Assembly: GCF_002024165.1 (NCBI RefSeq)
Contig: NZ_MWQN01000001.1
Location: forward strand, 6,262,001-6,326,000
DNA: 64,000 nucleotides
Direction of reading: 5' to 3'
DNA from: Embleya scabrispora
GTDB lineage: Bacteria; Actinomycetota; Actinomycetes; Streptomycetales; Streptomycetaceae
Part shown: positions 1-64,000 of the stretch, one piece after another
Layout of the letters: each line of letters starts with the position of its first letter
How positions within the stretch are numbered: the first letter of the stretch is position 1
The notes under the pieces: generated by a model
Seen by the model: only the letters and a program-made list of their open reading frames with translations
Told to the model about the DNA's origin: nothing
Database searches by the model: none
Program-made: the position numbers and the translations under genes

Positions 1-1
1 C

Positions 2-319
2 CACAGGCTCGCCGACGACTACACGGCGATCCGCGCGATAACGGCGGACGACGAGCGCCGGACCGGTCGAGCCCTCGTTACCGCGGCCCTGGCCTCCTCC
101 GGACCGGGCCGGTCCCGCCGGGACCTCGACCCCGACACCCGCGCCGCCATCGTCGACGTCCTCCAGATGGTGGGCCTCATGCGGTGCCCCGAGATCGAGA
201 ACCGGGGTGTTCACGGCACGACCCGTCGATTCGACGCCGGCTGCCTCTGCGCACGGTGCACCGAAGCCGGCGCGGCCCGGGACGCCCGCGCGGCCACACG
301 CGAGGGAGTACTGCCATGA
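2..319 (+). CDS. Hypothetical protein, 5'-truncated by window edge
   Basis: The open frame enters from the left edge and ends at a TGA that overlaps the next ATG (ATGA at 316-319). About 105 codons are visible with strong G/C third-position bias. The C-terminal part holds a CLCARC cluster about 30 residues before the end, a possible half zinc site. No family recognised. It is the upstream member of the long rightward operon. Confidence 0.6.
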   Translation, partial: HRLADDYTAIRAITADDERRTGRALVTAALASSGPGRSRRDLDPDTRAAIVDVLQMVGLMRCPEIENRGVHGTTRRFDAGCLCARCTEAGAARDARAATREGVLP

Positions 320-714
320 CTCTCCTGAGCCTTCTGCGCACCCTCGCCGAGGACGCGGCGGACGCCGCCGACGTCCGAGCGAACGACGACACGGCCGAGG
401 TCGTCGCGCAGGTGCGCGCCGATTTCCTCAAGCACGCCGATTCGCTCGCGGCCAAGACCCTCGGAGCGATTCCCGCCGACGCCCTCACCTGGGTCTACGA
501 CGAGTTCGCTCCCGAGGGCGTCGAGGGCGCGGATGTGTGGCTCGGCGACCGCACCCGCCTGCGGTACGAGTACCGCGACGACACGGAACGCACAACGTTC
601 CGGCTGATCCGCGAATGTGTGTGCTGCGGAGGCACGGCCGTAGTGAACGTCACCTGCCTCGCCGACCTCACAGGCCACCTCAACGACGAATGCTGGACGG
701 GGGAGAACCCGTGA
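316..714 (+). CDS. Hypothetical protein with Cys cluster (132 aa)
   Basis: The ATG at 316 overlaps the upstream stop. The product is acidic, with an alpha-helical-looking first half and a C-terminal cluster (ECVCCGGT, then C about 9 residues on) that could bind metal. It overlaps the next gene by GTGA at 711-714, so translational coupling is likely. No family recognised. Confidence 0.6.
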   Translation: MTLLSLLRTLAEDAADAADVRANDDTAEVVAQVRADFLKHADSLAAKTLGAIPADALTWVYDEFAPEGVEGADVWLGDRTRLRYEYRDDTERTTFRLIRECVCCGGTAVVNVTCLADLTGHLNDECWTGENP

Positions 715-1019
715 TCTTCGGCATCGGGCGCAGCGACGAAGCCGTCAACGCCCCCGAAATCCTCCGTGAGCGCGTACACGCCATCGCCCCGAAAGCGGTA
801 CGCGTCCAGTTGAGCCGGCCCGCCTTCGCCCCGAACCCGTTCCTGTGCTCCCGTCGCGAGATCACGGTGATCGACCAGCACGGCCGCGAACTCGACGGCA
901 TGCACATCGTCTACGGCGGTCGGGACGAACTCCGCAGCCGACTGGAGCGCGCACTCCCGCGCGGATGGCCGGACGTCGAGTACGACGTCCACGCCCGGAC
1001 GCTCTCCCCGATCACCTGA
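711..1019 (+). CDS. Hypothetical protein (102 aa)
   Basis: The GTG start at 711 overlaps the upstream stop. Composition is mixed alpha/beta with no transmembrane or Cys motif. A roughly 120-base GC-rich gap without a gene follows. Function unknown. Confidence 0.55.
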   Translation: MIFGIGRSDEAVNAPEILRERVHAIAPKAVRVQLSRPAFAPNPFLCSRREITVIDQHGRELDGMHIVYGGRDELRSRLERALPRGWPDVEYDVHARTLSPIT

Positions 1020-1141
1020 TCCACCGCGCGGCCACGGCCGCGCCCCTCGAACCGCCGGCGGCGGCGCGCGTGCCCACCCCACCCCCCCGGGAGGGCACCC
1101 CGCCGCCGGCACCCCAAACACCGCCCGGAGGCACCGTTCGC

Positions 1142-1768
1142 ATGAGCATCGACAACACGTCCAACCTCGACCCGACCATCGCCTACGGCATGCTCCTGGC
1201 CGCCAGGTCCGCCGAGCCGACGATCAGCGCCGTATCGACCGCGTTCATCACCGACATGGAGGCGCAGGGGCAGCGCCAGCTCGTCGCCTCCGACCTGCTC
1301 CCCACCGAGTGCGACGACGACGCAACCCTGGAAGCGCTCGGAATCACGCTCGGCGAACCCCTCGCCGACGACCCGCTGTTCCGTCCCGCGACCCTGCCCG
1401 ACGGCTGGAGTCGCGAGGCGAGCACCCACGACATGCACAGCCACATCCTCGACGAACACGGCCGCCGACGCGTCCACGTCTTCTACAAGGCGGCGTTCTA
1501 CGACCGCAAGGCGTGGATGGGCGCGGAGAGCGTGTTCTCCTACGTGACCCACTGCGTGGGTCGGCACGTGAAGCCGATTCCCGACGACGCTTGGGCCACT
1601 CCCGAGGCCCTGCACGATGCGGCGAACCAGGCGGCGGAACGGTGGGCCCGTCTGGCCCGCACCGCTCGCAGCCACGGCGCCGCCGACGAGGCACGCGAGT
1701 ACGACACCGAGCGCACCGCGTACCTCGCGATCGCCGAGCGCTTCGCACCGTCCGGAGGTGCGGCGTGA
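1142..1768 (+). CDS. Hypothetical protein (208 aa)
   Basis: ATG start after the gap at 1020-1141. The middle contains a likely beta-rich segment (HVFYKAAFYDRKAWMG), and the C-terminal third is helical and rich in Ala, Arg and Glu. The stop overlaps the GTG of the next gene (GTGA at 1765-1768). No family recognised. Confidence 0.6.
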   Translation: MSIDNTSNLDPTIAYGMLLAARSAEPTISAVSTAFITDMEAQGQRQLVASDLLPTECDDDATLEALGITLGEPLADDPLFRPATLPDGWSREASTHDMHSHILDEHGRRRVHVFYKAAFYDRKAWMGAESVFSYVTHCVGRHVKPIPDDAWATPEALHDAANQAAERWARLARTARSHGAADEAREYDTERTAYLAIAERFAPSGGAA

Positions 1769-2280
1769 GGAACCCGTTCACCGCCCGCCGGCGCAGGTTC
1801 GTCGCCGCGACGATCGCCGCAGCCGAGGCAACCGCCGACGAACGGGCCCAGGACATCGCGGCGACGTGGATTCTCGACGCGGACCGCCGCGCCGCAGAGG
1901 CCGAGCACCGCGCGGTCGACCTGCGAGCCGCACTCGATCAGGCACACGAGGACCTGCGGCGGGCCCACGCGGACACCGAGACCAGAACGGCCGCCCTCGC
2001 GAACCGCATCGCCGACCTCAACGAGCGCTGCCGCGCGCTCGCCGCGACGAACGCCGCCCACGGCGGCGACTGCTCCGCGCGCATGCACGCCTTGGACCGC
2101 CTCTCCCACGAACTCGCCGACCGACTGGTCGAGTTGCAGCGCGCCAACGAGAACACGTACCCGCCCGTCGGCATCGACGCCCGGACGTGGCAGACCGCGA
2201 TCGACGACACCCGTACTCGGGTCATCACCGAGAAGGCCGCCGCCGCGAAGGCCCTCGTCACGACAGGAGCAGCGGCATGA
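1765..2280 (+). CDS. Coiled-coil hypothetical protein (171 aa)
   Basis: GTG start coupled to the upstream stop. Residues about 15-120 are almost entirely helix-forming with heptad-like spacing of Ala, Leu, Arg and Glu, so a long coiled coil is likely. It is followed by another coiled-coil protein with ATGA overlap, and the two could interact. Function unknown. Confidence 0.6.
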   Translation: MRNPFTARRRRFVAATIAAAEATADERAQDIAATWILDADRRAAEAEHRAVDLRAALDQAHEDLRRAHADTETRTAALANRIADLNERCRALAATNAAHGGDCSARMHALDRLSHELADRLVELQRANENTYPPVGIDARTWQTAIDDTRTRVITEKAAAAKALVTTGAAA

Positions 2281-2696
2281 AACTGTTCGGCACCCGCCGC
2301 CGCCTCGCCGCCGCCGAAAGCGAAGTCGCCCGGCTGACGCACGCACACGACACCGACTCCAGGTCGCTGGCCGACGCCAACGTTCGGATGCAGCTCCTGG
2401 AAGCCGAGAGCGCCGCCCTCACCAGGGACAACGAGATCCTTCGCCGGGTACGGGCCGCCGCCGACCACGAGTGTGCACGCCTGCGCGACGCCTACGCGGC
2501 CCTCTGCCGCCAGAACGCGTCCCTGCTCGCCGACGTGGAGGCATCGATCCCGATGATCACGGCCGCCGAAGGACAGCGCGACGAACTGGCCGAACAGCTC
2601 GCCGTCGCCGAGGGCCGACTGACCCGTCTCGTGCGGCCCCGAGAGGCGAACGCCCCTGCGGCCGAGCAGTGCGAACTCGCGGCGGTGGCACCGTGA
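2277..2696 (+). CDS. Coiled-coil hypothetical protein (139 aa)
   Basis: ATG overlaps the upstream stop at 2277-2280. The product has a basic N-terminus (MKLFGTRRRLAAAE) followed by a continuous helical heptad region to about residue 120. It resembles small scaffolding or coiled-coil proteins of actinobacterial mobile elements, but no family is recognised. Confidence 0.6.
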   Translation: MKLFGTRRRLAAAESEVARLTHAHDTDSRSLADANVRMQLLEAESAALTRDNEILRRVRAAADHECARLRDAYAALCRQNASLLADVEASIPMITAAEGQRDELAEQLAVAEGRLTRLVRPREANAPAAEQCELAAVAP

Positions 2697-3256
2697 CCGC
2701 CGACACTCCGAGCCGGCGAGCCCCGCGCGACCACGCCGTGGCCAGGGGAGTGATCGAACGAGTCAGGGCCCGGCGTCGCATGCGCGGGTGGAGCGCCGAA
2801 CGACTCGCGGCAGAGGTGACCGCATCCGGCTACCCGCTCTCGCGCAGCTCCGTCGCCACGGCCGAACGCAACCACCGCGCGGGAATGTCCGTCGACCAGC
2901 TCGTCGCGACCGCCCGCGCCCTGGGGACCTCGCCGGTCAACCTGCTCGCCTGCGGACCGTGCCCCACCTGCCACGGGACCCCGCCCGCCGGATTCACCTG
3001 CGGCGACTGCGGAGCGGCCGGCAGCGTCCGCCCGACGCGCATGCGCGGGTGGGTGGAGCGCGCGGTCCGCGACACCGACGCCCTGTTCGACCGGTGCAGC
3101 CGTGACGGCGCCTCCCTCGACGACATCCGCATACTCCGCGACCTGGTCCACGACGTGGCCGACGAGGTCGTGCGTCTCCAACAGGTCGTGCGGACCAAGG
3201 ACTTTCGCCTCGCCGAACGACACTCTCGAATCCACACCCGGGGGGCCGCGTCGTGA
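2693..3256 (+). CDS. XRE-like HTH protein with zinc-ribbon Cys pairs
   Basis: GTG start coupled to the upstream gene; 187 aa. Residues about 20-85 fit a lambda-repressor-type helix-turn-helix (RRRMRGWSAERLAAEV, then SRSSVATAERN, then the MSVDQLVATARALGTSPVNLL segment). A CPTCHGTPPAGFTCGDC motif, a CxxC...CxxC zinc ribbon, follows directly. The C-terminal half is helical. It is likely a DNA-binding regulator of this element; the target is unknown. Confidence 0.7.
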   Translation: MTADTPSRRAPRDHAVARGVIERVRARRRMRGWSAERLAAEVTASGYPLSRSSVATAERNHRAGMSVDQLVATARALGTSPVNLLACGPCPTCHGTPPAGFTCGDCGAAGSVRPTRMRGWVERAVRDTDALFDRCSRDGASLDDIRILRDLVHDVADEVVRLQQVVRTKDFRLAERHSRIHTRGAAS

Positions 3257-3597
3257 CCGTGCAGTTCTCCGTCCTCGTCGGCGGTCTCCACGTTCCGCTC
3301 CACGAGTGCGACTGGATCCGCCGCGCCCCGTGCGGCTGTGCCACGGCCATCTGCTCCGCCCGGATCGCCGGCGCCGTCCTCGCCACCGAGGACGACGCCT
3401 GGCACGAGTTCTACGAGGACGCCGGCACCAAGCGCCACCGCGAGGCAGCCATCCGGGCGGCAAAGAAGGCCGGCTTCACCGTCGAGATGAACACCGTCCA
3501 CAACGCCGTCACCGCCCTCATGACGCCGTGCACACACGGGAAAGCCGCCCCGGCCCAGCCCGACCCGACCGACCCGTTCAACGAGGACCAGCCGTGA
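3253..3597 (+). CDS. Hypothetical protein (114 aa)
   Basis: GTG start overlapping the upstream stop. Residues 15-70 contain three Cys residues within a short span (HECDWIRRAPCGCATAICSA) and a likely helix with the sequence HEFYEDAGTKRHREAAIRAA. It is in the same operon as its neighbours. No function assigned. Confidence 0.6.
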   Translation: MTVQFSVLVGGLHVPLHECDWIRRAPCGCATAICSARIAGAVLATEDDAWHEFYEDAGTKRHREAAIRAAKKAGFTVEMNTVHNAVTALMTPCTHGKAAPAQPDPTDPFNEDQP

Positions 3598-3887
3598 AGA
3601 CCCCGCAACCCCGCACCGCCCACCGCGTCCTTGCCGCGACCCTGATCACCGGCCTCGCGCTCGTGCTCGCCGGCTGCGGCGACAAGTTCACCGAGCCGTT
3701 CAAGGACGCCCCGCGGGGCGCGACCAACAACGGCCCGGCCGAGATCATCACCAACCCCGACGGGTTCTCCAACGTGTCCGCCAAGTGCGACGGACCCAAC
3801 CGCGTTTACGTCGCCTACCACGGCGACGAAACCTATGCGGCCATCGCCGTCGTCCCCAACGACCCCCGATGCGTGGGGTTGCGGTGA
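3594..3887 (+). CDS. Small lipoprotein (97 aa)
   Basis: GTG start overlapping the upstream stop. A basic n-region and a hydrophobic h-region lead to a lipobox LVLAGC at about residues 19-24, so it should be lipidated and anchored on the outer face of the membrane. Two further Cys in the mature part could form a disulphide. Phage and plasmid lipoproteins of this size sometimes act in superinfection exclusion; that is only a possibility here. Confidence 0.7.
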   Translation: MKTPQPRTAHRVLAATLITGLALVLAGCGDKFTEPFKDAPRGATNNGPAEIITNPDGFSNVSAKCDGPNRVYVAYHGDETYAAIAVVPNDPRCVGLR

Positions 3888-4315
3888 TGGCCGACGAAAT
3901 CAGCCCGACCGAAGCCGCCCACGTCCTGTGGTATTTCGCGCCGCCCGGGCGCCGACCCGGCTCCTTCACCGAGCAGTTGATCGCGTTGATCAACATGGCC
4001 GGCCAGGAGAACCGCCGCCGGCTCGCCCGCGCCTACCCCGGCTACGCCGCCGCCGTTCACATGATCAAGACCGACCCCAGGGGGACGCAGCGCCTCACCG
4101 ACATCGCCTACGGGCGAAAGCCGGAGAAGGCCCTCCCGGGCGGTACGCACCCGTCGACGGACGAACTCCACGGCGCCGCAGCCCGCGCCGTCGACGACGA
4201 GATCGACCGTCTCCGCACCGGAGACAGGGCCGCCATCGAACGGCGCATCGCCGCAGCCCGCACCGACTACGAGCAGGCACGCGCCGCATTCCTGGGCCCC
4301 GGGGGTGATGCATGA
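3887..4315 (+). CDS. Hypothetical protein (142 aa)
   Basis: The ATG at 3887 shares its first base with the end of the lipoprotein stop; a GTG at 3884 is an alternative start. The sequence is helical and charged with no clear motif. It precedes the RecB-like exonuclease with ATGA overlap, so it may be a partner or accessory protein of the recombination genes. Confidence 0.55.
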   Translation: MADEISPTEAAHVLWYFAPPGRRPGSFTEQLIALINMAGQENRRRLARAYPGYAAAVHMIKTDPRGTQRLTDIAYGRKPEKALPGGTHPSTDELHGAAARAVDDEIDRLRTGDRAAIERRIAAARTDYEQARAAFLGPGGDA

Positions 4316-5145
4316 CCGATCCGTTCTGGGCGCGCCACACCGATCACGGTCGCTACTACCTGGACCCGGCGACCGGCGAACTCCTGCCGTCCGTCACCAA
4401 CGTCATCGGCACGTGCGTTGCCAAAGAACGGCTCGTCCCCTGGGCAGCCAAGATCACCGCCGAATGGGCCGCCGACCACCCCGACGAGATCCGGGACCAC
4501 GTCGGCGCCGACCGCGCAGCCCTCATCCGCGCCATGACCGGCGCCCACGTCGCCATCACCGAACACGCCATGGACCTCGGCACCCGCGTCCACGCCGGCG
4601 CCGAAGCCAAGGTCCTCGGCGCGCCCGTCCCCGACGACTCCGAAGCCGCCCCGTACCTGTGCCAACTCGACAAGTGGCTCACCGCCTGGCGCGTGGACCC
4701 CGACCGCGACATCGAGGCCGCCGAACTCACCGTCATCAACCGCACCGTCGGCTTTGCCGGCACCGGCGACCTCCTCGTGTGGCTGCGCACCGGCCGCCTG
4801 CGCCGACGCCAACTCTGGCTCATCGACTACAAATCGTCCGCGACCCGGCCGGCGAGCAGCGTCTACCCCGAGTACGACCTCCAGCTCGGCGCGCTCCGCA
4901 ACGGCGAAACCGTCCTGCTGCCCGACGGCACCGAACTTCCCATGCCGCGCGTACAGCGCGCCGGGATCCTCAACCTCCGCGCCCGCAGCCACGCCTTCGT
5001 TCCCATGCCCGCCAACGACGCCACCTGGAACGCATTCCGCAACCTCGTCCCCGTCGCCCGCTGGCTCCACGACGCACCCACCACCCACCCCGCGCTCAAA
5101 CCCCCGCCCTGGGCAGACGAGCCGACCACCGGAGAGGCGGCCTGA
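4312..5145 (+). CDS. RecB/Cas4-like PD-(D/E)XK exonuclease
   Basis: 277 aa. The motif order fits a PD-(D/E)XK nuclease of the phage RecB-like group: SVTNVIG near residue 27, GFAGTGD near 147 (metal-binding Asp), LIDYKSS near 170 (the D-x-K catalytic pair), and YPEYDLQLGAL near 184 (the downstream QxxxY-type helix). Such enzymes resect DNA ends for recombination or replication. The gene lies next to a gp3-like protein and a RuvC-like resolvase, forming a recombination cluster. The ATG start overlaps the upstream stop. Confidence 0.75.
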   Translation: MTDPFWARHTDHGRYYLDPATGELLPSVTNVIGTCVAKERLVPWAAKITAEWAADHPDEIRDHVGADRAALIRAMTGAHVAITEHAMDLGTRVHAGAEAKVLGAPVPDDSEAAPYLCQLDKWLTAWRVDPDRDIEAAELTVINRTVGFAGTGDLLVWLRTGRLRRRQLWLIDYKSSATRPASSVYPEYDLQLGALRNGETVLLPDGTELPMPRVQRAGILNLRARSHAFVPMPANDATWNAFRNLVPVARWLHDAPTTHPALKPPPWADEPTTGEAA

Positions 5146-5146
5146 G

Positions 5147-6175
5147 ATGAGCCAACGCATCAAGACAATCCAGGCGCAGCAAGCCGAACTCGGTCGCCTC
5201 CGCACCGGCACGAGCACCCCCCTGCGCCCCGGTAGCGATCGCCGCCGCCCCGTGCGGTCCGGCACCTGGATCCTGTCCTCCCACAACCGCGGATACGTCG
5301 AAGCCGCCGCCAAGCTGTGGGGCGGCGACGTCGAACCCTGGCAACCCCAGAACTCCTCCATCAGGCAATGGCGCGTCACTACCGAAACCGATTCCCTGGA
5401 CGCTCTGTTGCCGCCCGGAGACCCCCTGAGCGCGCACAACGAACTGTGGGACGGCGGCGGTATCAAACTCCGCTGCGACGGCATCACCGAACTGCGCTCC
5501 GGCCAACCCTGTATCTGTCTCGCGCGTTTCGGCATCGACTTTCACAACACCGCGCCGTTCGGAGAGGCGTGCAAGCCCACCACCCGACTGCGCGTCTTCC
5601 TCCCCGACATGCCCGACTTCGGTATCTGGCGCGCCGAAACCCACAGCTTCTATGCCGCAGCCGGCTTGGCCGGCCAGGTCGACGCCGTACTGGAGGGCAC
5701 CGGCGGGCGCGGCATCGTCCCTATCCGACTCACCATCGAACAGCGCCAGGTCGTCCGCGAGGGAAAACCGAAGAAGTTCCCCGTCGTCATGGTGATTCCG
5801 CAACTGCCAAAACTGCGGCACGCCCTCAACGGTCCCCTCTCCGCAACGGCGGCCCTCGACCCCGCCTCCCTGGAACGCGTCGCCATCGAAGCCGCCGAAC
5901 GCCCCGACTACCGCGCGAAGGCCGCAGCCCTACTCACCACGGACGACGTCACCGACCTCTGGTACGAGGCCCGCGACAAAGGACACCTCGACCGGGAAAC
6001 CAAAGACATCCTCATCGCCCGCGCCGCGGCCATCAACGCGGAAGCCAACCAGGACGACGGCGACGACGAGGACGAACCCATCGACGCCGAAATCGTCGAC
6101 GAACAACACCCCGCCCCGATATGGCCGACCGTCGCGCGCATCCCCGGGGCCCCGGACCGAGAGGACACGCCGTGA
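5147..6175 (+). CDS. gp3-like recombination directionality factor family
   Basis: 342 aa. From memory of the phiC31 gp3 family, the shared features are an N-terminal RIKTIQAQQAELGRLRTG, a WQPQ segment, ELWDGGGIKLRCDGITEL, a CIC pair, ACKPTTRLRVFLPDMP, and IWRAETHSFYAAAGL. The acidic C-terminus (QDDGDDEDEPIDAEIVDE) is typical of DNA-metabolism proteins. In phiC31-type phages gp3 switches the serine integrase to excision; related proteins occur widely in actinobacterial mobile elements, sometimes without that proven role. No integrase is visible in the window. Confidence 0.6.
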   Translation: MSQRIKTIQAQQAELGRLRTGTSTPLRPGSDRRRPVRSGTWILSSHNRGYVEAAAKLWGGDVEPWQPQNSSIRQWRVTTETDSLDALLPPGDPLSAHNELWDGGGIKLRCDGITELRSGQPCICLARFGIDFHNTAPFGEACKPTTRLRVFLPDMPDFGIWRAETHSFYAAAGLAGQVDAVLEGTGGRGIVPIRLTIEQRQVVREGKPKKFPVVMVIPQLPKLRHALNGPLSATAALDPASLERVAIEAAERPDYRAKAAALLTTDDVTDLWYEARDKGHLDRETKDILIARAAAINAEANQDDGDDEDEPIDAEIVDEQHPAPIWPTVARIPGAPDREDTP

Positions 6176-6486
6176 CGCAACTGCCCATCGACGGCATGCC
6201 CCTGCCCGAACGCGCCACCGACCCCGACGAACAAACCGCCTGGTGGAACACCGCCTACGCCGCCGTCGTCGAACGCGCCCAACGCGGCGGGACGTTCACC
6301 ATCTACGACGTCGCCCACGACGCCCACGTCGGCGAACCCCACCACCCCAACATGTGGGGCGTCCTCGCCGGCGCCCTGCGCCGCGACGGCATCATCCTCG
6401 AGGCCGGCGCCGTCGCCGGCCGCAGGCCCTCCGTCGCGAAATCCCTCGTCCACCTCTGGACCGGCACCGGACGGGCAGCGGCATGA
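6172..6486 (+). CDS. Hypothetical protein (104 aa)
   Basis: GTG start overlaps the stop of the gp3-like gene. The central part (TFTIYDVAHDAHVGEPHHPNMW) and a likely helical C-terminal region could form a small winged-helix-like fold, since similar small proteins follow recombination genes in actinophages. Function unknown. Confidence 0.6.
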   Translation: MTQLPIDGMPLPERATDPDEQTAWWNTAYAAVVERAQRGGTFTIYDVAHDAHVGEPHHPNMWGVLAGALRRDGIILEAGAVAGRRPSVAKSLVHLWTGTGRAAA

Positions 6487-6671
6487 ACACCGACCTCCCC
6501 CTGTTCCTCGCCGGCCTCGGGATCGGCATGTTCGCCGGCGCCCTCGTCACCCTCGCCGCCCTCGTCCTCCTCACCGGCCGGCGCCCCGCCCCGGCGCCCG
6601 CGCCCGGCCCCGTCGAAGCCGCCGAGGCCATCACCCGCCAAGCCGCCCGCGAAAGGAGCGCCGAGCAGTGA
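6483..6671 (+). CDS. Small single-pass membrane protein (62 aa)
   Basis: ATG overlaps the upstream stop. One hydrophobic segment of about 25 residues (residues 6-30), then a Pro/Ala-rich linker and a charged C-terminus, most likely cytoplasmic. Function unknown. Confidence 0.6.
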   Translation: MNTDLPLFLAGLGIGMFAGALVTLAALVLLTGRRPAPAPAPGPVEAAEAITRQAARERSAEQ

Positions 6672-7360
6672 ACGAATGCCCCACGCCCGACAAGGCCCGC
6701 TTCGCAACCCTCGAAGCGGCGCAGTCCTTCGCGATCCGCAAGTTCCTCTCGCTGGGCATCATGCTCCGCCCCTACGGCGACTGCTCCTGCGAGTGGTACC
6801 ACCTGACCTCCCAGGGCAGCGACGAACTCACCCCCACCGAGACCGAACTCGCCCGCGAATACGCACGCCTGCGCGACCTCGACCCGCCCGCGTTCGTCAC
6901 GCTCGTCCGCGACGACGCTCTCGGCCGCACCTCCAAATCGACGGCCGCGGCACTGCGCACCCCCGGCCTCCTCGAACGATGGCGCGCCGCCCTCAAGGAA
7001 CTCAAGACCGACATCCACGCGCAGATCGAGCAGAGCCGCGCGCAGGAGCACCCGGGCTCGCGGGACTGGCGCAACCGCATCGCCCACCTCCAACGGCGAC
7101 TCGCCGTGCGCTCGGCCGAGACCAACTCCCTCGCAGTCGCCTTCTCCACACAAGGAACCCCCGCAACATCGGACGCCGAACCCAGCCGCGCGACATGCGG
7201 CGAACGCGCCGTCGAACGCCTCGTCGCAGCCCACAGAGCCGAATTCGACCGGCTGGTCCACGAGGAGTACACGGCAGCCGGCCTGTCCATCCCCCAAAAC
7301 CTCCTGCGCCGCGACACGTTTCTCCTCGACGCCACCCCGCGCACGGAGGCGGCATCGTGA
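6668..7360 (+). CDS. Hypothetical protein with N-terminal Cys motif (230 aa)
   Basis: GTG start coupled to the upstream gene. The N-terminal 50 residues (CPTPDKARFATLEAAQSF ... CSCEWYHLTSQ) resemble the small degenerate zinc-finger segment seen in many actinophage proteins, where a Cys-x-Cys precedes WHLT. The rest is helical and charged. It lies directly upstream of the RuvC-like resolvase. Confidence 0.6.
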   Translation: MNECPTPDKARFATLEAAQSFAIRKFLSLGIMLRPYGDCSCEWYHLTSQGSDELTPTETELAREYARLRDLDPPAFVTLVRDDALGRTSKSTAAALRTPGLLERWRAALKELKTDIHAQIEQSRAQEHPGSRDWRNRIAHLQRRLAVRSAETNSLAVAFSTQGTPATSDAEPSRATCGERAVERLVAAHRAEFDRLVHEEYTAAGLSIPQNLLRRDTFLLDATPRTEAAS

Positions 7361-7914
7361 CGACCACACCGCGCGTCATCGGCATCGACCCGTCCATGAC
7401 CGCAACCGGCATCGCCTGGCACGACGGCACCACCAGCACCACCGCCGACACGGCCACCATCGGCGACGTCCGACTCGACAAGATCAGCCGCTGGGTCGAC
7501 CTCGCCGCCCGCTACCACCCCGACATGCTCCGGCACGACGAGAACGGCGACGACCGCCGCGCCCACCTCGCCGTCGTCGAAGACCTCCCCACCCACGCCA
7601 AAGGCGCCGGCATCACGGGCATGGCCCAGGGCGTCGTGCGCCAAGCCCTCCTCGGGGCCGCCGTCCCCTACGCCCTCGTCACCGCGGCCGGCCTCAAGAA
7701 GTACGCCACCGGCACCGGCAACGCCAACAAGTCCGACATGCGCATGGCCCTGTACAAGCGCACCGGCCTCGACCTGCGCGACGACAACGAAGTCGACGCC
7801 TGGTGGCTCCGCGCCATGGGCCTGGACCACCTCGGCCACCCCGTCGTCGAACTGCCCGCCGCACAACGCGCCATGCTCGACAAGGTCACCTGGCCCCAGG
7901 CGGCTGCTCCGTGA
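7357..7914 (+). CDS. RuvC-like Holliday junction resolvase/RNase H-fold nuclease
   Basis: 185 aa. The N-terminal strand GIDPSMTATGIAW (residues 7-19) carries the first catalytic Asp of the RuvC/RNase H fold; VVEDLP near residue 72 gives the second acidic residue; DDNEVDAWWL near 143 gives the last acidic pair. This order and length match phage RuvC-like resolvases that process branched DNA. The gene sits in the recombination cluster with the RecB-like exonuclease. Confidence 0.75.
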   Translation: MTTTPRVIGIDPSMTATGIAWHDGTTSTTADTATIGDVRLDKISRWVDLAARYHPDMLRHDENGDDRRAHLAVVEDLPTHAKGAGITGMAQGVVRQALLGAAVPYALVTAAGLKKYATGTGNANKSDMRMALYKRTGLDLRDDNEVDAWWLRAMGLDHLGHPVVELPAAQRAMLDKVTWPQAAAP

Positions 7915-8612
7915 GCACAACGAGTCTGACCAGACCACACGGCATCCCCACACAACGCCCCGACGGCAAGCGGTGCCGCGGTTGCGACGAGTACAAGTCC
8001 CTGGACAACTTCAGCCTCCAGAACAGCCGCAGCTCGACCCAGAACCGTCGATCGGAATGCAAGCCGTGCCGCAACAAGGCAGCCCGCCGAAAGCGCGAAG
8101 CCGGCCTCGCCGAAGTCCTCCGACAGCGCAACCTCCGCATACGCGAAGTCCTCGCCGACTTCCCCGACCCCAACGACGCAGCCCGAGAACTCAACGTTCT
8201 CCGACGCACCGTGCTCACATGGCAGGTAGCCCTGCGACGGAACCCCGACACGTACCTGCGTCCACACGGCAACCTCAACATGGGCGACCGCGCCGACGCG
8301 AGGGAACCACTCCCACCGCCCTCACCACCCCGGCCCGTCGCACCGCAACCCGCCCGACCCGACACGGCCTGGCGCGAGCACGCGGCCTGCCGAGGTCACA
8401 AGCATCCCGACCTCTGGTACGGCGGCCCCGACCGCCCCAACTCGCTGTGGCCCGGCCGCAGCGACTACACGGCAAACATCAACGAGGCCATAGCGATCTG
8501 CCGAACCTGCCCGGTCCGCAACCCATGCCTCGCCCACGCCCTCGCACACGACGAACAAGGCGTCTGGGGCGGCCTCACCGAAGACGAACGCAAGAAAGCC
8601 CCCGACCCGTGA
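7911..8612 (+). CDS. WhiB-like protein with N-terminal zinc-binding extension
   Basis: 233 aa, GTG start coupled to the resolvase gene. The C-terminal domain (about residues 150-228) has the Wbl pattern: a single Cys in HAACRG, then CRTCPVRNPC, then GVWGGLTEDER, which together bind a [4Fe-4S] cluster and contact sigma factor. The N-terminal half carries another Cys set (RCRGC ... CKPCRNKAARRKR) resembling an HNH/endonuclease VII-type or zinc-finger half, followed by a helical segment. Ordinary Wbl proteins are 80-130 aa, so this is an extended fusion. Confidence 0.75.
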   Translation: MSTTSLTRPHGIPTQRPDGKRCRGCDEYKSLDNFSLQNSRSSTQNRRSECKPCRNKAARRKREAGLAEVLRQRNLRIREVLADFPDPNDAARELNVLRRTVLTWQVALRRNPDTYLRPHGNLNMGDRADAREPLPPPSPPRPVAPQPARPDTAWREHAACRGHKHPDLWYGGPDRPNSLWPGRSDYTANINEAIAICRTCPVRNPCLAHALAHDEQGVWGGLTEDERKKAPDP

Positions 8613-8869
8613 CCGACTGGCGCCACCTCGCGCACTGCCGCAACAGCGACACCCACCCCGAACTCTTCTTCCCGGACGGCGAAACCACCACCCACCACCT
8701 GGCCCAGATCGCCCGCGCCAAAGCCGTCTGCGCCCAATGCCCCGTCCAAGGCCCCTGCGGCGACTGGGCACTCGCCCGACCCAGCGAAGCCGGCATCTGG
8801 GGCGGCCTCACCGAGAACGAACGCCGCGCCCTCAAACGCCGCGCCGCCCGCCGACGCACCGCAGCCTGA
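8609..8869 (+). CDS. WhiB-like transcriptional regulator (86 aa)
   Basis: GTG start overlapping the stop of the longer WhiB-like gene. A single Cys in LAHCRN, then CAQCPVQGPC, then GIWGGLTENERR, followed by a basic C-terminus (RRALKRRAARRR). This is the minimal Wbl architecture: an Fe-S cluster, a G-W-G turn and a DNA-binding tail. The two adjacent Wbl genes probably act as regulators of the element or of the host. Confidence 0.85.
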   Translation: MTDWRHLAHCRNSDTHPELFFPDGETTTHHLAQIARAKAVCAQCPVQGPCGDWALARPSEAGIWGGLTENERRALKRRAARRRTAA

Positions 8870-8963
8870 CCCAGACACAACGAAGGGCCCGCCGCAACCG
8901 CGACGAGCCCCACGACCGGCGACGCCCGAACCGCGCCGCCACGACCCCGAAAGGGCCGACACG

Positions 8964-9809
8964 ATGACGACCGTCACGCCACCGGAACTCACGGTACAGG
9001 CAACCATCTCCACCACGTTCCGCGCCGAAGTGATGCTCGTGACCCCCAAGGTCGCCAAAGCCATCCTCGACAGGCAGAACACGCACAACCGCAACCTCAG
9101 CGACCGCACCGTCGCCGACTACATGCGCGACATGCTCACGGACAACTGGCCTCTCAACGGCGAAGCCGCCAAGTTCGCCTACGACGGCACCTGCCTCGAC
9201 GGACAACACCGCTTCGCCGCCGTTTCCCTCTCCGGCGTGAGCGTGCCGATGCTCATCGTCACCGGCCTTCCCTTGAAGGTGCAGGAAACCATGGACACCG
9301 GCAAGCGCCGCTCCATGGCCGATGTCCTCACCCTGCGCGGCGAATCGAGCACGCACTCCCTCGCGGCCATCGTCAAACGCGTGTGGATGTGGGAAGGCGG
9401 CAACTACAAGTTCCACGGCGCCGGCAAACCCACCGTCGCCGAATGCACCGAACTCCTCCAGCGCAAACCTGAACTCCGCCGCTCCGCCGAAATCAGCGCT
9501 CGCGTCGGCCGTAGCTTCCGCTACCTGCCGCCCGCACCCGTCGGCCTCGCCCACCACCTGTTCTCGACCATCTCGCCCGAGGAAGCCCCCGAGTTCTTCG
9601 CACGCCTCGGCGACGGCGCCAGCCTCCCCATCCACCACCCCATCCTCACCCTCCGCACCCGCGCCATGAAAGACGTCGCCGGCGGCTTCCGCATCCCCGA
9701 ACCCCGCGCCATGGCCTACCTCATCCGCACATGGAACGCCGTCCGAGAGGGCCGCAGCATGTCCCGCATCATCCACGACCACGAAGACGCCATGCCCATG
9801 CCCAGGTAA
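8964..9809 (+). CDS. ParB/Srx-fold nuclease-like protein
   Basis: 281 aa, after a 94-base gap. The segment NRNLSDRTVADYMRDM, then NWPLNGEAAKFA and CLDGQHRFAAV near residue 79 matches the phage ParB-like nuclease family, in which G-x-H-R-type residues form a nucleotide-binding or nuclease site. A helical C-terminal half follows. It probably acts on DNA in replication or host takeover rather than partitioning, because no ParA is nearby. Confidence 0.65.
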   Translation: MTTVTPPELTVQATISTTFRAEVMLVTPKVAKAILDRQNTHNRNLSDRTVADYMRDMLTDNWPLNGEAAKFAYDGTCLDGQHRFAAVSLSGVSVPMLIVTGLPLKVQETMDTGKRRSMADVLTLRGESSTHSLAAIVKRVWMWEGGNYKFHGAGKPTVAECTELLQRKPELRRSAEISARVGRSFRYLPPAPVGLAHHLFSTISPEEAPEFFARLGDGASLPIHHPILTLRTRAMKDVAGGFRIPEPRAMAYLIRTWNAVREGRSMSRIIHDHEDAMPMPR

Positions 9810-9843
9810 CCCCGCCACCGCCCACACCACCCCGGGAAACCCG

Positions 9844-10266
9844 ATGACCGACGCCGCCACCCTGGTCATGACCGCCCTCGAACACGCCTACAACCAGGAC
9901 ACGGACCGCGCCCTCGCCACCCTCCAGACCCTGGCCGAGGAACACGGAGACGCGGCCCTGTTCGGCGCCCCAGCCGCCTTCGCCGTCGTCGCCGTCCACG
10001 TACTCGAACGCCTTCACCCCCTCGCCCCCGGCGAGATGTGGGCAATCGGCTCCCTCGTCCGCGACATCGAAACCGCCAACCCCGCCAGCGTGTTCGCCGC
10101 CCGCTACGTCGTAGCCACCGCCAACCGCCAGGCGGACCACGCCCTTGCCCTCCTGCGCGCCGAAGCAAGCCACCCCGACGACGACCGCTTTCCACGCGCA
10201 GTCCTCGCCACCCTCGGCCTCGCCGCATCCCTCATGCGCGCCGTCCTCCCGAAAGACGCCCAATGA
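9844..10266 (+). CDS. Helical hypothetical protein (140 aa)
   Basis: ATG start after a short gap. The sequence is all-helical with repeated Ala/Leu/Glu segments suggesting a small TPR-like bundle (ALEHAYNQDTDRALATLQTL, then a second similar segment near residue 75). It ends with an overlap to the next ATG. Function unknown. Confidence 0.6.
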   Translation: MTDAATLVMTALEHAYNQDTDRALATLQTLAEEHGDAALFGAPAAFAVVAVHVLERLHPLAPGEMWAIGSLVRDIETANPASVFAARYVVATANRQADHALALLRAEASHPDDDRFPRAVLATLGLAASLMRAVLPKDAQ

Positions 10267-11060
10267 ACCAACACGACGAACGCTCAGCCATCGCCGACAC
10301 CCTCGAGACCATCTCCGACGCCCTCGCCGCCGCCGGCCACCACCGCGAGGCAGACGAACTCCACGCCCTCGCCCACGACCTCCGCACCCCACACCGCGGC
10401 GAATGGGAAGCCGTCTTCGACCACGACGACGGCCGATACCTCCACCTCGGCTACGGACCCGACGAACCCACCGTCCAGGCCCGCGCCACCGCCTGGGCCC
10501 TGAGCTTCGGCGGACGCCTCGACTGGCACGACCCCTGGCCCGACGGCACCCGCCAAGCCGACTTCATCGCCCCCGACCAGGACCCCGGCACCGGCATCGA
10601 AGTCCGCCCCTCCAGCCGCCATGACCGGCAACGCCGCTTCAACGAACACCAACGCGAAGTCGTCATCCGACTCCGAGACGAACGCGACGAAGTCCTCATG
10701 CGGCTCGGCCGCATCGGCAACGGCCACGGCAAACACGTCACCGAACACGGCACGACCTCCGGCTACTGCCACGAATGCGGCCACCCCTGGCCCTGCCCCA
10801 CCAACACGTGGGCCACCACCAAACGAGACCTCGACCTCTGCTGGGACCCCTTCGACGACGAACCCCCGGCCCCCCAGCCCGAACCCGACGAGTACGTCGT
10901 CACCGTCCAGCGCATCGACGGCTACTGGGTCGGCTCCATCGCCGCCCTCGGACTCGCCGTCCAGGTCGACCACCACGACGACGTCGACCGGACCCTCCGC
11001 GAAGCCCTCGACCAAGACGGCCGCAACGCTGCCGCAGCGTTCTCCGTCACGTACAGCTGA
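10263..11060 (+). CDS. Hypothetical protein with Cys motif and HicB-like C-terminal domain
   Basis: 265 aa, ATG coupled to the upstream stop. A helical N-terminus and central coil are followed by a YCHECGHPWPC motif near residue 165. The last 60 residues (EYVVTVQRIDGYWVGSIAAL ... TLREALDQ) resemble the HicB/UPF0150 fold, in which a beta hairpin with G-x-W-V precedes the REAL helix. No HicA gene adjoins. It could be a nucleic-acid-associated adaptor; the assignment is tentative. Confidence 0.55.
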   Translation: MNQHDERSAIADTLETISDALAAAGHHREADELHALAHDLRTPHRGEWEAVFDHDDGRYLHLGYGPDEPTVQARATAWALSFGGRLDWHDPWPDGTRQADFIAPDQDPGTGIEVRPSSRHDRQRRFNEHQREVVIRLRDERDEVLMRLGRIGNGHGKHVTEHGTTSGYCHECGHPWPCPTNTWATTKRDLDLCWDPFDDEPPAPQPEPDEYVVTVQRIDGYWVGSIAALGLAVQVDHHDDVDRTLREALDQDGRNAAAAFSVTYS

Positions 11061-11095
11061 CGTCGAACCAACTTCCGGACAGGACAACCCCATCG

Positions 11096-11479
11096 GTGAA
11101 CGACAACGACCGGAACCTCGAAAACGTGAGGCTCGTCGCCGTCGACGGAACCGAAGCCCTCGGCTTCGTCATCATCCGACCCGGCACCAGCGGACCCGGA
11201 TCCGTGTCCCTCGAAGCCGGAGCCACCGGCCTCAGCAAGGGCGAAGGCGCCTACATCCTCCGCCGCGTCGCGGACCTGTGGGACGGCGAAGAAACCGCCG
11301 TAGGGAGACCGACCGGGTAAGACGTCGACCCCAATGCCCGATTCGACGCCATCGCACGCCTTGCGAACGCCCTCGAGGACTACCTCCCCGGCGACACCTG
11401 GCACCTCGCCAACGGCATCAAGCGGATCGCCGAAGGCACCGCAACGCCGACGGAAATCAGCACCGAACTCCCGAACTGA
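11096..11479 (+). pseudogene. Small gene split by in-frame TAA (11318-11320)
   Basis: A GTG start gives a 74-aa product ending at TAA 11318-11320. The same frame stays open and protein-like for another 52 codons to TGA 11477-11479 (DVDPNARFDAIARLANALED and onward), with high G/C third positions and no start codon of its own. The simplest reading is one gene of about 127 codons interrupted by a nonsense mutation. Readthrough, or a sequencing change at the stop, is possible. The first half looks like a beta-rich small domain. Function unknown. Confidence 0.45.
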
Positions 11480-11508
11480 CCGACAGCACCGGCCGAGAGA
11501 CCCACACA

Positions 11509-12813
11509 ATGAGCCTCACGTTCACCGACATCTTCTGCGGCGCCGGCGGCAGCAGCACCGGCCTGGTCGCCGCTGGCATGGAACTCAAACTCGCCGCGAA
11601 CCACTGGGCCAAGGCGATCGAAACCCATGCCGCCAACCACCCGAACGCCGAGCACGTCTGCGCCGACATCAACAACTACGACATGCGCCGACTCCCCACG
11701 ACCCGCGTCCTGTGGGGCTCGCCGATCTGCACCGAATCCACCCCCGCCGGAGGCAAGAAACGCCCACCGACCCGCGGCCAACTCGCCCTTCTCAAACACG
11801 GACCCGTCGCCGACGCCGCATGGGAACGCACCCGCGCCACCGCCTATGACATCATCCGCGCCACCGAAGTCCACCGCTACGACGCCGTCCTGTGCGAGAA
11901 CGTCGTCGAGTTCGCCACCGACTGGGAACTCTTCGGCTGGTGGCGCAATGGGATGGAACTCCTCGGCTACAACTCACAGATCACCTCCGTCTCCTCCGCC
12001 CACATCGGAGGCCCTGGCAACCTGCACGCCCCACAATGGCGCGACAGGATCTACATCGTCTTCACCCGCGCCGGGATCCCACTACCCGACCTGCGCCCCA
12101 CCCCACTCGCCCGCTGCAAGCAATGCGACCAGGACATCCCCGCCGTACAGTCCTGGCGCAACGGCCGCACCATCGGCAAGTACAAGCAGCAGTACGACTA
12201 CCGATGCCCCAACACCGCGTGCGGGCACGCCTTCGTCGAGCCGTACATCCGCCCCGCCGCCGACATCATCGACTGGACCAACCGCGGCCGCCGGATCGGC
12301 GACCGGCGCCGGCCGCTGGTGGAGAACACCCTCGCCCGCATCCGAGCGGGCCTCGCCGCGCACTCGACCACCGACGAAGGACTCCTCGTGCCCTGCGGCG
12401 GCGGATGGAACGACTCACCGACCTCGACCGCGGACCCCATGCGCACCCGCATGGCCAACCCGAAAGGCTTCGAGGCCCTGTTCGCCCCACCGAACATCCA
12501 ACCCCGGCGCAGCACCCCACCACGCAACCACGGCCTGGTGATTCCCTACCGCAAGGCCCTCCCCAAAACCACCGCGGAACCAATTCACACCATCAGCACC
12601 GTGGACTCCGCAGCCCTGGTCCAAGGCGGCCCGCAACTCGAAGACTGCTACTTCCGGATGGTCCAGCCGCGCGAACAACTCCTCGCCCAACGGTTCCCCG
12701 CGGACTACATCGTCCACGGCAACCAAGGCGAACAAACCATGCAGGCCGGCAACGCCGTCTCCGCCAACGTCGCCCAATGGATCGGCCAGCGCGTAGCCGC
12801 AGTCCTCGCGTAA
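11509..12813 (+). CDS. C5-cytosine DNA methyltransferase
   Basis: 434 aa. Motif I FTDIFCGAGGSSTGL lies at the N-terminus; the catalytic loop near residue 71 reads SPICTES (Cys present, with PIC instead of the usual PCQ); motif VI ENVVEF is near 130; motif VIII QWRDRIYIV is near 176; and GNAVSANVAQWIG (motif X) is near 414. The recognition region contains CxxC ... CPNTACGH, a likely zinc ribbon. The protein should methylate cytosine at position 5, probably shielding element DNA from restriction. No cognate nuclease lies next to it. Confidence 0.9.
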   Translation: MSLTFTDIFCGAGGSSTGLVAAGMELKLAANHWAKAIETHAANHPNAEHVCADINNYDMRRLPTTRVLWGSPICTESTPAGGKKRPPTRGQLALLKHGPVADAAWERTRATAYDIIRATEVHRYDAVLCENVVEFATDWELFGWWRNGMELLGYNSQITSVSSAHIGGPGNLHAPQWRDRIYIVFTRAGIPLPDLRPTPLARCKQCDQDIPAVQSWRNGRTIGKYKQQYDYRCPNTACGHAFVEPYIRPAADIIDWTNRGRRIGDRRRPLVENTLARIRAGLAAHSTTDEGLLVPCGGGWNDSPTSTADPMRTRMANPKGFEALFAPPNIQPRRSTPPRNHGLVIPYRKALPKTTAEPIHTISTVDSAALVQGGPQLEDCYFRMVQPREQLLAQRFPADYIVHGNQGEQTMQAGNAVSANVAQWIGQRVAAVLA

Positions 12814-12853
12814 CCCCAGCAGCCAACCCGGCCTACAACACCCAGGACACGAC

Positions 12854-13264
12854 ATGACCACGCACTACACCGACGACGACCTCTACCGCGAAGCCGCGCG
12901 ACAACACCACAAAGCCACCCAGGACCCCGACTACGTCGGCATCGGCGAACAAATGGCCGACGAGAAGGTCGGCGACACCGACACCACATGGGACGAACTC
13001 GACGAGGAGGAATTCGACCTCGCCCGCACCGGAATCGACGAACTCCTCCACGACGCGGCCGACATGTCCCGCTGGGCCATCGACGCCGGCGCCGACCACC
13101 TCGAACCCCACGAACGCACCCTCGCCTACACGGCCAAGGACGGGCGGCCCCTCATCCGCATCCACTTCGCGTTCGCCGACGAGATCCCCGAGAAGAACCG
13201 CGAAGGCTGCATCGAGGCGTTCACCAACCACCTCCAAATGCTCGCCAGGGTGACGCTCGGATGA
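12854..13264 (+). CDS. Hypothetical protein, paralogue of the 18567 gene (136 aa)
   Basis: ATG start 40 bases after the methyltransferase. An acidic N-terminus is followed by an alpha/beta domain ending in RIHFAFADEIPEKNREGC. The protein from 18567 carries a matching segment (RLHFAFEADMPEDARRALIV) and a similar upstream TxDDL-type helix, so the two share a domain. Function unknown. It faces the leftward GIY-YIG gene tail to tail. Confidence 0.65.
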   Translation: MTTHYTDDDLYREAARQHHKATQDPDYVGIGEQMADEKVGDTDTTWDELDEEEFDLARTGIDELLHDAADMSRWAIDAGADHLEPHERTLAYTAKDGRPLIRIHFAFADEIPEKNREGCIEAFTNHLQMLARVTLG

Positions 13265-13272
13265 GTGGGGGA

Positions 13273-13719
13273 TCAGCCCTGCGCCTCGAGGGCGGCCTTG
13301 GCGCGCTCGTACCACTCCACAGGCACGACGACAGCCACCCGCTTCCTGGCTCTGCTCGCGTCGACGACGAACTTCGGGAGATGGCCGTGGACTTCCTCCA
13401 GCGCCGTGGGCAGTACCTTGCGAAGTTGACCGACGAGGAGTTCGTCCCTGTCGAGAGTCCTCGGACGTGGCGCCCAGGGCGAGCCGATGACGTTGTGTCG
13501 AGAGCGCTCGACGCGTATGGCGCGCAGCTCTGCGGCGAGCGCGGAGGGGCGATTGTCGAACCACACCACCGAGCCCGACGCGACCTGCGGCCACCACGGC
13601 TTTTGGCGCGCATGCACGGTCAGCCGCGCGTAGGGGTTGATACCGATCCCGACGTACAGGAGCGCACCTTTCGCGTCGTACAGGCGGTACATCGCGGTTG
13701 GCTCGTTTTCAAGCCACAT
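13273..13719 (-). CDS. GIY-YIG nuclease-like protein with C-terminal Phd-like domain
   Basis: 148 aa. The N-terminal MYRLYDAKGALLYVGIG is a GIY-YIG strand pair, followed by the R and H of the second motif (ARLTVHARQKPWW) and a WFDNRPSALAAE helix carrying the metal-binding Glu. The last 50 residues (QLRKVLPTALEEVHGHLPKF ... RKRVAVVVPVEWYERA) resemble the Phd/YefM antitoxin fold and align with the small protein encoded just upstream. SD GGAGGG lies about 6 bases before the ATG at 13719. It forms a two-gene leftward module with the antitoxin-like gene. Confidence 0.75.
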   Translation of the reverse strand: MWLENEPTAMYRLYDAKGALLYVGIGINPYARLTVHARQKPWWPQVASGSVVWFDNRPSALAAELRAIRVERSRHNVIGSPWAPRPRTLDRDELLVGQLRKVLPTALEEVHGHLPKFVVDASRARKRVAVVVPVEWYERAKAALEAQG

Positions 13720-13734
13720 CTGAACCCTCCGGGG

Positions 13735-13932
13735 TTACACCGAGGAGGAGTCCCCCCGGTTTCTCTGGACCTCGATTGCCTCGGCATCTGGCACGGGAAC
13801 GATCGCGGCCACTCGCCTGCCTCGGCTGGTGACGTAGGTGATCTGGCCGCGGATGGCCGTCTCGTTCAGAACGTCGGACAGCGTGGTGCGCAGTTCGCGG
13901 ACGCCGATTTCGGAGCTTGTGTTCGCAGGCAT
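13735..13932 (-). CDS. Phd/YefM-like antitoxin
   Basis: 65 aa from the ATG at 13932 (a GTG at 13938 is an alternative start). EIGVRELRTTLSDVLNETAI followed by ITYVTSRGRRVAAIVPV matches the N-terminal DNA-binding domain of Phd/YefM antitoxins. It lies 15 bases upstream of the GIY-YIG gene on the same strand, in antitoxin-first order. A 16-bp palindrome in front of the start fits autoregulation. No SD is obvious, so the mRNA may be leaderless. Confidence 0.7.
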   Translation of the reverse strand: MPANTSSEIGVRELRTTLSDVLNETAIRGQITYVTSRGRRVAAIVPVPDAEAIEVQRNRGDSSSV

Positions 13933-13949
13933 ACGCACATGCTAGCTGC

Positions 13950-13965
13950 GGTACGCTAGCGTACC
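13950..13965. promoter_or_regulatory. Perfect 16-bp palindrome, likely operator
   Basis: GGTACGCTAGCGTACC is perfectly self-complementary. It lies between the divergent Phd-like gene (start 13932, leftward) and the initiator-like gene (start 14057, rightward), flanked by a second GCTAGC at 13941-13946 and a GTGTACAC core at 13969-13976. Phd-type antitoxins bind such palindromes to repress their own operon, and binding here could also affect the replication operon. Inferred from sequence only. Confidence 0.55.
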
Positions 13966-14056
13966 TTGGTGTACACAAGGGTTGTGGCGGAGACGGACTC
14001 CGCCCTCTGAGCGCACCCGTTCCCCATCTCCATGCACGGCAGAACGGACCATCTCC

Positions 14057-15043
14057 ATGGCACGTACTCACGCTCGCTTCTACACGACCATCTGGCGCGA
14101 TGCGGATTTCCGCCGGTTGCCGGGTTCGGCGCAGCGCATGTACTTCTTCCTGGCGTCTCAGCCGAATCTGACGCACGCGGGTGTGTTGCCGTTGACGTTG
14201 GCGCGTTGGGCGGCCTGTTCGGTGGACGGGTCGGAGCAGGAGCTGCTTGCGGATCTGGAGTTGCTGCACGAGCGCCGGTTCGTGGTGTTGGACCGGGCGA
14301 CGGAGGAGGTGATGATCCGGACGTTCGTCGTGGGCGACAAGGTGTACAAGATGCCGCGCGTGATGGGGTCGATGGTGGCTTCGGCGCAGCAGATCGAGTC
14401 GCCTGTGCTGCGCCGGACGCTGTTGGATGAGGTCGCGCGGATTCCGCTGGACGAGTTGAGTACGGAGCCGACGAAGAAGGCTCCTCACCTGTCGATTCGC
14501 GTCCAGGTGGAGGGGTTGATCGCGGAGCTGCGGGAGTCGTTCGGCGAGCCGGTCGCTTCGGCGGGTGTCGTCGACGGGGTGCCGCCGATGGATCCGGAGC
14601 CGCCCGGGGTGGATGCGCCGGTTCTCGATGCGGCTTTGGATCTGCGGTACCCGATTGCGCCTTCGGTTGCGGGTGTTCCGGATTGGCTTGCCCCGTTGGC
14701 TGGTGCGATGGCGCAGGCCGGGATCGGCGTCCCTTGGAGTTTCAAGGAGGGCGACTCCGAGCTGCTGCGTGCGGATGTCGAACGCGTGGGCCTGCGGGCG
14801 ATGTTCACGGAGGCGGTGGAGGCGTTCGCCGCCGCCGGCGACAAGCCGTTCTCCAGTCGCTGGTTCTACCCGCGGTGGCACGCCCTTCAGGTGGCTTCCG
14901 TAGTCCAGATGGGTTCCCGGCGTTCCAACAGCCGCCAGGCGCAGACGGATGACCAATACGAGCAGTCGCGTCGGGACGCGGAGGAGCGTCGTGCGGCGCG
15001 CTTGGCGGCGGAGGCGGGGGCACGGGCAAGGGGTGGTGGGTGA
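14057..15043 (+). CDS. Replication initiator-like protein (phage replisome-organiser type)
   Basis: 328 aa. The N-terminus (FYTTIWRDADFRRLPGSAQR followed by a YFFLASQP helix) and the next 70 residues look like the winged-helix N-terminal domain of phage replisome organisers. A variable linker follows, then a helical C-terminal domain ending in a basic Arg-rich tail. The downstream gene looks like a helicase loader, which supports a replication role. The ATG at 14057 was chosen because conserved-looking sequence starts there. Confidence 0.55.
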   Translation: MARTHARFYTTIWRDADFRRLPGSAQRMYFFLASQPNLTHAGVLPLTLARWAACSVDGSEQELLADLELLHERRFVVLDRATEEVMIRTFVVGDKVYKMPRVMGSMVASAQQIESPVLRRTLLDEVARIPLDELSTEPTKKAPHLSIRVQVEGLIAELRESFGEPVASAGVVDGVPPMDPEPPGVDAPVLDAALDLRYPIAPSVAGVPDWLAPLAGAMAQAGIGVPWSFKEGDSELLRADVERVGLRAMFTEAVEAFAAAGDKPFSSRWFYPRWHALQVASVVQMGSRRSNSRQAQTDDQYEQSRRDAEERRAARLAAEAGARARGGG

Positions 15044-15717
15044 TGGACGAGGTGGAGGCGGTGGATTTGGTGCGGTGGGTGCAGGCGTTGTGTCCGCAGC
15101 AGCACATCGACCGGTTGACGGGCGAGGCGTGGTTCGAGGTGTTGGAGCCGTTCGATTTCGAGGAGTGCAAGGCTGCGGCGACCGTGTGCGCTCGCGAGAA
15201 GCCGTTTGTGGCGCCGGCGGAGATCATCGCCGAGGTTCGGCGGGTGCATGCTGAGCGGTTGGCGTCGTTGGTGTTGTATGAGCCGGCGCCGGGCGAGGAC
15301 GTTGAGGGGTATCTCGAGCGGCTTCGGGCGCAGATCGCCGCGGTGGCGTCCGGGCGCAGTGTGCCGGAGATTGCGCGGGCGTCGGGTCCGCGGCTGCAAC
15401 TCGTGTCCGGTGGGGCAGGGCTTCGTGCGTTGCCTCCGGAAGTCGAGGCGGTGGTCGGGGGGTTGCGGCATCCGGCGCGGAGTGTGCGGTGTCCGTTGTG
15501 TGGCGCGCGCGAGGGGTTCTCGTGCCACTACTCGGATCGTCGCGTCGTGCCCACAGGGGCGCACGCGGAGCGGGTGGCGGTGTGGGCGGTGCAGCGGGTT
15601 GTGTGCCCGGCCTGCTCGGCGGTGCCGGGTACTCCGTGCCGGAGGTCGCCGGACGAGTCGTTGCGGCAGCCGGCGCATTCGGAGCGGGTGCAGGTGGCGG
15701 AGCGGGAGGCGGCGTGA
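15043..15717 (+). CDS. Helicase-loader-like protein with two C-terminal zinc fingers
   Basis: 224 aa from the ATG at 15043 (a GTG at 15040 is an alternative). Residues 5-65 (ALCPQQHIDRLTGEAWFEVL, then PFVAPAEIIAEVRRVHAERL) resemble phage helicase loaders of the G39P type. The C-terminus carries two repeats of CPxC ... C ... H-xx-RV (CPLCGAREGFSCHYSDRR with GAHAERV; CPACSAVPGTPCRRSPDESL with AHSERV), a zinc motif common in actinobacterial phage and plasmid proteins. Adjacent to the initiator-like gene with overlapping stop and start. Confidence 0.6.
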   Translation: MDEVEAVDLVRWVQALCPQQHIDRLTGEAWFEVLEPFDFEECKAAATVCAREKPFVAPAEIIAEVRRVHAERLASLVLYEPAPGEDVEGYLERLRAQIAAVASGRSVPEIARASGPRLQLVSGGAGLRALPPEVEAVVGGLRHPARSVRCPLCGAREGFSCHYSDRRVVPTGAHAERVAVWAVQRVVCPACSAVPGTPCRRSPDESLRQPAHSERVQVAEREAA

Positions 15718-16253
15718 TGTCGAAGGTCCCGGTCGAGTCGCTGATTCCGTTGGCCGCGCGGCTGATTGTGTTGGTGCACGGCGAGGGCGGCCGGTCCGAC
15801 ATAGGGGAGTTCCTGGCCGGGCTGAGCGACGACGAGCGTTGGGCGTTGCTCGTGGTCCTGGCCGCGATGGTCAATCCGGATCGGTCGCTGGGTGCGGCGC
15901 TGGGGTGGGTGGCGTGGGACGAGCGGGGTGACCCGGGGGCGCTGGGCCTGGCGGACACGCGGACGATCCGGGACGTCGCGCCGGACGTCGAAGCGGAGCC
16001 GTCATGCGGCGAGTTGATCGACTCGGAGGTTCTGAGGCGGGCGCTGGTGGGGGAGTTCGTTGATGCGTCGGATTCGGAGAAGCGCGCTGTGATTGAGGCC
16101 GCAGTGCGCGAGGGGGTCGAGCCTGTGGTCGTTTCCCGCGGCCTTGGTCTCGGTCTCAAGTGTGTGCAGAAGCAGATCGAGCGGGCCCGGGTGCGGCTCA
16201 CGAACGGAGGGACGGGTTGTGAGAACGCGGGTGTTCAGGGCGTCGCGAGCTGA
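15717..16253 (+). CDS. Hypothetical protein with C-terminal HTH-like region (178 aa)
   Basis: The ATG at 15717 shares a base with the upstream stop. The first 60 residues are hydrophobic and helical. The C-terminal part (EKRAVIEAAVREGVEPVVVS, then RGLGLGLKCVQKQIERARVR) could be a helix-turn-helix. It overlaps the next reading frame by 35 bases. Probably regulatory; not assigned to a family. Confidence 0.55.
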   Translation: MSKVPVESLIPLAARLIVLVHGEGGRSDIGEFLAGLSDDERWALLVVLAAMVNPDRSLGAALGWVAWDERGDPGALGLADTRTIRDVAPDVEAEPSCGELIDSEVLRRALVGEFVDASDSEKRAVIEAAVREGVEPVVVSRGLGLGLKCVQKQIERARVRLTNGGTGCENAGVQGVAS

Positions 16254-16695
16254 CGGTGGATGGGTGGTGACGTGTCTGGATGAGCGGTGTCGCCCGGATT
16301 CCCTCGGCTGCGAATGGGGTGGGCATGTGGTTGTGGTGGTTTCGGGTGAAGGCAGTGCGAAACGAGCGGAATCGGTGCATCGCCGCTGGTTGAGGTCCCT
16401 GCCGCGTGAGAAGCGAGTGCCCGTGATGTACGTCGTGGAGCGGTATGACGGCCGGTGGGCAGCGTTCTGCGAGGACGAGCGCTGCGCGCCGCATTGCGAG
16501 AAGGGTTCGCGACACTGCCTGGCCGTTACCCGATACAGGAGCAGCGCCAGAAGGGCCGTGGTCAGGCACCGCTGTTGGTTGCGGTCGGTGCCGCGTTTGG
16601 CTGCCCCGGAGGCGGTGCCGTGCGGGCCGGTGTGCGGCACGTGTGGTGGGCCGATCGCTGGCACGGTGGCGGGGGGTGCGGCATGTCGGTCGTGA
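16219..16695 (+). CDS. Cys-rich duplicated hypothetical protein (158 aa)
   Basis: GTG start inside the end of the previous gene. Two similar halves can be seen, each with GGWVVTCLDERC- or GRWAAFCEDERC-like segments followed by RRWLRSLP/RCWLRSVP, so the protein looks like a tandem duplication. It ends in a CGTCGG pair. Possibly zinc-binding. Function unknown. Confidence 0.55.
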   Translation: MRTRVFRASRADGGWVVTCLDERCRPDSLGCEWGGHVVVVVSGEGSAKRAESVHRRWLRSLPREKRVPVMYVVERYDGRWAAFCEDERCAPHCEKGSRHCLAVTRYRSSARRAVVRHRCWLRSVPRLAAPEAVPCGPVCGTCGGPIAGTVAGGAACRS

Positions 16696-17177
16696 TGTCT
16701 CCGTTGCTGCGCTGTGACGGGCGTGAGAGCGCGGGCGTTCGGTGTTCGTCGGAGTTGGTGGCGCCGGTGTCCGCGCGCACGGCCGAGGAGGTGCGGGCGT
16801 TCGCGTCGGCGGTGGGTTCGGGCAAGCCGGACGAGGGCCTGGACTGGTGTCCCGAGTGTCGTGGGTGGCGTGTGGATTCGCTGGCGGGTGCTTCGCGTCC
16901 CGAGGTGCGTCCGCAGGAGTTGCAAGTGTTGCGGGGGATCGCCCGCGGACTGACGAACGGTCAGATCGGTAGGGAGTTGTTCATCACCGAAGAGACGGTG
17001 AAGGGCTACCTGAAACACCTGTACAAGGCGCTCGGGGTGAAGACGCGTGCAGCTGCGGTCGGGGTGGGATTCCGGGCCGGGCTGTTGACCCTCGACGACG
17101 AGGCGATCAGGCCGATGGGCTCGAAGCGCGAAGCAGGGCAGGCGTCGGTCGACGGCAGGACTCGGAGGGATTCATGA
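16683..17177 (+). CDS. LuxR-type HTH regulator with N-terminal Cys residues
   Basis: 164 aa; the ATG at 16683 overlaps the upstream gene. Residues 75-135 form a clear LuxR/GerE HTH (RPQELQVLRGIARGLTNGQI, then GRELFITEETVKGYLKHLYK). Cys at about residues 11, 21, 56 and 59 may form a zinc site in the N-terminal part. There is no response-regulator receiver domain, so it is an orphan regulator. It is paralogous in its HTH to the protein from 28318. Confidence 0.75.
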   Translation: MSVVMSPLLRCDGRESAGVRCSSELVAPVSARTAEEVRAFASAVGSGKPDEGLDWCPECRGWRVDSLAGASRPEVRPQELQVLRGIARGLTNGQIGRELFITEETVKGYLKHLYKALGVKTRAAAVGVGFRAGLLTLDDEAIRPMGSKREAGQASVDGRTRRDS

Positions 17178-18301
17178 CCGAGACCCATGGAACGGTCGAC
17201 TCCGAGGTGGCGGTACCGCACTACGAGAAGTGGTCGACGGTGCCCCGATATTTGCTCACCCGTACCCAGCACGCCGAACTGGACCTGCCGCGCACCCCCT
17301 CCGGTCGGGTCGCTGCGAGGGTCACAGGGAAGGACTTCAAGGGCAAGCGAGCGACGTTCGATTTGTTCGACGTTCGAGAGTCGACGCCTACCCGCACCGG
17401 GGTGGCGAGGCTCCTGGCCTCCGATCCGGCGCTGTACACCTGCGGCCACTGCGGCGCCCACGACGAACGACCCACGAATGCCCGCCTGTACGGCAGTCCA
17501 CTGCTGTGTTCGACGTGTTTCGACGCCGACAGGATCGCCGTCGCCCAGCAGCGGGCCCGCAATACCCGCGCGGACCAGACGACGTGGGCCCGCAAGGTGT
17601 TGGCAGATCCGTCGGCGGTCTGGGTCCACGTGCACAAGGAACCCCGGGTGCGGGCCGGTGACGGTGGTCCGAGGTGCCCGGTGTGGACGGTGACGGCCGT
17701 CGATGCCACGAGGGCCTGGGTGCTGCGGATGGTTGTGCGCCCGAATGGCGCCCGGGCGGCGAATGCTCCTGCGAGCGCCGTTGACGAGGCCACTGCGGCG
17801 AAGCGGATCGCGCGCAAGTTGGGCGGCCGTCGGATCGTCGCGTGGGACTACGCGCACGCCGAACCCCTGATCCGGTGGGCAAAACAAGGCGGCCGGCCCG
17901 TGGTTCACGACTTTCGCGATGCGCTCCACGATCGCCTTGTTGGGTGGCGCGGTCTTGTCGATCGCAGAGGCCACGTCGTTCACACCTGCGTGTCACCGGG
18001 CCGGGCGGACCGTCTCCTGGTGGCGACCGTCCGCATGGCGGAGATCACCAGCGCCGCCGACGACCACCGGGCCCTCCTCGTCGCCGACCCGGGAGCGACC
18101 GTCGTCGACATCGCCGGCCGCCCCGAAAGCGCCTTGCGGCTGCACGCGATCCTGCGGGCGGTCGGTGTGGTCGTCGGCGACGCCGAGCCCACGCTCGTCG
18201 AGGTACCCGACGCGGGGGGCATGGTCCGCTTGCGGATCCTGTGCCACCGCGACGGTGTGGTTCGTACCGGGCCCCTCGGCGACGCCACTGAGGATGCCTG
18301 A
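17174..18301 (+). CDS. Hypothetical protein with zinc ribbon and degenerate RNase H/DnaQ-like region
   Basis: 375 aa, starting ATG at 17174 and overlapping the upstream stop. Residues 88-120 contain CGHC ... CSTC, a zinc ribbon. The middle (WTVTAVDATRAWVLRMVVRP, then SAVDEATAAKRIARKLGGRR and IVAWDYAHAEPLIRWA) recalls the layout of DnaQ-type 3'-5' exonucleases, but the first D-x-E motif is not intact. It may therefore be an inactive or diverged nuclease fold. No certain family. Confidence 0.5.
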   Translation: MTETHGTVDSEVAVPHYEKWSTVPRYLLTRTQHAELDLPRTPSGRVAARVTGKDFKGKRATFDLFDVRESTPTRTGVARLLASDPALYTCGHCGAHDERPTNARLYGSPLLCSTCFDADRIAVAQQRARNTRADQTTWARKVLADPSAVWVHVHKEPRVRAGDGGPRCPVWTVTAVDATRAWVLRMVVRPNGARAANAPASAVDEATAAKRIARKLGGRRIVAWDYAHAEPLIRWAKQGGRPVVHDFRDALHDRLVGWRGLVDRRGHVVHTCVSPGRADRLLVATVRMAEITSAADDHRALLVADPGATVVDIAGRPESALRLHAILRAVGVVVGDAEPTLVEVPDAGGMVRLRILCHRDGVVRTGPLGDATEDA

Positions 18302-18570
18302 TGGCCCGCACACCCGACGGCCGCCTCCGCACGCCCACCCCGGCGGAACTCAACCTCACCGACGTCGTGTCCGACGCCATCGCACGTGTCGCCGACGACC
18401 CCGACCACGAGGGCGACCCGTTCTGGCTCGCCGTCGCCGCCGTCTCCGCAGTCGTCGACCAGGGGTGGACACCCCCGCCGCCTGGATGGATCCCGCCCGC
18501 CAGGCCCGACATGCGCGGGCAGGGCGACCTGCTGACCGCCCCCACGCCCACCACCGGGAGCACACCGTGA
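18301..18570 (+). CDS. Hypothetical protein (89 aa)
   Basis: The ATG shares its first base with the upstream stop. A helical N-terminal half (LTDVVSDAIARVADDPDHEG, then a WLAVAAVSAVVDQG helix) is followed by a Pro-rich tail. It overlaps the next GTG by 4 bases. Function unknown. Confidence 0.55.
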   Translation: MARTPDGRLRTPTPAELNLTDVVSDAIARVADDPDHEGDPFWLAVAAVSAVVDQGWTPPPPGWIPPARPDMRGQGDLLTAPTPTTGSTP

Positions 18571-19358
18571 CCGACCAGCCGTACACCCAGGAGGACCTCC
18601 TCGCCGAGGCCACACGCCGGCGCCGCGACCGCACCACCTGGGACCTCGTCGACACCGTCATCCCCAGCACCGGCCTGTCCTGGGCGCACCTGTGCACGAA
18701 GGACTACTCGATCGCCGACGAGGAGATCCGCCGCCTCGTCCGGGGCGCCCCCGACCTGTCCGAGTGGGCGGTCGCCATGGGCGGCGACGGACTCCAGCCG
18801 TCCACCCACACGCTCAGCCTCCTCGGCGACGGCAAACACCCCTTTGGGCGGCTCCACTTCGCGTTCGAGGCGGACATGCCCGAGGACGCCCGCCGGGCCC
18901 TGATCGTTCTCGTCGGCGAAGCCCTCCAGGATGCCCTCGCCCAGAGGGTCCCGACCCGACTCACCACACACGGCCGCAGCCCGGCCGACAACCTGACGGA
19001 GCCCCAGCCGATGCCCGACCCCGAGCCTCCTGCCGACACCATCCGCCGGGCCGCCGACCTCATGCGCACCCGGGCTGCCGCAGCAACCCGCGGACCCTGG
19101 CTGTCCATGGATGGCGGCGACCGTCTCGTTCACGACCCCGGCCACGACTACGACCCGCCGGAGTACGTCGTCGACGAGCCGATGTCCTCGGCGGCGAATG
19201 CGGAGCACATTGCCGCGCTGCACCCGCTCGTCGCGGTCGCCATGGCGAACGTCCTGGAGCAGTTGGCCCGCAGCATCGACGAGTGCGACTTCTACGGCAC
19301 GCCCGCTTCGGCGCTCGCCCTCGAGCTGGCGTACACCTACCTGGGGAGGGAGGCGTGA
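18567..19358 (+). CDS. Two-domain hypothetical protein (263 aa)
   Basis: GTG start coupled to the upstream gene. Residues 1-130 are homologous to the 136-aa protein from 12854 (shared RLHFAFEADMPEDAR-type segment). Residues 150-263 resemble actinobacterial DUF6221-like proteins (AADLMRTRAAAATRGPWLSM, then AEHIAALHPLVAVAMANVLE). It appears to be a fusion of two element-specific domains; no function known. Confidence 0.6.
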   Translation: MTDQPYTQEDLLAEATRRRRDRTTWDLVDTVIPSTGLSWAHLCTKDYSIADEEIRRLVRGAPDLSEWAVAMGGDGLQPSTHTLSLLGDGKHPFGRLHFAFEADMPEDARRALIVLVGEALQDALAQRVPTRLTTHGRSPADNLTEPQPMPDPEPPADTIRRAADLMRTRAAAATRGPWLSMDGGDRLVHDPGHDYDPPEYVVDEPMSSAANAEHIAALHPLVAVAMANVLEQLARSIDECDFYGTPASALALELAYTYLGREA

Positions 19359-19675
19359 CCGAACCCACTGCGGCGCCGATTGACCCGGGCGCGCTCCGGG
19401 CCGCCATCGACACCCTCAACGGTCCCTGCCGCACGAAGACCGATCTCGACGCCTCAGTGGCCGCCATCGACGTGCTCGACGGCGCCATGCCCACCGTCCT
19501 CGACCTGGTCGACCGGCTCACGGCCGAACGGGACCAGAAGGCCGCCGCTCTCGCCCGGGTTCTCGCCGAGTACGACGCGAGCTGGGCCGCAGCCGACTGC
19601 TACGGCGACGGTGACGTCGCGACCCGTGACCTCGTTGCCCGCATCCGCGCCGCCATCGAGGAGCCGACCCAGTGA
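19355..19675 (+). CDS. Helical hypothetical protein (106 aa)
   Basis: GTG coupled start. The sequence is predicted all-helical (DLVDRLTAERDQKAAALARV), typical of small coiled-coil proteins in this operon. Function unknown. Confidence 0.5.
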   Translation: MTEPTAAPIDPGALRAAIDTLNGPCRTKTDLDASVAAIDVLDGAMPTVLDLVDRLTAERDQKAAALARVLAEYDASWAAADCYGDGDVATRDLVARIRAAIEEPTQ

Positions 19676-19920
19676 CCGACCGCATCGACGTGTACGACGG
19701 CCTGCTGAACGCCGGCTGGACCGAGAACTCCGAGGGCCACCTGCGCTTCGGCCGGGCCCTGTGGAGCCTGCTCGACGACGACGGCGAGTGCACGGTCGCG
19801 GTCGGCGGCGCCGCCCACGCCCCGGGGTGGAGTGTGTGGTTCCCGGCCGAGGTGCCCGACGCGATCGTTCTGGGAGTGGCCCGGGCTGCGATCGAACTGG
19901 CCAAGGCGGCGGGCCGATGA
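19672..19920 (+). CDS. Hypothetical protein (82 aa)
   Basis: GTG start coupled to the upstream stop. A compact mixed alpha/beta sequence, with alternating hydrophobic strands around GWSVWFPAEVPDAIVLGVAR and no Cys or transmembrane motif. It resembles other small proteins of actinobacterial mobile elements; function unknown. Confidence 0.5.
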   Translation: MTDRIDVYDGLLNAGWTENSEGHLRFGRALWSLLDDDGECTVAVGGAAHAPGWSVWFPAEVPDAIVLGVARAAIELAKAAGR

Positions 19921-21170
19921 CCGACCAGCCGAGCACCGAGCCGCTCGACCTCGACGCGATCCGGGCCGACCTGGCCGTCGTGACCTCGCGGATCCAACCG
20001 GACGGGATCGTCGAGTGGTTCGCAGCGAAAGCCCGCCTCGCGACCCACGTGTCCGCGCTGCTGGCCGCACTCGCCGACGCCGAACGGCGCGTCGCCCTCG
20101 CACAGCGCATCGCCCACCGCGACGACTACGACCTCGACGTCGACCTACCCGGCGTGATCGGCGACGGCCTGTGCGGGATCGACTGGGACGGCGACGACCA
20201 CCCGCCGCAGTGGCTGGTCGATCGGGTCGTCGGGATCGTCCGGCCGCACCTGGCTCGGGCGACGGAGCGAGCCGAGTGGCGGGGGCTGGCGTGGCGGTCG
20301 GCCCGGGAGCGGGCCGTGCGGCTGCGGGCGGGGCTCGCCGAGGCCCGCGACGCCATGGACGAGGCGAGCAGCGCTCTGCTCCGCGCGGACGCGGTGGTCC
20401 TCGACGCGCGGGCCTGCATGCAGCGGCGGGCGGCCGACGAGGTGGATGCGCGGGCCGAGGGCCGGCAACTCCGGGCCGCACTCGCCGAGCGGGACGCCGA
20501 GATCGAGCGCCTGCGCACCACCGCCGTCGTGATCGGCCCCGGCCTGGGCGCCCTGACGGCGGACCTCGCCGGACGCGTGGCGGCGGAGATCGGACGCCGA
20601 GACGAGGCGGACGCGGATCCCGGGCGTGGGATGCCCACGCGGGGCGACTGGCGGCTGGCGCGGGACCGGACCCGGGCGGCCGAGCATGCGGCCGAGCGGC
20701 TGGAGGCCGAGCGGGACGAGGCGTGGGCCGACGCTGCCCGGCTGCGGTCGGCGTGGCGGTCCGCCTGGCGGGGCCGGCACGAGCTGCGGGCCGAGCACCG
20801 CGACGCCGTGGCCGTGGCCCGGTGGGCAGTCGCCGAGAACTACGCGCTCAAGCGCGCCGTGGGCTGGATGCGCGTCACCGACAAGCTCCCGGCCGCCGAG
20901 CCGCCGCTGTACCCGCCGATCGTCGAGTGGGTCGTCCAGGCCCACGAGCCGTGGAGCCGGTATGCAGCGGCGGACGGCTGGGTCAAGGACGGGGCGCCCT
21001 ATGCCACCCGGGAGGAAGCCCACGCTCGGGCTACCCGGTGGCGTGCGCGCCCGGGTTCACCGGCGGTGCGGGTGCTCCGGGTGGAGTCGACGCACTGGCT
21101 CGATGGCCCACGCGCCCCCGAGAGCCCCGCAGACGCGCCCGACCCGTCCAACGACTCATGCCCGACATGA
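19917..21170 (+). CDS. Large coiled-coil hypothetical protein (417 aa)
   Basis: ATG coupled start. Residues about 110-320 are a long Ala/Arg/Glu/Leu-rich coiled coil. The last 80 residues hold a globular segment with several Trp (YPPIVEWVVQAHEPWSRYAA, then TRWRARPGSPAVRVLRVEST). G/C-rich codons (many CGG and GCC) agree with the neighbours. It may be structural or scaffold-like; no family. Confidence 0.55.
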   Translation: MTDQPSTEPLDLDAIRADLAVVTSRIQPDGIVEWFAAKARLATHVSALLAALADAERRVALAQRIAHRDDYDLDVDLPGVIGDGLCGIDWDGDDHPPQWLVDRVVGIVRPHLARATERAEWRGLAWRSARERAVRLRAGLAEARDAMDEASSALLRADAVVLDARACMQRRAADEVDARAEGRQLRAALAERDAEIERLRTTAVVIGPGLGALTADLAGRVAAEIGRRDEADADPGRGMPTRGDWRLARDRTRAAEHAAERLEAERDEAWADAARLRSAWRSAWRGRHELRAEHRDAVAVARWAVAENYALKRAVGWMRVTDKLPAAEPPLYPPIVEWVVQAHEPWSRYAAADGWVKDGAPYATREEAHARATRWRARPGSPAVRVLRVESTHWLDGPRAPESPADAPDPSNDSCPT

Positions 21171-21195
21171 AAACCACACGGACCGGAGGAACTGC

Positions 21196-21429
21196 ATGCC
21201 GAAGTACACGCTCCACCTCACGACTTGGGCCTCGACCTCAATCGACTTCGAGACCGACCTCACCGACCCGGCCGAGATCGAGGCTGCCTTCTGGGAGTCC
21301 AACCCGGACACGCCCAGCATCTGCGCGCAGTGCTCCGGCTGGGGGCGCGACACCAATCTCGAACTCGGCGACGAGTGGGAGATCGCCACGAATGACGACG
21401 TTCCGCTGATCGAGCCGGCGGACTCCTGA
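21196..21429 (+). CDS. Hypothetical protein (77 aa)
   Basis: ATG preceded by CGGAGGAACTGC, a good SD. Acidic, with a CxxC pair (SICAQCSGWGRD) in the middle. Stand-alone small gene with a hairpin just downstream. Function unknown. Confidence 0.55.
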   Translation: MPKYTLHLTTWASTSIDFETDLTDPAEIEAAFWESNPDTPSICAQCSGWGRDTNLELGDEWEIATNDDVPLIEPADS

Positions 21430-21444
21430 GCCGACGACAGGACC

Positions 21445-21477
21445 CAGCGGGCGGCGGAGGACGCCCGGCGCCCGCTG
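21445..21477. terminator. GC hairpin downstream of the 21196 gene
   Basis: Nine-base arms CAGCGGGCG and CGCCCGCTG are perfectly complementary around a 15-base loop. There is no U-tract, as is common for high-GC actinobacterial stem-loops. It may terminate or stabilise the upstream mRNA. Confidence 0.35.
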
Positions 21478-21548
21478 AGCCCGCAGACGGGCACACAGCC
21501 ACACGCACGGGCCAACCACGGCCCGGCCGACGACAGGAGACAGCACCG

Positions 21549-21779
21549 ATGACCGAGACCTGCGAGACCTGCACCAACCCCGAGATCTGCGAGCACTGCG
21601 ACGGCGATGGAGCACCAGGGTGCTCCTGCGAGGGGGGCTACATCGTCCCGACCCACTGCTGCGACTGCGGCCAGAACGAATACCAATGCGTCTGCTGCCC
21701 CGGGCGGCACCCCGACGTCGGCACCTGCGACTGCGCGCTGACCGTCACCCGCGCCGACGGCACCACGTTCATCGTCTGA
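21549..21779 (+). CDS. Cys-rich zinc-binding-like protein (76 aa)
   Basis: SD in GACAGGAGACAGC before the ATG. Fourteen Cys within about 60 residues are arranged as CETC, CEHC, CSC, CCDC, CVCC and CDC. This DnaJ-like zinc-finger spacing suggests a metal-bound fold. The flanking leader sequence (CCGACAGGAGAC-type) is repeated before the next gene, so this looks like a cassette array. Confidence 0.6.
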   Translation: MTETCETCTNPEICEHCDGDGAPGCSCEGGYIVPTHCCDCGQNEYQCVCCPGRHPDVGTCDCALTVTRADGTTFIV

Positions 21780-21788
21780 CCTGCGCAG

Positions 21789-21813
21789 CCCGCCCCGCTG
21801 AACTCGGGGCGGG
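21789..21813. terminator. GC hairpin between small cassettes
   Basis: CCCGCCCCG and CGGGGCGGG are perfectly complementary with a 7-base loop, directly after the Cys-rich gene. Likely terminator or mRNA stabiliser; no U-tract. Confidence 0.4.
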
Positions 21814-21858
21814 CCCGCACAGACCCTACCCACCAGCAGCCGACAGGAGACGCCACCG

Positions 21859-22062
21859 ATGACCACACCCACCACCGCCGGCCAGTGGAACGCGCTCCAC
21901 CCCGTCGGCACACCCGTCCACGCCTGGCCCGGATGCCGCGACGCCGAGCCCATGACCACCCGCACCCGCACGCCCGCCTGGACCCTCGGGCACGGCGCCC
22001 CCGTCGTCTCCGTCGAGGGCTACCCGGGCGGCATCAGCCTCACCCACATCGAACCCGCCTGA
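21859..22062 (+). CDS. Hypothetical protein (67 aa)
   Basis: ATG preceded by the GACAGGAGAC leader. The sequence (HPVGTPVHAWPGCRDAEPMT followed by WTLGHGAPVVSVEGYPGGIS) resembles small actinobacterial beta-barrel-like proteins with a conserved WNxxHPVGTPV start. Function unknown. Confidence 0.6.
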   Translation: MTTPTTAGQWNALHPVGTPVHAWPGCRDAEPMTTRTRTPAWTLGHGAPVVSVEGYPGGISLTHIEPA

Positions 22063-22101
22063 CCTGCGCAGACCGTACCCACCAGCACGAAGGAGGCCCT
22101 C

Positions 22102-22416
22102 ATGGGCTGGAGTTCAGCAGGCCACATCTTCGACCCCGTCGCCCGCGCGCTCATCGACACCGGAGTCGACGGACCCACCAAACGCAAAGTCCTCGGCGAC
22201 CTGATCAAGAGGCTCCAGGACGGCGACTGGGACACCGAGGACGAATCGCTCGAGCAGTTCCTCGACGACCCCGACGTCGTCGCCGCGTTCGCCGACCACG
22301 GCATCCGCATGCAGGTCGACCCGGAAGCCGAACTCGCCGCCGCACGGGCCGAGATTGACGAGCTGCGCGGCCGCGTCGCCGAGCTGGAGCACCAGCTCGC
22401 CACCCGCGGCACCTGA
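22102..22416 (+). CDS. Hypothetical protein (104 aa)
   Basis: ATG with GAAGGAGG upstream (SD). The N-terminus (MGWSSAGHIFDPVARALIDT) and a coiled C-terminus resemble a small protein family frequent in Streptomyces plasmids and phages. Acidic; function unknown. Confidence 0.55.
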   Translation: MGWSSAGHIFDPVARALIDTGVDGPTKRKVLGDLIKRLQDGDWDTEDESLEQFLDDPDVVAAFADHGIRMQVDPEAELAAARAEIDELRGRVAELEHQLATRGT

Positions 22417-22427
22417 CCCAACCACCC

Positions 22428-22450
22428 GGCCGGGGCCACGCGCCCCGGCC
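22428..22450. terminator. GC hairpin after the 22102 gene
   Basis: GGCCGGGGC and GCCCCGGCC are perfectly complementary (9 bp) with a 5-base loop, in the 52-base gap before the next gene. It acts either as a terminator or an mRNA stabiliser. Confidence 0.4.
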
Positions 22451-22468
22451 CCACCACCGGAGACCACC

Positions 22469-22702
22469 ATGACCCGCCGCGAGTACACCGTCCGCACGGT
22501 CGAGCACGCCATCGACGCCCGGCCACCCTGGGGCGCGACGTTCAGCGAAATCAGCAAGGCCCTTCGGTCCATCGAGACCGAATACCGCCAACTGCACGGC
22601 CTGACCGCCGACGCGTCCATCCCCGACGACGCCCTCACGATGTTCCCCGGCGACGACGAGCTGATCATCCGTTTCACGATCAAGGAGGCGGCGACGCGAT
22701 GA
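22469..22702 (+). CDS. Hypothetical protein (77 aa)
   Basis: ATG with an AGACCACC leader. A compact sequence with amphipathic helix TFSEISKALRSIETEYRQLH and a C-terminal beta strand ELIIRFTIKEA. It overlaps the next ATG by 4 bases. Function unknown. Confidence 0.55.
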   Translation: MTRREYTVRTVEHAIDARPPWGATFSEISKALRSIETEYRQLHGLTADASIPDDALTMFPGDDELIIRFTIKEAATR

Positions 22703-23013
22703 CCGAGCCCACCGTCCGCACCACCCGCCACGAGGTGTCGCTCCTGCCCGAAGGCGACATCAACGCCTACGCGTTCGCCGTCGAGGTCACCCGCAACCGA
22801 CGCGGGACCTGGTCCGTGCTGAACGGCGGCCACTGTCTCGCGGACGGCGCCCCCGGTCACCCGGACGGAGGCCGCTGCCACATCGACCACCGCTACGACG
22901 AAGACACCGCCATCGAACTCGCCAAACGCATCGCGCCGCACGTCACCGTCATGGGGCTCACCGTCGCCGAGGCACTCGCCCGCGGCCAGGCCGAGGAGGC
23001 CGACCCGATATGA
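22699..23013 (+). CDS. Hypothetical protein (104 aa)
   Basis: ATG coupled to the upstream stop. A beta-rich N-terminal part (HEVSLLPEGDINAYAFAVEV) is followed by a CxxxxxHxxxxxDxxH-like stretch around residue 50-60, which might bind metal. Function unknown. Confidence 0.5.
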   Translation: MTEPTVRTTRHEVSLLPEGDINAYAFAVEVTRNRRGTWSVLNGGHCLADGAPGHPDGGRCHIDHRYDEDTAIELAKRIAPHVTVMGLTVAEALARGQAEEADPI

Positions 23014-23573
23014 CCGAGCCCACCACCGACCCGTCACCCCGCGCCTGCCCCTGCGCCATCGGGTGCTGCCCCATTCACACCCAGGCCGCACCCGTCGTCC
23101 ACGAGCCCACCTGCATCTGCCCTCTCGACATGGCGAATTGCCCGGTCCACACGCGGTCCGCGTCCGTGACTTTCGCAATCACACCCGAGCACATGCCCAT
23201 GATCCGGCTCCTCCTCGGGCGGCACACCGCCGACACGATCACCGACGACGCGCTCGACGCCCTGTACGCCGAGCGCGACCAACTCGCCGCCGCCGTGCAG
23301 CGCGTGCGGGACCTCGTCGCCGACATGCGGACCTGGCACACCCCCCGCGACATCGGCGTCAACTACGCCGACCGCATCCGGGCGGCACTCGACACCGACA
23401 GGCCGCTCGACCAACTGCGTCCGGACCCCCGGTTCAGCGGCGCGATCGGCCTGTTCGGCGCGATCAACGTTCCGATGCCGATGACCGCCGAGGAGTACGC
23501 CGGGATCGACGCGATGACGAAACGCCTCGCCCAGAAGGCGTGGGACGCCCTCGACAACCAGGAGCCGAAGTGA
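23010..23573 (+). CDS. Hypothetical protein with N-terminal Cys motifs (187 aa)
   Basis: The start codon overlaps the upstream stop. The first 45 residues carry CPCAIGCCPIH and CICPLDMANCPVH, two similar Cys/His clusters. The rest is helical. Possibly a zinc-binding adaptor; function unknown. Confidence 0.55.
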   Translation: MTEPTTDPSPRACPCAIGCCPIHTQAAPVVHEPTCICPLDMANCPVHTRSASVTFAITPEHMPMIRLLLGRHTADTITDDALDALYAERDQLAAAVQRVRDLVADMRTWHTPRDIGVNYADRIRAALDTDRPLDQLRPDPRFSGAIGLFGAINVPMPMTAEEYAGIDAMTKRLAQKAWDALDNQEPK

Positions 23574-23905
23574 CCACCCAGGACCGACGGAACGCCATCG
23601 ACAGCCTCGACGTTGCACAACGACTGATCCACGAAGTTCCCGACCGGCCCATCCCCAGCGACCAAGCCACCGCCTTGTTCACCCGGGTCCAGGCATTCAT
23701 CCAGGCCGCCGCCGTGCACGCTCTCCTGGACATCGCCGACTCCATCCGCGAGACCTACGCCCGAGCCGCCACCCCGGCCCCGCAAGCGACTGGCGGCCTC
23801 ACCTGCGTCCACTGCGGTGCCGACTGCTCCTGCGGCTGGACCACGGACGACACCCCCAGGTTCGCGTGCCACCCGTCCTGCCCGCTGCCGCCCGCAGTGC
23901 CCTGA
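23570..23905 (+). CDS. Hypothetical protein with C-terminal Cys motif (111 aa)
   Basis: GTG coupled start. The N-terminus is helical; the C-terminus contains CVHCGADCSCGW and CHPSCPLPP, likely zinc-binding. Last gene of this small-gene run. Confidence 0.55.
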   Translation: MTTQDRRNAIDSLDVAQRLIHEVPDRPIPSDQATALFTRVQAFIQAAAVHALLDIADSIRETYARAATPAPQATGGLTCVHCGADCSCGWTTDDTPRFACHPSCPLPPAVP

Positions 23906-23913
23906 CGCGCCGA

Positions 23914-23953
23914 GGGCCCGCGCTCGACCAGGGGAGTCCGGGAGCACGGGCCC
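23914..23953. terminator. Inverted repeat after the small-gene run
   Basis: GGGCCCG and CGGGCCC pair over a loop of about 26 bases, immediately downstream of the stop at 23905. The stretch 23954-24071 that follows holds no gene but is relatively AT-rich (around ATAGATAGATCATTTC) and could contain the promoter of the next gene. Confidence 0.3.
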
Positions 23954-24071
23954 ATCGCCGGCCAGGGGGTGGGCCGGATCAGGGACGCTACGCCCGACCT
24001 GCGACAACCTCCATAGATAGATCATTTCGAGACCGGAACGAAACCGGACAGACATTACCCAGGAGGCGCCA

Positions 24072-24296
24072 ATGCCGCCACTCCGCTACGGCTACACCGG
24101 CCTCGCGCCCTACAGCACGGACATCCCGCCATGTCCCAAATGCGGCCACACGCACACAGCCACGACCTACCGGACCGTCGGCGACTGCGATCACGAGAAC
24201 ATCGGCACCCTCGTGGGCGACTTCCCCAACGAGCGCTTGTGCCGGAGATGCACGAACTGCGGCTACGGCTGGGACGAGAAAACGCTGGACACCTAA
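24072..24296 (+). CDS. Zinc-ribbon protein (74 aa)
   Basis: ATG preceded by CAGGAGGCGCC (strong SD). Residues 21-65 hold CPKCGHTH ... C ... CRRCTNCGYGWDE, a zinc ribbon ending in the C-x-x-C-G-x-x-W signature. Likely a small nucleic-acid- or protein-binding module. Confidence 0.65.
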   Translation: MPPLRYGYTGLAPYSTDIPPCPKCGHTHTATTYRTVGDCDHENIGTLVGDFPNERLCRRCTNCGYGWDEKTLDT

Positions 24297-24313
24297 CACG
24301 GCGGCGGCCCCGG

Positions 24314-24553
24314 TCACCCGAGGGTCGCACGGTCCCGCCTCACACCCCGGACCGTACCGCCCAGGGAGCGCACCCCCCGCCCCACCACGGCGATCGGCAA
24401 CGAAGTGAAGGCCGTCGTTGGGCCGGCGACCCCCTCCGGACGGGACCGGCGCAGGGCGAGCGAGACGACGACGTTCACGCGCGGATCCACCGTGGGCTTC
24501 GTGTCGGTCGGGTGGCCGAGCCTGACCACAACTCCGGGTTCTAGCCCGGTCAT
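24314..24553 (-). CDS. Possible small leftward gene (79 aa)
   Basis: No rightward gene covers 24297-24578. On the minus strand an ATG at 24553 opens 79 codons with strong G/C third positions and a plausible composition (MTGLEPGVVVRLGHPTDTKP, then RVNVVVSLALRRSRPEGVAG). There is no clear SD, so the call is tentative. It would be divergent from ssb. Confidence 0.35.
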   Translation of the reverse strand: MTGLEPGVVVRLGHPTDTKPTVDPRVNVVVSLALRRSRPEGVAGPTTAFTSLPIAVVGRGVRSLGGTVRGVRRDRATLG

Positions 24554-24578
24554 CGAAATCACAGGGAGGCCATAGGAC

Positions 24579-25135
24579 ATGGCAGGCGAAACCGTCATCA
24601 CCATTGTTGGAAATCTGACCGCCGATGTGGAATTGCGCTTTACCCCCTCCGGTGCGGCCGTCGCGAGCTTCACCGTGGCGTCCACGCCGCGCACGTTCGA
24701 CCGTCAGACGAACGAGTGGAAGGACGGCGAAGCGCTGTTCCTCCGCTGTTCGGCCTGGAAGCAGTTGGCCGAGAACGTGGCGGAATCCCTCCAGCGCGGC
24801 ACGGGCGTCATCGTCCAGGGCCGGCTGAAGCAGCGGTCCTACGAGACCAAAGAGGGCGAGAAGCGCACCGTCGTGGAGCTCGAGGTCGACGAGATCGGCC
24901 CGACCCTGAAGTGGGCGACCGCCAAGGTCACCAAGGCGAGCCGCGGTGGCGGCGGCCAGGGTGGTTACGGCGGCGGTCAGCAGGGCGGCGGCTACGGCGG
25001 TCGTCCCCAGCAGGGCGGTGGCGCACCCGCCGACGACCCGTGGGCAACCCCCGCAGGGGGCGGCCAGCAGCAGGGCGGCGGCGCGGGGGTTGGGGTCCCC
25101 CGCCGGGCGGCTACGCGGACGAACCTCCGTTCTGA
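24579..25135 (+). CDS. ssb: Single-stranded DNA-binding protein, split by apparent -1 frameshift
   Basis: The OB fold starts at [20 protein letters not shown] and runs about 110 residues ([49 protein letters not shown]). A Gly/Gln-rich linker follows. The expected acidic tip (GGYADEPPF, then TGA at 25133-25135) is present but lies one frame off. Shifting -1 in the five-G run at 25085-25089 rejoins the frames. Unshifted, the frame runs on through the next gene out of frame to 25922. Either an indel or programmed slippage. The role is coating ssDNA in replication and recombination. Confidence 0.8.
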
Positions 25136-25197
25136 GCAGGAGTTCCGGAGGGGCGGCGCGCGCCGCCCCTCCTCGATCCGATCGAAGGAGAGCATCG

Positions 25198-25542
25198 GTG
25201 ACCAAGCATCTGGTGTTGGAGAAGAAGGCCCAGCCCGACGAGACCGTGCGTTGCGGTCCGATGGCGCTCACCCCGCACGTTCGGGAGGACTATTGGATGT
25301 TCCGCGTGCGGCTGACTGCCGAGCAGGCGGTCGTCGCGTTCCCGAAGTTCCGTACCGTGGGTATCGGTTTCGCGGTCGAGACCGACTGGAACACGAACCT
25401 CCCGTATACCTGCGACGCCGTGAAGATCTACGAGCACATCGCGCACAACGTGGGGGACGATTCGATCACCCGCGAGGACTGCGTCGCGGCGATCCGCCTG
25501 CTCCAGGACGCCATCGAGGCTGGCGTCGCGGGCGCCGTATGA
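25198..25542 (+). CDS. Hypothetical protein (114 aa)
   Basis: GTG at 25198 with GAAGGAGAGC upstream (strong SD). A beta-rich N-terminal half ([20 protein letters not shown]) with a helical C-terminal half. Located directly after ssb, so a role in DNA metabolism is possible. No family recognised. Confidence 0.65.
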
Positions 25543-25922
25543 TGCCCGACGACTACGACGCCCTGGAGGCGCAGGCCGTCGACGAGCCGGCGTTCTCGAA
25601 CTCCGACGAGGGCTACGCCTGGATCGATGCGAACTGCGCGATCTGCGTGCACGAACTTCCCCCACGCGAGCGCCGAGACGGCGACGGCTGCCCCCTGATC
25701 CTCATCGCCTTGCTCGGCAAGCGGCCCCGACAGTGGTCCGACGGGCCACGCACGCCCGAGGGCCGCTACGCCATGGCGACGCAGTACGTGTGCAGCGAAC
25801 AGCGCGACGAGCCTGCGGCGGACGAGCTGCGCCCGGTCCCGGTGATGGCCGGCCAGGGAGAACTTCTGCCTTGCGAGTCCGCAGCGCCGCGCCGTCCGGT
25901 CCGGGACGGAGGTTCGTCGTGA
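25539..25922 (+). CDS. Hypothetical protein (127 aa)
   Basis: ATGATG start overlapping the upstream stop. An acidic N-terminus and three Cys (ANCAICVHE and DGCPL) suggest a metal site. It happens to share the reading frame of the SSB core, which makes the unshifted ssb frame appear to end here. Function unknown. Confidence 0.6.
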
Positions 25923-26137
25923 GCCTGCTCGTGTACGCCGTGGAAGCCGGACCCGATTCGACCTCGGTTGGTGACGACCTCGTCCACGCGTTCTGCTGCG
26001 ATCCGGACCTCGGCCTGTGCGGCGAGGACCTGAGTGGTACGTCCTGGGCCGCGGACGACGACATCGATTGCGTTGTGTGCGCCGACCTGGAGGAGGCGGG
26101 GTGGCCGTGCGATCCGGACTGCCCGAGGGTGTCGTGA
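25919..26137 (+). CDS. Small Cys-rich acidic protein (72 aa)
   Basis: GTG coupled start. Eight Cys in the product ([26 protein letters not shown]) suggest zinc binding. It overlaps the next GTG by 4 bases. Function unknown. Confidence 0.55.
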
Positions 26138-26895
26138 CGCCGGGCCGGGACCTCGGCGCAGTACGTGTGATCGTGATGGGAGGCCGCGACTACGAGGAAT
26201 GCGACGTCGTGATCCGCGGCCTCGTGCGCCTGCGATACGCCCATCCCGGGGCGACGTTGGTGGTCGTACAGGGGGAGTGTCCCACCGGGGCGGACCGTTG
26301 CGCCCGCACGTTCGTGACGCAGGCCCGCGCACGGTTCGGCTGGGACGTGGAAGGTGATCCGTTCCCGGCGGACTGGGACTCGTGCGGCGACGACTGCCCG
26401 ACGCGACCGCATCGGGTGCGCCGCCACCCCCGGGACGTCGTGCACCCGGGTGTGCTCCCCACGTACTGCCCGGGGGCCGGGCCGCGAAGGAACGCGCTGA
26501 TGGTCGCGGCCGGCGCCGACATTGCACACGCCTACCCCACGGCGAGGTCGCGCGGGACCTACAACTGCATGCGTCTCGCGAGCGCGGCGGGCATCCGGGT
26601 GGAGAAGTTCGCGGGGCCCGGCGGTGACCGCCGTCCTGATCCTGGCCGTCGTCTACGCGCTGGGCCTGTGCGGCCAGGTCGCGCTGGTGGTGTGGCTGCT
26701 GCGTACCGACGTGTGGTTCGGCACGATGGCGCGGATCAATCCCCGGGGCGTCGCGTTGGCCGGGGCGGTGTGGGCCGTGGCGTGGCCGGCCGTGGTGATC
26801 GCAGTCGTGCTGATTCGCTGGGCCGAGTCCAGGTCCTGAGCCCTGGAGCCGGCGGCACGCGGAACCTCCGCCAAAATAACTGCCAAAAAACATGA
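26134..26895 (+). CDS. YspA/SLOG-type (DUF2493-like) protein with odd C-terminal extension
   Basis: GTG at 26134 overlaps the upstream stop. VRVIVMGGRDYEECDVVIRG, then LVVVQGECPTGADRCARTF, and PGAGPRRNALMVAAGADIAH show the Rossmann-like SLOG/YspA core that binds nucleotide-type ligands. The recognisable domain ends near RVEKFAGPGG (about base 26622). The following 90 codons overlap the next gene in another frame and look like a shadow (Arg/Gly-rich), so the original stop was probably lost by a small indel near the GGGGCCC stretch. Confidence 0.6.
   Translation: MTPGRDLGAVRVIVMGGRDYEECDVVIRGLVRLRYAHPGATLVVVQGECPTGADRCARTFVTQARARFGWDVEGDPFPADWDSCGDDCPTRPHRVRRHPRDVVHPGVLPTYCPGAGPRRNALMVAAGADIAHAYPTARSRGTYNCMRLASAAGIRVEKFAGPGGDRRPDPGRRLRAGPVRPGRAGGVAAAYRRVVRHDGADQSPGRRVGRGGVGRGVAGRGDRSRADSLGRVQVLSPGAGGTRNLRQNNCQKT
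26624..26839 (+). CDS. Small two-helix membrane protein (71 aa)
   Basis: GTG start in a GGTGA context. Two hydrophobic segments (residues 2-22 and about 43-64) separated by a short charged loop, with a basic C-terminus. Overlapped by the extension of the previous frame; the hydrophobic pattern makes this frame the credible one. Confidence 0.6.
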   Translation: MTAVLILAVVYALGLCGQVALVVWLLRTDVWFGTMARINPRGVALAGAVWAVAWPAVVIAVVLIRWAESRS

Positions 26896-26903
26896 CCAAA
26901 TAC

Positions 26904-26933
26904 TTGTGGTGGGCAGCCCTGTGACTCTCTAAT
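26904..26933 (+). promoter_or_regulatory. Candidate promoter of the RNA-metabolism operon
   Basis: In the gap 26896-27077 an AT-richer stretch contains TTGTGG (26904-26909), an 18-base spacer and TCTAAT (26928-26933), roughly a sigma70-like pair. The first downstream gene starts at 27078. The match is weak and unsupported by other data. Confidence 0.3.
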
Positions 26934-27077
26934 GGTGGAGCGAGCAGAACAGGCCGACGGCCGGACGCGTGCCGGCCGCCCGCCCTTCACGCCACGAGAT
27001 CCCTCGCCGCCGAACTCCGCGCCCCATGCCCGGGTTTCGTCGTGCCCGCCACCGGAGTCCTCCTCGATGGGAACCCC

Positions 27078-27713
27078 ATGAGCAACCCGCCCACCCGTCA
27101 CATCCTCGTCGTTCTCGACCGATCCGGCTCCATGGAGAACGTCCGCACCGACACCGAGGGCGGCCTGCGGGCATTCCTCGCCGAGCAGGCCGCGTCGCCC
27201 AGTACCGATGTCGTGACTCTCGTCCAGTTCGACTGCGAGATCGAGACGGTGTTCTCGGTCGTTCCCTTGGCGAACGTGCCGGAATTCCGCCTCGCGCCCC
27301 GATCCTCGACCGCGCTCCTGGATGCGATCGGCACGACCATCAACGGGGAGTCGGCACGCGTTGCCGCACTGGCCGAGGCGGACCGCCCGGACGAGACCGT
27401 GGTCGTCATCCTCACCGACGGTGCGGAGAACGCCTCCCGGGAGTACACCCTGACGCAGATCGAGAAGCTGATCGGGGAACGCCGCGACGAGGGCTGGGTG
27501 TTCGTGTTTCTCGGTGCCGATCAGGACGCGTTCGCGGTGTCCGGCCGCATGGGCATCGACCGGGACACCACCCTCAGCTATTCCGGCCGCAAGACGACGG
27601 GCTCCATGCGGACCGCCGGGACGATGATCTCCCGGGGCAGCGGAGGCGGCTCCTACACGTTCACCGACGACGAGCGCGCACAGACGATGCCGGAAAGCGA
27701 ATCCGACCGGTGA
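27078..27713 (+). CDS. von Willebrand factor A domain protein (211 aa)
   Basis: HILVVLDRSGSM gives the MIDAS D-x-S-x-S site, followed by ALLDAIGTTI (the conserved Thr region) and VVVILTDGAEN (the distal Asp). The fold is a complete vWA domain filling most of the protein; a Gly/Ser-rich tail follows. vWA domains bind partners through a metal ion. First gene of the operon that also encodes exoribonuclease and RNA ligases. The ATG at 27078 was chosen over an upstream start lacking homology. Confidence 0.85.
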   Translation: MSNPPTRHILVVLDRSGSMENVRTDTEGGLRAFLAEQAASPSTDVVTLVQFDCEIETVFSVVPLANVPEFRLAPRSSTALLDAIGTTINGESARVAALAEADRPDETVVVILTDGAENASREYTLTQIEKLIGERRDEGWVFVFLGADQDAFAVSGRMGIDRDTTLSYSGRKTTGSMRTAGTMISRGSGGGSYTFTDDERAQTMPESESDR

Positions 27714-28276
27714 GCGCCGTCGACTACGACTTCGAGTTCCTCGAGGACGGCCACACGATCCGGCCGATCAGCATCGGCATGGCCGCAGACGACGGCCGCG
27801 AATACTACGCCGTCGTCCGCAACGAGGACACCATGTACGCGGCCGTCCGCCACCAGTGGCTCCGCGCGAACGTCGTTCCTCACCTGCCGTTTCGGCGCGC
27901 CGACGTGAACGAATGCCCGGACGCGTGGGATTGGGCCGACGACCACCCGGACATGCACCGGGTCAAGCCCGTCGAGACGATCGCGAACGAGGTTCGCATC
28001 TTCCTCCAGGCGACGCCGGATCTCCACTTGTGGGCCTGGTACGGGGCATACGACCACGTCGCCCTGGCGCAGCTGTTCGGGGCCATGGTCGAACTGCCCG
28101 CAGGCATCCCCATGTGGACGAACGACACCCGGCAGGAATGCGCCCGACTCCGCTTGGACCCCGACGATCTTCCACGGCAGCCGTCCGACGTCCACCACGC
28201 CCTTGCCGACGCCCGCCACAACCGTGCGCGGCGCGAGTTCCTGCGGCGCCACGCCGCCGCTCTCGGACGTGCGTGA
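27710..28276 (+). CDS. DEDD-type 3'-5' exoribonuclease (Rv2179c-like)
   Basis: 188 aa, GTG overlapping the vWA stop. VDYDFEFLEDGHTIRPISIG near the N-terminus supplies the D-x-E pair and the I-x-L/P-I-S-I-G signature of the Rv2179c-type RNase family. WAWYGAYDHVALAQLFG gives the third acidic residue, and PSDVHHALADARHNR the final H...D. Known members trim RNA 3' ends. Its place beside RNA ligases suggests preparation of ends for repair. Confidence 0.75.
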   Translation: MSAVDYDFEFLEDGHTIRPISIGMAADDGREYYAVVRNEDTMYAAVRHQWLRANVVPHLPFRRADVNECPDAWDWADDHPDMHRVKPVETIANEVRIFLQATPDLHLWAWYGAYDHVALAQLFGAMVELPAGIPMWTNDTRQECARLRLDPDDLPRQPSDVHHALADARHNRARREFLRRHAAALGRA

Positions 28277-28317
28277 CCACGCCGACCACCCGCCCCCATC
28301 GTCTCGGAGGCACCCGT

Positions 28318-28749
28318 ATGGCCATCGAAACGGCCACCACCCATGCCCGCATCCGCGACGCGCTCCTCGACGGCGCGGACTTGCACCATCTGAACGTGAC
28401 CGTGCGCGAGGTCGACGTCCTCGCAGCGATGGTCGATCTCGCCCTCAACGGCGGGAACGAGACGCGCGAAGGCCGCCTGCACGGTCGCGCCGTCGAGGTC
28501 CTGGCCGGTCTCGGCCGCGGCCTCTCCAACGCCGACATCGGCCGCGAGATGGGCCTGAACGAGGGGACCGTCCGCAAGTACGCCAGCGAGCTGTTCAAAA
28601 CGCTCGGCGCCTGCAACCGCGGCCAGGCCGTGGTGCTCGGCCTGGCTTCCGGAGACCTCGACCTCGCCGAGTTGGCCGAGGCCATCGCCCGGGACAACCT
28701 CGCCGCCGAACACAGCCGCGGCGCTTCTCTGCGCGCCAGCGCCGCCTGA
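28318..28749 (+). CDS. LuxR-type HTH regulator (143 aa)
   Basis: CTCGGAGGCACCCGT before the ATG gives an SD. The C-terminal half has a LuxR/GerE HTH (RAVEVLAGLGRGLSNADIGR, then EMGLNEGTVRKYASELFKTL). There is no receiver domain. Its HTH resembles that of the 16683 gene, so these are likely paralogues. It could regulate the surrounding RNA-repair operon. Confidence 0.75.
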   Translation: MAIETATTHARIRDALLDGADLHHLNVTVREVDVLAAMVDLALNGGNETREGRLHGRAVEVLAGLGRGLSNADIGREMGLNEGTVRKYASELFKTLGACNRGQAVVLGLASGDLDLAELAEAIARDNLAAEHSRGASLRASAA

Positions 28750-28788
28750 CGTCCCACTGGCCTGCCCACATCACACCCGGGAGATCCC

Positions 28789-29568
28789 ATGTTCTTCAGC
28801 AGCAGGAAAACCGCCGACCCGACTCCCGTCGTCCCCGCCGGCAGCCGGCCCGGTTCCGCCGCGCACTCCGGATCCGCCATCGACCTCACGAAGATCACCG
28901 CCACCGCACCCGCCCTCGTCGACCTGTACAAGAAGGCCGGCGTGTCGCTGAAGAAGCACGGCCTGGCGGGCGTTCGCGCGGCGGTGTACCTCGTCCTGGA
29001 CCACTCCGGCAGCATGTTCGACTACTACGCCGACGGCACCGTGCAGGCCCTCGCGGAGCGGGTACTGGCCGCCGCCGCGCACTTCGACGACGACGGCACC
29101 GTGCCCGTGGTCCTCTTCGAGTCCCGCGCCCACCGGCCCGAGCCGATCGTGCTCGGCTCCCACCAGGGCCGAATCGCCGAACTCGCCGCCGACTGCCCCT
29201 GGGGCGGCACCGACTACGCCTGCGCCATCGACGCCGTGGTCAAGCACTACAAGGCGTCCGGTGCCACCGATCCGGCGTTCGTGATCTTCCAGACCGACGG
29301 CGCACCCGCTTCGAGGCCCGACGCCGAGAGCGCGCTGCGTCACGCCTCGACGCTGCCGATCTTCTGGCAGTTCGTCGGCTTCGGCTCCGAAGGACAGTTC
29401 GACTTCCTGCGCCGCCTCGACACCCTCCGCAATCGCGCCGTGGACAACGCGGGCTTCTTCGCGGCCGGGCCGGACCCGCGCGCCATGTCCGACACGGAAC
29501 TCTACGACAAGCTCATGACCGAGTTCCCGCAGTGGCTGATCGACGCGCGCGCCGCAGGTGTCCTGTGA
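28789..29568 (+). CDS. TerF/TerY-like vWA protein (259 aa)
   Basis: VYLVLDHSGSMFDYYADG carries a D-x-S-x-S MIDAS, then WGGTDYACAIDAVV (Thr region) and AFVIFQTDGAPAS (Asp). This arrangement, with a preceding DLYKKAGVSLKKHGL helix, resembles the vWA modules of tellurium-resistance TerF/TerY-type proteins. Ter-type vWA proteins occur in stress and anti-phage gene neighbourhoods. ATG preceded by CGGGAGATCCC (SD). Confidence 0.75.
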   Translation: MFFSSRKTADPTPVVPAGSRPGSAAHSGSAIDLTKITATAPALVDLYKKAGVSLKKHGLAGVRAAVYLVLDHSGSMFDYYADGTVQALAERVLAAAAHFDDDGTVPVVLFESRAHRPEPIVLGSHQGRIAELAADCPWGGTDYACAIDAVVKHYKASGATDPAFVIFQTDGAPASRPDAESALRHASTLPIFWQFVGFGSEGQFDFLRRLDTLRNRAVDNAGFFAAGPDPRAMSDTELYDKLMTEFPQWLIDARAAGVL

Positions 29569-30092
29569 GGGATCCGGACACCCGCAATCCGCGACGTGGA
29601 CACCATGCGTGGAAGGCGATCGTCACCGGGGCCCTGCTGGGCTCGGCCGCACAGTTCCTTCCGGTTCACGTCCACCTGGTCTTCCTTGCGATCTCGTTGT
29701 GCCTGATGTTCGGCGGCATCCTTCGGTCGGGGTGGCACGACCGCGGCAACTGCGACATCTGCATCCGCCACGCCCCGGTGGACGGCGCCGTCGAAGCATA
29801 CGAACTGAGCCCGGTACTCGCTGTTTACCACCTGCTCCGAAAGCCTTGGTTCGTAGGTGCGTACATCACGTCCATACTCGCCGGGCTCATCGTCGTGGCG
29901 CTGTTCCAGGAATCCTGGGCGCGTTGGTTCTACCCAATGCCGCTGCTGTTCGTCGCGGCGACCGAAATCCTCGCGCGACTGCACGCCCCGGTCAGCCCAT
30001 GGTGCTTCCGCTGCCACCCGAACGGCGGCGGAGGCGGCGGCCACGACGACATCGTCGACGACCCCACCCCGGCGTCCCCCGTTTCCCGCTGA
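29565..30092 (+). CDS. Multi-pass membrane protein with CxxC pairs (175 aa)
   Basis: GTG coupled to the vWA gene. About four hydrophobic segments (near residues 17-34, 38-54, 93-112 and 120-135). CDIC lies between the second and third, and CFRC follows the last, so both pairs may face the cytoplasm and bind metal. Adjacent to the vWA gene, it could be a membrane anchor for a metal-dependent complex. No family recognised. Confidence 0.6.
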   Translation: MRDPDTRNPRRGHHAWKAIVTGALLGSAAQFLPVHVHLVFLAISLCLMFGGILRSGWHDRGNCDICIRHAPVDGAVEAYELSPVLAVYHLLRKPWFVGAYITSILAGLIVVALFQESWARWFYPMPLLFVAATEILARLHAPVSPWCFRCHPNGGGGGGHDDIVDDPTPASPVSR

Positions 30093-30111
30093 GCCTCCGA
30101 AGGGCCTTGCC

Positions 30112-31194
30112 TTGTCCACTCTCCGCGTCACCGCCGAACGGCTGACCATCCACCCCCACCCCAACGCCGACGCGCTGGAGCTGGCACAGGTGGGGCTCTA
30201 TCGCGCCGTCGTACCGAAGGGCACCTACACCACCGGCGACGCGGCGCTCTACATCCCCGAACAGGCCGTCGTTCCGGACCCGTTGATCGCGGAACTCGGA
30301 CTGACGGGACGCCTCGCGGGTCCCGATCACAACCGCGTCCGCGCGATCCGCCTGCGCGGCGAACTCTCCCAGGGCATCGTGTGCCGCCCCGCCTCCCTGG
30401 CCGGCGTCGACCTCGAGGCAGCCGCGGCGGCCGGCACCGACTTCGCCGAACGACTGGGGGTCACCAAGTGGGTGCCGCCGATCCCCGTCCACATGAGCGG
30501 CGACGTCGTTCCGGCGCCGGATCTCCTGCGATGGATCGAGATCGAGAACATCCGGCGCCACCCCGGCCTTTTCACCCCCGGCGAGCACGTGATCGCCACC
30601 GAGAAGATCCACGGAACCGCCTGCCTCTACACCCACGTGGCCGCGACGGGGGAGGGGTTCGTGTCCTCCAAGGGCTTCGGCTCCAAGTCCCTGGCACTGG
30701 TCCGCAACGACCACAACCTGTACTGGCGGACCGTCCTCGCCCACGGCGTACCCGAGGTCGCCGCCTGCATCGCGAAGACACTCGGAGCGGAGCGAGTGGG
30801 AATCTTCGGTGAGGTGTACGGCGCCGGCGTCCAGGACCTGGCCTACGGCGTCGACGCGAAACAGGCAACGCCCGGGTACGCCGTGTTCGACGTCGCCCTC
30901 GCCCACGCGGAGGGGCGGCAGTGGTTGAGCGCTCACGTCCTGCCCTCTCTGCTGCGATGGAACGGCGAACTCCCCGTGGTTCCGCGCCTGTACGACGGGC
31001 CCTACGACGAAGCCACCCTGCTGGGGCTCGCCGAGGGCACCGAGACGATCTCGGGGACGTCGGCGCACGTGCGCGAGGGCATCGTCGTGCGGCCCTACTA
31101 CGAGCGGCACAGCCCGATCCTCGGCGGCCGGGCCATCGGGAAGATCGTGTCCGAGGCGTACCTGACCCGCAAGGGCGGGACGGAATTCGAATGA
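30112..31194 (+). CDS. RNA ligase, Deinococcus DraRnl (Rnl5) type
   Basis: 360 aa from a TTG start at 30112 with GAAGGG upstream. The N-terminal domain (RVTAERLTIHPHPNADALEL and GDAALYIPEQAVVPDPLI) matches the OB-like domain of the DraRnl family. Nucleotidyltransferase motifs: I at ATEKIHGTA (Lys near 165), IIIa GEVYG near 233, IV EGIVVRP near 322, V GKIVSEAYL near 343. The enzyme adenylates 5'-phosphate and seals 3'-OH RNA ends in nicked duplexes. Confidence 0.85.
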   Translation: MSTLRVTAERLTIHPHPNADALELAQVGLYRAVVPKGTYTTGDAALYIPEQAVVPDPLIAELGLTGRLAGPDHNRVRAIRLRGELSQGIVCRPASLAGVDLEAAAAAGTDFAERLGVTKWVPPIPVHMSGDVVPAPDLLRWIEIENIRRHPGLFTPGEHVIATEKIHGTACLYTHVAATGEGFVSSKGFGSKSLALVRNDHNLYWRTVLAHGVPEVAACIAKTLGAERVGIFGEVYGAGVQDLAYGVDAKQATPGYAVFDVALAHAEGRQWLSAHVLPSLLRWNGELPVVPRLYDGPYDEATLLGLAEGTETISGTSAHVREGIVVRPYYERHSPILGGRAIGKIVSEAYLTRKGGTEFE

Positions 31195-31787
31195 GTGAGC
31201 CGGCGAAGCTCCATGCCGCCGTCCGCGAGGCGATCATCGCCACGGTCGGCGAACTCGCCCTGCCGATCACGGCCTACGACACCTCCTGCCTCGTCCAGGC
31301 CGTGACCACCGCGATCGGCCGCCACTACCGACCCCCGGCCGAGACGGCTACGCCCGCCCCGGGAAAGGCCACGGGCAAGGTTCTCGGGCCGATCCCGCAC
31401 GGCACCGCCGCAGGCTACGGCCGAGAGGCATACCGCAAGCTCCCCCACTGCGACCCGTGCCGCAAGGCCATGGCCGCCGCCCAGGCCGAACGGCGCACCC
31501 GGCCACCCGAGGAACGCACCGGCCGCAAGGCCACCATGACCCTCGCGGAGATCGTCGCCGAGCGCACCACCCCCGAGGACGACCACCTCGTATGGGCGGG
31601 CGGCCAGGTGCGGTGGCAGGGGGAGAGGCTGACCGGCGCCCAGGCGGCCTGGAGCGTCCACCGCTCCCGGCCTTACGTCGGTTACATCCGGCGGACGTGC
31701 AAACGGTCCGACTGTGTGGCGCACCTAGCCGATCGGCGGGATCGGGAATTCGAGGACGCCGTCATGGGGACCGTTCATGCCGACTGA
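31191..31787 (+). CDS. Hypothetical protein (198 aa)
   Basis: ATG overlapping the RNA ligase stop. The middle has PHGTAAGYGREAYRKLPHCD and PCRKAMAAAQAERR, a pattern typical of phage-like HNH-adjacent or zinc-binding segments. The C-terminal third (DDHLVWAGGQVRWQGERLTG, then RSRPYVGYIRRTCKRSDCVA) resembles the beta-strand/CxxxxC part of phage HNH-associated proteins. No complete HNH motif visible. Function unknown. Confidence 0.5.
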   Translation: MSEPAKLHAAVREAIIATVGELALPITAYDTSCLVQAVTTAIGRHYRPPAETATPAPGKATGKVLGPIPHGTAAGYGREAYRKLPHCDPCRKAMAAAQAERRTRPPEERTGRKATMTLAEIVAERTTPEDDHLVWAGGQVRWQGERLTGAQAAWSVHRSRPYVGYIRRTCKRSDCVAHLADRRDREFEDAVMGTVHAD

Positions 31788-31974
31788 TCCGACAGCCGAA
31801 CTCAGGCAGGCCGCCCTTGAACTCGGCGCCGACGAACCCGTGGCACTCGCGATCGCGGCGTGGCTCGAAGGCGTGGCGGAACGCATGGGCGCGGGCGGCT
31901 GGGTCCTCCCGCCCGAACGCACCCACGCGCTCAAGATCGCCCGCGCCGTACTGCGCCGTTCCACTGCCTCCTGA
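31777..31974 (+). CDS. Small helical protein (65 aa)
   Basis: ATG overlaps the end of the previous gene by 11 bases. Helical with conserved-looking ALKIARAVLRR at the C-terminus. A hairpin follows the stop. Function unknown. Confidence 0.5.
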   Translation: MPTDPTAELRQAALELGADEPVALAIAAWLEGVAERMGAGGWVLPPERTHALKIARAVLRRSTAS

Positions 31975-31982
31975 CGCAACGG

Positions 31983-32009
31983 GGCCCGCCTCACTGGGGG
32001 AGACGGGCC
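31983..32009. terminator. Hairpin terminator-like element
   Basis: GGCCCGCCTC and GAGACGGGCC pair (one mismatch) with a short loop. Located 9 bases after a stop; no U-tract. It would separate the first RNA ligase part from the Thg1-Rnl1-Pnkp part unless it is only a processing or stability signal. Confidence 0.45.
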
Positions 32010-32060
32010 GCAACCACGTTACCCCGACTGCCGATCCCTTTGTCCCCTTTGGAGAAACCC

Positions 32061-32234
32061 GTGCTGCGCTTCGCACTCGGCGCCCTGGCCGGCACCCTGA
32101 CCGGCGCCATCGTCGTCCACGTCACCGACCGCCCCGCCCTCGCCGTCCTGGTGGGCCTCGGTGTGGCCTGCGTGATCTGGGCCTGGCGTCTGGTGATCGA
32201 CGCGATCGACGAGGTCCTGGACGTGCTGACGTGA
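32061..32234 (+). CDS. Small two-helix membrane protein (57 aa)
   Basis: GTG at 32061 with GGAGAAACCC upstream. Two hydrophobic segments (about residues 3-18 and 26-43). It overlaps the Thg1-like gene by GTGA, so it is translationally coupled to it. Function unknown. Confidence 0.55.
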   Translation: MLRFALGALAGTLTGAIVVHVTDRPALAVLVGLGVACVIWAWRLVIDAIDEVLDVLT

Positions 32235-33049
32235 GCGACAGCACCGCCCTGGGCGACCGCATGAAACGCCACGAGCAGGCCACCCGCACCGTCCTGCCGG
32301 CCCGCACATACACGGTGATCCGCGTCGACGGCCGCAGCTTCCACACCTACCTGCGTGGATGCACCAAACCGTTCGACGAGCGGTTCATGGCCGACATGGA
32401 CCTCGTCGCCGAGGCCCTGTGCGCGGAGATCTCCGGCACGGTTCTCGCCTACACGCAATCCGACGAAGTCTCGGTCCTGTGCACCGACTTCCAGGCGGCG
32501 GGCACGCAGCCCTGGTTCGGCGGAGTCGTCGCCAAGCAGACCTCCATCGCCGCCTCGGTGGCCACCGCCGCCCTCAACGCCGCCCGCCCCGGCAAACGAG
32601 CCCTCTTCGACGCCCGCGTGTTCACCCTGCCGAACCCGATCGAAGTCGCGAACTACCTGATCTGGCGCCAGCGCGACGCCGTCCGCAACAGCATCTCCAT
32701 GGCAGCCCAGGCCCACATCCCGCACAAACAACTCCACGGCGTCAACGCCAACCGCATGCAGGAAATTCTGTGGTCGAGGCACGGCATCAACTGGAACGAC
32801 TACCCCGACGGGGCCAAACGCGGCCGGCTGACCCGCCGCCACACGGGCGAACGCGAAGTCACCTGGACACACCGGCACACCGGCGAGACGCACACCGAGA
32901 CCGCGCTGCGTTCCCGGTGGGAGACCGCCGCCGCGCCGCACTTCACCACCGAGGCGGGCGGCTTCCTCGCCGAGGCCATCCCGCCCATTCCCCGGCTGAA
33001 CACCGATCAGGAGACCTCGCCGGACGACCGACCCAAGGAGAATCCGTGA
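32231..33049 (+). CDS. Thg1-like protein (tRNA-His guanylyltransferase family, 3'-5' RNA polymerase)
   Basis: 272 aa, GTG start. LGDRMKRHEQATRTVLPART followed by VIRVDGRSFHTYLRG (metal-binding Asp near 33) and VLAYTQSDEVSVL (second carboxylates near 77) are Thg1 hallmarks; WFGGVVAKQTSIAASVATAA follows as in the family. Bacterial Thg1-like proteins add nucleotides in the 3'-5' direction to repair truncated tRNA 5' ends. In this operon it is followed by an Rnl1-like ligase and Pnkp. Confidence 0.9.
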   Translation: MSDSTALGDRMKRHEQATRTVLPARTYTVIRVDGRSFHTYLRGCTKPFDERFMADMDLVAEALCAEISGTVLAYTQSDEVSVLCTDFQAAGTQPWFGGVVAKQTSIAASVATAALNAARPGKRALFDARVFTLPNPIEVANYLIWRQRDAVRNSISMAAQAHIPHKQLHGVNANRMQEILWSRHGINWNDYPDGAKRGRLTRRHTGEREVTWTHRHTGETHTETALRSRWETAAAPHFTTEAGGFLAEAIPPIPRLNTDQETSPDDRPKENP

Positions 33050-34272
33050 CGTCCCTCCACGGCGACGGGTTCCGGGCCGAAACACCACCGGCCCGCTACG
33101 ACGCCGGACCACCGGAAGGATGGTGGTACGGAACACGCTCCGTCCGAGGACCGCTGTGCCTGGCCGACCTGTTCCCGCTCGCGGACCTCGAAGCCGAGAT
33201 CGCGAGCGGCCACGTCACCCGCAAGCGACACCCCGAACTCCCGCTGTCCATCCACACCTACGCCCCCGCGTGCCAGTACGAGAACCACTGGAACCCGGTC
33301 ACGATGCGCTGCCGCGGGCTGGTAGCCGACGACAACGGGAGGATCGTTGCGCTGCCGTTCCCGAAGATCTTCCTGGCGTCCATGCACACCCAGGGCCACC
33401 CCTTCGCCCCGCCACTTCCCGCAGGGGCGCCGTTCGAGGTCTACGACAAGGTCGACGGCTCCCTCGGAATCGTGTTCCACTACGGCGGGCGCTGGCACGC
33501 CGCGACGAAGGGCTCGTTCTCCTCGGCGCAGGCCCTGTGGGCCCAGGCCCGCATCGACACGTCCGACACGGGGGACCTCGATCCCGCGGTGACGTACCTC
33601 GCCGAGATCGTCCACCCCGGAAACCGAATCGTCGTCGACTACGGCGAGTCCAAAGACCTCGTGCTGCTGGGCGCGTATCGCCCGTTCGACGGCACAGAAG
33701 TCGAACTTCGGGAAGTCGCACCGCACTGGTCGCGGATCGGCTCGGTCGTGCGCTCCTGGGGCAGCAGACAGTCCTTCGCCGCCCTTGACGGCCTGGAGGG
33801 GCTGGCCGCTGTGAACCACTCGATGGACGGCCGCCCCGTCTCGGGACTCGCAGCCGAGGGCTACGTCGTCCGCTTCGCGTCCGGACTCCGCGCGAAGATC
33901 AAATACGCGGACTACCTGACCCTGCACAAGCTCTACACCGGCACCAGCGAACGCACCGTATGGGAAGCCCTGGCCTCCGGCCGCGACATCGGCGAACTCT
34001 TCGACCGCATCCCCGACGAATTCCGCGACTGGGTCGACGACGTGGCGAACCGACTGACCGCCAGGGCCGACGCGTGGATCGCCAACGCCGTCGCGGCCCA
34101 CAAGGCCATCGGCACCTGCCCCGACCGTCGCACATTCGCCGAACGCGCCAAGGACTCGCCGTACCGCGCCGCGCTGTTCATGCTCCTCGACGGCCGCGAC
34201 ATCCGCCCACTCGCCTGGAAGCAGGTCCGCCCCGCCGGCCCCACCGCATTCACGACCTCGGACCAGGAGTGA
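33046..34272 (+). CDS. T4 Rnl1-like RNA ligase
   Basis: 408 aa, GTG overlapping the Thg1 stop. Motif I FEVYDKVDGSLGI (adenylated Lys near 135) is preceded by the conserved Arg-Gly in MRCRGLVAD. Motif IIIa YLAEIVHPGNRIVVDYG is near 185, motif IV EGYVVRF near 271, motif V AKIKYADYLTLHKLYTG near 284. A helical C-terminal domain follows, as in Rnl1. T4 Rnl1 seals tRNA cut in the anticodon loop by PrrC, working with Pnkp; Pnkp is the next gene here. Confidence 0.88.
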   Translation: MTSLHGDGFRAETPPARYDAGPPEGWWYGTRSVRGPLCLADLFPLADLEAEIASGHVTRKRHPELPLSIHTYAPACQYENHWNPVTMRCRGLVADDNGRIVALPFPKIFLASMHTQGHPFAPPLPAGAPFEVYDKVDGSLGIVFHYGGRWHAATKGSFSSAQALWAQARIDTSDTGDLDPAVTYLAEIVHPGNRIVVDYGESKDLVLLGAYRPFDGTEVELREVAPHWSRIGSVVRSWGSRQSFAALDGLEGLAAVNHSMDGRPVSGLAAEGYVVRFASGLRAKIKYADYLTLHKLYTGTSERTVWEALASGRDIGELFDRIPDEFRDWVDDVANRLTARADAWIANAVAAHKAIGTCPDRRTFAERAKDSPYRAALFMLLDGRDIRPLAWKQVRPAGPTAFTTSDQE

Positions 34273-34277
34273 CCACC

Positions 34278-35165
34278 ATGCCCACCGTTCACCTCACCAC
34301 GGGCCTGCCCGCCTCCGGCAAGACCGGCCTGGCCCGGGGCCTCGACGCGCTCCGGTTCAGCCTGGACGACTACCGGGCGATGATGCGCCGCGACAGGTCG
34401 ACCTGGAACGGCGACCTGGAGAAGATCGCCGTCGAGGCGATGATCCGCTCCGCGCACGCCGCCGTCGAAGGCGGCCGCGACATCGTCGTCGACAACACCC
34501 ACCTGACCGCGAACCTCCCCGGCAGATACAAGGACGCGTTCCCCACCGCGGTGTTCCGCGTGCACGACCTCATGGCCGTGCCCGTCGAGGAGTGCATCCG
34601 CCGCGACGCCGAACGCGAACAACCCGTCGGCGAGGACGTCATCCGCAACCTCCACGCCCGACACGTCAAGGCCACGCGCAACGGGTGGCGCCTGACCGAC
34701 GCGTGGATGAACGACCGCCACACACCCGATCCGTACATCCCCGACACCAGCCTGCCCACGGCGGTTCTGTGCGACATCGACGGAACCCTCGCCCTGAACG
34801 AGAGCGGACGGGGACCCTACGACTTCCACCGGTGCGGGGAGGACACCGTCAACCGGGCCGTTGCCGACGAACTTGCCCTGCACGACCGCGCCAACCACAT
34901 CATCGTCCTGCTCTCCGGCCGCGGCTCCGAGTACCGGCCCGAGACCGTCGCGTGGCTCGCAGCCCACGGCATCGCCTACGACGAACTGTGGATGCGCCCC
35001 CTGGGGGACTTCCGCCGCGACGACCTCGTCAAGGCCGAGCTGTTCGACAAGCACGTGCGCCACCGATTCGCCGTGCGCTTCACCCTCGACGACCGGGACC
35101 GCGTCGTGGCGCTGTGGCGCCGCATGGGAATCCCCACCTGGCAAGTCAACTACGGCGCGTTCTGA
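34278..35165 (+). CDS. pnkp: T4-type polynucleotide 5'-kinase/3'-phosphatase
   Basis: 295 aa. The N-terminal kinase has P-loop GLPASGKT (residues 9-16) and FSLDDYR carrying the catalytic Asp; VVDNTHLT and the lid region ECIRRDAEREQPVGEDVIRN... continue the kinase fold. The C-terminal HAD phosphatase has CDIDGTLAL (residues 164-172) with the nucleophilic Asp. It converts 2',3'-cyclic or 3'-phosphate and 5'-OH ends to 3'-OH and 5'-phosphate for ligation. Domain order is the same as in T4 Pnkp. Confidence 0.92.
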   Translation: MPTVHLTTGLPASGKTGLARGLDALRFSLDDYRAMMRRDRSTWNGDLEKIAVEAMIRSAHAAVEGGRDIVVDNTHLTANLPGRYKDAFPTAVFRVHDLMAVPVEECIRRDAEREQPVGEDVIRNLHARHVKATRNGWRLTDAWMNDRHTPDPYIPDTSLPTAVLCDIDGTLALNESGRGPYDFHRCGEDTVNRAVADELALHDRANHIIVLLSGRGSEYRPETVAWLAAHGIAYDELWMRPLGDFRRDDLVKAELFDKHVRHRFAVRFTLDDRDRVVALWRRMGIPTWQVNYGAF

Positions 35166-35189
35166 TACGCCCCGACGAACGGAGCCGAC

Positions 35190-35363
35190 GTGGACGACGT
35201 CGAACGGGTCCGCGACGTGGTCGCGTGGATCCGCGCCGAGGCGCGGAAGCGGCGATCGAGTTGCGTCCCCTGGTTGCAGATCGCCGACAAGATCGACCCC
35301 GACAAGGCCGGCGACCCGAACCACCGCGGCCTGCGCTCGTACTGGGATCAGGTGAGGGAGTGA
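35190..35363 (+). CDS. Small protein (57 aa)
   Basis: GTG start with GAACGGAGCC upstream and stop overlapping the next GTG. The sequence (VDDVERVRDVVAWIRAEARK, then CVPWLQIADKIDPDKAGDPN) is helical and charged with G/C-biased third positions. Function unknown. Confidence 0.55.
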   Translation: MDDVERVRDVVAWIRAEARKRRSSCVPWLQIADKIDPDKAGDPNHRGLRSYWDQVRE

Positions 35364-35743
35364 ACTCCTGGCATCACGCCCAGTCGTCCGCCCGCAAATG
35401 GGGCGGCGAACCCGACGTCTACCTGCCGATTCACGAACTGATCGACTCAAGCAAACGCGTGATCGGCGACGTCCGACACCGCTCGCTCTACCACCACACC
35501 GCCGGGGTCTGGCTTTGCCAGGAGGTGTTCGGCGTGACCCTCGACGTCCCCCGGCGACACGGCACACTCCGGGTCCCCGTGCGGCTCGTCGCCGAACAGC
35601 ACGTCCTCGAAGACCTCGGATGGCTCCCCAGCCCCGCCGACTACCTCGACGGCATGCCCATCAAGCCCTGGATGTCCGGCAGCCGGCGCAAGTCCGTCCC
35701 CCTGTCCCACCTACTCCTCGACCCGCCCGGAGACCCCAAGTGA
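35360..35743 (+). CDS. DUF6915-like protein (127 aa)
   Basis: GTG coupled start. NSWHHAQSSARKWGGEPDVY and LPIHELIDSSKRVIGDVRHR followed by SLYHHTAGVWLCQEVFG resembles, from memory, the DUF6915 family (WHHA...SS...G...YLPIHE...D.SK). Three His in the conserved core suggest metal binding. Biochemical role unknown; common in bacterial mobile elements. Confidence 0.6.
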   Translation: MNSWHHAQSSARKWGGEPDVYLPIHELIDSSKRVIGDVRHRSLYHHTAGVWLCQEVFGVTLDVPRRHGTLRVPVRLVAEQHVLEDLGWLPSPADYLDGMPIKPWMSGSRRKSVPLSHLLLDPPGDPK

Positions 35744-36234
35744 GCACCGAACACCGCACTTTCCTCGGCCTCGTCGTCAAAGGCGACATCACCCGAGGCA
35801 AACGTGCGGAGCAGCGGCCCCTCGAAGAACTCCAGCCGCTCCTCCAGGCCGTCCTCGACGACCCGACCATCATCGAGTTCGGGTGGCGGCAATACACCCC
35901 GTACTTCGCGGACGGCGATGTGTGCGAATTCGGCGTCCACGGACTCTGGTTCCGCACCGACATCGACGACGAGGACGCGAGCACGTGGGACCTGGAGGTC
36001 TTCGGGCACCCCAGCCTCGGCGAGGAGCCGGGTACTTGGGACGAAACCGCGAGGGACTACGTGGTCGGACCCTACGAAGGACCCGACAAGGCTCGGTACG
36101 AGCGCTGCCGCAACCTTGCATCCGCAATCACCGACAGCGCCTTCGAACACGTCCTGCTCGCGGCGTTCGGGGACCACGCCCAGGTGACGGTCCGCAAGGA
36201 CGGCATCGAAGTCGAGACCTACGAACACGAATGA
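35740..36234 (+). CDS. Hypothetical protein (164 aa)
   Basis: GTG overlapping the upstream stop. The sequence has long beta-rich parts (EFGWRQYTPYFADGDVCEFG, then LWFRTDI) and an acidic pI; no motif recognised. Similar proteins are described as hypothetical in mixed phage and host contexts. Confidence 0.55.
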   Translation: MSTEHRTFLGLVVKGDITRGKRAEQRPLEELQPLLQAVLDDPTIIEFGWRQYTPYFADGDVCEFGVHGLWFRTDIDDEDASTWDLEVFGHPSLGEEPGTWDETARDYVVGPYEGPDKARYERCRNLASAITDSAFEHVLLAAFGDHAQVTVRKDGIEVETYEHE

Positions 36235-36271
36235 CCCACGGCGAGCAACGGCACGGCTGAACGGAACGCCC

Positions 36272-36949
36272 GTGAACGACACCACCCCCTCCCCGGACGG
36301 ACCCGCCTGCGCCGTCTGCGGCTACGCCCTCCACGGCGACCAACAGGACCGCACCGCCTGCCGCCACTGCGAAACCCGCGTCGACGCGCACCTGGAATCC
36401 CTCCCAGGCCACTACGCGGCACTCGCCGACGCCCTCCTCCCCGGAGCCCACGCCGAGGGGACTCCCGTGTCCGGAACGCGCGTCCCACCACTGCCCGTCC
36501 AGCTCGAGGCGCTGAACCTGCGCGCCCCGGGCGGCATGGTCACGATCCTCACCGAGTGGGAGGACGACTGGCGCCGCCTCTACGGCTGGGCACCCCCAGG
36601 CCCCCGCGGCCGCGCCGAGGAAGCCCTCGACAACACCGTGCGGTTCCTCCGCAACAACCTCGGTTGGGCATGCCGCCAGCACCCGGCCATCGGCGAGTTC
36701 GCCCACGAGATCGGCGACCTCGTCGCACGCAGCAAGGCCGCCTGCGGCAAACGCAGCGACGCCAAATACGTCGGCAACTGCCCAGGCCCCGACGACGAAC
36801 GGCCTTGCGGCGCACGCCTGTACGCCGACCCCTGGATGGACTTCATCCGCTGCCGCCTCTGCCGCTGCGAATGGCCCCGATCCGAATGGATCGGCCTCGG
36901 CATCCGCATGCACGGCGGAACACCCCCCACCGCGAAAAGGATTGCCTGA
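36272..36949 (+). CDS. Zinc-finger protein with two Cys clusters (225 aa)
   Basis: N-terminal CAVCGYALHGDQQDRTACRHC is a CxxC...CxxC knuckle; the C-terminus has NCPGPDDERPCGARLYADPW followed by IRCRLCRCEW, a second zinc site. This two-ended arrangement is a common actinophage protein whose role is not established. GTG start after a gap of 37 bases. Confidence 0.6.
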   Translation: MNDTTPSPDGPACAVCGYALHGDQQDRTACRHCETRVDAHLESLPGHYAALADALLPGAHAEGTPVSGTRVPPLPVQLEALNLRAPGGMVTILTEWEDDWRRLYGWAPPGPRGRAEEALDNTVRFLRNNLGWACRQHPAIGEFAHEIGDLVARSKAACGKRSDAKYVGNCPGPDDERPCGARLYADPWMDFIRCRLCRCEWPRSEWIGLGIRMHGGTPPTAKRIA

Positions 36950-37893
36950 TGGGTCGCGAAGTGCGACGAGTGCCCCTGGACTTCGACTGGCCACTCAACA
37001 GGGTTTGGAGCGGCTACCTCATGCCGGACGAACTTCGAGAAGACCCGTGCCCGGACTGCGAGAGCGGGTGGTCGCCGCACGCCCAACACCTCTACGACCA
37101 GTGGTACGGCAAGGCCCCCTTCGACCCCGCGAGCACCGGCTCGACGCCCCTCCGGCACGAAACCCCCGTCGTGCGCGCGCTCGCCGAACGCAACATCCAG
37201 CACGCCCCCTCGTATTACGGCAGTGGCGAATACGCAATCGTCCGCGAGGCGCGGCGACTCGCAGACATGTGGAACACACAATGGGGCCACCACCTCTGCC
37301 AGGCCGACGTCGACGCACTGGTCACCGACGGTCGGCTGATGGACTTCACCCACACGTGGACCCGCGAAACGGGGTGGCGGAAGATCGAACCTCCCGTCAC
37401 ACCGACCGCCGCAGCAGTCAACGAATGGTCCATAGGCACCCTCGGACATGACTCGATCAATGCACATATCGTGATCCGCGCGCGTTGCGAACGCGAAGGC
37501 ATCGACGACACCTGCCCCACGTGTCAAGGCCACGCCACCGTCGAAACCTACCCCGGCCAGCGAGCCGAAGCCGAGGCGTGGGAGCGAACCGACCCGCCCG
37601 ACGGCGACGGCTGGCAACTGTGGGAGACCGTGAGCGAGGGCTCACCGGTCTCGTCCGTATTCGCGACAGCCGACGAGCTGGCCGAGTGGATGACGCTGCC
37701 CGAGCGCGCAGAACGGCGGCTCTCACTCGACGTCGCGCGACGGTTCGTCGCCGACGGCTGGGCGCCCACGTTCGTGGGCGTGCCCGGCATCGGCCTCCTA
37801 TCGGGAGAGGCGTTCATCGGCGGATTCGCAGACCCCGCCGCAGTGCCCGACGACGCCTCGGACCTGACGGTCGACGGGGAGGAACCCGCATGA
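36949..37893 (+). CDS. Hypothetical protein with internal CxxC pairs (314 aa)
   Basis: The ATG shares a base with the upstream stop. Residues 28-40 (EDPCPDCESGW) and about 185-195 (DDTCPTCQGHATVETYPGQR) each carry a CxxC pair and could form one zinc ribbon. SVFATADELAEWMTLPERAE and SGEAFIGGFADPA recur in actinophage proteins of unknown function. It is downstream of a zinc protein. Confidence 0.55.
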   Translation: MGREVRRVPLDFDWPLNRVWSGYLMPDELREDPCPDCESGWSPHAQHLYDQWYGKAPFDPASTGSTPLRHETPVVRALAERNIQHAPSYYGSGEYAIVREARRLADMWNTQWGHHLCQADVDALVTDGRLMDFTHTWTRETGWRKIEPPVTPTAAAVNEWSIGTLGHDSINAHIVIRARCEREGIDDTCPTCQGHATVETYPGQRAEAEAWERTDPPDGDGWQLWETVSEGSPVSSVFATADELAEWMTLPERAERRLSLDVARRFVADGWAPTFVGVPGIGLLSGEAFIGGFADPAAVPDDASDLTVDGEEPA

Positions 37894-38375
37894 GCGGCCT
37901 CGTGACAGCCCTGACTACGTTCGTTCGCGCCCGGATCGAAGAAGACGAAACCGTCGCCCGCCAGGCAACCCCCGGCCCCTGGCATCAACGCTGGGAAGGC
38001 CAGGAACTCCAGGTCTATGCACCGGGCCAGGCGTACCCGTACAGCGTCGCAACGTGGACCTACCTGATTCACACCGGTCCTCGCGCCGAAGAGGAGCGAG
38101 CCACGTGCAACACCTCGAACTCCGACCACATCACCCGGCATCACCCCCTCCGCGTACTGCGCGAGGCCCAGATGAAGCGCGCCATTCTCGCAGCCCACCC
38201 GATCACCGACCACGTGATCCCGCCCGGCTACGGACCGGGAGGTGAACCGTTCGGGTGCAAGGTCTGCCACGACTGGGATGGCGCCACCGAAGGCCGCGGA
38301 TACTGCGTCACGCTCCGACTCCTGGCCGGCATGTATGTCGACCACCCCGATTACGAGGAAGCCTGGAGACCATGA
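37890..38375 (+). CDS. DUF6221-like protein (161 aa)
   Basis: ATG overlapping the upstream stop. VTALTTFVRARIEEDETVAR, then TPGPWHQRW, SDHITRHHPLRVLREAQMKR and TLRLLAGMYVDHPDYEEAWRP match the actinobacterial DUF6221 layout (Ax ATPGPW; HIA.HDP.RVLR; LRLLA..YADHPDY). Paralogous to the gene at 46788. Function unknown. Confidence 0.7.
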   Translation: MSGLVTALTTFVRARIEEDETVARQATPGPWHQRWEGQELQVYAPGQAYPYSVATWTYLIHTGPRAEEERATCNTSNSDHITRHHPLRVLREAQMKRAILAAHPITDHVIPPGYGPGGEPFGCKVCHDWDGATEGRGYCVTLRLLAGMYVDHPDYEEAWRP

Positions 38376-38689
38376 ACAGCGAGCGCGTCCGGCAACCCTG
38401 TACTTCCGACGCAGCCGGCAGTACAGGGACTCCGACGGCCGCCGACAGGGCGAACCTCGACCCGAAGCCCTGGATCTACAAGGACCACCCCGCGAACGGC
38501 GACTGGTCCACCGAACCCTGGCAGTGGACCATCCCCGGCTGCCCCTGCGACATCGACGGAGGAGACCTTCGGAACCACCACTGGATCATCGTCTACGCCC
38601 ACGCCCTGGCGCACGCCGCACGCTGCCCGGCGATGCCTAGACCGGCCGCGCCAGGCCAGGGCGCAGCCGCTCGAACACCGGATGCCTGA
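38372..38689 (+). CDS. Hypothetical protein (105 aa)
   Basis: ATG coupled start. A short sequence with a C-x-C in WTIPGCPCDIDGGDLRNHHW. The last 17 codons overlap the 3' end of the convergent DNA ligase gene, so the true end may be functional or the frame may have been extended. Function unknown. Confidence 0.5.
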   Translation: MNSERVRQPCTSDAAGSTGTPTAADRANLDPKPWIYKDHPANGDWSTEPWQWTIPGCPCDIDGGDLRNHHWIIVYAHALAHAARCPAMPRPAAPGQGAAARTPDA

Positions 38690-39617
38690 GATACCCGCCC
38701 GACGTCCACCCCGTCGCGCTCACCTCGGCAACCAGCCGCGGCTCCACCCAGCGCGCACCACGACCCTCACTCACCGGCCCCGCGAACGGCGACGTCTCGC
38801 GCGGCACAACCGCGAACAGCTCCGCGAGCTGCCGCTGCTCCGCACCGGACATGCCCGATCCCACGGCCCCGACGAACCGCAACCCGCCGGCCTCGGCAAC
38901 GCCCACCAGGAGCGCACCGGGAACACCACCGGACCGGCCCCGAACCGGCAGCCAACCGCCGATCACCACGTCGATGCGGACCTGGTGCTTGATCTTGATC
39001 CACTCGTCCGAGCGCACCCCGGGCCGGTACGGCGACGTCAGCAACTTGCAGACGATCCCCTCGAAACCCTGCTCCCGCGTCAGCTCGAACGCCCGGCGGC
39101 CGTGGCCCACCGTGTGCGCAGGCGTCGCCCAGCGGGCACCCGCCAGACCCAGGCCCAGCAGTTCGCCGCGGCGCGCCGTGTACGACTCGGTCAAAAGGCT
39201 GCGACCGTCCAGGTGCAGGACGTCGAAGATCATCAGATGTACGGGCGTCGTGCGCGCGAGCCGACCCGCCCTGGCCCCGTCGCGCACGGTCATCCGCGTC
39301 TGAAGGGCCCCGAAGTCGGGGCGGCCCCGCTCGTCCAGGACGACCACCTCTCCGTCGAGAATCGCCGGACGGCGCAGCGAGGCTCCGAGCGCGGCCAGCT
39401 CCGGATAGGTACCCGACGCATCCCGGCCGGTGCGGGTTACCGGGCGCGCCGTCCCGTCGCCCGAGCAATAGACGAGCAGCCGGGCGCCGTCCCACTTGAC
39501 CTCGTAGCCGTAGAGGCCGTCGACGGCTGCCGACGGGAGACGGCCGGGGGAGGCCAGCATCGGGGACAGCCGGGGGAGGCCCACCGGTCCCGCCGCCGAG
39601 GGGCGCCGCGTCGCCAT
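38637..39617 (-). CDS. ATP-dependent DNA ligase (LigC/LigD-ligase-like)
   Basis: 326 aa from the ATG at 39617. Motif I YEVKWDGARLL (adenylated Lys near 39), motif III AILDGEVVVL, IIIa VHLMIFDVLHLDG, motif IV GFEGIVCKLL near 185, motif V SDEWIKIKH, then an OB-like C-terminal part (FVGAVGSGMSGAEQRQLAEL). This matches actinobacterial ATP-dependent DNA ligases used in end-joining or mobile elements. It stands alone on the minus strand and converges on 38689. Confidence 0.85.
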   Translation of the reverse strand: MATRRPSAAGPVGLPRLSPMLASPGRLPSAAVDGLYGYEVKWDGARLLVYCSGDGTARPVTRTGRDASGTYPELAALGASLRRPAILDGEVVVLDERGRPDFGALQTRMTVRDGARAGRLARTTPVHLMIFDVLHLDGRSLLTESYTARRGELLGLGLAGARWATPAHTVGHGRRAFELTREQGFEGIVCKLLTSPYRPGVRSDEWIKIKHQVRIDVVIGGWLPVRGRSGGVPGALLVGVAEAGGLRFVGAVGSGMSGAEQRQLAELFAVVPRETSPFAGPVSEGRGARWVEPRLVAEVSATGWTSGGYLRHPVFERLRPGLARPV

Positions 39618-39684
39618 GCAACGAGCCTCACGCCGCTCGGCCCTCCCCGCACCCGGAGTCGGCCGACCGGGCGACAGCACAGAA

Positions 39685-39714
39685 GAGGGGCGCTCGCCGC
39701 AGCGAACACCCCTC
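39685..39714 (-). terminator. Hairpin terminator of the XRE/DUF397 operon
   Basis: Read leftward, arms of 13 bases (GAGGGGTGTTCGC and GCGAGCGCCCCTC) pair fully counting G-U pairs, with a 4-base loop. It lies just after the DUF397 gene, and resembles the stem-loops that end Streptomyces transcripts. Confidence 0.55.
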
Positions 39715-39723
39715 CCGAACCTC

Positions 39724-39909
39724 TCAACCCAGGCGACCGGCCAACATCGCCCACGCGCCCACCGGCACGACGATCACCGGCGACCACGCGTCCTTGCTGT
39801 CCCGCACACCCACCCCAGTGACCAGGCGCGCGACCTCTACGCAGTAGTCCTGTTCGCTGTGGCGGGACTTTCGCCACTGCGGTACGCGGTTACCTCCAGA
39901 GCCGTACAC
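39724..39909 (-). CDS. DUF397 protein
   Basis: 61 aa. PQWRKSRHSEQDYCVEVARL, then VRDSKD and PVIVVPVGAWAMLAG is the DUF397 signature (W.KSS.S....CVEVA.....V.VRDSK). Paired with an upstream XRE-DUF5753 regulator, the standard Streptomyces arrangement in which the small DUF397 protein antagonises or modulates the regulator. GTG start inside the end of the regulator gene. Confidence 0.85.
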   Translation of the reverse strand: MYGSGGNRVPQWRKSRHSEQDYCVEVARLVTGVGVRDSKDAWSPVIVVPVGAWAMLAGRLG

Positions 39910-40781
39910 ACGTCTCGCCTTCGTCGATCCACCAGTTCCAGTGACGCCTCGGGCGACAGGGCAGCCTCGACCAATCGGTCGAACGTCCTCCGGAACGTAC
40001 CGATGTCGTCCGGCGCGTCGACCAACTGGGACCCCGTCAACTGCTCAAGCCACGCCGCGAAGTGCCCAGGCTCAGTCTCCATCAGAACCATCGGAGACGA
40101 CACCGTCCACGGCGAAGTGAACGGCAGAACCTGGAAGCGCAGCATGGGCCAACGGGACGCCAACATCAGCACGTGCTCCAACTGGTCGGCCAGCACCGAC
40201 AGGCCGCCGATCGGGTGGTACAGCGCGGCCTCGGACACGACGAACCAGGCCGGTACCTCGCGCTCCACGTAGTCCACCGCACGCGCCACCCGGATCCGCT
40301 GCCGCTCTGCGGCCACCTCCGGCAACAGCGTCGGATCCTGCATGTGGATCGTCGCCCACGCACACTGCGGCGACTGCAACGGCCCAGGGAACCGCAGCGT
40401 CTCGAAGCCGAACACGCTCAAAGCACCTTCCTCGAGGCGCATCAGTCGGCGCAGGCGATCGGGCACGCCGTTCAGCAAGTCCCGCATGCCTTCGCCGTAG
40501 CCGTCCTCCTCAGCGTCCATCTCGAAGTCCAGCGGACGAAAGCCGAGTTCGGTGAGCCTGCGCCCGAACATTGCCTCCAGGATGTGCTGGTAGACCGCCG
40601 TGGGCCTCGGCGGATTCGCCGACTCCCACCTGCGGATGTGTCGCACCGACAGACCGACGGGACGACCCAGAACTTTCGCCGCTTCCTCGAAGGCAGCGGC
40701 GAACTCGGCTTGCGAGTACCAGCCCATGGCCAAGCGAGCGGAGACCAGCGCGGGGTTCCCGGGAGTATGGGTGCGGGTCAT
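39837..40781 (-). CDS. XRE-family regulator with DUF5753 domain
   Basis: 314 aa, ATG at 40781 overlapping the GIY-YIG stop. The N-terminal HTH comprises SARLAMGWYSQAEFAAAFEE and VGLSVRHIRRWESANPPRPT. A long DUF5753-like sensor region follows (LEEGALSVFGFETLRFPGPL; VVSEAALYHPIGGLSVLADQ; RFQVLPFTSPW). Such proteins pair with DUF397 partners. Regulates the local operon or host genes; the signal is unknown. Sits in an operon with the GIY-YIG gene. Confidence 0.85.
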   Translation of the reverse strand: MTRTHTPGNPALVSARLAMGWYSQAEFAAAFEEAAKVLGRPVGLSVRHIRRWESANPPRPTAVYQHILEAMFGRRLTELGFRPLDFEMDAEEDGYGEGMRDLLNGVPDRLRRLMRLEEGALSVFGFETLRFPGPLQSPQCAWATIHMQDPTLLPEVAAERQRIRVARAVDYVEREVPAWFVVSEAALYHPIGGLSVLADQLEHVLMLASRWPMLRFQVLPFTSPWTVSSPMVLMETEPGHFAAWLEQLTGSQLVDAPDDIGTFRRTFDRLVEAALSPEASLELVDRRRRDVCTALEVTAYRSGESPATANRTTA

Positions 40782-41314
40782 GACGCCCGTCCCAGGGAGC
40801 TTCGAAGGCTCTGGACTCGCGGCTGCCGGAGGCGCGGGACGCGGTGTTCGCGTGCCAGCGTGCGCAGCGATTCGTAGGTCCACGGGGTCAGAGGGGCAAT
40901 CTTGGTGGCGGAGACACCCGCGCGCATCTCCTCGAGGATGACTTCCTCGAGGCGGGTGCGGGCGGCGGTGAGTGCCTGTTCGGCGAGGTGGTAGTCGGCC
41001 CTGCGGCTGGTGAAGTGTGTGGACGGGGTCCAGGTGCTTCGGCGGGGCGGACGGGCCACCTCGGCGCCGAGTACGCCGGGTGCCACGTTCCATCGGGGCC
41101 GGTCGTGGGCGATCGTCAGTGCCTCGGCGGATTCCGCCTCGTCGCGCGTGTCGAACCACTCGACCTCACGGGTGACGACTTGGCCCCACCAGGGCGACTG
41201 ACTCGTGTGGTCCGCCCAACGCCGGCGGGGGTTGGTGGCGATGCCGACGTAGATGAGTGCGTCGCCGGCGTCGAAGAAGCGGTAGACCGCGGTGCGGCCC
41301 TTGTGCACGGCCAT
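40778..41314 (-). CDS. GIY-YIG nuclease-like protein with C-terminal helical/HTH domain
   Basis: 178 aa. GRTAVYRFFDAGDALIYVGI gives the GIY-YIG strands, RRWADHTSQSPWWG the second Arg/His motif, and the EAESAEAL helix the Glu. Residues 105-170 (HLAEQALTAARTRLEEVILE, then LTPWTYESLRTLAREHRVP) are clearly homologous to the small protein encoded next upstream. Stop overlaps the XRE start (ATGA), so the genes are cotranscribed. Confidence 0.75.
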   Translation of the reverse strand: MAVHKGRTAVYRFFDAGDALIYVGIATNPRRRWADHTSQSPWWGQVVTREVEWFDTRDEAESAEALTIAHDRPRWNVAPGVLGAEVARPPRRSTWTPSTHFTSRRADYHLAEQALTAARTRLEEVILEEMRAGVSATKIAPLTPWTYESLRTLAREHRVPRLRQPRVQSLRSSLGRAS

Positions 41315-41327
41315 GCATGCCTCCGGA

Positions 41328-41615
41328 TCAGCCGGAGGCGGGGCCTCCGGACGGGTCTGACGTGTCCCTGATGGATCGAACGGTGGGTGGTCGCTTCAGC
41401 GGAACGCCGTACTCGCGGGCAATGCCTCGTAGCTTTTCGTGGGACCACGGCACGACCTCGGCGACCTTCTTGGGGCTCGCGTCCGGGTGCCGCAGTTCCT
41501 CGGCTGCGGTCTCGCGCAACTTGGTCTCGGCGAGTGCGAGTGCGGCTTGCGCCGCCTCAAACTCCGCCAGTACCGCGAGGAGCCGAGCGCTCGGTTCGTA
41601 GGTGTCCTTGGCCAT
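41328..41615 (-). CDS. Small helical/HTH protein, partner of the GIY-YIG gene (95 aa)
   Basis: ATG at 41615 chosen as the first Met of the conserved part. AAQAALALAETKLRETAAEE, then VPWSHEKLRGIAREYGVPLK and RPPTVRSI align throughout with the C-terminal domain of the GIY-YIG protein. The PWSxEKLRxIAREYGVP part looks like a helix-turn-helix. First gene of the leftward operon; likely its DNA-binding regulator or antitoxin-like partner. Confidence 0.65.
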   Translation of the reverse strand: MAKDTYEPSARLLAVLAEFEAAQAALALAETKLRETAAEELRHPDASPKKVAEVVPWSHEKLRGIAREYGVPLKRPPTVRSIRDTSDPSGGPASG

Positions 41616-41672
41616 GACGGCATGTTCGCACAACCGGTTTGGCCATTGCGATTGCCCTGCACCGACCATAGA

Positions 41673-41734
41673 TAGGACAGGCGATTTGGTCAAGGTAGCT
41701 TGGTCACTCTTGTTTGGCCAAACTATCTGTCCTA
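41673..41734. promoter_or_regulatory. Divergent operator region with inverted repeats
   Basis: Between the leftward module (start 41615) and rightward gene (start 41781) the DNA is relatively AT-rich. TAGGACAG (41673-41680) is inverted as CTGTCCTA (41727-41734). GTTTGGCCAAAC (41712-41723) is a perfect 12-bp palindrome, and TTTGGCCA also occurs at 41638-41645. These look like regulator binding sites overlapping both promoters. Confidence 0.5.
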
Positions 41735-41780
41735 AACTGGAGTCAGAAGCACCCGGTGATTCCAACCGAAGGGGCCTGCC

Positions 41781-42023
41781 GTGTCCGACACCCTGTTCCG
41801 TTCCGCCGACCTGATCGAGCCTTACGACCTGGTCGTGTACGCGGGTTCGAAGGCCGAGTTCCACGGGTTCTACGAGGCCGTGCCGTGCTTCTGCCGTCAC
41901 TGCATTCACGACTTCGCGCGGGGCCGGAACGACGTGCGGTACGAGTTGGTGGACCCGTGGGGCGAGTCGGCGCAGTTGCGCTGCGTGCGGCGGGCGTCCA
42001 TTCGGCCCGCGCGTCTCGGCTGA
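41781..42023 (+). CDS. Hypothetical protein with Cys cluster (80 aa)
   Basis: GTG at 41781 with AAGGGG upstream. CFCRHCIHDFARG holds three Cys. The sequence MSDTLFRSADLIEPYDLVVY is compact. First gene of the rightward run beyond the GIY-YIG module. Function unknown. Confidence 0.55.
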   Translation: MSDTLFRSADLIEPYDLVVYAGSKAEFHGFYEAVPCFCRHCIHDFARGRNDVRYELVDPWGESAQLRCVRRASIRPARLG

Positions 42024-42102
42024 TCGAACCGGTCCGGGGCGGCGCACCGCCCCGGACTTCCCGAGTCCGTATCCGGTCCACTCGTTCCCGAAGGAGAAGC
42101 AG

Positions 42103-42465
42103 ATGTCTTACGACCTGTTGATGGTTGAGCCGGCCGGCCGCGCGGACGAGGGCTGGTTCAGCATGGCGAGCGGGAACATGGCGGCCGTGCGCGGCGCCAT
42201 GACCGACCTGGGCATGCTCGTGCCGGGCGCGGACGACGTGGACGCGTGGGGTGAGACCGCTCTGCCGGTGGGCATCCCCGTCCACAAGCTGTCGGACAAC
42301 GGTGGTTGGCGGGTGACTCCGCGCGAGATCTCGGCGGCCCTGCTGGCGTACTCGATGGCGTCGCACACGGATCGGGCGACGGCGCGTGGCGTGTACGGGC
42401 GTTGGGACGAGTGGGTGCTGTTCCTGGTGGACGCGTGCGAGACGGGTGGGTTCCGTGTCGAGTGA
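42103..42465 (+). CDS. Hypothetical protein (120 aa)
   Basis: ATG with GAAGGAGAAGC upstream (strong SD). SYDLLMVEPAGRADEGWFSM at the start and a Trp-rich C-terminus (GRWDEWVLFLVDACETGGF). Possibly a small alpha/beta protein. Function unknown. Confidence 0.55.
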   Translation: MSYDLLMVEPAGRADEGWFSMASGNMAAVRGAMTDLGMLVPGADDVDAWGETALPVGIPVHKLSDNGGWRVTPREISAALLAYSMASHTDRATARGVYGRWDEWVLFLVDACETGGFRVE

Positions 42466-42934
42466 GGGGGTCATCCGGACGAAGTTCCGGTACGCGGTGG
42501 GTCGTCCTCTCGTCGTCGTGGAGACGCGGGGGGCCGGCCCGGGAGCCCAGGCCGAGCACACGAAGCGGTACTTGGCCGCGATCCACGCCGAACAGGATGC
42601 CTATGCCGACGAGTTGGAGGCGTCCGGCGGATATCGACCGGCGATAGAGGCCATCCGCGCGAAGCGGTGGAGGTTCACCCGCGGGCACGCGGCGACGTTG
42701 GGTTGCCGAGCGGTGCCGCGCCCGTCGAAGTCGGCGTTCGCGCCGGCGTCGTGGGTGGCGTGGACCGACGTCAACACGGGCGCGGCCCGGCGCGGTGTCG
42801 TGGTGGGCCCGGTCGAGAGGTGGTCGGTGTCGATTGTCCCGGCGGACGGCGGGGATGTCGTCTCGGCCGTGAGGCGGGGCGATGGAGTGTTCCTGGACGG
42901 GATGACCGTGGTGTCGGTCGACCCGCCGGAGTGA
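42452..42934 (+). CDS. Hypothetical protein (160 aa)
   Basis: GTG inside the end of the previous gene (14-base overlap). A helical, basic middle is followed by a beta-rich C-terminal domain (SWVAWTDVNTGAARRGVVVG, then SIVPADGGDVVSAV) of small-barrel appearance. A perfect palindrome follows the stop. Function unknown. Confidence 0.5.
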   Translation, partial: SVSSEGVIRTKFRYAVGRPLVVVETRGAGPGAQAEHTKRYLAAIHAEQDAYADELEASGGYRPAIEAIRAKRWRFTRGHAATLGCRAVPRPSKSAFAPASWVAWTDVNTGAARRGVVVGPVERWSVSIVPADGGDVVSAVRRGDGVFLDGMTVVSVDPPE

Positions 42935-42940
42935 GGTCGG

Positions 42941-42960
42941 CCCGGCCCGGCCGGGCCGGG
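42941..42960. terminator. Perfect 20-bp GC palindrome after the 42452 gene
   Basis: The 20 bases from 42941 are perfectly self-complementary (CCCGGCCCGG and its complement). Seven bases after a stop; it probably terminates or punctuates the transcript. Confidence 0.45.
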
Positions 42961-42990
42961 GTGGAGACAACCGTTCGGGAAGGGGCGGTC

Positions 42991-43326
42991 GTGAAGGCGT
43001 TGTTGCGGGGGTTGGGGCTGGTGTTGCGGGCCCTGGCGGACGAGTTGCTGCGGGAGCCGGAGTGCCCGCGGGACATGGTGACGGTGGATGCGTATCTGCG
43101 GGCCGCCGGTGCGTCGGCGGAGTGGCGGGCGCGGTGGTCGCCGACGGTGGGGCGCATGGTGGCGGACTCGTACCGGTCGCGTACCGGTGCGGAGCCGGCG
43201 CAGGTGCGGGAGTGGCACAACGGGGCGTGGCGGGCGGTGTACGCGTATCCGTTGACGCACGTGTCGCAGATCCAGGTGGCGTGGTCGGACTGCGCGTTCC
43301 TTCCGGTAGCGAAGGCTCGGGTGTGA
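42991..43326 (+). CDS. Hypothetical protein (111 aa)
   Basis: GTG at 42991, with GGGAAGGGGC 6-9 bases upstream, chosen over a GTG at 42961. A helical N-terminus (LLRGLGLVLRALADELLREP), then DAYLRAAGASAEWRARWSPT, ending in a beta-rich part. Function unknown. Confidence 0.5.
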   Translation: MKALLRGLGLVLRALADELLREPECPRDMVTVDAYLRAAGASAEWRARWSPTVGRMVADSYRSRTGAEPAQVREWHNGAWRAVYAYPLTHVSQIQVAWSDCAFLPVAKARV

Positions 43327-43526
43327 CGGGTCTGCGGGTGTGCGACGGCGGTCTCGCCGGGGGCTGCTCGCGTGCTGCGCAGTGGTCGGTGTGCAGGGCG
43401 GGTGAGGCGCACGAGGCGGGAGCCCGGTTCGCGTGCGGCCGGCATCTGACCATCGCGGTGGACGAGATCACGGGTGGCGAGTGCTGCCGGCTGGACCTGC
43501 GTCGGATCGTGTGCCTGGAGCGTTGA
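43323..43526 (+). CDS. Cys-rich hypothetical protein (67 aa)
   Basis: GTG coupled start. Seven Cys are spread over the sequence (VCDGGLAGGCS, VCRAGEA, CGRHL, ECCRLD, VCLER), suggesting zinc-binding. The stop is followed directly by a strong stem-loop. Confidence 0.5.
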   Translation: MTGLRVCDGGLAGGCSRAAQWSVCRAGEAHEAGARFACGRHLTIAVDEITGGECCRLDLRRIVCLER

Positions 43527-43535
43527 GGTGGCGTC

Positions 43536-43555
43536 CGCGCCACGGTCGTGGCGCG
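43536..43555. terminator. Stem-loop terminator
   Basis: CGCGCCAC and GTGGCGCG form a perfect 8-bp stem with a GGTC tetraloop, 10 bases after the stop at 43526. Typical compact high-GC terminator. Confidence 0.55.
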
Positions 43556-43584
43556 GCGTCCGGTGTGGGATCACAGACTTGAGC

Positions 43585-43629
43585 AGGGCCCCGGGACGTC
43601 GAGATGCGAGGTCGCCGTCCGGGGCCCCA
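43585..43629. other. Long imperfect hairpin upstream of the DUF2637 gene
   Basis: GGGCCCCGG-ACG and CGT-CCGGGGCCC arms pair almost fully around a loop of about 18 bases, between a terminator and the DUF2637 start at 43653. It could act as an operator or mRNA leader structure. Confidence 0.4.
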
Positions 43630-43652
43630 GAGACACGGGAGTGTGCACTCCG

Positions 43653-44996
43653 ATGTCCCAGATTTCGAACCCTAGCCGGGGTGATGGCGTGGGCGCCATG
43701 CCGGTGGCGCGGGGGCGCCCCGGGGGGTGGCTTCCGGTTGCCGCTGCGTGTGCTGCGGATGCGTTCCTCGGGTTCCTTGCGTTTCGGTTGTCGTTCGCGG
43801 CGTTGACGGCGATCGCGGTGGAGCACGGCGTCCAGGGCGGCATTGCGTGGATGTTCGCGGTGATGGTGGACGGCGGCGCGGTGACGGGCACGGTCGGGGT
43901 GGTGATGGCGAAGCGGTCCGGGCGCGGAGTGGGCCCGTACTGGTGTGTGGTGGTGGGCTCGACGGGGGTGAGTTTGGCGTTCAACTGTGCGCACAGCGAC
44001 GGGACGGGCCTGGGTGTGGCGATCGCGGTGACGCCGCCGCTTGCGCAACTGGTGGCGACGGAGCTTTTGGTGCGGCTTCTGCCGGAGCCCGACGCGGTGC
44101 CCACGGACGTCCAGCTCGCCTCGGTGGAGCGGGCCGTGGCTGTGGCGGTGGACGCGGCCGATCGGGCGCGCGAGAGTCTCGCCCTGGTCAAGCGGGCCCG
44201 GGAGGAGGCCGGCGCGGCGGCGCAGGTTGCGGTGAAGGAGGCGGCCGGCGCGGCGGCGCTCGAGGTGGATGCGGTCGCGGAGCGCGCGGAGCGTGCGGCG
44301 GATACCGCGATGGGGGCGGCGGAGCGTGCGGCGGAGGTGGTGGCGTCGGCGCACGCGGAGGCCGCCGACGTGCTCGATCGTGTGGGCACGGCGGCCAAGC
44401 ACGTGGCACGCGACGCCACGGCCGTGGCGCGGGACCTGGAAGCCGTGGCGGCCGGGGTCGTGTCGGTGGAGCGGTGTGCGTCGGAGGTCGGCGAGCACGT
44501 GGCGCGGGTGGAGCGGATCGCCGACGGTGCAGAGGCGGCGGTGGCGCGGGCGGCCGAGGCCGCCGGGCGGGACGCCACGGCGGAGGCGCGACGGGCGGCG
44601 GACGCTGCGGTGGGTGCGGTCGATCGTGTGTCGGGGCACCTGGTGGAGGTCGGCGTGGCGCGGCGGGAGGAGGCGGAGGTTTGGGCCGCCTCGGTGCGTG
44701 AGGTCGAGCGGCTGGTCGCTGTGGCGCGGGGGCATGCGGAGGCCGCGGAGGCGGCGGCGCGTCCGGTGGTGGACGAGGGGCCGTATCCGGTGGGGACGTC
44801 GGAGCGGGTGGTGTACGACCTGTGGGTGGGCGGTGGTCGGTGGCCGGAGGAGAGTGAGATTCAGGCCGCGTTGCGTGCGGCGGGTCTGGGGTCGAGTCGG
44901 CAGCAGGCGCAGAAGAAGCGGACGTTGGTGGGTCGGGACTTTCCGGAGTTGCCGCGTAAGCGGGAGCAGTTGGAGTTGGCGGCTGCTGGGCGTTGA
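43653..44996 (+). CDS. DUF2637 (SpdB-like) membrane protein with long coiled coil
   Basis: 447 aa. The N-terminal part (ACAADAFLGFLAFRLSFAAL, IAWMFAVMVDGGAVTGTVGV, GVGPYWCVVVGSTGVSLAFN, then a fourth hydrophobic stretch VAIAVTPPLAQLVATELLVR) fits the four-helix DUF2637 membrane domain seen in Streptomyces plasmid spread proteins. Then follows an Ala/Glu/Arg-rich coiled coil (residues about 150-400) and a C-terminal winged-helix-like tail. Supports a plasmid-type element. The ATG at 43653 was used; Met at 43698 is an alternative. Confidence 0.7.
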   Translation: MSQISNPSRGDGVGAMPVARGRPGGWLPVAAACAADAFLGFLAFRLSFAALTAIAVEHGVQGGIAWMFAVMVDGGAVTGTVGVVMAKRSGRGVGPYWCVVVGSTGVSLAFNCAHSDGTGLGVAIAVTPPLAQLVATELLVRLLPEPDAVPTDVQLASVERAVAVAVDAADRARESLALVKRAREEAGAAAQVAVKEAAGAAALEVDAVAERAERAADTAMGAAERAAEVVASAHAEAADVLDRVGTAAKHVARDATAVARDLEAVAAGVVSVERCASEVGEHVARVERIADGAEAAVARAAEAAGRDATAEARRAADAAVGAVDRVSGHLVEVGVARREEAEVWAASVREVERLVAVARGHAEAAEAAARPVVDEGPYPVGTSERVVYDLWVGGGRWPEESEIQAALRAAGLGSSRQQAQKKRTLVGRDFPELPRKREQLELAAAGR

Positions 44997-45042
44997 TGTG
45001 GGGGTGTGCGGTGGGGTGCCCTTTCCTTGCTTCAAAATAACC

Positions 45043-45091
45043 CTTGCCAACGGCAAGACTTATTGATAGATTAAGTCTTGCCAACGACAAG
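45043..45091. promoter_or_regulatory. Operator/promoter of the HicA-like gene: repeated inverted repeats
   Basis: Two near-identical 15-bp elements, CTTGCCAACGGCAAG (45043-45057) and CTTGCCAACGACAAG (45077-45091), flank an inverted repeat AAGACTTA/TAAGTCTT (45055-45062 and 45072-45079). AT-rich compared with everything around it. This pattern is typical of toxin-antitoxin autoregulation. The CCAACGACAAGG piece recurs at 45356-45367 before the partner gene. Confidence 0.6.
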
Positions 45092-45105
45092 GGAAGGGGC
45101 TCACA

Positions 45106-45300
45106 ATGGGCAACAAGGAGATCAAGAACCTCATCAAGGCGCTGGAGGCGCAGGGCTTCACCGTCGTCCAGTCCAAGAGCAACCACTACAAGGTCTACAA
45201 GGGGGGCCGCCTGATCGCCACGCTGCCCGCCACCCCGTCCGACCGTCGCAGCCTCCTGAACTGCATCGCGGTTCTGCGCCGCGCCGGCTACAACGGCTGA
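45106..45300 (+). CDS. HicA-like toxin
   Basis: 64 aa, ATG with AGGGAAGGGGC upstream. KEIKNLIKALEAQGFTVVQS followed by KSNHYKVYKGGRLIATLPAT and DRRSLLNCIAVLRRAGY fits the dsRBD-like HicA fold, including the central His in SNHYKVY. HicA toxins are mRNA interferases. The expected HicB partner is not typical here; the next gene carries a DNA-binding HTH and may take that role. Confidence 0.75.
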   Translation: MGNKEIKNLIKALEAQGFTVVQSKSNHYKVYKGGRLIATLPATPSDRRSLLNCIAVLRRAGYNG

Positions 45301-45306
45301 CCGCAA

Positions 45307-45340
45307 GGGTCCTCCCGGGGGTGCCGCCCCGGGAGGACCC
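45307..45340. terminator. 14-bp perfect stem-loop between HicA-like and HTH genes
   Basis: GGGTCCTCCCGGGG and CCCCGGGAGGACCC pair perfectly with a 6-base loop, 6 bases after the HicA stop. It should stop or attenuate transcription and so set the ratio of the two products. Confidence 0.65.
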
Positions 45341-45383
45341 CGGTCCCTCCCAGACCAACGACAAGGAAGGAACCAACCACATC

Positions 45384-45884
45384 ATGACCGCCATCGCCTG
45401 GTCGGCGCGCATCGACATCGAGGGCGCGCCCCACGAGGACGACGTGGACACCGTGCTCGAACAGCTCGCCGCCCACTCGCCCGCGATCGGAACGACCGCG
45501 GCCGGCAACCTGACCGTCCGCATCGCCGTCGAGGCCACCACCGCGCGCCAGGCCGCCGACGCCGCCCTGCGGCTGGCCACTGCGGCGGCCCAGGCCGCGA
45601 ACCTCGGCCGCACCGTCATCGCCGTCGAGGTCACCCGCTGGGACGAGTTCGAACGCGAACTCGCGCAGCCGACCGTCCCGGAGCTGTGGGGCCTGGCCGA
45701 GATCGCCGAGCACCTCGAGGTCAGCCGCAGTCGCGCCGGACAGCTCGCCGCCCGGGACGACTTCCCGCCGGCGGTCCAGCGCATCAAGGCGGGCCCGCTC
45801 CACATCGCCGAGCAGGTGCGCGCCTGGACCGAGACCTGGAAGCGCCGCAACGGCCGCCCGCCCCTGACGGAGACCATCGCCTGA
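45384..45884 (+). CDS. HTH protein, possible antitoxin or regulator of the HicA-like gene
   Basis: 166 aa, ATG with ACAAGGAAGGAACC upstream. The N-terminal half is an alpha/beta domain (LTVRIAVEATTARQAADAAL). The C-terminal half has a MerR/AlpA-type HTH (PELWGLAEIAEHLEVSRSRA, then GQLAARDDFPPAVQRIKAGP). The upstream region repeats part of the HicA operator. A role as repressor or antitoxin is inferred from position only. Confidence 0.6.
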   Translation: MTAIAWSARIDIEGAPHEDDVDTVLEQLAAHSPAIGTTAAGNLTVRIAVEATTARQAADAALRLATAAAQAANLGRTVIAVEVTRWDEFERELAQPTVPELWGLAEIAEHLEVSRSRAGQLAARDDFPPAVQRIKAGPLHIAEQVRAWTETWKRRNGRPPLTETIA

Positions 45885-45908
45885 CCCACCCGATCCCTTG
45901 TCCTGGCA

Positions 45909-45945
45909 CAGTGCCCCCGGCCCGCAATGCGGACCGGGGGCACTG
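45909..45945. terminator. Bidirectional terminator
   Basis: CAGTGCCCCCGG and CCGGGGGCACTG form a perfect 12-bp stem with additional inner pairs around AAT. Located between the convergent stops at 45884 (+) and 45950 (-), the ideal place for a shared terminator. Confidence 0.75.
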
Positions 45946-45949
45946 CCGT

Positions 45950-46144
45950 TCACCCCTCGCCCAGCTGCGCCCGAAGATCCGCCGCCTCCCGCTGCGCCGC
46001 AGCGAGATCGGCCATCATCCGCCGGGTCCCCTCGGCGACGCCCTCGTCCCACACCTGCCGCACCAACGCCTCGGCCTGCGCCTGGTCCAACCCGGTGGCC
46101 TGCATGACGCGTTCGGTCAGTCGCACGATCGGATGCTCGTTCAT
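45950..46144 (-). CDS. Small helical protein (64 aa)
   Basis: ATG at 46144. MNEHPIVRLTERVMQATGLD then ADLAAAQREAADLRAQLGEG: fully helical with a C-terminal coiled coil. Single-gene leftward unit. Function unknown. Confidence 0.5.
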   Translation of the reverse strand: MNEHPIVRLTERVMQATGLDQAQAEALVRQVWDEGVAEGTRRMMADLAAAQREAADLRAQLGEG

Positions 46145-46276
46145 TCCCTCAGCACACCCGCACCGGCGCGGGGCGGCCACACGGCGGCCGGACGGCGCGT
46201 CCGAACGGGTGGACACGTCCGACGCCCGTGTCAGGCTGATGGCGTGCACCAGCCCGGTACGAGACTGCGAGGAACC

Positions 46277-46591
46277 GTGAGCCGACACGCACGCTGGGAA
46301 TCGGAACGCGCCGACCGTTCGACACCCGCACGCTTTCGACCACGCGCGCAGGTAGACCTCGAGGTTGCGGACGCGCTGGCCCAGGAGGTCTACGACCGGC
46401 GCACCGAACTGGGCCTGAGCCGGTCCGGCTTCGCCGACCGGGCCGGCGTCGCCGAGCGGGTGATCGCGCGGCTGGAGGACGGCCCGCACCTGCCGACGTC
46501 CGCAGCCCAGGCCCGTCTTCGTGACGCCCTGTCCCATCCACGACGAGGCCCGGCCCGCCCGACTCGTCCGCTTCCCGGGGGCCGGGCGTGA
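46277..46591 (+). CDS. XRE-like HTH protein (104 aa)
   Basis: GTG with GAGGAACC upstream. Residues 25-85 carry a Cro/C1-type HTH (ALAQEVYDRRTELGLSRSGF, then ADRAGVAERVIARLEDG). A basic N-terminus and Pro/Arg-rich C-terminus. Probably a transcriptional regulator; overlaps the next gene. Confidence 0.65.
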   Translation: MSRHARWESERADRSTPARFRPRAQVDLEVADALAQEVYDRRTELGLSRSGFADRAGVAERVIARLEDGPHLPTSAAQARLRDALSHPRRGPARPTRPLPGGRA

Positions 46592-46791
46592 GCGGCCCGC
46601 CGCGCGACCTCGATCCCCGTCTCGTCACCTGCGCGGACTGCGGCGAGCCGTACATCCAGGAGTGGGTGAGTATCGGTGCCACCGTCGCCATCACCGACGA
46701 CCCCGCCGACCTCGACACAGTCGGGAACAGGGGGACCGTCCACTTCGGGACGCGTCACGGCCCGTGCGTAGGCAAGGCAGTGACGCGGTGA
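46588..46791 (+). CDS. Zinc-motif protein (67 aa)
   Basis: GTG coupled start. VTCADCGEPYIQEWVSIGAT carries one CxxC pair; the single later Cys (HGPCVGKA) could complete a site. Function unknown. Confidence 0.5.
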   Translation: MSGPPRDLDPRLVTCADCGEPYIQEWVSIGATVAITDDPADLDTVGNRGTVHFGTRHGPCVGKAVTR

Positions 46792-47165
46792 CCGGCGACC
46801 TGATGGTGTTCCTGACGGCGCGGCTGGACGAGCGAGAGCGCTGGGCTCGCGCGGCCATACCGGGCCCCTGGCACGCCGACGGCGGAAGCGTCTACACCAC
46901 CCACCCCACCGACGAAGTCACCGGTTACTGCGGCGGAAACGCCGACCACATCGCAGCCCACGACCCCGCGCGCGTCCTCCGCGACGTGGCAGCCCAGCGG
47001 GCGATCATCGGCTGGCACTTCGTTCAATACGACGTCCCAACAGACGGCACCTGGGTCCAGGTCTGCCGCTGTGGCTACGACGCGCCCTGCGCAACGCTTC
47101 GCCACCTGGCCGCCGTGTATGCCGACCACCCCGACTACCAGGGGGAGTGGCGCCCCACGGAGTGA
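46788..47165 (+). CDS. DUF6221-like protein (125 aa)
   Basis: GTG coupled start. LMVFLTARLDERERWARAAI then PGPWHADGG, ADHIAAHDPARVLRDVAAQR and LRHLAAVYADHPDYQGEWRP follows the DUF6221 pattern. Paralogue of the gene at 37890. Role unknown; frequent in Streptomyces mobile elements. Confidence 0.75.
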   Translation: MTGDLMVFLTARLDERERWARAAIPGPWHADGGSVYTTHPTDEVTGYCGGNADHIAAHDPARVLRDVAAQRAIIGWHFVQYDVPTDGTWVQVCRCGYDAPCATLRHLAAVYADHPDYQGEWRPTE

Positions 47166-47202
47166 CTGATCGTAACGAGCGCCGGCTTCTTTCGAGGGCA
47201 AG

Positions 47203-47241
47203 TGCAGCGTTGGTAACGCCCAGGGTGTTACCAACGCTGCA
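47203..47241. repeat. Perfect 15-bp stem inverted repeat
   Basis: From the T at 47203 to the A at 47241, arms GCAGCGTTGGTAAC and GTTACCAACGCTGC pair perfectly (plus outer T-A) around a 9-base loop. It lies 38 bases after a stop. The long perfect stem may be a terminator, but the GTTGGTAAC/GTTACCAAC core also fits a regulator operator. Confidence 0.6.
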
Positions 47242-47283
47242 TGTCCACGCATCCGTCCACGCCGGGCGATTGCGGAACGTGTC

Positions 47284-47311
47284 AAGCACCCCGCATTAAT
47301 GCGGGATGCTT
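47284..47311. repeat. 28-bp near-perfect palindrome
   Basis: Centre CCCGCATTAATGCGGG is perfect over 16 bp; outer AAGCA and TGCTT extend it to 28 bp with one mismatched pair. Located between the first inverted repeat and the gene at 47373. Possible operator, recombination site or processing hairpin. Confidence 0.55.
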
Positions 47312-47372
47312 GGGCCTGTCCGGCGGGAGCGGCCACCGTGGAGGCCGACACCCACCTGCCCAAGGAGAGCGA

Positions 47373-47819
47373 ATGACCGCCCCTGCCACTCGCTTCGGCG
47401 CCGTCGCAGCCATCCTGCTGGCCGCCCACCACGTCGGCGATTACTGGCTCCAGACCCATGGTCAGGCCCAGGCCAAGGGCAAGCCCGGTGCCGAGGGGCG
47501 CCGCGCGTGCGCCGCCCACGTCGCCACGTACACCCTCGGCCAGGCCGCCGCTCTGGCCGCCGCCGACCGCTACCTCGGCCTCGGCATCCGCCGTCGGCGC
47601 GCTGTGACCGGACTCGCCGTCTCGGCTGCGACGCACTACCTCGTGGACCGGCGGAGGCCCCTCGAGGCGATCGCCAACAGGCTCGGCAAGGGGAAGTTCT
47701 ACCGCGTCGGAGCGGGCCACGGCTGTCTCGGAACCGGCGCCGGCGCGATGGATCAGTCCTGGCATCTCGCCTGGTGCACTCTCGCCGCGGCCGTCGTTGC
47801 CGGGCCCGGACGCCGCTGA
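47373..47819 (+). CDS. DUF3307-like membrane protein (148 aa)
   Basis: ATG with AAGGAGAGCG upstream (strong SD). AAILLAAHHVGDYWLQTHGQ, then HVATYTLGQAAALAAADRYL and ATHYLVDRRRP follow the DUF3307 layout (H.lgDy.lQ; H...y; HyliD). About three hydrophobic segments. Function unknown; frequent in plasmids and phages. Confidence 0.65.
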   Translation: MTAPATRFGAVAAILLAAHHVGDYWLQTHGQAQAKGKPGAEGRRACAAHVATYTLGQAAALAAADRYLGLGIRRRRAVTGLAVSAATHYLVDRRRPLEAIANRLGKGKFYRVGAGHGCLGTGAGAMDQSWHLAWCTLAAAVVAGPGRR

Positions 47820-47843
47820 CCCTCTCACCCCCAAGGAGCAGAC

Positions 47844-48140
47844 ATGCACACCGACGACCCGCACACCCTGGGAGCACTCCGCCGGGCCATGGCCGCCTTG
47901 GCGAGCCTCCCGGACGACACTCCCGTGATCCTCGCCAAGGACAGTGAGGGGAACGGGTACAGCCCTTTCGCCGGGACCTCCGAAGGCATGTACTTCGCCG
48001 AAAGCTCCTACGCCGGCAGCCGGTACCTCACTGACGACGAACTCGCCGAGGAAATGGCGCAGCCCGGGAGCGGTTGGTCGGAGGACGACGGGGCACCCGA
48101 GGGGTCCGTTCTCGCCGTGTTCCTGACTCCGATCAACTGA
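47844..48140 (+). CDS. DUF6225-like protein (98 aa)
   Basis: ATG with AAGGAGCAG upstream. TLGALRRAMAALASLPDDTP then VILAKDSEGNGYSPF and a tail SVLAVFLTP. Resembles, from memory, a small actinobacterial family (LR.AL..LPDD.PV......D..GN..SPL). Function unknown. Confidence 0.6.
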   Translation: MHTDDPHTLGALRRAMAALASLPDDTPVILAKDSEGNGYSPFAGTSEGMYFAESSYAGSRYLTDDELAEEMAQPGSGWSEDDGAPEGSVLAVFLTPIN

Positions 48141-48188
48141 CGGCGTCGTGACCCCGGCGTTCCCTGCGGGCGCCGCGCCCGGTGGCGA

Positions 48189-48503
48189 GTGCCGGCCTGG
48201 CACCACACACTCGTGCTCATGGACTTCTCCGAGGTCGACGTCCTGATCGTTTTGGACGGGCTGGCCGTTGACGGCACGGCCGACATCCGGGACTGGTACC
48301 CGCCCGGTGCCGAACGTCCGCCGGGCGCACCGGAGCAGTGGTCCGCCTCGATCAGCTCCGAGTACCCCCTGACCGCCGTCGCCCCGGTCGGTGCGCACGG
48401 CGATCTCCACGTCGACGAGACCGGGGCACACGCCCGATTCGAGGTCGTCCAGGTCGCCGACTACACCGCCCAGGTGCTCGGCCGGGGCGACATCACCCCC
48501 TGA
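48189..48503 (+). CDS. Hypothetical protein (104 aa)
   Basis: GTG start; no strong SD. WHHTLVLMDFSEVDVLIVLD is beta-rich and the rest is Pro/Gly-rich and acidic. Last gene before the long non-coding stretch. Function unknown. Confidence 0.45.
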   Translation: MPAWHHTLVLMDFSEVDVLIVLDGLAVDGTADIRDWYPPGAERPPGAPEQWSASISSEYPLTAVAPVGAHGDLHVDETGAHARFEVVQVADYTAQVLGRGDITP

Positions 48504-48576
48504 TCGGCGCAGCTCCGGTCGGTTCGCGCGCTCTCGACGAACCTCGTTCCGAGGGTCTTCCGCAACCTCCTGCCCA

Positions 48577-48830
48577 ACCCCCTGCGGAACCCCTTCCGGA
48601 GGGGGTTCCGCAACCCCCTCCCGTGTTCGCCGTCCCGATCGGCCGCACCCACGCATCCGTTCCTGCGCCGGCCTCCGACTACCCAGGTCACAGGGTGTTC
48701 GGAGGGTTCGGTCCGAACGCTCCGAACCCTCCGAAGGAACCCCCTCCGCAACCCCCTCGGGAACCCCCTCCGGAAGGGGGTACGGAGGGGGTCAGGGGAG
48801 ACGCGCGTCTCCCCGTTCCCCGATCCCCGT
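48577..48830. repeat. Palindrome- and iteron-like repeat cluster
   Basis: The non-coding region 48504-49062 holds many copies of AACCCCCTCCGG-like units in both directions. Distinct palindromes: 48584-48611 (28 bases, one T-G pair), 48698-48735 (14-bp perfect arms TTCGGAGGGTTCGG), about 48761-48782 (AACCCCC/AGGGGGT type) and 48795-48814 (perfect 20-bp centred on ACGCGCGT). A reading frame of about 190 codons through it is low-complexity and not credible. It could be a replication origin, a transfer locus or a multi-site control region. The rest of the interval (48831-49062) shows nothing I can assign. Confidence 0.6.
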
Positions 48831-49062
48831 ACTCCGATCCCCGGGCCCCAGCCCCCGCCCCGCGCACGCACGCGAACCGGGCTGGTCATGTTGCGAGTTC
48901 GACGAACCGGCCGACGGAGGGGGAGGGGAAAACCGCGTGTCCGTCGGCTCGGCGTCGGGTTAGAGTGATGACGTCCAGGTGCGCAAGGCATCGGCTACTT
49001 CTTTGGGTGAAACTACGCCGACCGCCGTCTCCGATCTCTGGACCTCGACAACTTCATACGCA

Positions 49063-49197
49063 CCTCCCGGTGCGCAGACGACGGATACTTCAATCCAACG
49101 GTCGCGGGTTCGAGTCCCGTCCGGTTGCCCAGGTGGCCGGTAGCTCAGGTGGTAGAGCATTGGGCCCTTCCTCCGTCGCCGCTTCGACCTCGGGAGG
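49063..49197 (+). ncRNA. YrlA-like Y RNA 1 (circularly permuted tRNA mimic)
   Basis: Order: outer helix 49063-49070 with 49190-49197 (8 bp); inner helix 49079-49085 with 49172-49178 (7 bp); anticodon-like stem 49094-49098 with 49160-49164 (5 bp); 5-base variable loop 49099-49103; T-arm 49104-49120 (loop TTCGAGT); acceptor 3' strand 49121-49127; closing loop CCCAGG; acceptor 5' strand 49134-49140 (7 of 7 paired, three wobbles); U8-A9; D-arm 49143-49158 (GCTC/GAGC). A full tRNA fold in permuted order, on a bulged stem. Bacterial YrlA RNAs, partners of Ro60/Rsr, have a tRNA-like module; a TROVE gene follows. Ends estimated from pairing. Confidence 0.8.
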
Positions 49198-49200
49198 ACA

Positions 49201-49354
49201 GCGTCGGGGGTGCCCGGTGCGCAGGCCGGGAGTTCTTCCGCTGATAACGGGGAGGTCCCGGGTTCGAATCCCGGCGGACGCGACGTCGTCTGTAGCTCAG
49301 TGGCCGAGAGCGCCTTGAAAGCCCAGCCGCCTCGATCTCGGGCACCCACCACGC
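49201..49354 (+). ncRNA. YrlA-like Y RNA 2 (circularly permuted tRNA mimic)
   Basis: Same design as the preceding element. Outer helix 49201-49217 with 49338-49354 (about 16 bp with single-base bulges at 49205 and 49348); inner helix 49221-49230 with 49322-49330 (one A-C mismatch, one bulge); anticodon-like stem 49248-49252 with 49313-49317 (5 bp); variable loop 49253-49257; T-arm 49258-49274 (loop TTCGAAT); acceptor 3' strand 49275-49281 with 5' strand 49286-49292 (6 of 7); D-arm 49295-49311 (GCTC/GAGC). Shares CCCGGTGCGCAG and CGC[TC]TCGA[CT]CTCGGG with element 1. Ends 34 bases before the TROVE start. Confidence 0.82.
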
Positions 49355-49388
49355 CGATCCTTCCCCCACCCGCTTGGGGACCGCCACC

Positions 49389-51074
49389 ATGAGCCGCTTC
49401 AACACTCGTTCCGCACGCCCTACCGTCTTCTCGCCCGTGACCACCACTGGGCGCACCACGACGAACCACCAGGGCACCGTTGGCCACCTGCGCGACGCGC
49501 GCAGCGAGCTGTTCCTGCTTGCCGTTGCCAACTTCGTTGGCACGGATACGTTCTACGAGGCTGGCGGCGAGCGCGACGACCGCTACACCGCGCTCGTGCG
49601 CACCGTCGCCGTCGAAGACCCGGCGTGGATGGTCGAGTTCGTGCGGTGGCTCCGCCACGAGGCGAACATGCGCAGTGCCGCGCTGGTTGCTGCGGCCGAG
49701 ACCGTCAAGGGCCGCCTCGACGCCGGCCTGGACCGTGTCCCCACCACGTCGGTACGCACCGCCACCATGTCCGAGGTCGGCGCCCGCACACTGACGGTGA
49801 CGGGCGGCACGGGGTATTCGCGCAAGGTCGTGGACGCGGCACTCGCTCGCGCGGACGAGCCGGGGGAACTCCTGGGCTACTGGACCGCGCGCTACGGCCG
49901 TGCCGTACCCAAGCCGATCAAGCGCGGCATCGCCGACGCGGTCCGCCGCCTGTACAACGAGCGCTCACTGCTCAAGTACGACACCGCCTCAAAGGGCTAT
50001 CGCTTCGGTGACGTCATCGAACTCGTTCACCCGGCACCCGAAGCAACGTGGCAGGGGGAGTTGTTCAAGCACGCCATCGACCGACGCCACAACCGCGACG
50101 AGGTCATCCCCGACGGCCTTTCGGTACTCCAGGCGGCGAAGACCTTGTCCCACCTGCCGGTCGCGGATCGGCGCGCCTACGTCCTGAACCCGTCGCTGGT
50201 CGCCTCCCCGGGTGGCCTGGCCGGCGCGGGATTCACCTGGGAGCGGCTGGCCGGCTGGTTGCAGGGGCCGATGGACGCAGCGGCATGGGCGGCGATCGTC
50301 CCGTCGATGGGCTACATGGCGCTGCTGCGGAACCTGCGCAACCTCGACGAGGCCGGAGTACCCGACGACGTTGCCGAGCGCGTGGCGGCCCGCCTGGCGG
50401 ATCCCGAAGAGGTCGCCCGATCCGGGCAGTTCCCGTTCCGCTTCTACGCCGCGCACAAGGCGGTGCAGTCGCTGCGCTGGGGCCACGCCCTGGAGAAGGC
50501 GCTGCGGGCCTCCCTGGCGAACGTGCCCGCCCTGCCCGGACGCACCCTCGTTCTGGTGGACCAGTCGCCGTCGATGTTCCCCGGCTATCCCTTCTCGACG
50601 GCGAACACGAGCGACATTACGCTCGCCGACAAGGCGAAGCTGTTCGGTTCGGCGCTGGCGCTGCGCGCGGCCGACGCCGACCTGGTCGGCTACGGAATCG
50701 CGAACTACACCGTGCCGTTCCACCGGAGCGACGCCGTCCTGACCGCCATGGGTCGCTTCCACATGGAGGACGGCACCGACACCCCGGCCGCCATCCGCGA
50801 CCACTACAAGAACCACGACCGCGTCGTCATCGTGACCGACGAGCAGACCGGCAACATGTGGACGCGGACCGGGCTCACGGTCGACTCGACCGTGCCTGCC
50901 AACGTCCCCGTCTACACCTGGAACCTGGCCGGCTACCGGACCGGGCACGCCCCCTCGGGGGCGGCGAACCGGCACACCTTCGGCGGCCTGACCGACGCGG
51001 CCTTCCGGATGATTCCGCTCCTGGAGTCCGGCCGAAGCGCGACCTGGCCATGGGAGCAGCGCGCGGCGGCGTGA
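49389..51074 (+). CDS. rsr: TROVE-domain protein (Ro60/Rsr)
   Basis: 561 aa, ATG with CTTGGGGA upstream. The TROVE HEAT-like ring starts near residue 30 (HLRDARSELFLLAVANFVGT, then FVRWLRHEANMRSAALVAAA, LGYWTARYGRAVPKPIKRGI and SLLKYDTASKGYRFGDVIEL, all Ro60 hallmarks). The C-terminal vWA has GRTLVLVDQSPSMF (MIDAS near 391) and VVIVTDEQT. Ro60 binds misfolded RNA ends in its ring and Y RNAs on its outer face. The two Y-like RNAs immediately upstream fit this. Confidence 0.93.
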   Translation: MSRFNTRSARPTVFSPVTTTGRTTTNHQGTVGHLRDARSELFLLAVANFVGTDTFYEAGGERDDRYTALVRTVAVEDPAWMVEFVRWLRHEANMRSAALVAAAETVKGRLDAGLDRVPTTSVRTATMSEVGARTLTVTGGTGYSRKVVDAALARADEPGELLGYWTARYGRAVPKPIKRGIADAVRRLYNERSLLKYDTASKGYRFGDVIELVHPAPEATWQGELFKHAIDRRHNRDEVIPDGLSVLQAAKTLSHLPVADRRAYVLNPSLVASPGGLAGAGFTWERLAGWLQGPMDAAAWAAIVPSMGYMALLRNLRNLDEAGVPDDVAERVAARLADPEEVARSGQFPFRFYAAHKAVQSLRWGHALEKALRASLANVPALPGRTLVLVDQSPSMFPGYPFSTANTSDITLADKAKLFGSALALRAADADLVGYGIANYTVPFHRSDAVLTAMGRFHMEDGTDTPAAIRDHYKNHDRVVIVTDEQTGNMWTRTGLTVDSTVPANVPVYTWNLAGYRTGHAPSGAANRHTFGGLTDAAFRMIPLLESGRSATWPWEQRAAA

Positions 51075-51173
51075 TCGCGCTGGGTGGGTGGATCTTGGAT
51101 TCTGCCCACCCCGCCGGCACCATGGCATGCCCGTGTCGCGAGCACGCGCAGCCCGATCGGCGAAGGAGCCACC

Positions 51174-51500
51174 ATGGCGGAGCTGTCAGGCAGGTACACC
51201 GGAGTCCTCGTTCCCGGCGGCGACAACTACACGATCGCGCACACCGCCGAGGTGGGTCTGGACGCCATGGACCTCGCCGCGATCGACGATCTTCACGCGC
51301 GTATCCGCGACCAGGTCCCGTGGTTCGAAGTCCCGGTGCTGTCCGGCCGTCACTTCGGGCGTGCCCTCGGCCCTGCCGGTGATGCACAGCTCTACGTCAT
51401 CTCCGACGAGCCCCTGACCGACGAACAGAACGCCGTCCTCGACCGGTTCGCTCAGACCGGCGAGTGGCCGTGGTTCAAGCGCGAGCACGCGGATTCCTGA
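51174..51500 (+). CDS. Hypothetical protein (108 aa)
   Basis: ATG with GCGAAGGAGCC upstream (SD). A mixed alpha/beta protein (GRYTGVLVPGGDNYTIAHTA, then PLTDEQNAVLDRFAQTGEWP). The first gene after TROVE; possible accessory but no family recognised. Confidence 0.55.
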   Translation: MAELSGRYTGVLVPGGDNYTIAHTAEVGLDAMDLAAIDDLHARIRDQVPWFEVPVLSGRHFGRALGPAGDAQLYVISDEPLTDEQNAVLDRFAQTGEWPWFKREHADS

Positions 51501-51564
51501 CAGACGACTTGCGGGCGACCGCGAGTGAACATAGTCTCTGCTCTACTGGTGATCTTGCACTCAC

Positions 51565-51589
51565 GGGCCGTCCGCAAGGGCGGCCCTTT
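51565..51589 (+). terminator. Intrinsic-type terminator
   Basis: GGGCCG and CGGCCC pair (6 bp) with a 10-base loop, followed by TTT. It lies 65 bases after the stop at 51500. The interval 51501-51564 contains AT-richer DNA (around AACATAGTCTC) that may hold a promoter for a short transcript. Confidence 0.5.
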
Positions 51590-51610
51590 CGCATGTCCGG
51601 GGGTGAACTC

Positions 51611-51832
51611 GTGTCCCTGGAGCAGTACCTCGTCGACGACAAGGCCGCTGCGGCCTGGACCGGCCGGCCTGCGTCGACCATCCGCCGCTGGGGCCTCGAA
51701 GGCCGCATCGCCAAACACGGGAACGGACGCGGAGCCGTCCGATACGACCTTCGCGAACTGCAACCCTGGAGCCCCGCTAACGGGCCCATGAAGGCCCCGC
51801 CACTGCCCGACCACTTCACCGCCGCGGCGTGA
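51611..51832 (+). CDS. MerR/excisionase-like HTH protein (73 aa)
   Basis: GTG at 51611 with GGGGGTG 7 bases upstream (an ATG at 51593 is an alternative). SLEQYLVDDKAAAAWTGRPA followed by STIRRWGLEGRIAKHGNGRG and VRYDLRELQPW fits the small winged HTH of MerR/Xis-like DNA-binding proteins. Probably regulatory. Confidence 0.6.
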   Translation: MSLEQYLVDDKAAAAWTGRPASTIRRWGLEGRIAKHGNGRGAVRYDLRELQPWSPANGPMKAPPLPDHFTAAA

Positions 51833-51972
51833 CCGCAGCCCCTCGAACCCGGCGCCTCGTACACCCACCGAGGCGGGGCGCCGGCCGATCTCGTGGGTGG
51901 GCGTCCGCGCTCCCGACCTGGAGGCTGTGGCGGCCCGGGTACGTGTCGAGCCGCGCCCGCCCACGAGTTCAC

Positions 51973-52524
51973 CTACTGGCCGGGTTGGACGACCGGCTGT
52001 AGGTTGTCGTGCTCGTCCGTCCGCCACTGCCTGCCCGCGCGGTCCGTGAACGTCACCGTGGGGCGGGAGTTCTCCAGCGTTGCGGTGCTGAGCCGGGAGG
52101 ATTCCAACAGCGCCTTGCGGCCGGGCCCCAGGACCGCCACGGGAGATCCGGAGCGGACGGCCGTGCCCCCGTCGGGCGGGAATACCACAGCGTCCGAGAC
52201 GACGTAGCTCTCTCCGAAGCGGGCATCCAAGTCGGTGATCGGCTCGCTGCTCGCGTTCGTCACCTGGACTATCCACGCGTCGTCGACGATCCGACAGGCG
52301 ACCGAGATGCGCAGTGCCTGGGCGCTGCGCCGATCCTCGGCGTCCTCGATGAGTGCGGACCGTTGAAGTGCGAGCACTTCGGACTGGTCCTGAATGAACT
52401 GCTGTTGAGCGGCGATCTGTCGGCGCTGACTGCGGAGCGTCCAGAACGCGGCCCAGGCCGCGAGCGATGCGCCGATGGCGCCGATCCATGTGGGTGCATC
52501 GCCCCACTCGATGTCGTTGATCAT
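51973..52524 (-). CDS. Single-pass membrane protein (183 aa)
   Basis: ATG at 52524. One hydrophobic segment near residues 10-30 (WIGAIGASLAAWAAFWTL) is followed by a coiled coil (RSQRRQIAAQQQFIQDQSEV) and a beta-rich domain (AWIVQVTNASSEPITDLDAR). Resembles a common Streptomyces hypothetical in which a membrane anchor carries an Ig-like domain. Function unknown. Confidence 0.65.
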   Translation of the reverse strand: MINDIEWGDAPTWIGAIGASLAAWAAFWTLRSQRRQIAAQQQFIQDQSEVLALQRSALIEDAEDRRSAQALRISVACRIVDDAWIVQVTNASSEPITDLDARFGESYVVSDAVVFPPDGGTAVRSGSPVAVLGPGRKALLESSRLSTATLENSRPTVTFTDRAGRQWRTDEHDNLQPVVQPGQ

Positions 52525-52572
52525 CGGCGCAGCGTAGGGCCGTCCCGCCCACCCGTGGGGGTGTTTGGGGAT

Positions 52573-52848
52573 TCAGTCGCCGCGGGTTCCCCAGGGGCGG
52601 CCCCCGCCGGTTCCCGCGCCCGGTCGGTTGGCGATGTATTCCTCGATCGTGGAGGGGTACCAGCAGGGCCGGGTGCCGAGTACGGCGTCCGGCTCGGGTA
52701 GGACTCCGGGGACCTGGGGGGAGCCCGGCGCGATGCCGTGTTCCCGCCGGTAGACCTTTGCCCGGTTGTGATACACAAGCACGGTGCGGGGTCCCACCCC
52801 GAGGCGGCGCGCCACGGCCGCCACGTCCAACAGTTGCTCGGTCGACAC
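52573..52848 (-). CDS. MerR-like HTH protein (91 aa)
   Basis: GTG at 52848 with GGAGGGG about 4 bases upstream. LLDVAAVARRLGVGPRTVLV followed by YHNRAKVYRREHGIAPG is a small HTH domain. Directly upstream of its start lies TAACCTTG-N15-CAAGGTTA, also found at the DUF932 promoter, so it may autoregulate and control both. Inferred from position. Confidence 0.6.
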   Translation of the reverse strand: MSTEQLLDVAAVARRLGVGPRTVLVYHNRAKVYRREHGIAPGSPQVPGVLPEPDAVLGTRPCWYPSTIEEYIANRPGAGTGGGRPWGTRGD

Positions 52849-52858
52849 GACCCCTCCG

Positions 52859-52889
52859 TAACCTTGACTCACGTGGTGCGACAAGGTTA
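52859..52889. promoter_or_regulatory. Shared operator, copy A
   Basis: TAACCTTG (52859-52866), a 15-base spacer and CAAGGTTA (52882-52889). The same half-sites and spacing occur at 54236-54266. Located 10 bases before the start of the MerR-like HTH gene. Confidence 0.65.
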
Positions 52890-52921
52890 TGGGGGGCGGA
52901 GTCCGCTCGAGAGTCGAACCC

Positions 52922-53152
52922 CTATTCGTCGTCGAGGCTTTCCCGGTACAGCCGCTGCGCCTCGGCCTCGGCGTCCTCGGGGTCGGACGCGTGGACGGTC
53001 TCCGCCCAGCGGTACCAGCCGTCTGCGCAGGGGTCGGAATCGACGACGGCCGTGTCGACCTTGATCACGGCCGAGACGACGAGTCTGCCGCCGCACTCCT
53101 CGGTCAGGCCGGTGACCAGGTATTCGGTCATGCCGCAGTTGTCACACGCCAT
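52922..53152 (-). CDS. Small zinc-motif protein (76 aa)
   Basis: MACDNCGMTEYLVTGLTEEC contains CxxC plus a further Cys, a partial zinc ribbon. Acidic helix at the C-terminus. ATG at 53152 with GAGGAAGC upstream. Follows the DUF932 gene in the same direction, possibly cotranscribed. Function unknown. Confidence 0.6.
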   Translation of the reverse strand: MACDNCGMTEYLVTGLTEECGGRLVVSAVIKVDTAVVDSDPCADGWYRWAETVHASDPEDAEAEAQRLYRESLDDE

Positions 53153-53207
53153 GCTTCCTCCTCGGGGGAACGGGCCGGCGCCCGCAGGGCAGGCGCCGGC
53201 GAGGACT

Positions 53208-54236
53208 TCAGACCCGCAGCGCCTCGAAGGCGCGGGACTTGATCTTGTTGACGGTCGGGCTGGTGACGGTGCGGACCGCGCGGGCGTCGGCGGCGAAGTC
53301 CTCGCCGCGCGTCTTGCCCCCGCTTACCGCCGCGTGGTGGTCCAGGTACTCGGTCACGGCCTGGTAGCCGGCCCAGCGGGTCCCCTCGATCCCCGCCATG
53401 GTCGGGGCGGTCAGCAGCGCGCCGAGCGCGCCGACGACCCCCGCGTGGTGGCGCAGCCGGCGCGGCGTCCGCACCGTCGGCTCGGGAAACAGGTCGGCGA
53501 CGATCGAGTCGAACTCGGCGCGGCGCAACTCGGTTTCGATCATCCGCTGCGCCTCGGCCTCGAACGCGTCCACCCATGCCCAGGTCAATCCGAGCGCCTG
53601 CCGGGCCTCGGCGATGTGCCCCCGGGCGCCGGACGTGTGACGGATCGCGAACGTCGAATGGGCGTTGCGCAGCGCGGCGGCCTGCGTGTTGGCGCAGACG
53701 ATCCGGGTCGGGGTGACGATCAGGCGGAACGCCGACGATCCGTCGTGCGAGTTGAGTGCCGCGATGAACAGGTCGACGTCGTCCCCGCCGCCCAGGCGCA
53801 GCGTGCGGGGCAGGCGCATGGTGACGAAGACCTGCCGGCCGTCGTGCAGGCTGCCGGCGGTCTCGAAGTGGGCGCCGGCCTCGTCGACGAGGGTGTTCAG
53901 CAGGTCGGCGTGCGCCTCGTTCTGGACGGGGTGGTAGTCGTTGCCGACGATGCCCAGGACGTCGGGGCGGCCCGTGAACGGGTGGGTGCGGACGGTGGCG
54001 TACCGGTCCGGGACGCGCAGGCGGGTGACGCCGTCGTCGCCGAGAACGGCGCAGTCGACGGGGACGGTGTGCACGTTCCAGTTGCCCAGGTGGGCGAGGC
54101 GCATGGCGTCCTCGGCGGTGAACGTGTCGGTGGTGACGGTGCCCAGGCGGTGCCACGCGTCCTGTCGGGCGGTGACGAACGCCGCGCATCCGGTGGCCTT
54201 GTCGATCTCGATTCCGTGCACGGTCCGAACCCCCAT
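53208..54236 (-). CDS. DUF932 protein (phage/plasmid-like)
   Basis: 342 aa. AAFVTARQDAWHRLGTVTTD; YATVRTHPFTGRPDVLGIVG; YHPVQNEAHADLLNTLVDEA; GRQVFVTMRLPRTLRLGGGD; SHDGSSAFRLIVTPTRIVCA and NTQAAALRNAHSTFAIRHTS follow the DUF932/phage-plasmid-like family order. Function unsettled; very common on actinophages and plasmids. The start codon overlaps operator copy B. Confidence 0.88.
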   Translation of the reverse strand: MGVRTVHGIEIDKATGCAAFVTARQDAWHRLGTVTTDTFTAEDAMRLAHLGNWNVHTVPVDCAVLGDDGVTRLRVPDRYATVRTHPFTGRPDVLGIVGNDYHPVQNEAHADLLNTLVDEAGAHFETAGSLHDGRQVFVTMRLPRTLRLGGGDDVDLFIAALNSHDGSSAFRLIVTPTRIVCANTQAAALRNAHSTFAIRHTSGARGHIAEARQALGLTWAWVDAFEAEAQRMIETELRRAEFDSIVADLFPEPTVRTPRRLRHHAGVVGALGALLTAPTMAGIEGTRWAGYQAVTEYLDHHAAVSGGKTRGEDFAADARAVRTVTSPTVNKIKSRAFEALRV

Positions 54237-54266
54237 AACCTTGTATTAGGAAGTGATACAAGGTTA
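54236..54266. promoter_or_regulatory. Shared operator, copy B
   Basis: TAACCTTG (54236-54243), a 15-base spacer and CAAGGTTA (54259-54266); the inner bases extend the dyad (CCTTGTAT and ATACAAGG). It overlaps the DUF932 ATG, so the DUF932 message may be leaderless and directly blocked by a bound regulator. Confidence 0.65.
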
Positions 54267-54357
54267 CCCTGCGGGGCCGACAAATCCCAGCTCTGAGCAG
54301 CGAGTTCACCGAAAAATCGCCCCGGAACCCGGGCCGCGCGCACCGACGGAGGGCCCC

Positions 54358-54759
54358 ATGGCCAACGCGATCTACCCCTCGGGCAAGCAGGGGTTCCTGT
54401 CCGACCTCGACCTCACCACCGCCACCCTCAAAGTCGTCCTGGTCGACACCGCCGCCTACACCTACAGCGCGAACCACTCCAACCTCTCGGACATCCCCGC
54501 CCCGGCGCGCGTGGCCACCTCCGGTGCCCTCGCCTCCAAGACCGTCACCGGCGGAGTCTTCGACGCGGCGGACCTGACCATCCCAGGGTTCACCGGCCCC
54601 ACCGTCGAAGCCCTCGTGATCTACAAGGACACCGGCACCGCGTCCACGTCCACGCTGATCGCCTACATCGACACCGGCGGCAACCTGCCCTACCAGCCGA
54701 ACACGGCACAGGTCGACATCGCCTGGGACAACACGGCCACCAAGATCCTCGCTCTGTAG
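54358..54759 (+). CDS. Phage structural-type protein (133 aa)
   Basis: MANAIYPSGKQGFLSDLDLT, then LKVVLVDTAAYTYSANHSNL, SDIPAPARVATSGALASKTV, VEALVIYKDTGTASTSTLIA and YIDTGGNLP matches, from memory, a small beta-rich protein found next to tail and head-fibre genes in many actinophages. Likely a virion appendage or tail-fibre component. ATG with CGGAGGGCCCC upstream. Marks the beginning of a late-gene-like region. Confidence 0.7.
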   Translation: MANAIYPSGKQGFLSDLDLTTATLKVVLVDTAAYTYSANHSNLSDIPAPARVATSGALASKTVTGGVFDAADLTIPGFTGPTVEALVIYKDTGTASTSTLIAYIDTGGNLPYQPNTAQVDIAWDNTATKILAL

Positions 54760-54787
54760 CCCCCGACTCCGCCGAGGGTGACCCACC

Positions 54788-55726
54788 GTGACCGACTTCC
54801 GCATCTGGCCCAACACGGACGGTCGGACCGAGAGCAGCACCGAAGAAACACCCGTCTCCCTCGGCACCGAGTTCGTGCTCTCGGCGACCGGTTGGGCGAA
54901 GGCGTTGCACTACTGGCGCGCCACCGAGGCGGAACTCGGCACCGTCACCGGCGCCATCTACGCCGTCGACACCGACGCCGAGATCGACGGGACCGCCGTC
55001 ACCTTCGTCGTCTCCGGCGTCGGATGGCAGACCTACACCCTGGCCGCGCCGGTCCGCCTCGAGGCGGACACCCGCTACGTCGTGTCGGTCCACCACCCGA
55101 ATCGCTACGCCATGGGCCTCGGCGCGTACTTCTCAGCCGGGCCCGGCGCAGCGGGCATCACCAACGGCATCATCACGGCACCACCGACCTCGGCGGTCAC
55201 CTCACCCAACGGACAGGGCCGTTACGAGTACGGGCCCACCCGCGTCGCCCCCCGCCAAACGTTCAACGCGAACGCCTACCTGTCGGACGTCACCGTCGGC
55301 GACACCGACCCGGGCGGCACTGTGCTCACCCCCGTGGGGATCCCCGGAACCGCCACCGTCGGCACCCCCACACTCACCCCCGACCCCGTCACCCTCACTC
55401 CCCAGGGCATCGACGGCACCTCGACCGTCGGCCTACCCACCCTGGCACCGAGGCCCGTCACCCTTGCCCCCCAGGGCATCGCATCCGGGGCAATCATCGG
55501 CGAACCGACCCTGACAGCGACGGCGACCCTGACCCCCCAAGGCATCGGCTCCACCTCCACCGTCGGCACGCCCGGCCTCACCCCGGGCACCGTCGTCCTG
55601 CGGCCCGTCGGCATCCCGAGCACCGCCAGGGTCGGCGAACCCGTGATCCGTCTCCCCGGCGACCACAGCCACGACATCAGCCTGGGCGCGCTCACCGACC
55701 CGTGGACCCTCGGCGCCCTCGCATGA
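54788..55726 (+). CDS. DUF4082-like appendage protein with sequence repeats (312 aa)
   Basis: The N-terminal 180 residues (EFVLSATGWAKALHYWRATE; VSGVGWQTYTLAAPVRLEAD; TRYVVSVHHPNRYA) fit the DUF4082 beta-sandwich often found on surface and tail-fibre proteins. From about residue 180 a unit of about 22-23 residues (LTPQGIDGTSTVGLPTLAP and variants) is repeated five or six times. Likely a tail-fibre or adhesin stalk. GTG start. Confidence 0.65.
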   Translation: MTDFRIWPNTDGRTESSTEETPVSLGTEFVLSATGWAKALHYWRATEAELGTVTGAIYAVDTDAEIDGTAVTFVVSGVGWQTYTLAAPVRLEADTRYVVSVHHPNRYAMGLGAYFSAGPGAAGITNGIITAPPTSAVTSPNGQGRYEYGPTRVAPRQTFNANAYLSDVTVGDTDPGGTVLTPVGIPGTATVGTPTLTPDPVTLTPQGIDGTSTVGLPTLAPRPVTLAPQGIASGAIIGEPTLTATATLTPQGIGSTSTVGTPGLTPGTVVLRPVGIPSTARVGEPVIRLPGDHSHDISLGALTDPWTLGALA

Positions 55727-55736
55727 GAGGCACCCC

Positions 55737-56039
55737 GTGATCACTCTCGTCGAAGTCCGCCGCAACCGCCTCACCCGCAAACACCTCGCCGTGCCCGTCG
55801 CCCGCGCCGGTGCCGCCCCGGACCCGGCCTGGGGCGTCGAGTTCGCATTCGTCGACCGCGACACACGCCCCGGCGACGCCGACTGGATCACGGGGGAGTG
55901 GGACGGACCCCGCGCCCAGATCCTCGTCGGCCCCGGCGGCACCGCAACCCCCGCCGTCGGCATCCACACCGTCTGGCTGCGCATCACCGCCGCACCCGAA
56001 CTCGTCGTCGAACCCGTCGGCATCCTCGACATCACCTGA
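55737..56039 (+). CDS. Beta-rich structural-like protein (100 aa)
   Basis: GTG start 10 bases after the previous stop. VRRNRLTRKHLAVPVARAGA, then PGDADWITGEWDGPRAQILV and HTVWLRITAAPE give an Ig-like beta pattern common in small tail-appendage proteins of actinophages. Function inferred from its position next to the appendage gene. Confidence 0.6.
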   Translation: MITLVEVRRNRLTRKHLAVPVARAGAAPDPAWGVEFAFVDRDTRPGDADWITGEWDGPRAQILVGPGGTATPAVGIHTVWLRITAAPELVVEPVGILDIT

Positions 56040-56048
56040 CGGAGCACC

Positions 56049-56312
56049 GTGACCGACACCGCCACACGCCGCATCCGCTGCCGGATCCCCTACGCCGTCC
56101 ACCTCTACCCGGACGGCATGCCCGCCGCCCTCATCGAGGACCTGGCGCGCAAATCGTTCGCACGCTCCGGCATCACCCTCCCCGAACACCCCAGCCTCGA
56201 GGTCCACACCGCCGACGAGGACGAGTTGGCGATCATGTTCCTCGGCCGCACCCACGAGGGCCTGGGCGCCCACGTCGTGGAGTACACGACGAACCGGACG
56301 GAGCAGCAGTGA
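56049..56312 (+). CDS. Hypothetical protein (87 aa)
   Basis: GTG start with CGGAGCACC upstream. RRIRCRIPYAVHLYPDGMPA and ALIEDLARKSFARSGITLPE are compact and mixed alpha/beta. Overlaps the next gene by GTGA. Function unknown. Confidence 0.5.
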   Translation: MTDTATRRIRCRIPYAVHLYPDGMPAALIEDLARKSFARSGITLPEHPSLEVHTADEDELAIMFLGRTHEGLGAHVVEYTTNRTEQQ

Positions 56313-57019
56313 CCCGCGACCTCCTCGTCCTCGTCCCCACCCGCGGCCGGCCCCACGCCGTCGCCGAGCTCCTCGACACCTGGCACTGCGGGCCGTCCAC
56401 CGACCTCCTCCTCGGCGTCGACGACGACGACCCCGAACTCCCCGCGTACCGCGCCCTGATCGAAGCCCACAACGAACCGGCAGTCATTCTCCAGACCGGC
56501 CCGCGGCTGCGCCTCGGCGGCACCCTCAACGCCCTCGCCGCCGAACACGCCCCCCACTACCGCGCGATCGCGTTCATGGGCGACGACCACCGCCCCCGCA
56601 CCATCGGCTGGGACACCGCGCTCCTCGCCGAACTCGACCGCCTGCGCGCCGAGCGCGGCGCCGGCCTGGTCTACGGCGACGACCTCCTCATGGGGGAGCG
56701 CCTGCCCACCGCCGTCGCCATGACGAGCAACATCGTCACCACCCTCGGCCGCATGGTCCCCACCGGCTTGATCCACCTGTACCTGGACAACTACTGGCTC
56801 GACCTCGGCCACGCCCTCGACGCCATCACCTACATGCCGAACGTGGTCATCGAGCACCTGCACCCCAGCGCCGGCAAGGCCGCGTGGGACCAGCGCTACG
56901 ACGAGGTCAACACCCCCGAGATGTACGACGCCGACCAAGCCACATACGAGGCATTCGCCGCCGCCGGTGGCCTGGACCGCGACGCCGCCCGCATCCGGGA
57001 GGACCCGTGTCGATCCTGA
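56309..57019 (+). CDS. GT-A-type glycosyltransferase-like protein (236 aa)
   Basis: GTG coupled start. LLVLVPTRGRPHAVAELLDT (nucleotide-binding start of the GT-A fold), GVDDDDPEL near residue 38, AIAFMGDDHRPRT (DxD-like), LVYGDDLLMGE, then MTSNIVTTLGRMVPTGLIHL. This order is found in phage-encoded glycosyltransferases. Likely transfers sugar to a virion, DNA or cell-surface acceptor. First of five sugar-related genes in the region. Confidence 0.7.
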   Translation: MTRDLLVLVPTRGRPHAVAELLDTWHCGPSTDLLLGVDDDDPELPAYRALIEAHNEPAVILQTGPRLRLGGTLNALAAEHAPHYRAIAFMGDDHRPRTIGWDTALLAELDRLRAERGAGLVYGDDLLMGERLPTAVAMTSNIVTTLGRMVPTGLIHLYLDNYWLDLGHALDAITYMPNVVIEHLHPSAGKAAWDQRYDEVNTPEMYDADQATYEAFAAAGGLDRDAARIREDPCRS

Positions 57020-57246
57020 CGTGCACCGGATGCGGGGCGACCAAGGCCGAACCGGACGGCACACCCACCGACCACTTCCCCTCGGAGCACTGCGGCCAGT
57101 GCCCGCCCTGGCGCTGCAACCAATGCGGCGACCCGTGCTCGGCCACGAACCCGTGCGGCTGTTGGGTCACCTTCGAAGGCATGGCGTTCGCCGACATCAA
57201 GGCCCACCTGGCCGCAGCCGGCTTCGACCTCGCGATCCCGACGTGA
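57007..57246 (+). CDS. Cys-rich zinc-binding-like protein (79 aa)
   Basis: GTG start overlapping the end of the previous gene by 13 bases. Eleven Cys in CTGCGATK, HCGQCPPWRCNQCGDPC and NPCGCW. Overlaps the methyltransferase gene by 4 bases. Function unknown. Confidence 0.55.
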   Translation: MSILTCTGCGATKAEPDGTPTDHFPSEHCGQCPPWRCNQCGDPCSATNPCGCWVTFEGMAFADIKAHLAAAGFDLAIPT

Positions 57247-57836
57247 CCGAACACCGACTCTTCCCCGAAGGCACGGTGCCCGAGTACACCCGACCCGACT
57301 GGTACGCCGGCCGCGACCGCGCCCCGCACCTCGAACAGGCAGCCCACACGGCGCGCCTGCACGAGGCGGCGCGCCTGGTCGGCGTCGCCTTCCGCCAGAC
57401 CGGGCCGACGCCGCGAACCGTGGTCGACCTCGGGGCCGGCGACGGAGGACTCCTCACGCTGCTCCCCGGCGAACTGACCGCCTGGGGTTACGACCTACAG
57501 CCGACCAACGTCCGGGCCGCCAACGACGAGCGCGGCGTCGACGTGCGCCTCGGCGACGTGGTCGACGGCGACATCCAGTGGGGTGACATCGCCGTCGCCA
57601 CCGAGATGCTCGAGCACCTCGTCGACCCGCACGCCTTCGTCCGCCGCATCGCCGAGCACTCGCCGATCATCATCGCCTCCTCGCCCTGGAACGAGACCCC
57701 GGAGCAGCACTACGAGTTCCACACCTGGGCCTGGGACCGGGACGGCTACGCCGCCCTCCTGGAACAGGCTGGCTACGAGATCCGGGCACACAGGACCGTC
57801 GGACCGTTCCAGCTCATTGCGGGGGTGAAACCGTGA
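57243..57836 (+). CDS. Class I SAM-dependent methyltransferase (197 aa)
   Basis: GTG coupled start. VVDLGAGDGGLLTLLPG (motif I, residues 59-75), WGYDLQPTNVRAANDERG (motif II acidic residue), GDIAVATEMLEHLVDP (motif IV), and IIIASSPWNETPEQHYEFHT (post IV, with a conserved His). The last motif resembles small-molecule or sugar methyltransferases of the UbiE/SpoU-like type. It lies inside a sugar-gene run, so sugar O-methylation is a reasonable guess. Confidence 0.75.
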   Translation: MTEHRLFPEGTVPEYTRPDWYAGRDRAPHLEQAAHTARLHEAARLVGVAFRQTGPTPRTVVDLGAGDGGLLTLLPGELTAWGYDLQPTNVRAANDERGVDVRLGDVVDGDIQWGDIAVATEMLEHLVDPHAFVRRIAEHSPIIIASSPWNETPEQHYEFHTWAWDRDGYAALLEQAGYEIRAHRTVGPFQLIAGVKP

Positions 57837-58156
57837 TACGCACGCCACTCGAAGACCCGACGTACACCCCGAAGCACCCACCCGTCGGCGGTCGGATCCC
57901 GGCCGTCGTCGAACGATGGGGACCACGCAGCCAACGCCGCTGGTTCCGGCGCTTCGGCCGCAACCTCGCCACCCCCCTCGCCTCCCTCACCGCAGCCGAG
58001 TACCAACGGCACCTCGACATCATCGACGCCATGCACGTCCACTCGCTCGAACACGCCGGCCCCTGCTGCGCCGGGTGCTTCCTCGAGCGCGAGGAGACTG
58101 GCATCCCCGTCAACGACCACGGCTGCTGCTGCCAGTCGACCCGACAGGAGGTGTAA
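57833..58156 (+). CDS. Cys-rich hypothetical protein (107 aa)
   Basis: GTG coupled start. RSQRRWFRRFGRNLATPLAS is basic; the C-terminus carries GPCCAGCFLEREETG and HGCCCQSTRQ with several Cys. An exact AGGAGG in the next gene's leader overlaps its end. Function unknown. Confidence 0.5.
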   Translation: MIRTPLEDPTYTPKHPPVGGRIPAVVERWGPRSQRRWFRRFGRNLATPLASLTAAEYQRHLDIIDAMHVHSLEHAGPCCAGCFLEREETGIPVNDHGCCCQSTRQEV

Positions 58157-58159
58157 CCC

Positions 58160-58318
58160 ATGCCCGCCACCCTCGGCACCGTCGTCATCCCCTGCCCGAC
58201 CTGCAACCGGGACGTCGACGTCCACCTGCGTGTCATCGGTTCGGACCCCTACACCGGCCTCGAAGTCGCCCCCTGGATAGACCACACCTGCGCCGATCCC
58301 GCACAGGAGACCGCGTGA
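58160..58318 (+). CDS. Small zinc-motif protein (52 aa)
   Basis: ATG with a perfect AGGAGG (58145-58150). VIPCPTCNRDVDVHLRVIGS then EVAPWIDHTCADP carries CxxC plus H..C, a possible mini zinc ribbon. Overlaps the epimerase GTG by 4 bases. Function unknown. Confidence 0.55.
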   Translation: MPATLGTVVIPCPTCNRDVDVHLRVIGSDPYTGLEVAPWIDHTCADPAQETA

Positions 58319-59217
58319 AGGTTCTCCTGACCGGCTCCGAGGGCTTCGTCGGCCGCCACCTGCGCCGCGCCCTCGAGGAGCGCGGCGACGACGTCACCGG
58401 CGTCGACCTCGGCCGCGGCCTCGACTGCATCCACCTGTTCCGCCGCGGTGACCACCGCAAACCGACCGGCTTCCCCGACCTGCCGACCCGGTACGACCTC
58501 GCCATCCACTGCGCCGCCATCGTCGGCGGCCGGCAGTCCATCGACGGCAGCCCCCTGTCGATCGCCACGAACCTCGCCCTCGACGCCTGGTTCTTCCGCT
58601 GGCTGGTCGACCGCCACGGGGCCCGCCGCGCCGTCTACTTCAGCTCCTCCGCCGCCTACCCGGTCGCCCTCCAGGACCCCGAAGGCCGCGCCTTGACCGA
58701 GTCCGACATCGACCTCGCCGACCCGCAACTCCCGGACCAGACCTACGGTTGGGCCAAGCTCACCGGCGAGCAGCTCGCCGCGCACGCCGAGGCGGCGGGT
58801 ACCCGCGTCCACGTGTTCCGGCCGTTCTCCGGCTACGGCACCGACCAGGACAACGACTATCCGTTCCGGGCGTTCGTCGACCGCGCCCGCCGCCAGGCCG
58901 ACCCCTTCACGATCTGGGGCGACGGCAACCAGGTCCGCGACTGGATCCACATCGACGACGTCGTCACCGCGGTCCTCACGGCCGTCGACCAGGACGTGCC
59001 CGGCCCGGTCAACCTCTCCACCGGCCGCGCCACCTCGTTCAACGACCTGGCCGACATGATCATCGCCGAGTACGGCTACCGGCCGGCGATCCGGCACGAA
59101 CTCGCCGCACCCCGCGGTGTCGCGTACCGGGTCGGCGACCCCACCCGGATGAAGACCTTCCACACCCCCCGGGTCTCCCTCGAGGAAGGCATCCGGCGGG
59201 CCCTCGCGAACCGGTAG
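58315..59217 (+). CDS. NAD-dependent sugar epimerase/dehydratase (extended SDR, 300 aa)
   Basis: GTG coupled start. LLTGSEGFVGRHL (Rossmann G-x-x-G-x-x-G), AIHCAAIVGGRQSIDGSP, YFSSSAAYP (catalytic Ser region) and YGWAKLTGEQLA (Tyr near 143, Lys near 147), then FRPFSGYGTDQDNDYPFRAF and NQVRDWIHIDDV. The family makes activated sugars (GDP- or dTDP-linked). Next to glycosyltransferases; probably supplies a modified sugar. Confidence 0.82.
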   Translation: MKVLLTGSEGFVGRHLRRALEERGDDVTGVDLGRGLDCIHLFRRGDHRKPTGFPDLPTRYDLAIHCAAIVGGRQSIDGSPLSIATNLALDAWFFRWLVDRHGARRAVYFSSSAAYPVALQDPEGRALTESDIDLADPQLPDQTYGWAKLTGEQLAAHAEAAGTRVHVFRPFSGYGTDQDNDYPFRAFVDRARRQADPFTIWGDGNQVRDWIHIDDVVTAVLTAVDQDVPGPVNLSTGRATSFNDLADMIIAEYGYRPAIRHELAAPRGVAYRVGDPTRMKTFHTPRVSLEEGIRRALANR

Positions 59218-59286
59218 GGCTCCCCGGGCGTCCGGGCCCAGGTCGGGCATCATGGTCGTGCCCTGCACTCGGCGTTGGGAGCCACG

Positions 59287-59769
59287 GTGAGCGACCCCAG
59301 TCCGCGCGGTACCTACCTCGTCATCGCCGACGTGCTGCGTCGCGAACTCGAGGAGGCGCAGCCCGCAGGCGACGCGCTCCTGTCCGAGTCCGGCATCCAG
59401 GAGCGCTTCGGTGTGGCGCGCACCACCGCCCGGCGGGCCCTGACCGTCCTTGCCCGTGAGAAGTTGATCACCCCGGTCAAGGGCATCGGATGGAAGCCCC
59501 GCGACCCGGCGGATACGGGCGCCACGCCGCTGCCCGAGCGCATCCTCGCCGACCTCGTCGACGCGGTCCGCCGGGAGGAGCTGGCCGTCGGCGACCCGAT
59601 CCGGAGCGAGGCGGAGCTGTCGGCGGCGTTCGAAGCCTCGCGCGGCAGGGTTCGCCAAGCCCTCGCCGTCCTCGAGGGCCGCGGCATCGTGACCGCCGTC
59701 CCCGGCAAAGCTCGCCGCCTCGCCGCCCTTCCGGATCCAACCGGCGACACCGACGGCGCTCCCGACTGA
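59287..59769 (+). CDS. Tandem GntR-type winged-helix protein (160 aa)
   Basis: GTG at 59287 with GGAG 5 bases upstream (TTG at 59275 is an alternative). Two similar winged-helix units: residues about 8-70 (LVIADVLRRELEEAQPAGDA, then LLSESGIQERFGVARTTARR) and 78-150 (ERILADLVDAVRREELAVGD, then IRSEAELSAAFEASRGRVRQ). GntR proteins usually have one such domain plus an effector domain; here two HTH units make up the whole protein. Confidence 0.7.
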   Translation: MSDPSPRGTYLVIADVLRRELEEAQPAGDALLSESGIQERFGVARTTARRALTVLAREKLITPVKGIGWKPRDPADTGATPLPERILADLVDAVRREELAVGDPIRSEAELSAAFEASRGRVRQALAVLEGRGIVTAVPGKARRLAALPDPTGDTDGAPD

Positions 59770-59805
59770 CCCGGCCGACGACCGCACGACCTCCAGGGAG
59801 GCCGC

Positions 59806-60480
59806 GTGTCCGTTGCCGTCGTCCTGCCCTGGCGCGCCGGGGATCCGGCCCGGACCCGCAACCACGGCCACGTTCGCGCCTACCTGCGCGACCACCTCCC
59901 GCGCGCCCTCCACCTCGACGCCGACAGCCCCCACGCCGCGTTCTCCCGCGCCGCCGCCCGCAACCACGGCATCCGCCACGCCGCCGACCTCGGCGCCGAC
60001 ATCGTCGTCCTGTGCGACGCCGACACCCTCCCCGACCCCGACGCCCTCCACGCCGCCGTCGAAGGCGCAGCCGACGGCCGCCTCCACCTGCCCCACACCT
60101 GGTATCGCGGCCTCGACGCCCAGGGCACCGCCGACTACCTCAACGGCGCCCCCCTCGCCGCCTGCGGCACCGAACTCACCATGACCGGCTCCACCGGCGG
60201 CGTCCTCGTCATCCGTCCCGACGCCTGGACCCTCGCCGGCGGCATGGACGAACGCTTCACCGGCTGGGGCTGCGAGGACACCGCGTTCCTCGCCGCCGCG
60301 GACACCCTCCTCGGCCACTCCGTCCGCCACCCCGCCCAACTCGTCCACCTCTGGCACCCCAAGGACGACGCCCCCGGGCCCGGCCGCGACGCCAACTACG
60401 CACTCCTGGCCCGCTACAGGGCCGCCGAGGGCGACGTCCCCACCATGCGCGCCCTGGTCACCGAACGAGCACACGCGTAG
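59806..60480 (+). CDS. Family 2-type glycosyltransferase (224 aa)
   Basis: GTG with CCAGGGAGGCC upstream. VAVVLPWRAGDPARTRNHGH at the start, IVVLCDADTLPDPDALHAAV (DxD near residue 70) and GGMDERFTGWGCEDTAFLAA near 148 are signatures of GT2/galactosyltransferase-C enzymes. Second glycosyltransferase of the cassette. Confidence 0.78.
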   Translation: MSVAVVLPWRAGDPARTRNHGHVRAYLRDHLPRALHLDADSPHAAFSRAAARNHGIRHAADLGADIVVLCDADTLPDPDALHAAVEGAADGRLHLPHTWYRGLDAQGTADYLNGAPLAACGTELTMTGSTGGVLVIRPDAWTLAGGMDERFTGWGCEDTAFLAAADTLLGHSVRHPAQLVHLWHPKDDAPGPGRDANYALLARYRAAEGDVPTMRALVTERAHA

Positions 60481-60520
60481 TCACACGGCTCTCCCGAACC
60501 CATCGAGCGGGGGTGCACGC

Positions 60521-60742
60521 ATGGCAGCAACGCCCAACGACGAGTCCAGGCTCGCCGACCTCCTGCCCGACGGCTGCGTACTCCTCGAATACGCCGTATC
60601 CATCAAGGCGTTGGACGAGGACGGCGACATCGTGCTCCTCAACTACCGCACGCCCGGCCTGGCCGCGTGGGAAGCCCTCGGCATGCTCACCTGCGCCGCC
60701 GACACCCTCCGTGCACGGATGCAGGAGTGGGAAGCCACATGA
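60521..60742 (+). CDS. Hypothetical protein (73 aa)
   Basis: ATG start; overlaps the next ATG by 4 bases. RLADLLPDGCVLLEYAVSIK and AWEALGMLTCAADTLRARMQ match small acidic actinophage proteins of unknown role, sometimes described near tail genes. Confidence 0.5.
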   Translation: MAATPNDESRLADLLPDGCVLLEYAVSIKALDEDGDIVLLNYRTPGLAAWEALGMLTCAADTLRARMQEWEAT

Positions 60743-61410
60743 CGGTTCCTCTGATCGTCCTCACCAACGGCCGCCGCGACTGCCTCGAACAGACCATGAC
60801 GGCCCTCCGCCGGCACCTGCACGGCGTCGCCCACACCACGATCGTCGACGACACCGGCGACCCGGAACACCGCTCCTGGCTCGCCGACAGCTTCACCGCC
60901 GACATCGTCCCCGTCGAACCGGACTCGCCCGCCGGCTACTGGCGCGCCATGCGCACCGTCTGGGGCCTGGCGGCAGGGGAGCGGGCGATCGCCTTCTGGG
61001 AGGACGACTTCGTCCTGGAGACAGACGTCGACCTTGACGCGCTCACCGCGGTGCTCGACACGCACACACACCTGACGCAGATCGCCCTGCTGCGCCAACC
61101 CTGGTTCGGTAACGAGCACGCCGCCGGCGGCCTCATCGAAGCCCTGGAGGCCCAGGGCAACGAGTTCACCCAGCGCACCGACGGCGAACGCGCCTGGATC
61201 GAACACCGGGCCTGCTTCACCGGCAACCCGTGCGTCATCCCCGCCGCCACCCTCGCGCGGCCCTGGCCCGACACGCCCTGGAGCGAATCCGTCTTCGGCC
61301 GCGCCCTATTCGCCTCGGACCCCACGCTTCGCGGCGCCTACTGGGGGCGCCGCGGCGACCCGCCCCGCGTCCGCCACATCGGCCGGCACCGCACCGGCAC
61401 GGACTACTGA
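60739..61410 (+). CDS. Glycosyltransferase-like protein (223 aa)
   Basis: ATG coupled start. PLIVLTNGRRDCLEQTMTAL at the N-terminus, TTIVDDTGDPEHRSWLADSF, FWEDDFVLETDVDLDALTAV (acidic motif equal to DxD) and FGRALFASDPTLRGAYWGRR. This fits a GT-A fold like the two other glycosyltransferases, though diverged. Third glycosyltransferase of the cassette. Confidence 0.65.
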   Translation: MTVPLIVLTNGRRDCLEQTMTALRRHLHGVAHTTIVDDTGDPEHRSWLADSFTADIVPVEPDSPAGYWRAMRTVWGLAAGERAIAFWEDDFVLETDVDLDALTAVLDTHTHLTQIALLRQPWFGNEHAAGGLIEALEAQGNEFTQRTDGERAWIEHRACFTGNPCVIPAATLARPWPDTPWSESVFGRALFASDPTLRGAYWGRRGDPPRVRHIGRHRTGTDY

Positions 61411-61439
61411 ACCGCCACACCGCCACGGAGACCCATCCC

Positions 61440-61613
61440 ATGACCTGGTTCCTGTACGGCCTCGCCGCCTGGTGGACCCTCAGCGTCCTCCTCGTGATCG
61501 CCAGCGTCGGCAAGCCCCGCCAACCTCTCACCGCACCCATGGCGGCGGTACTGACCATCCTCAACTTCGGCCTCATCGCCGGCCTGCTCATGGTCGCCTC
61601 GAACATCGGATGA
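61440..61613 (+). CDS. Small two-helix membrane protein (57 aa)
   Basis: ATG with CGGAGACCC upstream. Two hydrophobic segments (residues 4-22 and 33-53). Possibly a holin-like or accessory membrane protein given the late-gene setting, but no lysis enzyme is visible nearby. Function unknown. Confidence 0.5.
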   Translation: MTWFLYGLAAWWTLSVLLVIASVGKPRQPLTAPMAAVLTILNFGLIAGLLMVASNIG

Positions 61614-61617
61614 CGGC

Positions 61618-61812
61618 ATGAGTGAACCCACGCCCAAGGCCCGCCACGAGCTGCGCCCGCCCACCATCGACGAGGCCCTGACCAACGCCAGCCGGCTCCT
61701 CAACGGCGCCGAGATGGAAGTCGGCAACCCGCCTGTTGCCCAGCGCCTCGACGAACTCGCCTGCACCTGGCTCAACATCGCCCGCTTTCTCCACGAACGC
61801 AGCGAGCCCTGA
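61618..61812 (+). CDS. Small helical protein (64 aa)
   Basis: ATG just after the previous stop. PTIDEALTNASRLLNGAEME, then RLDELACTWLNIARFLHERS: helical throughout. Typical small actinophage protein, function unknown. Confidence 0.5.
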   Translation: MSEPTPKARHELRPPTIDEALTNASRLLNGAEMEVGNPPVAQRLDELACTWLNIARFLHERSEP

Positions 61813-61858
61813 CCGCCACACCCACCACGTCCGCGGCCCGATCACCGCGGACAGGCAG

Positions 61859-61880
61859 CCCCGGCGGCCGAGCGCCGGGG
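61859..61880. terminator. GC hairpin between 61812 and 61905
   Basis: CCCCGGCG and CGCCGGGG pair (8 bp) with a 6-base loop; a second inverted repeat TCCGCGG/CCGCGGA lies just upstream. Possible terminator or mRNA-stabilising structure before the paralogue pair. Confidence 0.4.
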
Positions 61881-61904
61881 CCGCCGACCCCTCGGGAGAC
61901 ACCC

Positions 61905-62933
61905 ATGCACTGGCACAGCATCGACTACCGCAAGCGCGACGGCGCCAAGCCCGGCACGCCCTTCGACCGCGGCTTCTGGCTCCACCTGCCCCGCGCAATG
62001 CCCCTGTGCCGCCTCGTCGGCCACCGGGCCGTCGTGGACGGCACAACCGGCTTCGGGCCCGACGACCCCGGCTCACGCTGGGTCTGCTGCGACCGGTGCG
62101 GCACCCGCCCCGACCCGCAGGGCCACCTCGACCCGGCCCGCTGGAACATCGGCGACCCCTACGACGACGAACGCGCACCGGAGCCCCACCACCCCTTGGG
62201 CCGGCCCACGCGCGCCACCAGCGAGGTCCCCGGCCCCTGGCGCACCTCACCCGAGGGCGTCATCGGCGGCCAGGTCGTCGTCGGCAAGACGTTCGGAGGG
62301 ATCGGCATCGACCTGAAGCTGGGCCACGCCGGCAGCGAACACACCCTCGCGGCGAGCATCACTCTCAACCCGCTCGGAGCCGTCTACATCCACACCGAGG
62401 GCTACGGCACCTGGCTGCAACGCCGCCTCAACCCCACCGGCTACCACCCCAAGCGCATCGAATTCCGCACCTACAAGGGCAGCGTCTACTGGACGCTCGG
62501 CACCGACCGGGACTCCTACTCAAAGGGCGACCCGCGCTGGCGCCACGGCAGCACCGTCATCGATCCCCGCGACCGCATCCTCGGCCCGCGCCGCCACACC
62601 TACGACAAGGTCGGCGACCCCGTCACCGCCACCGTCCGCATGCCCCACGGCGACGACCACGGGGTCACCCTCCAACTCGAACGCTGCACCACCGGCCGCG
62701 CCAGGGGCCGCAAGACCACCTCCTGGTCGGTCGACTGGGAGAGCAACGGCATCCCTTACAAGCCCGACGGCACCGGCCGCTACACGGGATCCGCCGTCAC
62801 CGTCTCCGACCGCTCCGTCCAGGCCGGCACCTGGCCCCACCACGCAACGGCCGCCATCGCCGCCTCGATCACCACCAGCCGCGACCGCCACCGATGGCCG
62901 GTCCCGACGGCGGCCGTCGAAGCACCCGCATGA
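61905..62933 (+). CDS. Hypothetical protein, paralogue pair member 1 (342 aa)
   Basis: ATG with TCGGGAGACACCC upstream. An N-terminal CDRCG motif in RWVCCDRCGTRPDPQGHL followed by RWNIGDPYDD recurs in the next gene, so the two are paralogues. The remainder is beta-rich (VVGKTFGGIGIDLKLGHAGS; ITLNPLGAVYIHTEGYGTWL). Likely a structural or surface-associated element protein. Function unknown. Confidence 0.6.
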   Translation: MHWHSIDYRKRDGAKPGTPFDRGFWLHLPRAMPLCRLVGHRAVVDGTTGFGPDDPGSRWVCCDRCGTRPDPQGHLDPARWNIGDPYDDERAPEPHHPLGRPTRATSEVPGPWRTSPEGVIGGQVVVGKTFGGIGIDLKLGHAGSEHTLAASITLNPLGAVYIHTEGYGTWLQRRLNPTGYHPKRIEFRTYKGSVYWTLGTDRDSYSKGDPRWRHGSTVIDPRDRILGPRRHTYDKVGDPVTATVRMPHGDDHGVTLQLERCTTGRARGRKTTSWSVDWESNGIPYKPDGTGRYTGSAVTVSDRSVQAGTWPHHATAAIAASITTSRDRHRWPVPTAAVEAPA

Positions 62934-63826
62934 GCCGGCTCTACCGGATCACCCGCATCCCACGCCCCGCCTCGCGATGCCTGTGGCGCGGGCACGACCC
63001 CGTCATCGCCGGTGCCCCGGGCGCGCCGGGCACGAGCCCGCCGACCCGCTGGGTCACCTGCTCCCGATGCGGGATGGAACCCACGGGACGAGGCGACCTC
63101 TCGCCTCTGGTCGGGAACATCGGCGACCCCTACACGGGCCGCTTCGACGGGCCCAACACCAACGACCTTCGCCACGCCACCGCCGAGGGCTACCTCGTTC
63201 ACACACCGCCCGGCCCCTGGCCATACAGAGCCCTCCCACGCAGCCTGAGCATCCGGATCGCACCGAGCGGTCGCGGCGTGCGGGCGGGCTTCGTGCTGCG
63301 CCCGCGGCGCAGCGAACGCGTCGCGGCCTGGCTCGAACTCGGCCGACTCGGGTCGATTCACGTGGACACCCGCGTAGACGCCGACTGCGGGCCGGACCAC
63401 TGGACCGATCGCCTCGTGAGCGTGTCCTACGTGGCGCGCCGCCTGAGCCTCGACGGATCCGCACGCCGCATCGCCGAACTGGACCTCGACTGGCGCAACC
63501 ACATCCTCGGCCCCGTCCGGGTAACCGTCACCGAACTCGCCACGGCCTCGGCGACCGCGCGACTGCCCGACGGACGCACCTGCGCCCTCCGCCTCCGCCT
63601 CAGTCGCCGCGACGTCCGCCGAACCCGAGGCCGAACCCGCCGCGAATGGCGCGCCGACTGGAACTGCCCGCAACTTCACCCGTACCTCGAACCACCCGGT
63701 TCGGGACGCATCCACCTCCCGGCCGAGCCCCACGGCGACACGTGGATCGATAGAGCGACGGCCGCCGCAGAAGCGGCCCTTCCCGGCGCCGTGATCACCC
63801 CGGCAGCCGCCCACGACCACCCGTGA
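62930..63826 (+). CDS. Hypothetical protein, paralogue pair member 2 (298 aa)
   Basis: ATG coupled to the upstream stop. RWVTCSRCGMEPTGRGDLSP then VGNIGDPYTGRF matches the first paralogue; the beta-rich remainder (ISIR, LRPRRSERVAAWLELGRLGS) follows the same plan. The tandem duplication suggests a structural pair. Function unknown. Confidence 0.6.
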   Translation: MSRLYRITRIPRPASRCLWRGHDPVIAGAPGAPGTSPPTRWVTCSRCGMEPTGRGDLSPLVGNIGDPYTGRFDGPNTNDLRHATAEGYLVHTPPGPWPYRALPRSLSIRIAPSGRGVRAGFVLRPRRSERVAAWLELGRLGSIHVDTRVDADCGPDHWTDRLVSVSYVARRLSLDGSARRIAELDLDWRNHILGPVRVTVTELATASATARLPDGRTCALRLRLSRRDVRRTRGRTRREWRADWNCPQLHPYLEPPGSGRIHLPAEPHGDTWIDRATAAAEAALPGAVITPAAAHDHP

Positions 63827-63843
63827 CCCACCCCGGAGTACCC

Positions 63844-64000
63844 ATGCCCCAGCCACGACCGACCGTCGGCCGCATCGTCCACTACGTCGGCCACGGCAGC
63901 CCGGTCCGCGACGACGGCACCCAGGCATACCCCGCCGAGTGCCGAGCGGCCATCGTCACGGAGGTGCCCCACGACGGCTTCGGCACCGAGTCCGTCGGCC
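63844..64000 (+). CDS. Phage-type small protein, 3'-truncated by window edge
   Basis: ATG with CCGGAGTACCC upstream. PTVGRIVHYVGHGSPVRDDG, then TQAYPAECRAAIVTEVPHDG matches, from memory, a very common small protein of actinophages encoded near tail genes. Open at the right edge of the window (52 codons seen). Function unknown. Confidence 0.7.
   Translation, partial: MPQPRPTVGRIVHYVGHGSPVRDDGTQAYPAECRAAIVTEVPHDGFGTESVG

Follow-up and report, generated by a model that had tools for sequence, protein, structure and literature searches.

A likely array of three Y RNAs, two with circularly permuted tRNA modules, in the leader of a TROVE gene of Embleya scabrispora

Organization of the locus

The window, a stretch of 64,000 nt from contig NZ_MWQN01000001.1 of the actinomycete Embleya scabrispora, carries a gene for a TROVE (Ro60/Rsr-like) protein that is preceded on the same strand by three structured RNA units, two of which contain the parts of a tRNA in permuted order (Table 1). 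The TROVE gene product matches the RNA-binding protein family PHROG 850 over residues 23–562 (E 5.8e-42), and its sole PDB matches (phmmer, E 0.01) are the solved TROVE-domain proteins 9kop and 9l5y (E 3.8e-26), which are possible templates for the RNA-binding surface of TROVE. The region 47096–55876 is 100% identical to part of the 97,860-base IMG/VR contig 2857776322_000004, which is probably this same genome, and phage-type matches (exonuclease, resolvase, methyltransferase, excisionase and minor tail protein) were obtained among the selected ORFs of the window that were scanned; both observations support the placement of the locus on a mobile element in an earlier note on this DNA. The element is a predicted provirus. 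Approximately 14–19 kb upstream of the array, on the same element, two RNA ligase genes and a polynucleotide kinase-phosphatase gene lie close together (29857–35165), a set resembling those for tRNA repair. The start assigned to the second ligase ORF is perhaps placed too early, and the 3' end of this ORF runs into the following one. PADLOC returned no match for the TROVE protein, the PF09414 RNA ligase, the kinase or DUF7873, a protein discussed below.

A candidate -10 element of the form TANNNT was placed such that transcription would start at about unit 1. In 104 of 139 leaders of related TROVE genes, compared with 20 of 556 control windows, a TANNNT motif begins 12–32 nt ahead of the first unit; counted likewise, TAGAGT in the window starts 11 nt before 48972, the first base of the outer stem. 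An AT-rich block resembling TTAATTCGCTCGC, located ~45 nt upstream of the first unit and ~33 nt before the -10 element, was seen by eye in many of 40 leaders viewed (e.g., L037, L154, L183 and L115) and is a possible operator.

Table 1. Features of the TROVE locus and of the RNA-repair genes on the same element (window positions).
Feature	Position	Strand	Basis or remarks
RNA ligase	29857–31194	+	PF09414 E 1e-17; phrog_968 RNA ligase
RNA ligase, tail-fibre-attachment-catalyst kind	32359–34272	+	phrog_562 E 3.1e-52, residues 282–625
Polynucleotide kinase-phosphatase	33960–35165	+	PF25109 E 1.1e-46; AAA_33 E 1.4e-12; phrog_505
Candidate -10 element TAGAGT	48961–48966	+	TANNNT; placed for a start at about unit 1
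Unit 1, compact Y RNA-like hairpin, no tRNA module	48972–49044	+	outer stem GTCCAG/CTGGAC; frame GGTGCG..GATCT as in units 2 and 3
Unit 2 (contains element 1)	49063–49197	+	outer stem CCTCCCG/CGGGAGG; RF02553 48.1 bits; row 1 of 44-unit alignment; minimum-energy fold is the permuted tRNA
Element 1, T arm to 5' anticodon-stem strand	49104–49164	+	sequence; scanner match at 49104
Unit 3 (contains element 2)	49210–49345	+	outer stem GTGCCCG/CGGGCAC; RF02553 30.1 bits; row 2 of 44-unit alignment
Element 2, T arm to 5' anticodon-stem strand	49258–49317	+	sequence; scanner matches at 49258
TROVE (Ro60/Rsr-like) gene	49389–51074	+	likely start ATG 49389 (MSRFN...); PF05731 E 4.5e-16

Permuted tRNA modules and the extent of the units

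In both elements the T arm and the 3' acceptor strand precede the 5' acceptor strand and the D arm, the order by which a tRNA-mimic Y RNA is recognized. Direct reading of element 1 gives a T arm at 49104–49120 with the fully paired stem GCGGG/CCCGT (5/5), followed by the 3' acceptor strand CCGGTTG (49121–49127), which pairs at all seven positions, three of them G-U, with the 5' strand TGGCCGG (49134–49140) across a loop of 6 nt (49128–49133). The dinucleotide TA then leads to the D arm GCTC..GAGC (49143–49158, stem 4/4) and to an anticodon stem paired 5/5 (5' strand 49160–49164), with a variable loop of 5. Element 2 follows the same plan, with a T arm at 49258–49274 (stem 5/5), an acceptor stem formed by CGGACGC (49275–49281) and TCGTCTG (49286–49292) that pairs 6/7 across a 4-nt loop (49282–49285), a D arm at 49295–49311 (stem 4/4), and an anticodon stem paired 5/5 (5' strand 49313–49317). 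The elements were also sought with a module scanner requiring a T arm, a 7-nt acceptor stem with at least six pairs of which at least four are Watson-Crick, TA or TG, and a D stem. The scanner returned exactly elements 1 and 2 on the window's + strand, no module on its - strand, and none in 150 first-order Markov simulations of the + strand; the setting of at least four Watson-Crick pairs was chosen post hoc to let in element 1, after a run requiring at least five had recovered element 2 alone and had given no match in 40 simulated windows. The earlier note had described two circularly permuted tRNA-like elements within 49063–49354, with these same pairings in the acceptor, anticodon and T stems and the same variable loop in element 1, with acceptor stems closed by loops of 4 to 6 bases, and with a long helix in place of the anticodon loop; direct reading and the scanner bear out the elements themselves, the pairings and loops are as described, and the helix is seen in both tRNA-type units.

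The full units extend beyond these modules. Their frame emerged when element 1 was compared with element 2 and both with another TROVE locus in this genome: the repeat CCCGGTGCGCAG lies 5' of each element, TCGATCT or TCGACCT lies 3' of each, and complementary 7-mers flank the whole, so that units 2 and 3 have the extents given in Table 1. The earlier note was thus right about the tRNA modules but had drawn the ends too short, as the units close with an outer 7-bp stem. All three units share one plan, in which a conserved internal loop lies between an outer stem and an inner helix, the loop consisting of GGUGCGCA on the 5' side and GAUCU or GACCU on the 3' side (at the DNA level, GGTGCGCAG with GATCT or GACCT).

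The Rfam YrlA model (RF02553) matches 49078–49182 (48.1 bits, E 1.7e-8) and 49237–49333 (30.1 bits, E 0.0027), so that the covariance-model check suggested in the earlier note finds both elements, at scores under the gathering score of 69 bits. The best RF02553 score among 20 related loci, 56.2 bits, is also below this value, and the window's RNAs therefore fall outside RF02553 as curated and within the wider Y RNA kind only. Folding energy was dropped as evidence, with z-scores against shuffles of -0.91, -0.26 and -0.28 for units 1 to 3. The minimum-energy fold of unit 2 is the permuted tRNA, and that of unit 3 alone differs from it; because single-sequence energies are near those of shuffled sequences and unit 3 folds otherwise, the support for the fold is comparative. 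ARAGORN called a canonical tRNA-Ile(GAT) at 49210–49282, sharing the T arm of element 2. This call was judged spurious because such calls recur: in 39 of 147 leaders there are 44 that overlap a scanned unit, with 17 different anticodons; the Rfam model RF00005 gives 25.3 bits, against a cut-off of 29. With overlaps in so many leaders, public annotations may contain false tRNAs at Y RNA units.

Covariation across related units

An alignment of 44 tRNA-type units was assembled from the window's two and 42 of the first 45 listed, out of 81 distinct units of this type; those left out were two repeats of the window units and, for no recorded reason, L064:7390–7533. Pairing is retained in 95.8% of cells, compared with 74.0% after shuffling and 33.7–45.4% when the strands are slid, and changes on both sides occur at 24 of 35 pairs. 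Helices 1 and 2, which form a conserved basal helix, are paired in 96.1% and 96.4% of cells, and the anticodon stem is the weakest helix at 88.8%. Helix 1 is not an independent test because the rows were chosen by an outer-stem criterion, and the D stem is invariant and therefore proves nothing on covariation. RNAalifold applied to the same 44 units recovered the T, D, acceptor and basal helices but not the anticodon stem. The unit ends in this alignment are long paired basal helices, not the halves of an anticodon loop.

Two further sets were taken in ways that do not presuppose the stem under test. For the outer stem, 295 distinct units were collected by their core motifs alone, of which 230 have all seven outer pairs, with 37 distinct stems, and the remaining 65 have fewer; the three freest outer positions are Watson-Crick in fractions of 0.80, 0.88 and 0.91 of these units, against 0.38, 0.40 and 0.40 when shuffled. 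For the acceptor, 168 distinct modules were picked by their T-loop and D-arm anchors, with no requirement for acceptor pairing. The acceptor sequence is highly variable among units, yet it is 90.8% paired in these modules (shuffled mean 54.3%, maximum 58.7%), the T stem is 99.5% paired (86.3% shuffled), and the anticodon stem 74.3% (51.1% shuffled). The earlier note had proposed that uncompensated, stem-breaking substitutions at homologous loci would tell against the structure; the stems are mostly kept by compensation.

Arrays in the leaders of related TROVE genes

TROVE (PF05731) was found in 26 of 61 genomes, the window's own included. Scanning of 30 TROVE loci gave 42 units in 24 leaders, and inspection by eye reveals a compact unit in three of the other six (L015, L017 and L019). 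A DNA pattern for the RNA core matched 60 viral stretches and at least 119 genome stretches, the latter being actinobacterial by title among the matches listed (80), and a TROVE profile derived from the 30 TROVE loci was used to search the neighbourhoods of these motif loci. Of the viral motif loci, 46 are followed by a TROVE gene within 1 kb and three by one at 1–3 kb; in one the gene is upstream, five more are cut off by the end of the sequence, and five have no TROVE gene. At the 119 genome motif loci, among the matches listed, the gene lies within 1 kb downstream in 91, 10 are cut off by the sequence end and 18 have none. This preference of an RNA-only motif for positions upstream of TROVE, together with the Rfam matches and the covarying fold, supports the view of the earlier note that YrlA-like mimics occupy the TROVE leader. 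Core motifs with no TROVE gene within reach, several of them in complete units, may be orphan Y RNAs or remnants. Among these 23 loci (5 viral, 18 genome; L042, L076, L089, L094, L098, L123, L139, L144, L150, L152, L160, L162, L166, L167, L171, L181, L182, L186, L188, L191, L193, L205 and L214), no neighbouring gene was common to more than two.

Unit numbers were counted in 147 distinct leaders, all having 620 nt or more of sequence before the TROVE match. Of these, 121 were chosen by the RNA motif among the matches listed, a choice that favours units, and 26 by TROVE; four of the 30 TROVE loci (L014, L015, L017 and L019) failed this filter. No unit was found in 7 leaders, one in 22, two in 66, three in 41, four in 10 and six in one, whereas the 26 TROVE-selected leaders have no unit in 3, one in 10, two in 9, three in 3 and four in one, or at least two in 13. 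Leaders without a unit thus make up 4 of the 121 motif-selected and 3 of the 26 TROVE-selected sets by the strict scanner, and the counts are low rather than high because this scanner misses visible units (e.g., in L011 and L024). The statement of the earlier note that two such RNAs head to tail are unusual does not hold, as the window leader itself has three units and two to six are found in 118 of the 147 leaders. The commonest orders are compact-tRNA (45 leaders) and tRNA-compact-tRNA (25), with the window's compact-tRNA-tRNA in 7. Outer stems differ by position, GTGCCCG being commonest nearest the gene, CCTCCCG next and CGTCCAG third, and the presence of a tRNA head is independent of the outer stem: units second from the gene that have the CCTCCCG stem are compact in 68 cases and tRNA-type in 15. 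The second TROVE gene of the same genome (L003/L010, C1:684–686 kb) has its own array, of one compact unit and one unit with a tRNA module.

Permuted tRNA modules behind DUF7873 genes

The YrlA model also matches the same genome at C1:1245 kb (38.7 bits), on the same contig and 5 Mb from the window, where a DUF7873 gene is followed by two permuted tRNA modules in an RNA of ~330 nt (L002:1500–2566, C1:1245.5–1246.5 kb). RNAs of this length with two permuted modules were seen directly after DUF7873 genes of actinomycetes and diverse phages (L218–L247, L248–L315 and L316–L318), the phages being as distant from one another as those of Gordonia, Arthrobacter and Klebsiella; most of these RNAs have no neighbouring TROVE gene. 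DUF7873 was found in 57 of 120 genomes, this one included, and in 20 of the 26 TROVE-positive genomes; it occurs in 6 of 296 genomes of a phylum sample, all six from the window's own family, and among 14 control genomes in Deinobacterium chartae only. The scanner found at least one module at 29 of the best-scoring 30 bacterial DUF7873 loci and two at 22. Among 68 viral DUF7873 loci, 65 have 600 nt downstream, and a module lies between -100 and +500 of the stop codon in 55 of these (50 of 57 when counted by distinct downstream sequence). Altogether these downstream regions hold 95 modules in 39,000 nt, compared with 5 in 384,311 nt of the same strand elsewhere in the viral loci and one on the other strand.

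An anchor-only test on 99 regions gave 119 distinct DUF7873 modules from 75 of them, the other 24 yielding none with the anchor. The acceptor is 99.3% paired in these modules (shuffled mean 60.7%, maximum 64.8%), and pairs 7/7 in 117, with 84 distinct helices. N-CCA follows the acceptor strand, as it would at the end of a processed tRNA, in 55 of the 119, versus 22 of the 168 TROVE modules. RNAalifold, run on 26 of the 49 sequences with both modules in place, predicted 54 pairs, 39 of them with compensatory change, and recovered both modules. A coding role for the downstream region was considered, and one- and two-base indels seen by eye in the alignment speak against it. Rfam searches of seven DUF7873 loci and L002 gave only YrlA and tmRNA matches, all below the cut-offs. 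The phage GodonK, Arthrobacter phage Mimi and Klebsiella phage KpLz-2_45 each have two modules behind the DUF7873 gene, where their annotations mark no RNA; GodonK and the contig of L276 are probably the same phage. Within a few kb, a TROVE gene accompanies 1 of the 68 viral DUF7873 loci, and on one viral contig (L096:1688–5328) the two systems are neighbours, a TROVE gene being followed by Y RNA-type units, with a DUF7873 gene in the same stretch. The DUF7873 protein has no significant match among solved proteins (best E 0.039), and no paper naming it was found in the literature searched.

The structure of the DUF7873 RNA is well supported. On balance we lean slightly toward the view that these permuted tRNA mimics form a second system, one that works without Ro60; DUF7873 would be the likely protein partner, and cleavage at the acceptor loop might split the RNA into several pieces whose ends could be charged, although the partnership, the cutting and the charging are guesses. 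Permuted tRNA mimicry would then not be confined to Ro60 Y RNAs, and this RNA would be a more novel lead than the TROVE array. If confirmed, a tRNA mimic without Ro60 offers another route to the purpose of such mimics.

Proposed function and alternatives

The best reading of the locus is that three Y RNAs are encoded in tandem in the 5' leader of their partner TROVE gene, an assignment in which we have considerable confidence; by analogy with studied systems, the TROVE protein very probably binds the array. Judging from the sequence, the array probably belongs to one processed transcript, which would begin at a single promoter at unit 1 and run on into the TROVE gene; a single promoter is suggested because the spacers between the units, 18 and 12 nt, leave scant room for separate ones. 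The RNAs would then be cut apart, with each outer stem marking the ends of one unit. As in the systems studied, the TROVE ring would bind the basal helix and internal loop, and the tRNA module may be read by tRNA-modifying enzymes and may tether PNPase (RYPER) or occupy tRNA-acting factors; the compact unit would be a Y RNA without the tRNA head. Tethering of PNPase here, suggested by analogy, has an even chance in our estimate. The likeliest purpose would be the handling of broken or structured RNA, tRNA above all, in stress or phage-host conflict, because RNA ligases and a polynucleotide kinase are encoded upstream on the element. For a link to tRNA damage we see the arguments as equally balanced, and such a role would be indirect, since the relevant text of PMC7790460 describes that YrlA fragments were not seen in Salmonella under conditions that cut tRNA.

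Alternatively, the permuted modules may be decoys that occupy tRNA-attacking nucleases or tRNA-acting host factors, several units providing several decoys, with PNPase uninvolved. The tRNA-like acceptor and T arms with their very variable acceptor sequences, the RNA-repair genes on the same element, and the location of the TROVE genes of phages Atuin and BRock inside tRNA gene clusters are consistent with this, and a role as competitive inhibitor has been proposed by others for YrlA (PMC7790460). However, these modules have a helix in place of the anticodon loop that is usually targeted, and the compact units are left without a role; decoys are a rather unlikely explanation. Still less probable is a purely cis-regulatory leader, in which the hairpins control the TROVE mRNA, for example because the TROVE protein binds the leader of its own message, with free Y RNAs arising as a by-product. 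The array does stand directly before the gene in what appears to be one transcript, but this explains neither the tRNA shape nor the units with no TROVE gene within reach, and the number and order of units vary; regulation in cis could nevertheless be added to the reading as a Y RNA array.

That the modules are true permuted tRNA genes, processed to working tRNAs, is very improbable: most tRNA parts are present and permuted tRNA genes are known elsewhere (PMC3978253), but the long paired basal helices at the unit ends mean that joining cannot restore an anticodon loop, and N-CCA is scarce after the acceptor strand of TROVE modules. Decayed tRNA genes, or pieces of them left behind by integration, for which the tRNA-Ile call in unit 3 might be cited, are the least likely reading, given compensatory change in the acceptor, T, basal and outer stems and the many anticodons among unit-overlapping calls.

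With the Y RNA array as the preferred reading, the full unit of these actinobacterial Y RNAs can be defined as an outer stem, an internal loop, an inner helix and an optional tRNA head, and many of the leaders studied contain arrays whose several units differ in their outer stems. Because a single leader has units with and without the head, the role of the head is directly testable.

Comparison with known systems

The 2014 work of Chen et al. reportedly describes Y RNAs near Ro60 genes in more than 250 species and phages, with at least one per species said to be tRNA-like. The window's units are of the same kind as those bacterial Y RNAs, M. smegmatis included. Prokaryotic Y RNAs, again including those of M. 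smegmatis, for which Chen et al. 2014 is cited, are bound through the lower stem (PMC4726728), and mycobacterial TROVE genes were likely acquired from a phage (PMC8628891). A survey of jumbo phages describes TROVE as an RNA-repair platform with a tRNA-like partner (PMC7824862). No title on actinobacterial Y RNA arrays was found in the literature on bacterial Y RNAs that was searched, a scope outside which the main papers fell.

The shape of the two-piece tmRNA and of permuted tRNA genes is likewise that of a circularly permuted tRNA (PMC3978253); unlike these, the ends of the window's units join into no anticodon loop, and an unsystematic look at the units noticed no tag frame or splicing motif. 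A close likeness is to YrlA (RF02553), in which a permuted tRNA module sits on a basal helix and the RNA adjoins an rsr/TROVE gene. The Salmonella YrlA structure (PDB 6CU1) superposes on tRNA with a circular permutation (PMC11472068), and YrlA is modular, is modified by DusA and TruB, with dihydrouridine and pseudouridine in the D and T loops, and links Rsr to PNPase (PMC8394870). The window's RNAs differ in that their basal part departs from the Rfam consensus, giving scores below the cut-off, and in that such units precede the gene, with as many as six to an array.

Y RNAs and RNA-repair enzymes that occur together with a Ro60-like protein also recall the Salmonella rsr-yrlBA-rtcBA operon, an RNA-repair operon with a Ro60-like protein and two Y RNAs (PMC7790460, PMC9879122) that is induced by tRNA fragments (PMC7790460). 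The repair enzymes and the gene order are different: in Salmonella the RNAs follow rsr and sit with RtcB and RtcA, whereas here they precede the TROVE gene, and the RNA ligases and polynucleotide kinase, as identified among the selected ORFs scanned, are encoded at a distance from them. The kind of RNA is a known one, and the window's array is larger, and less unusual in being tandem, than first described.
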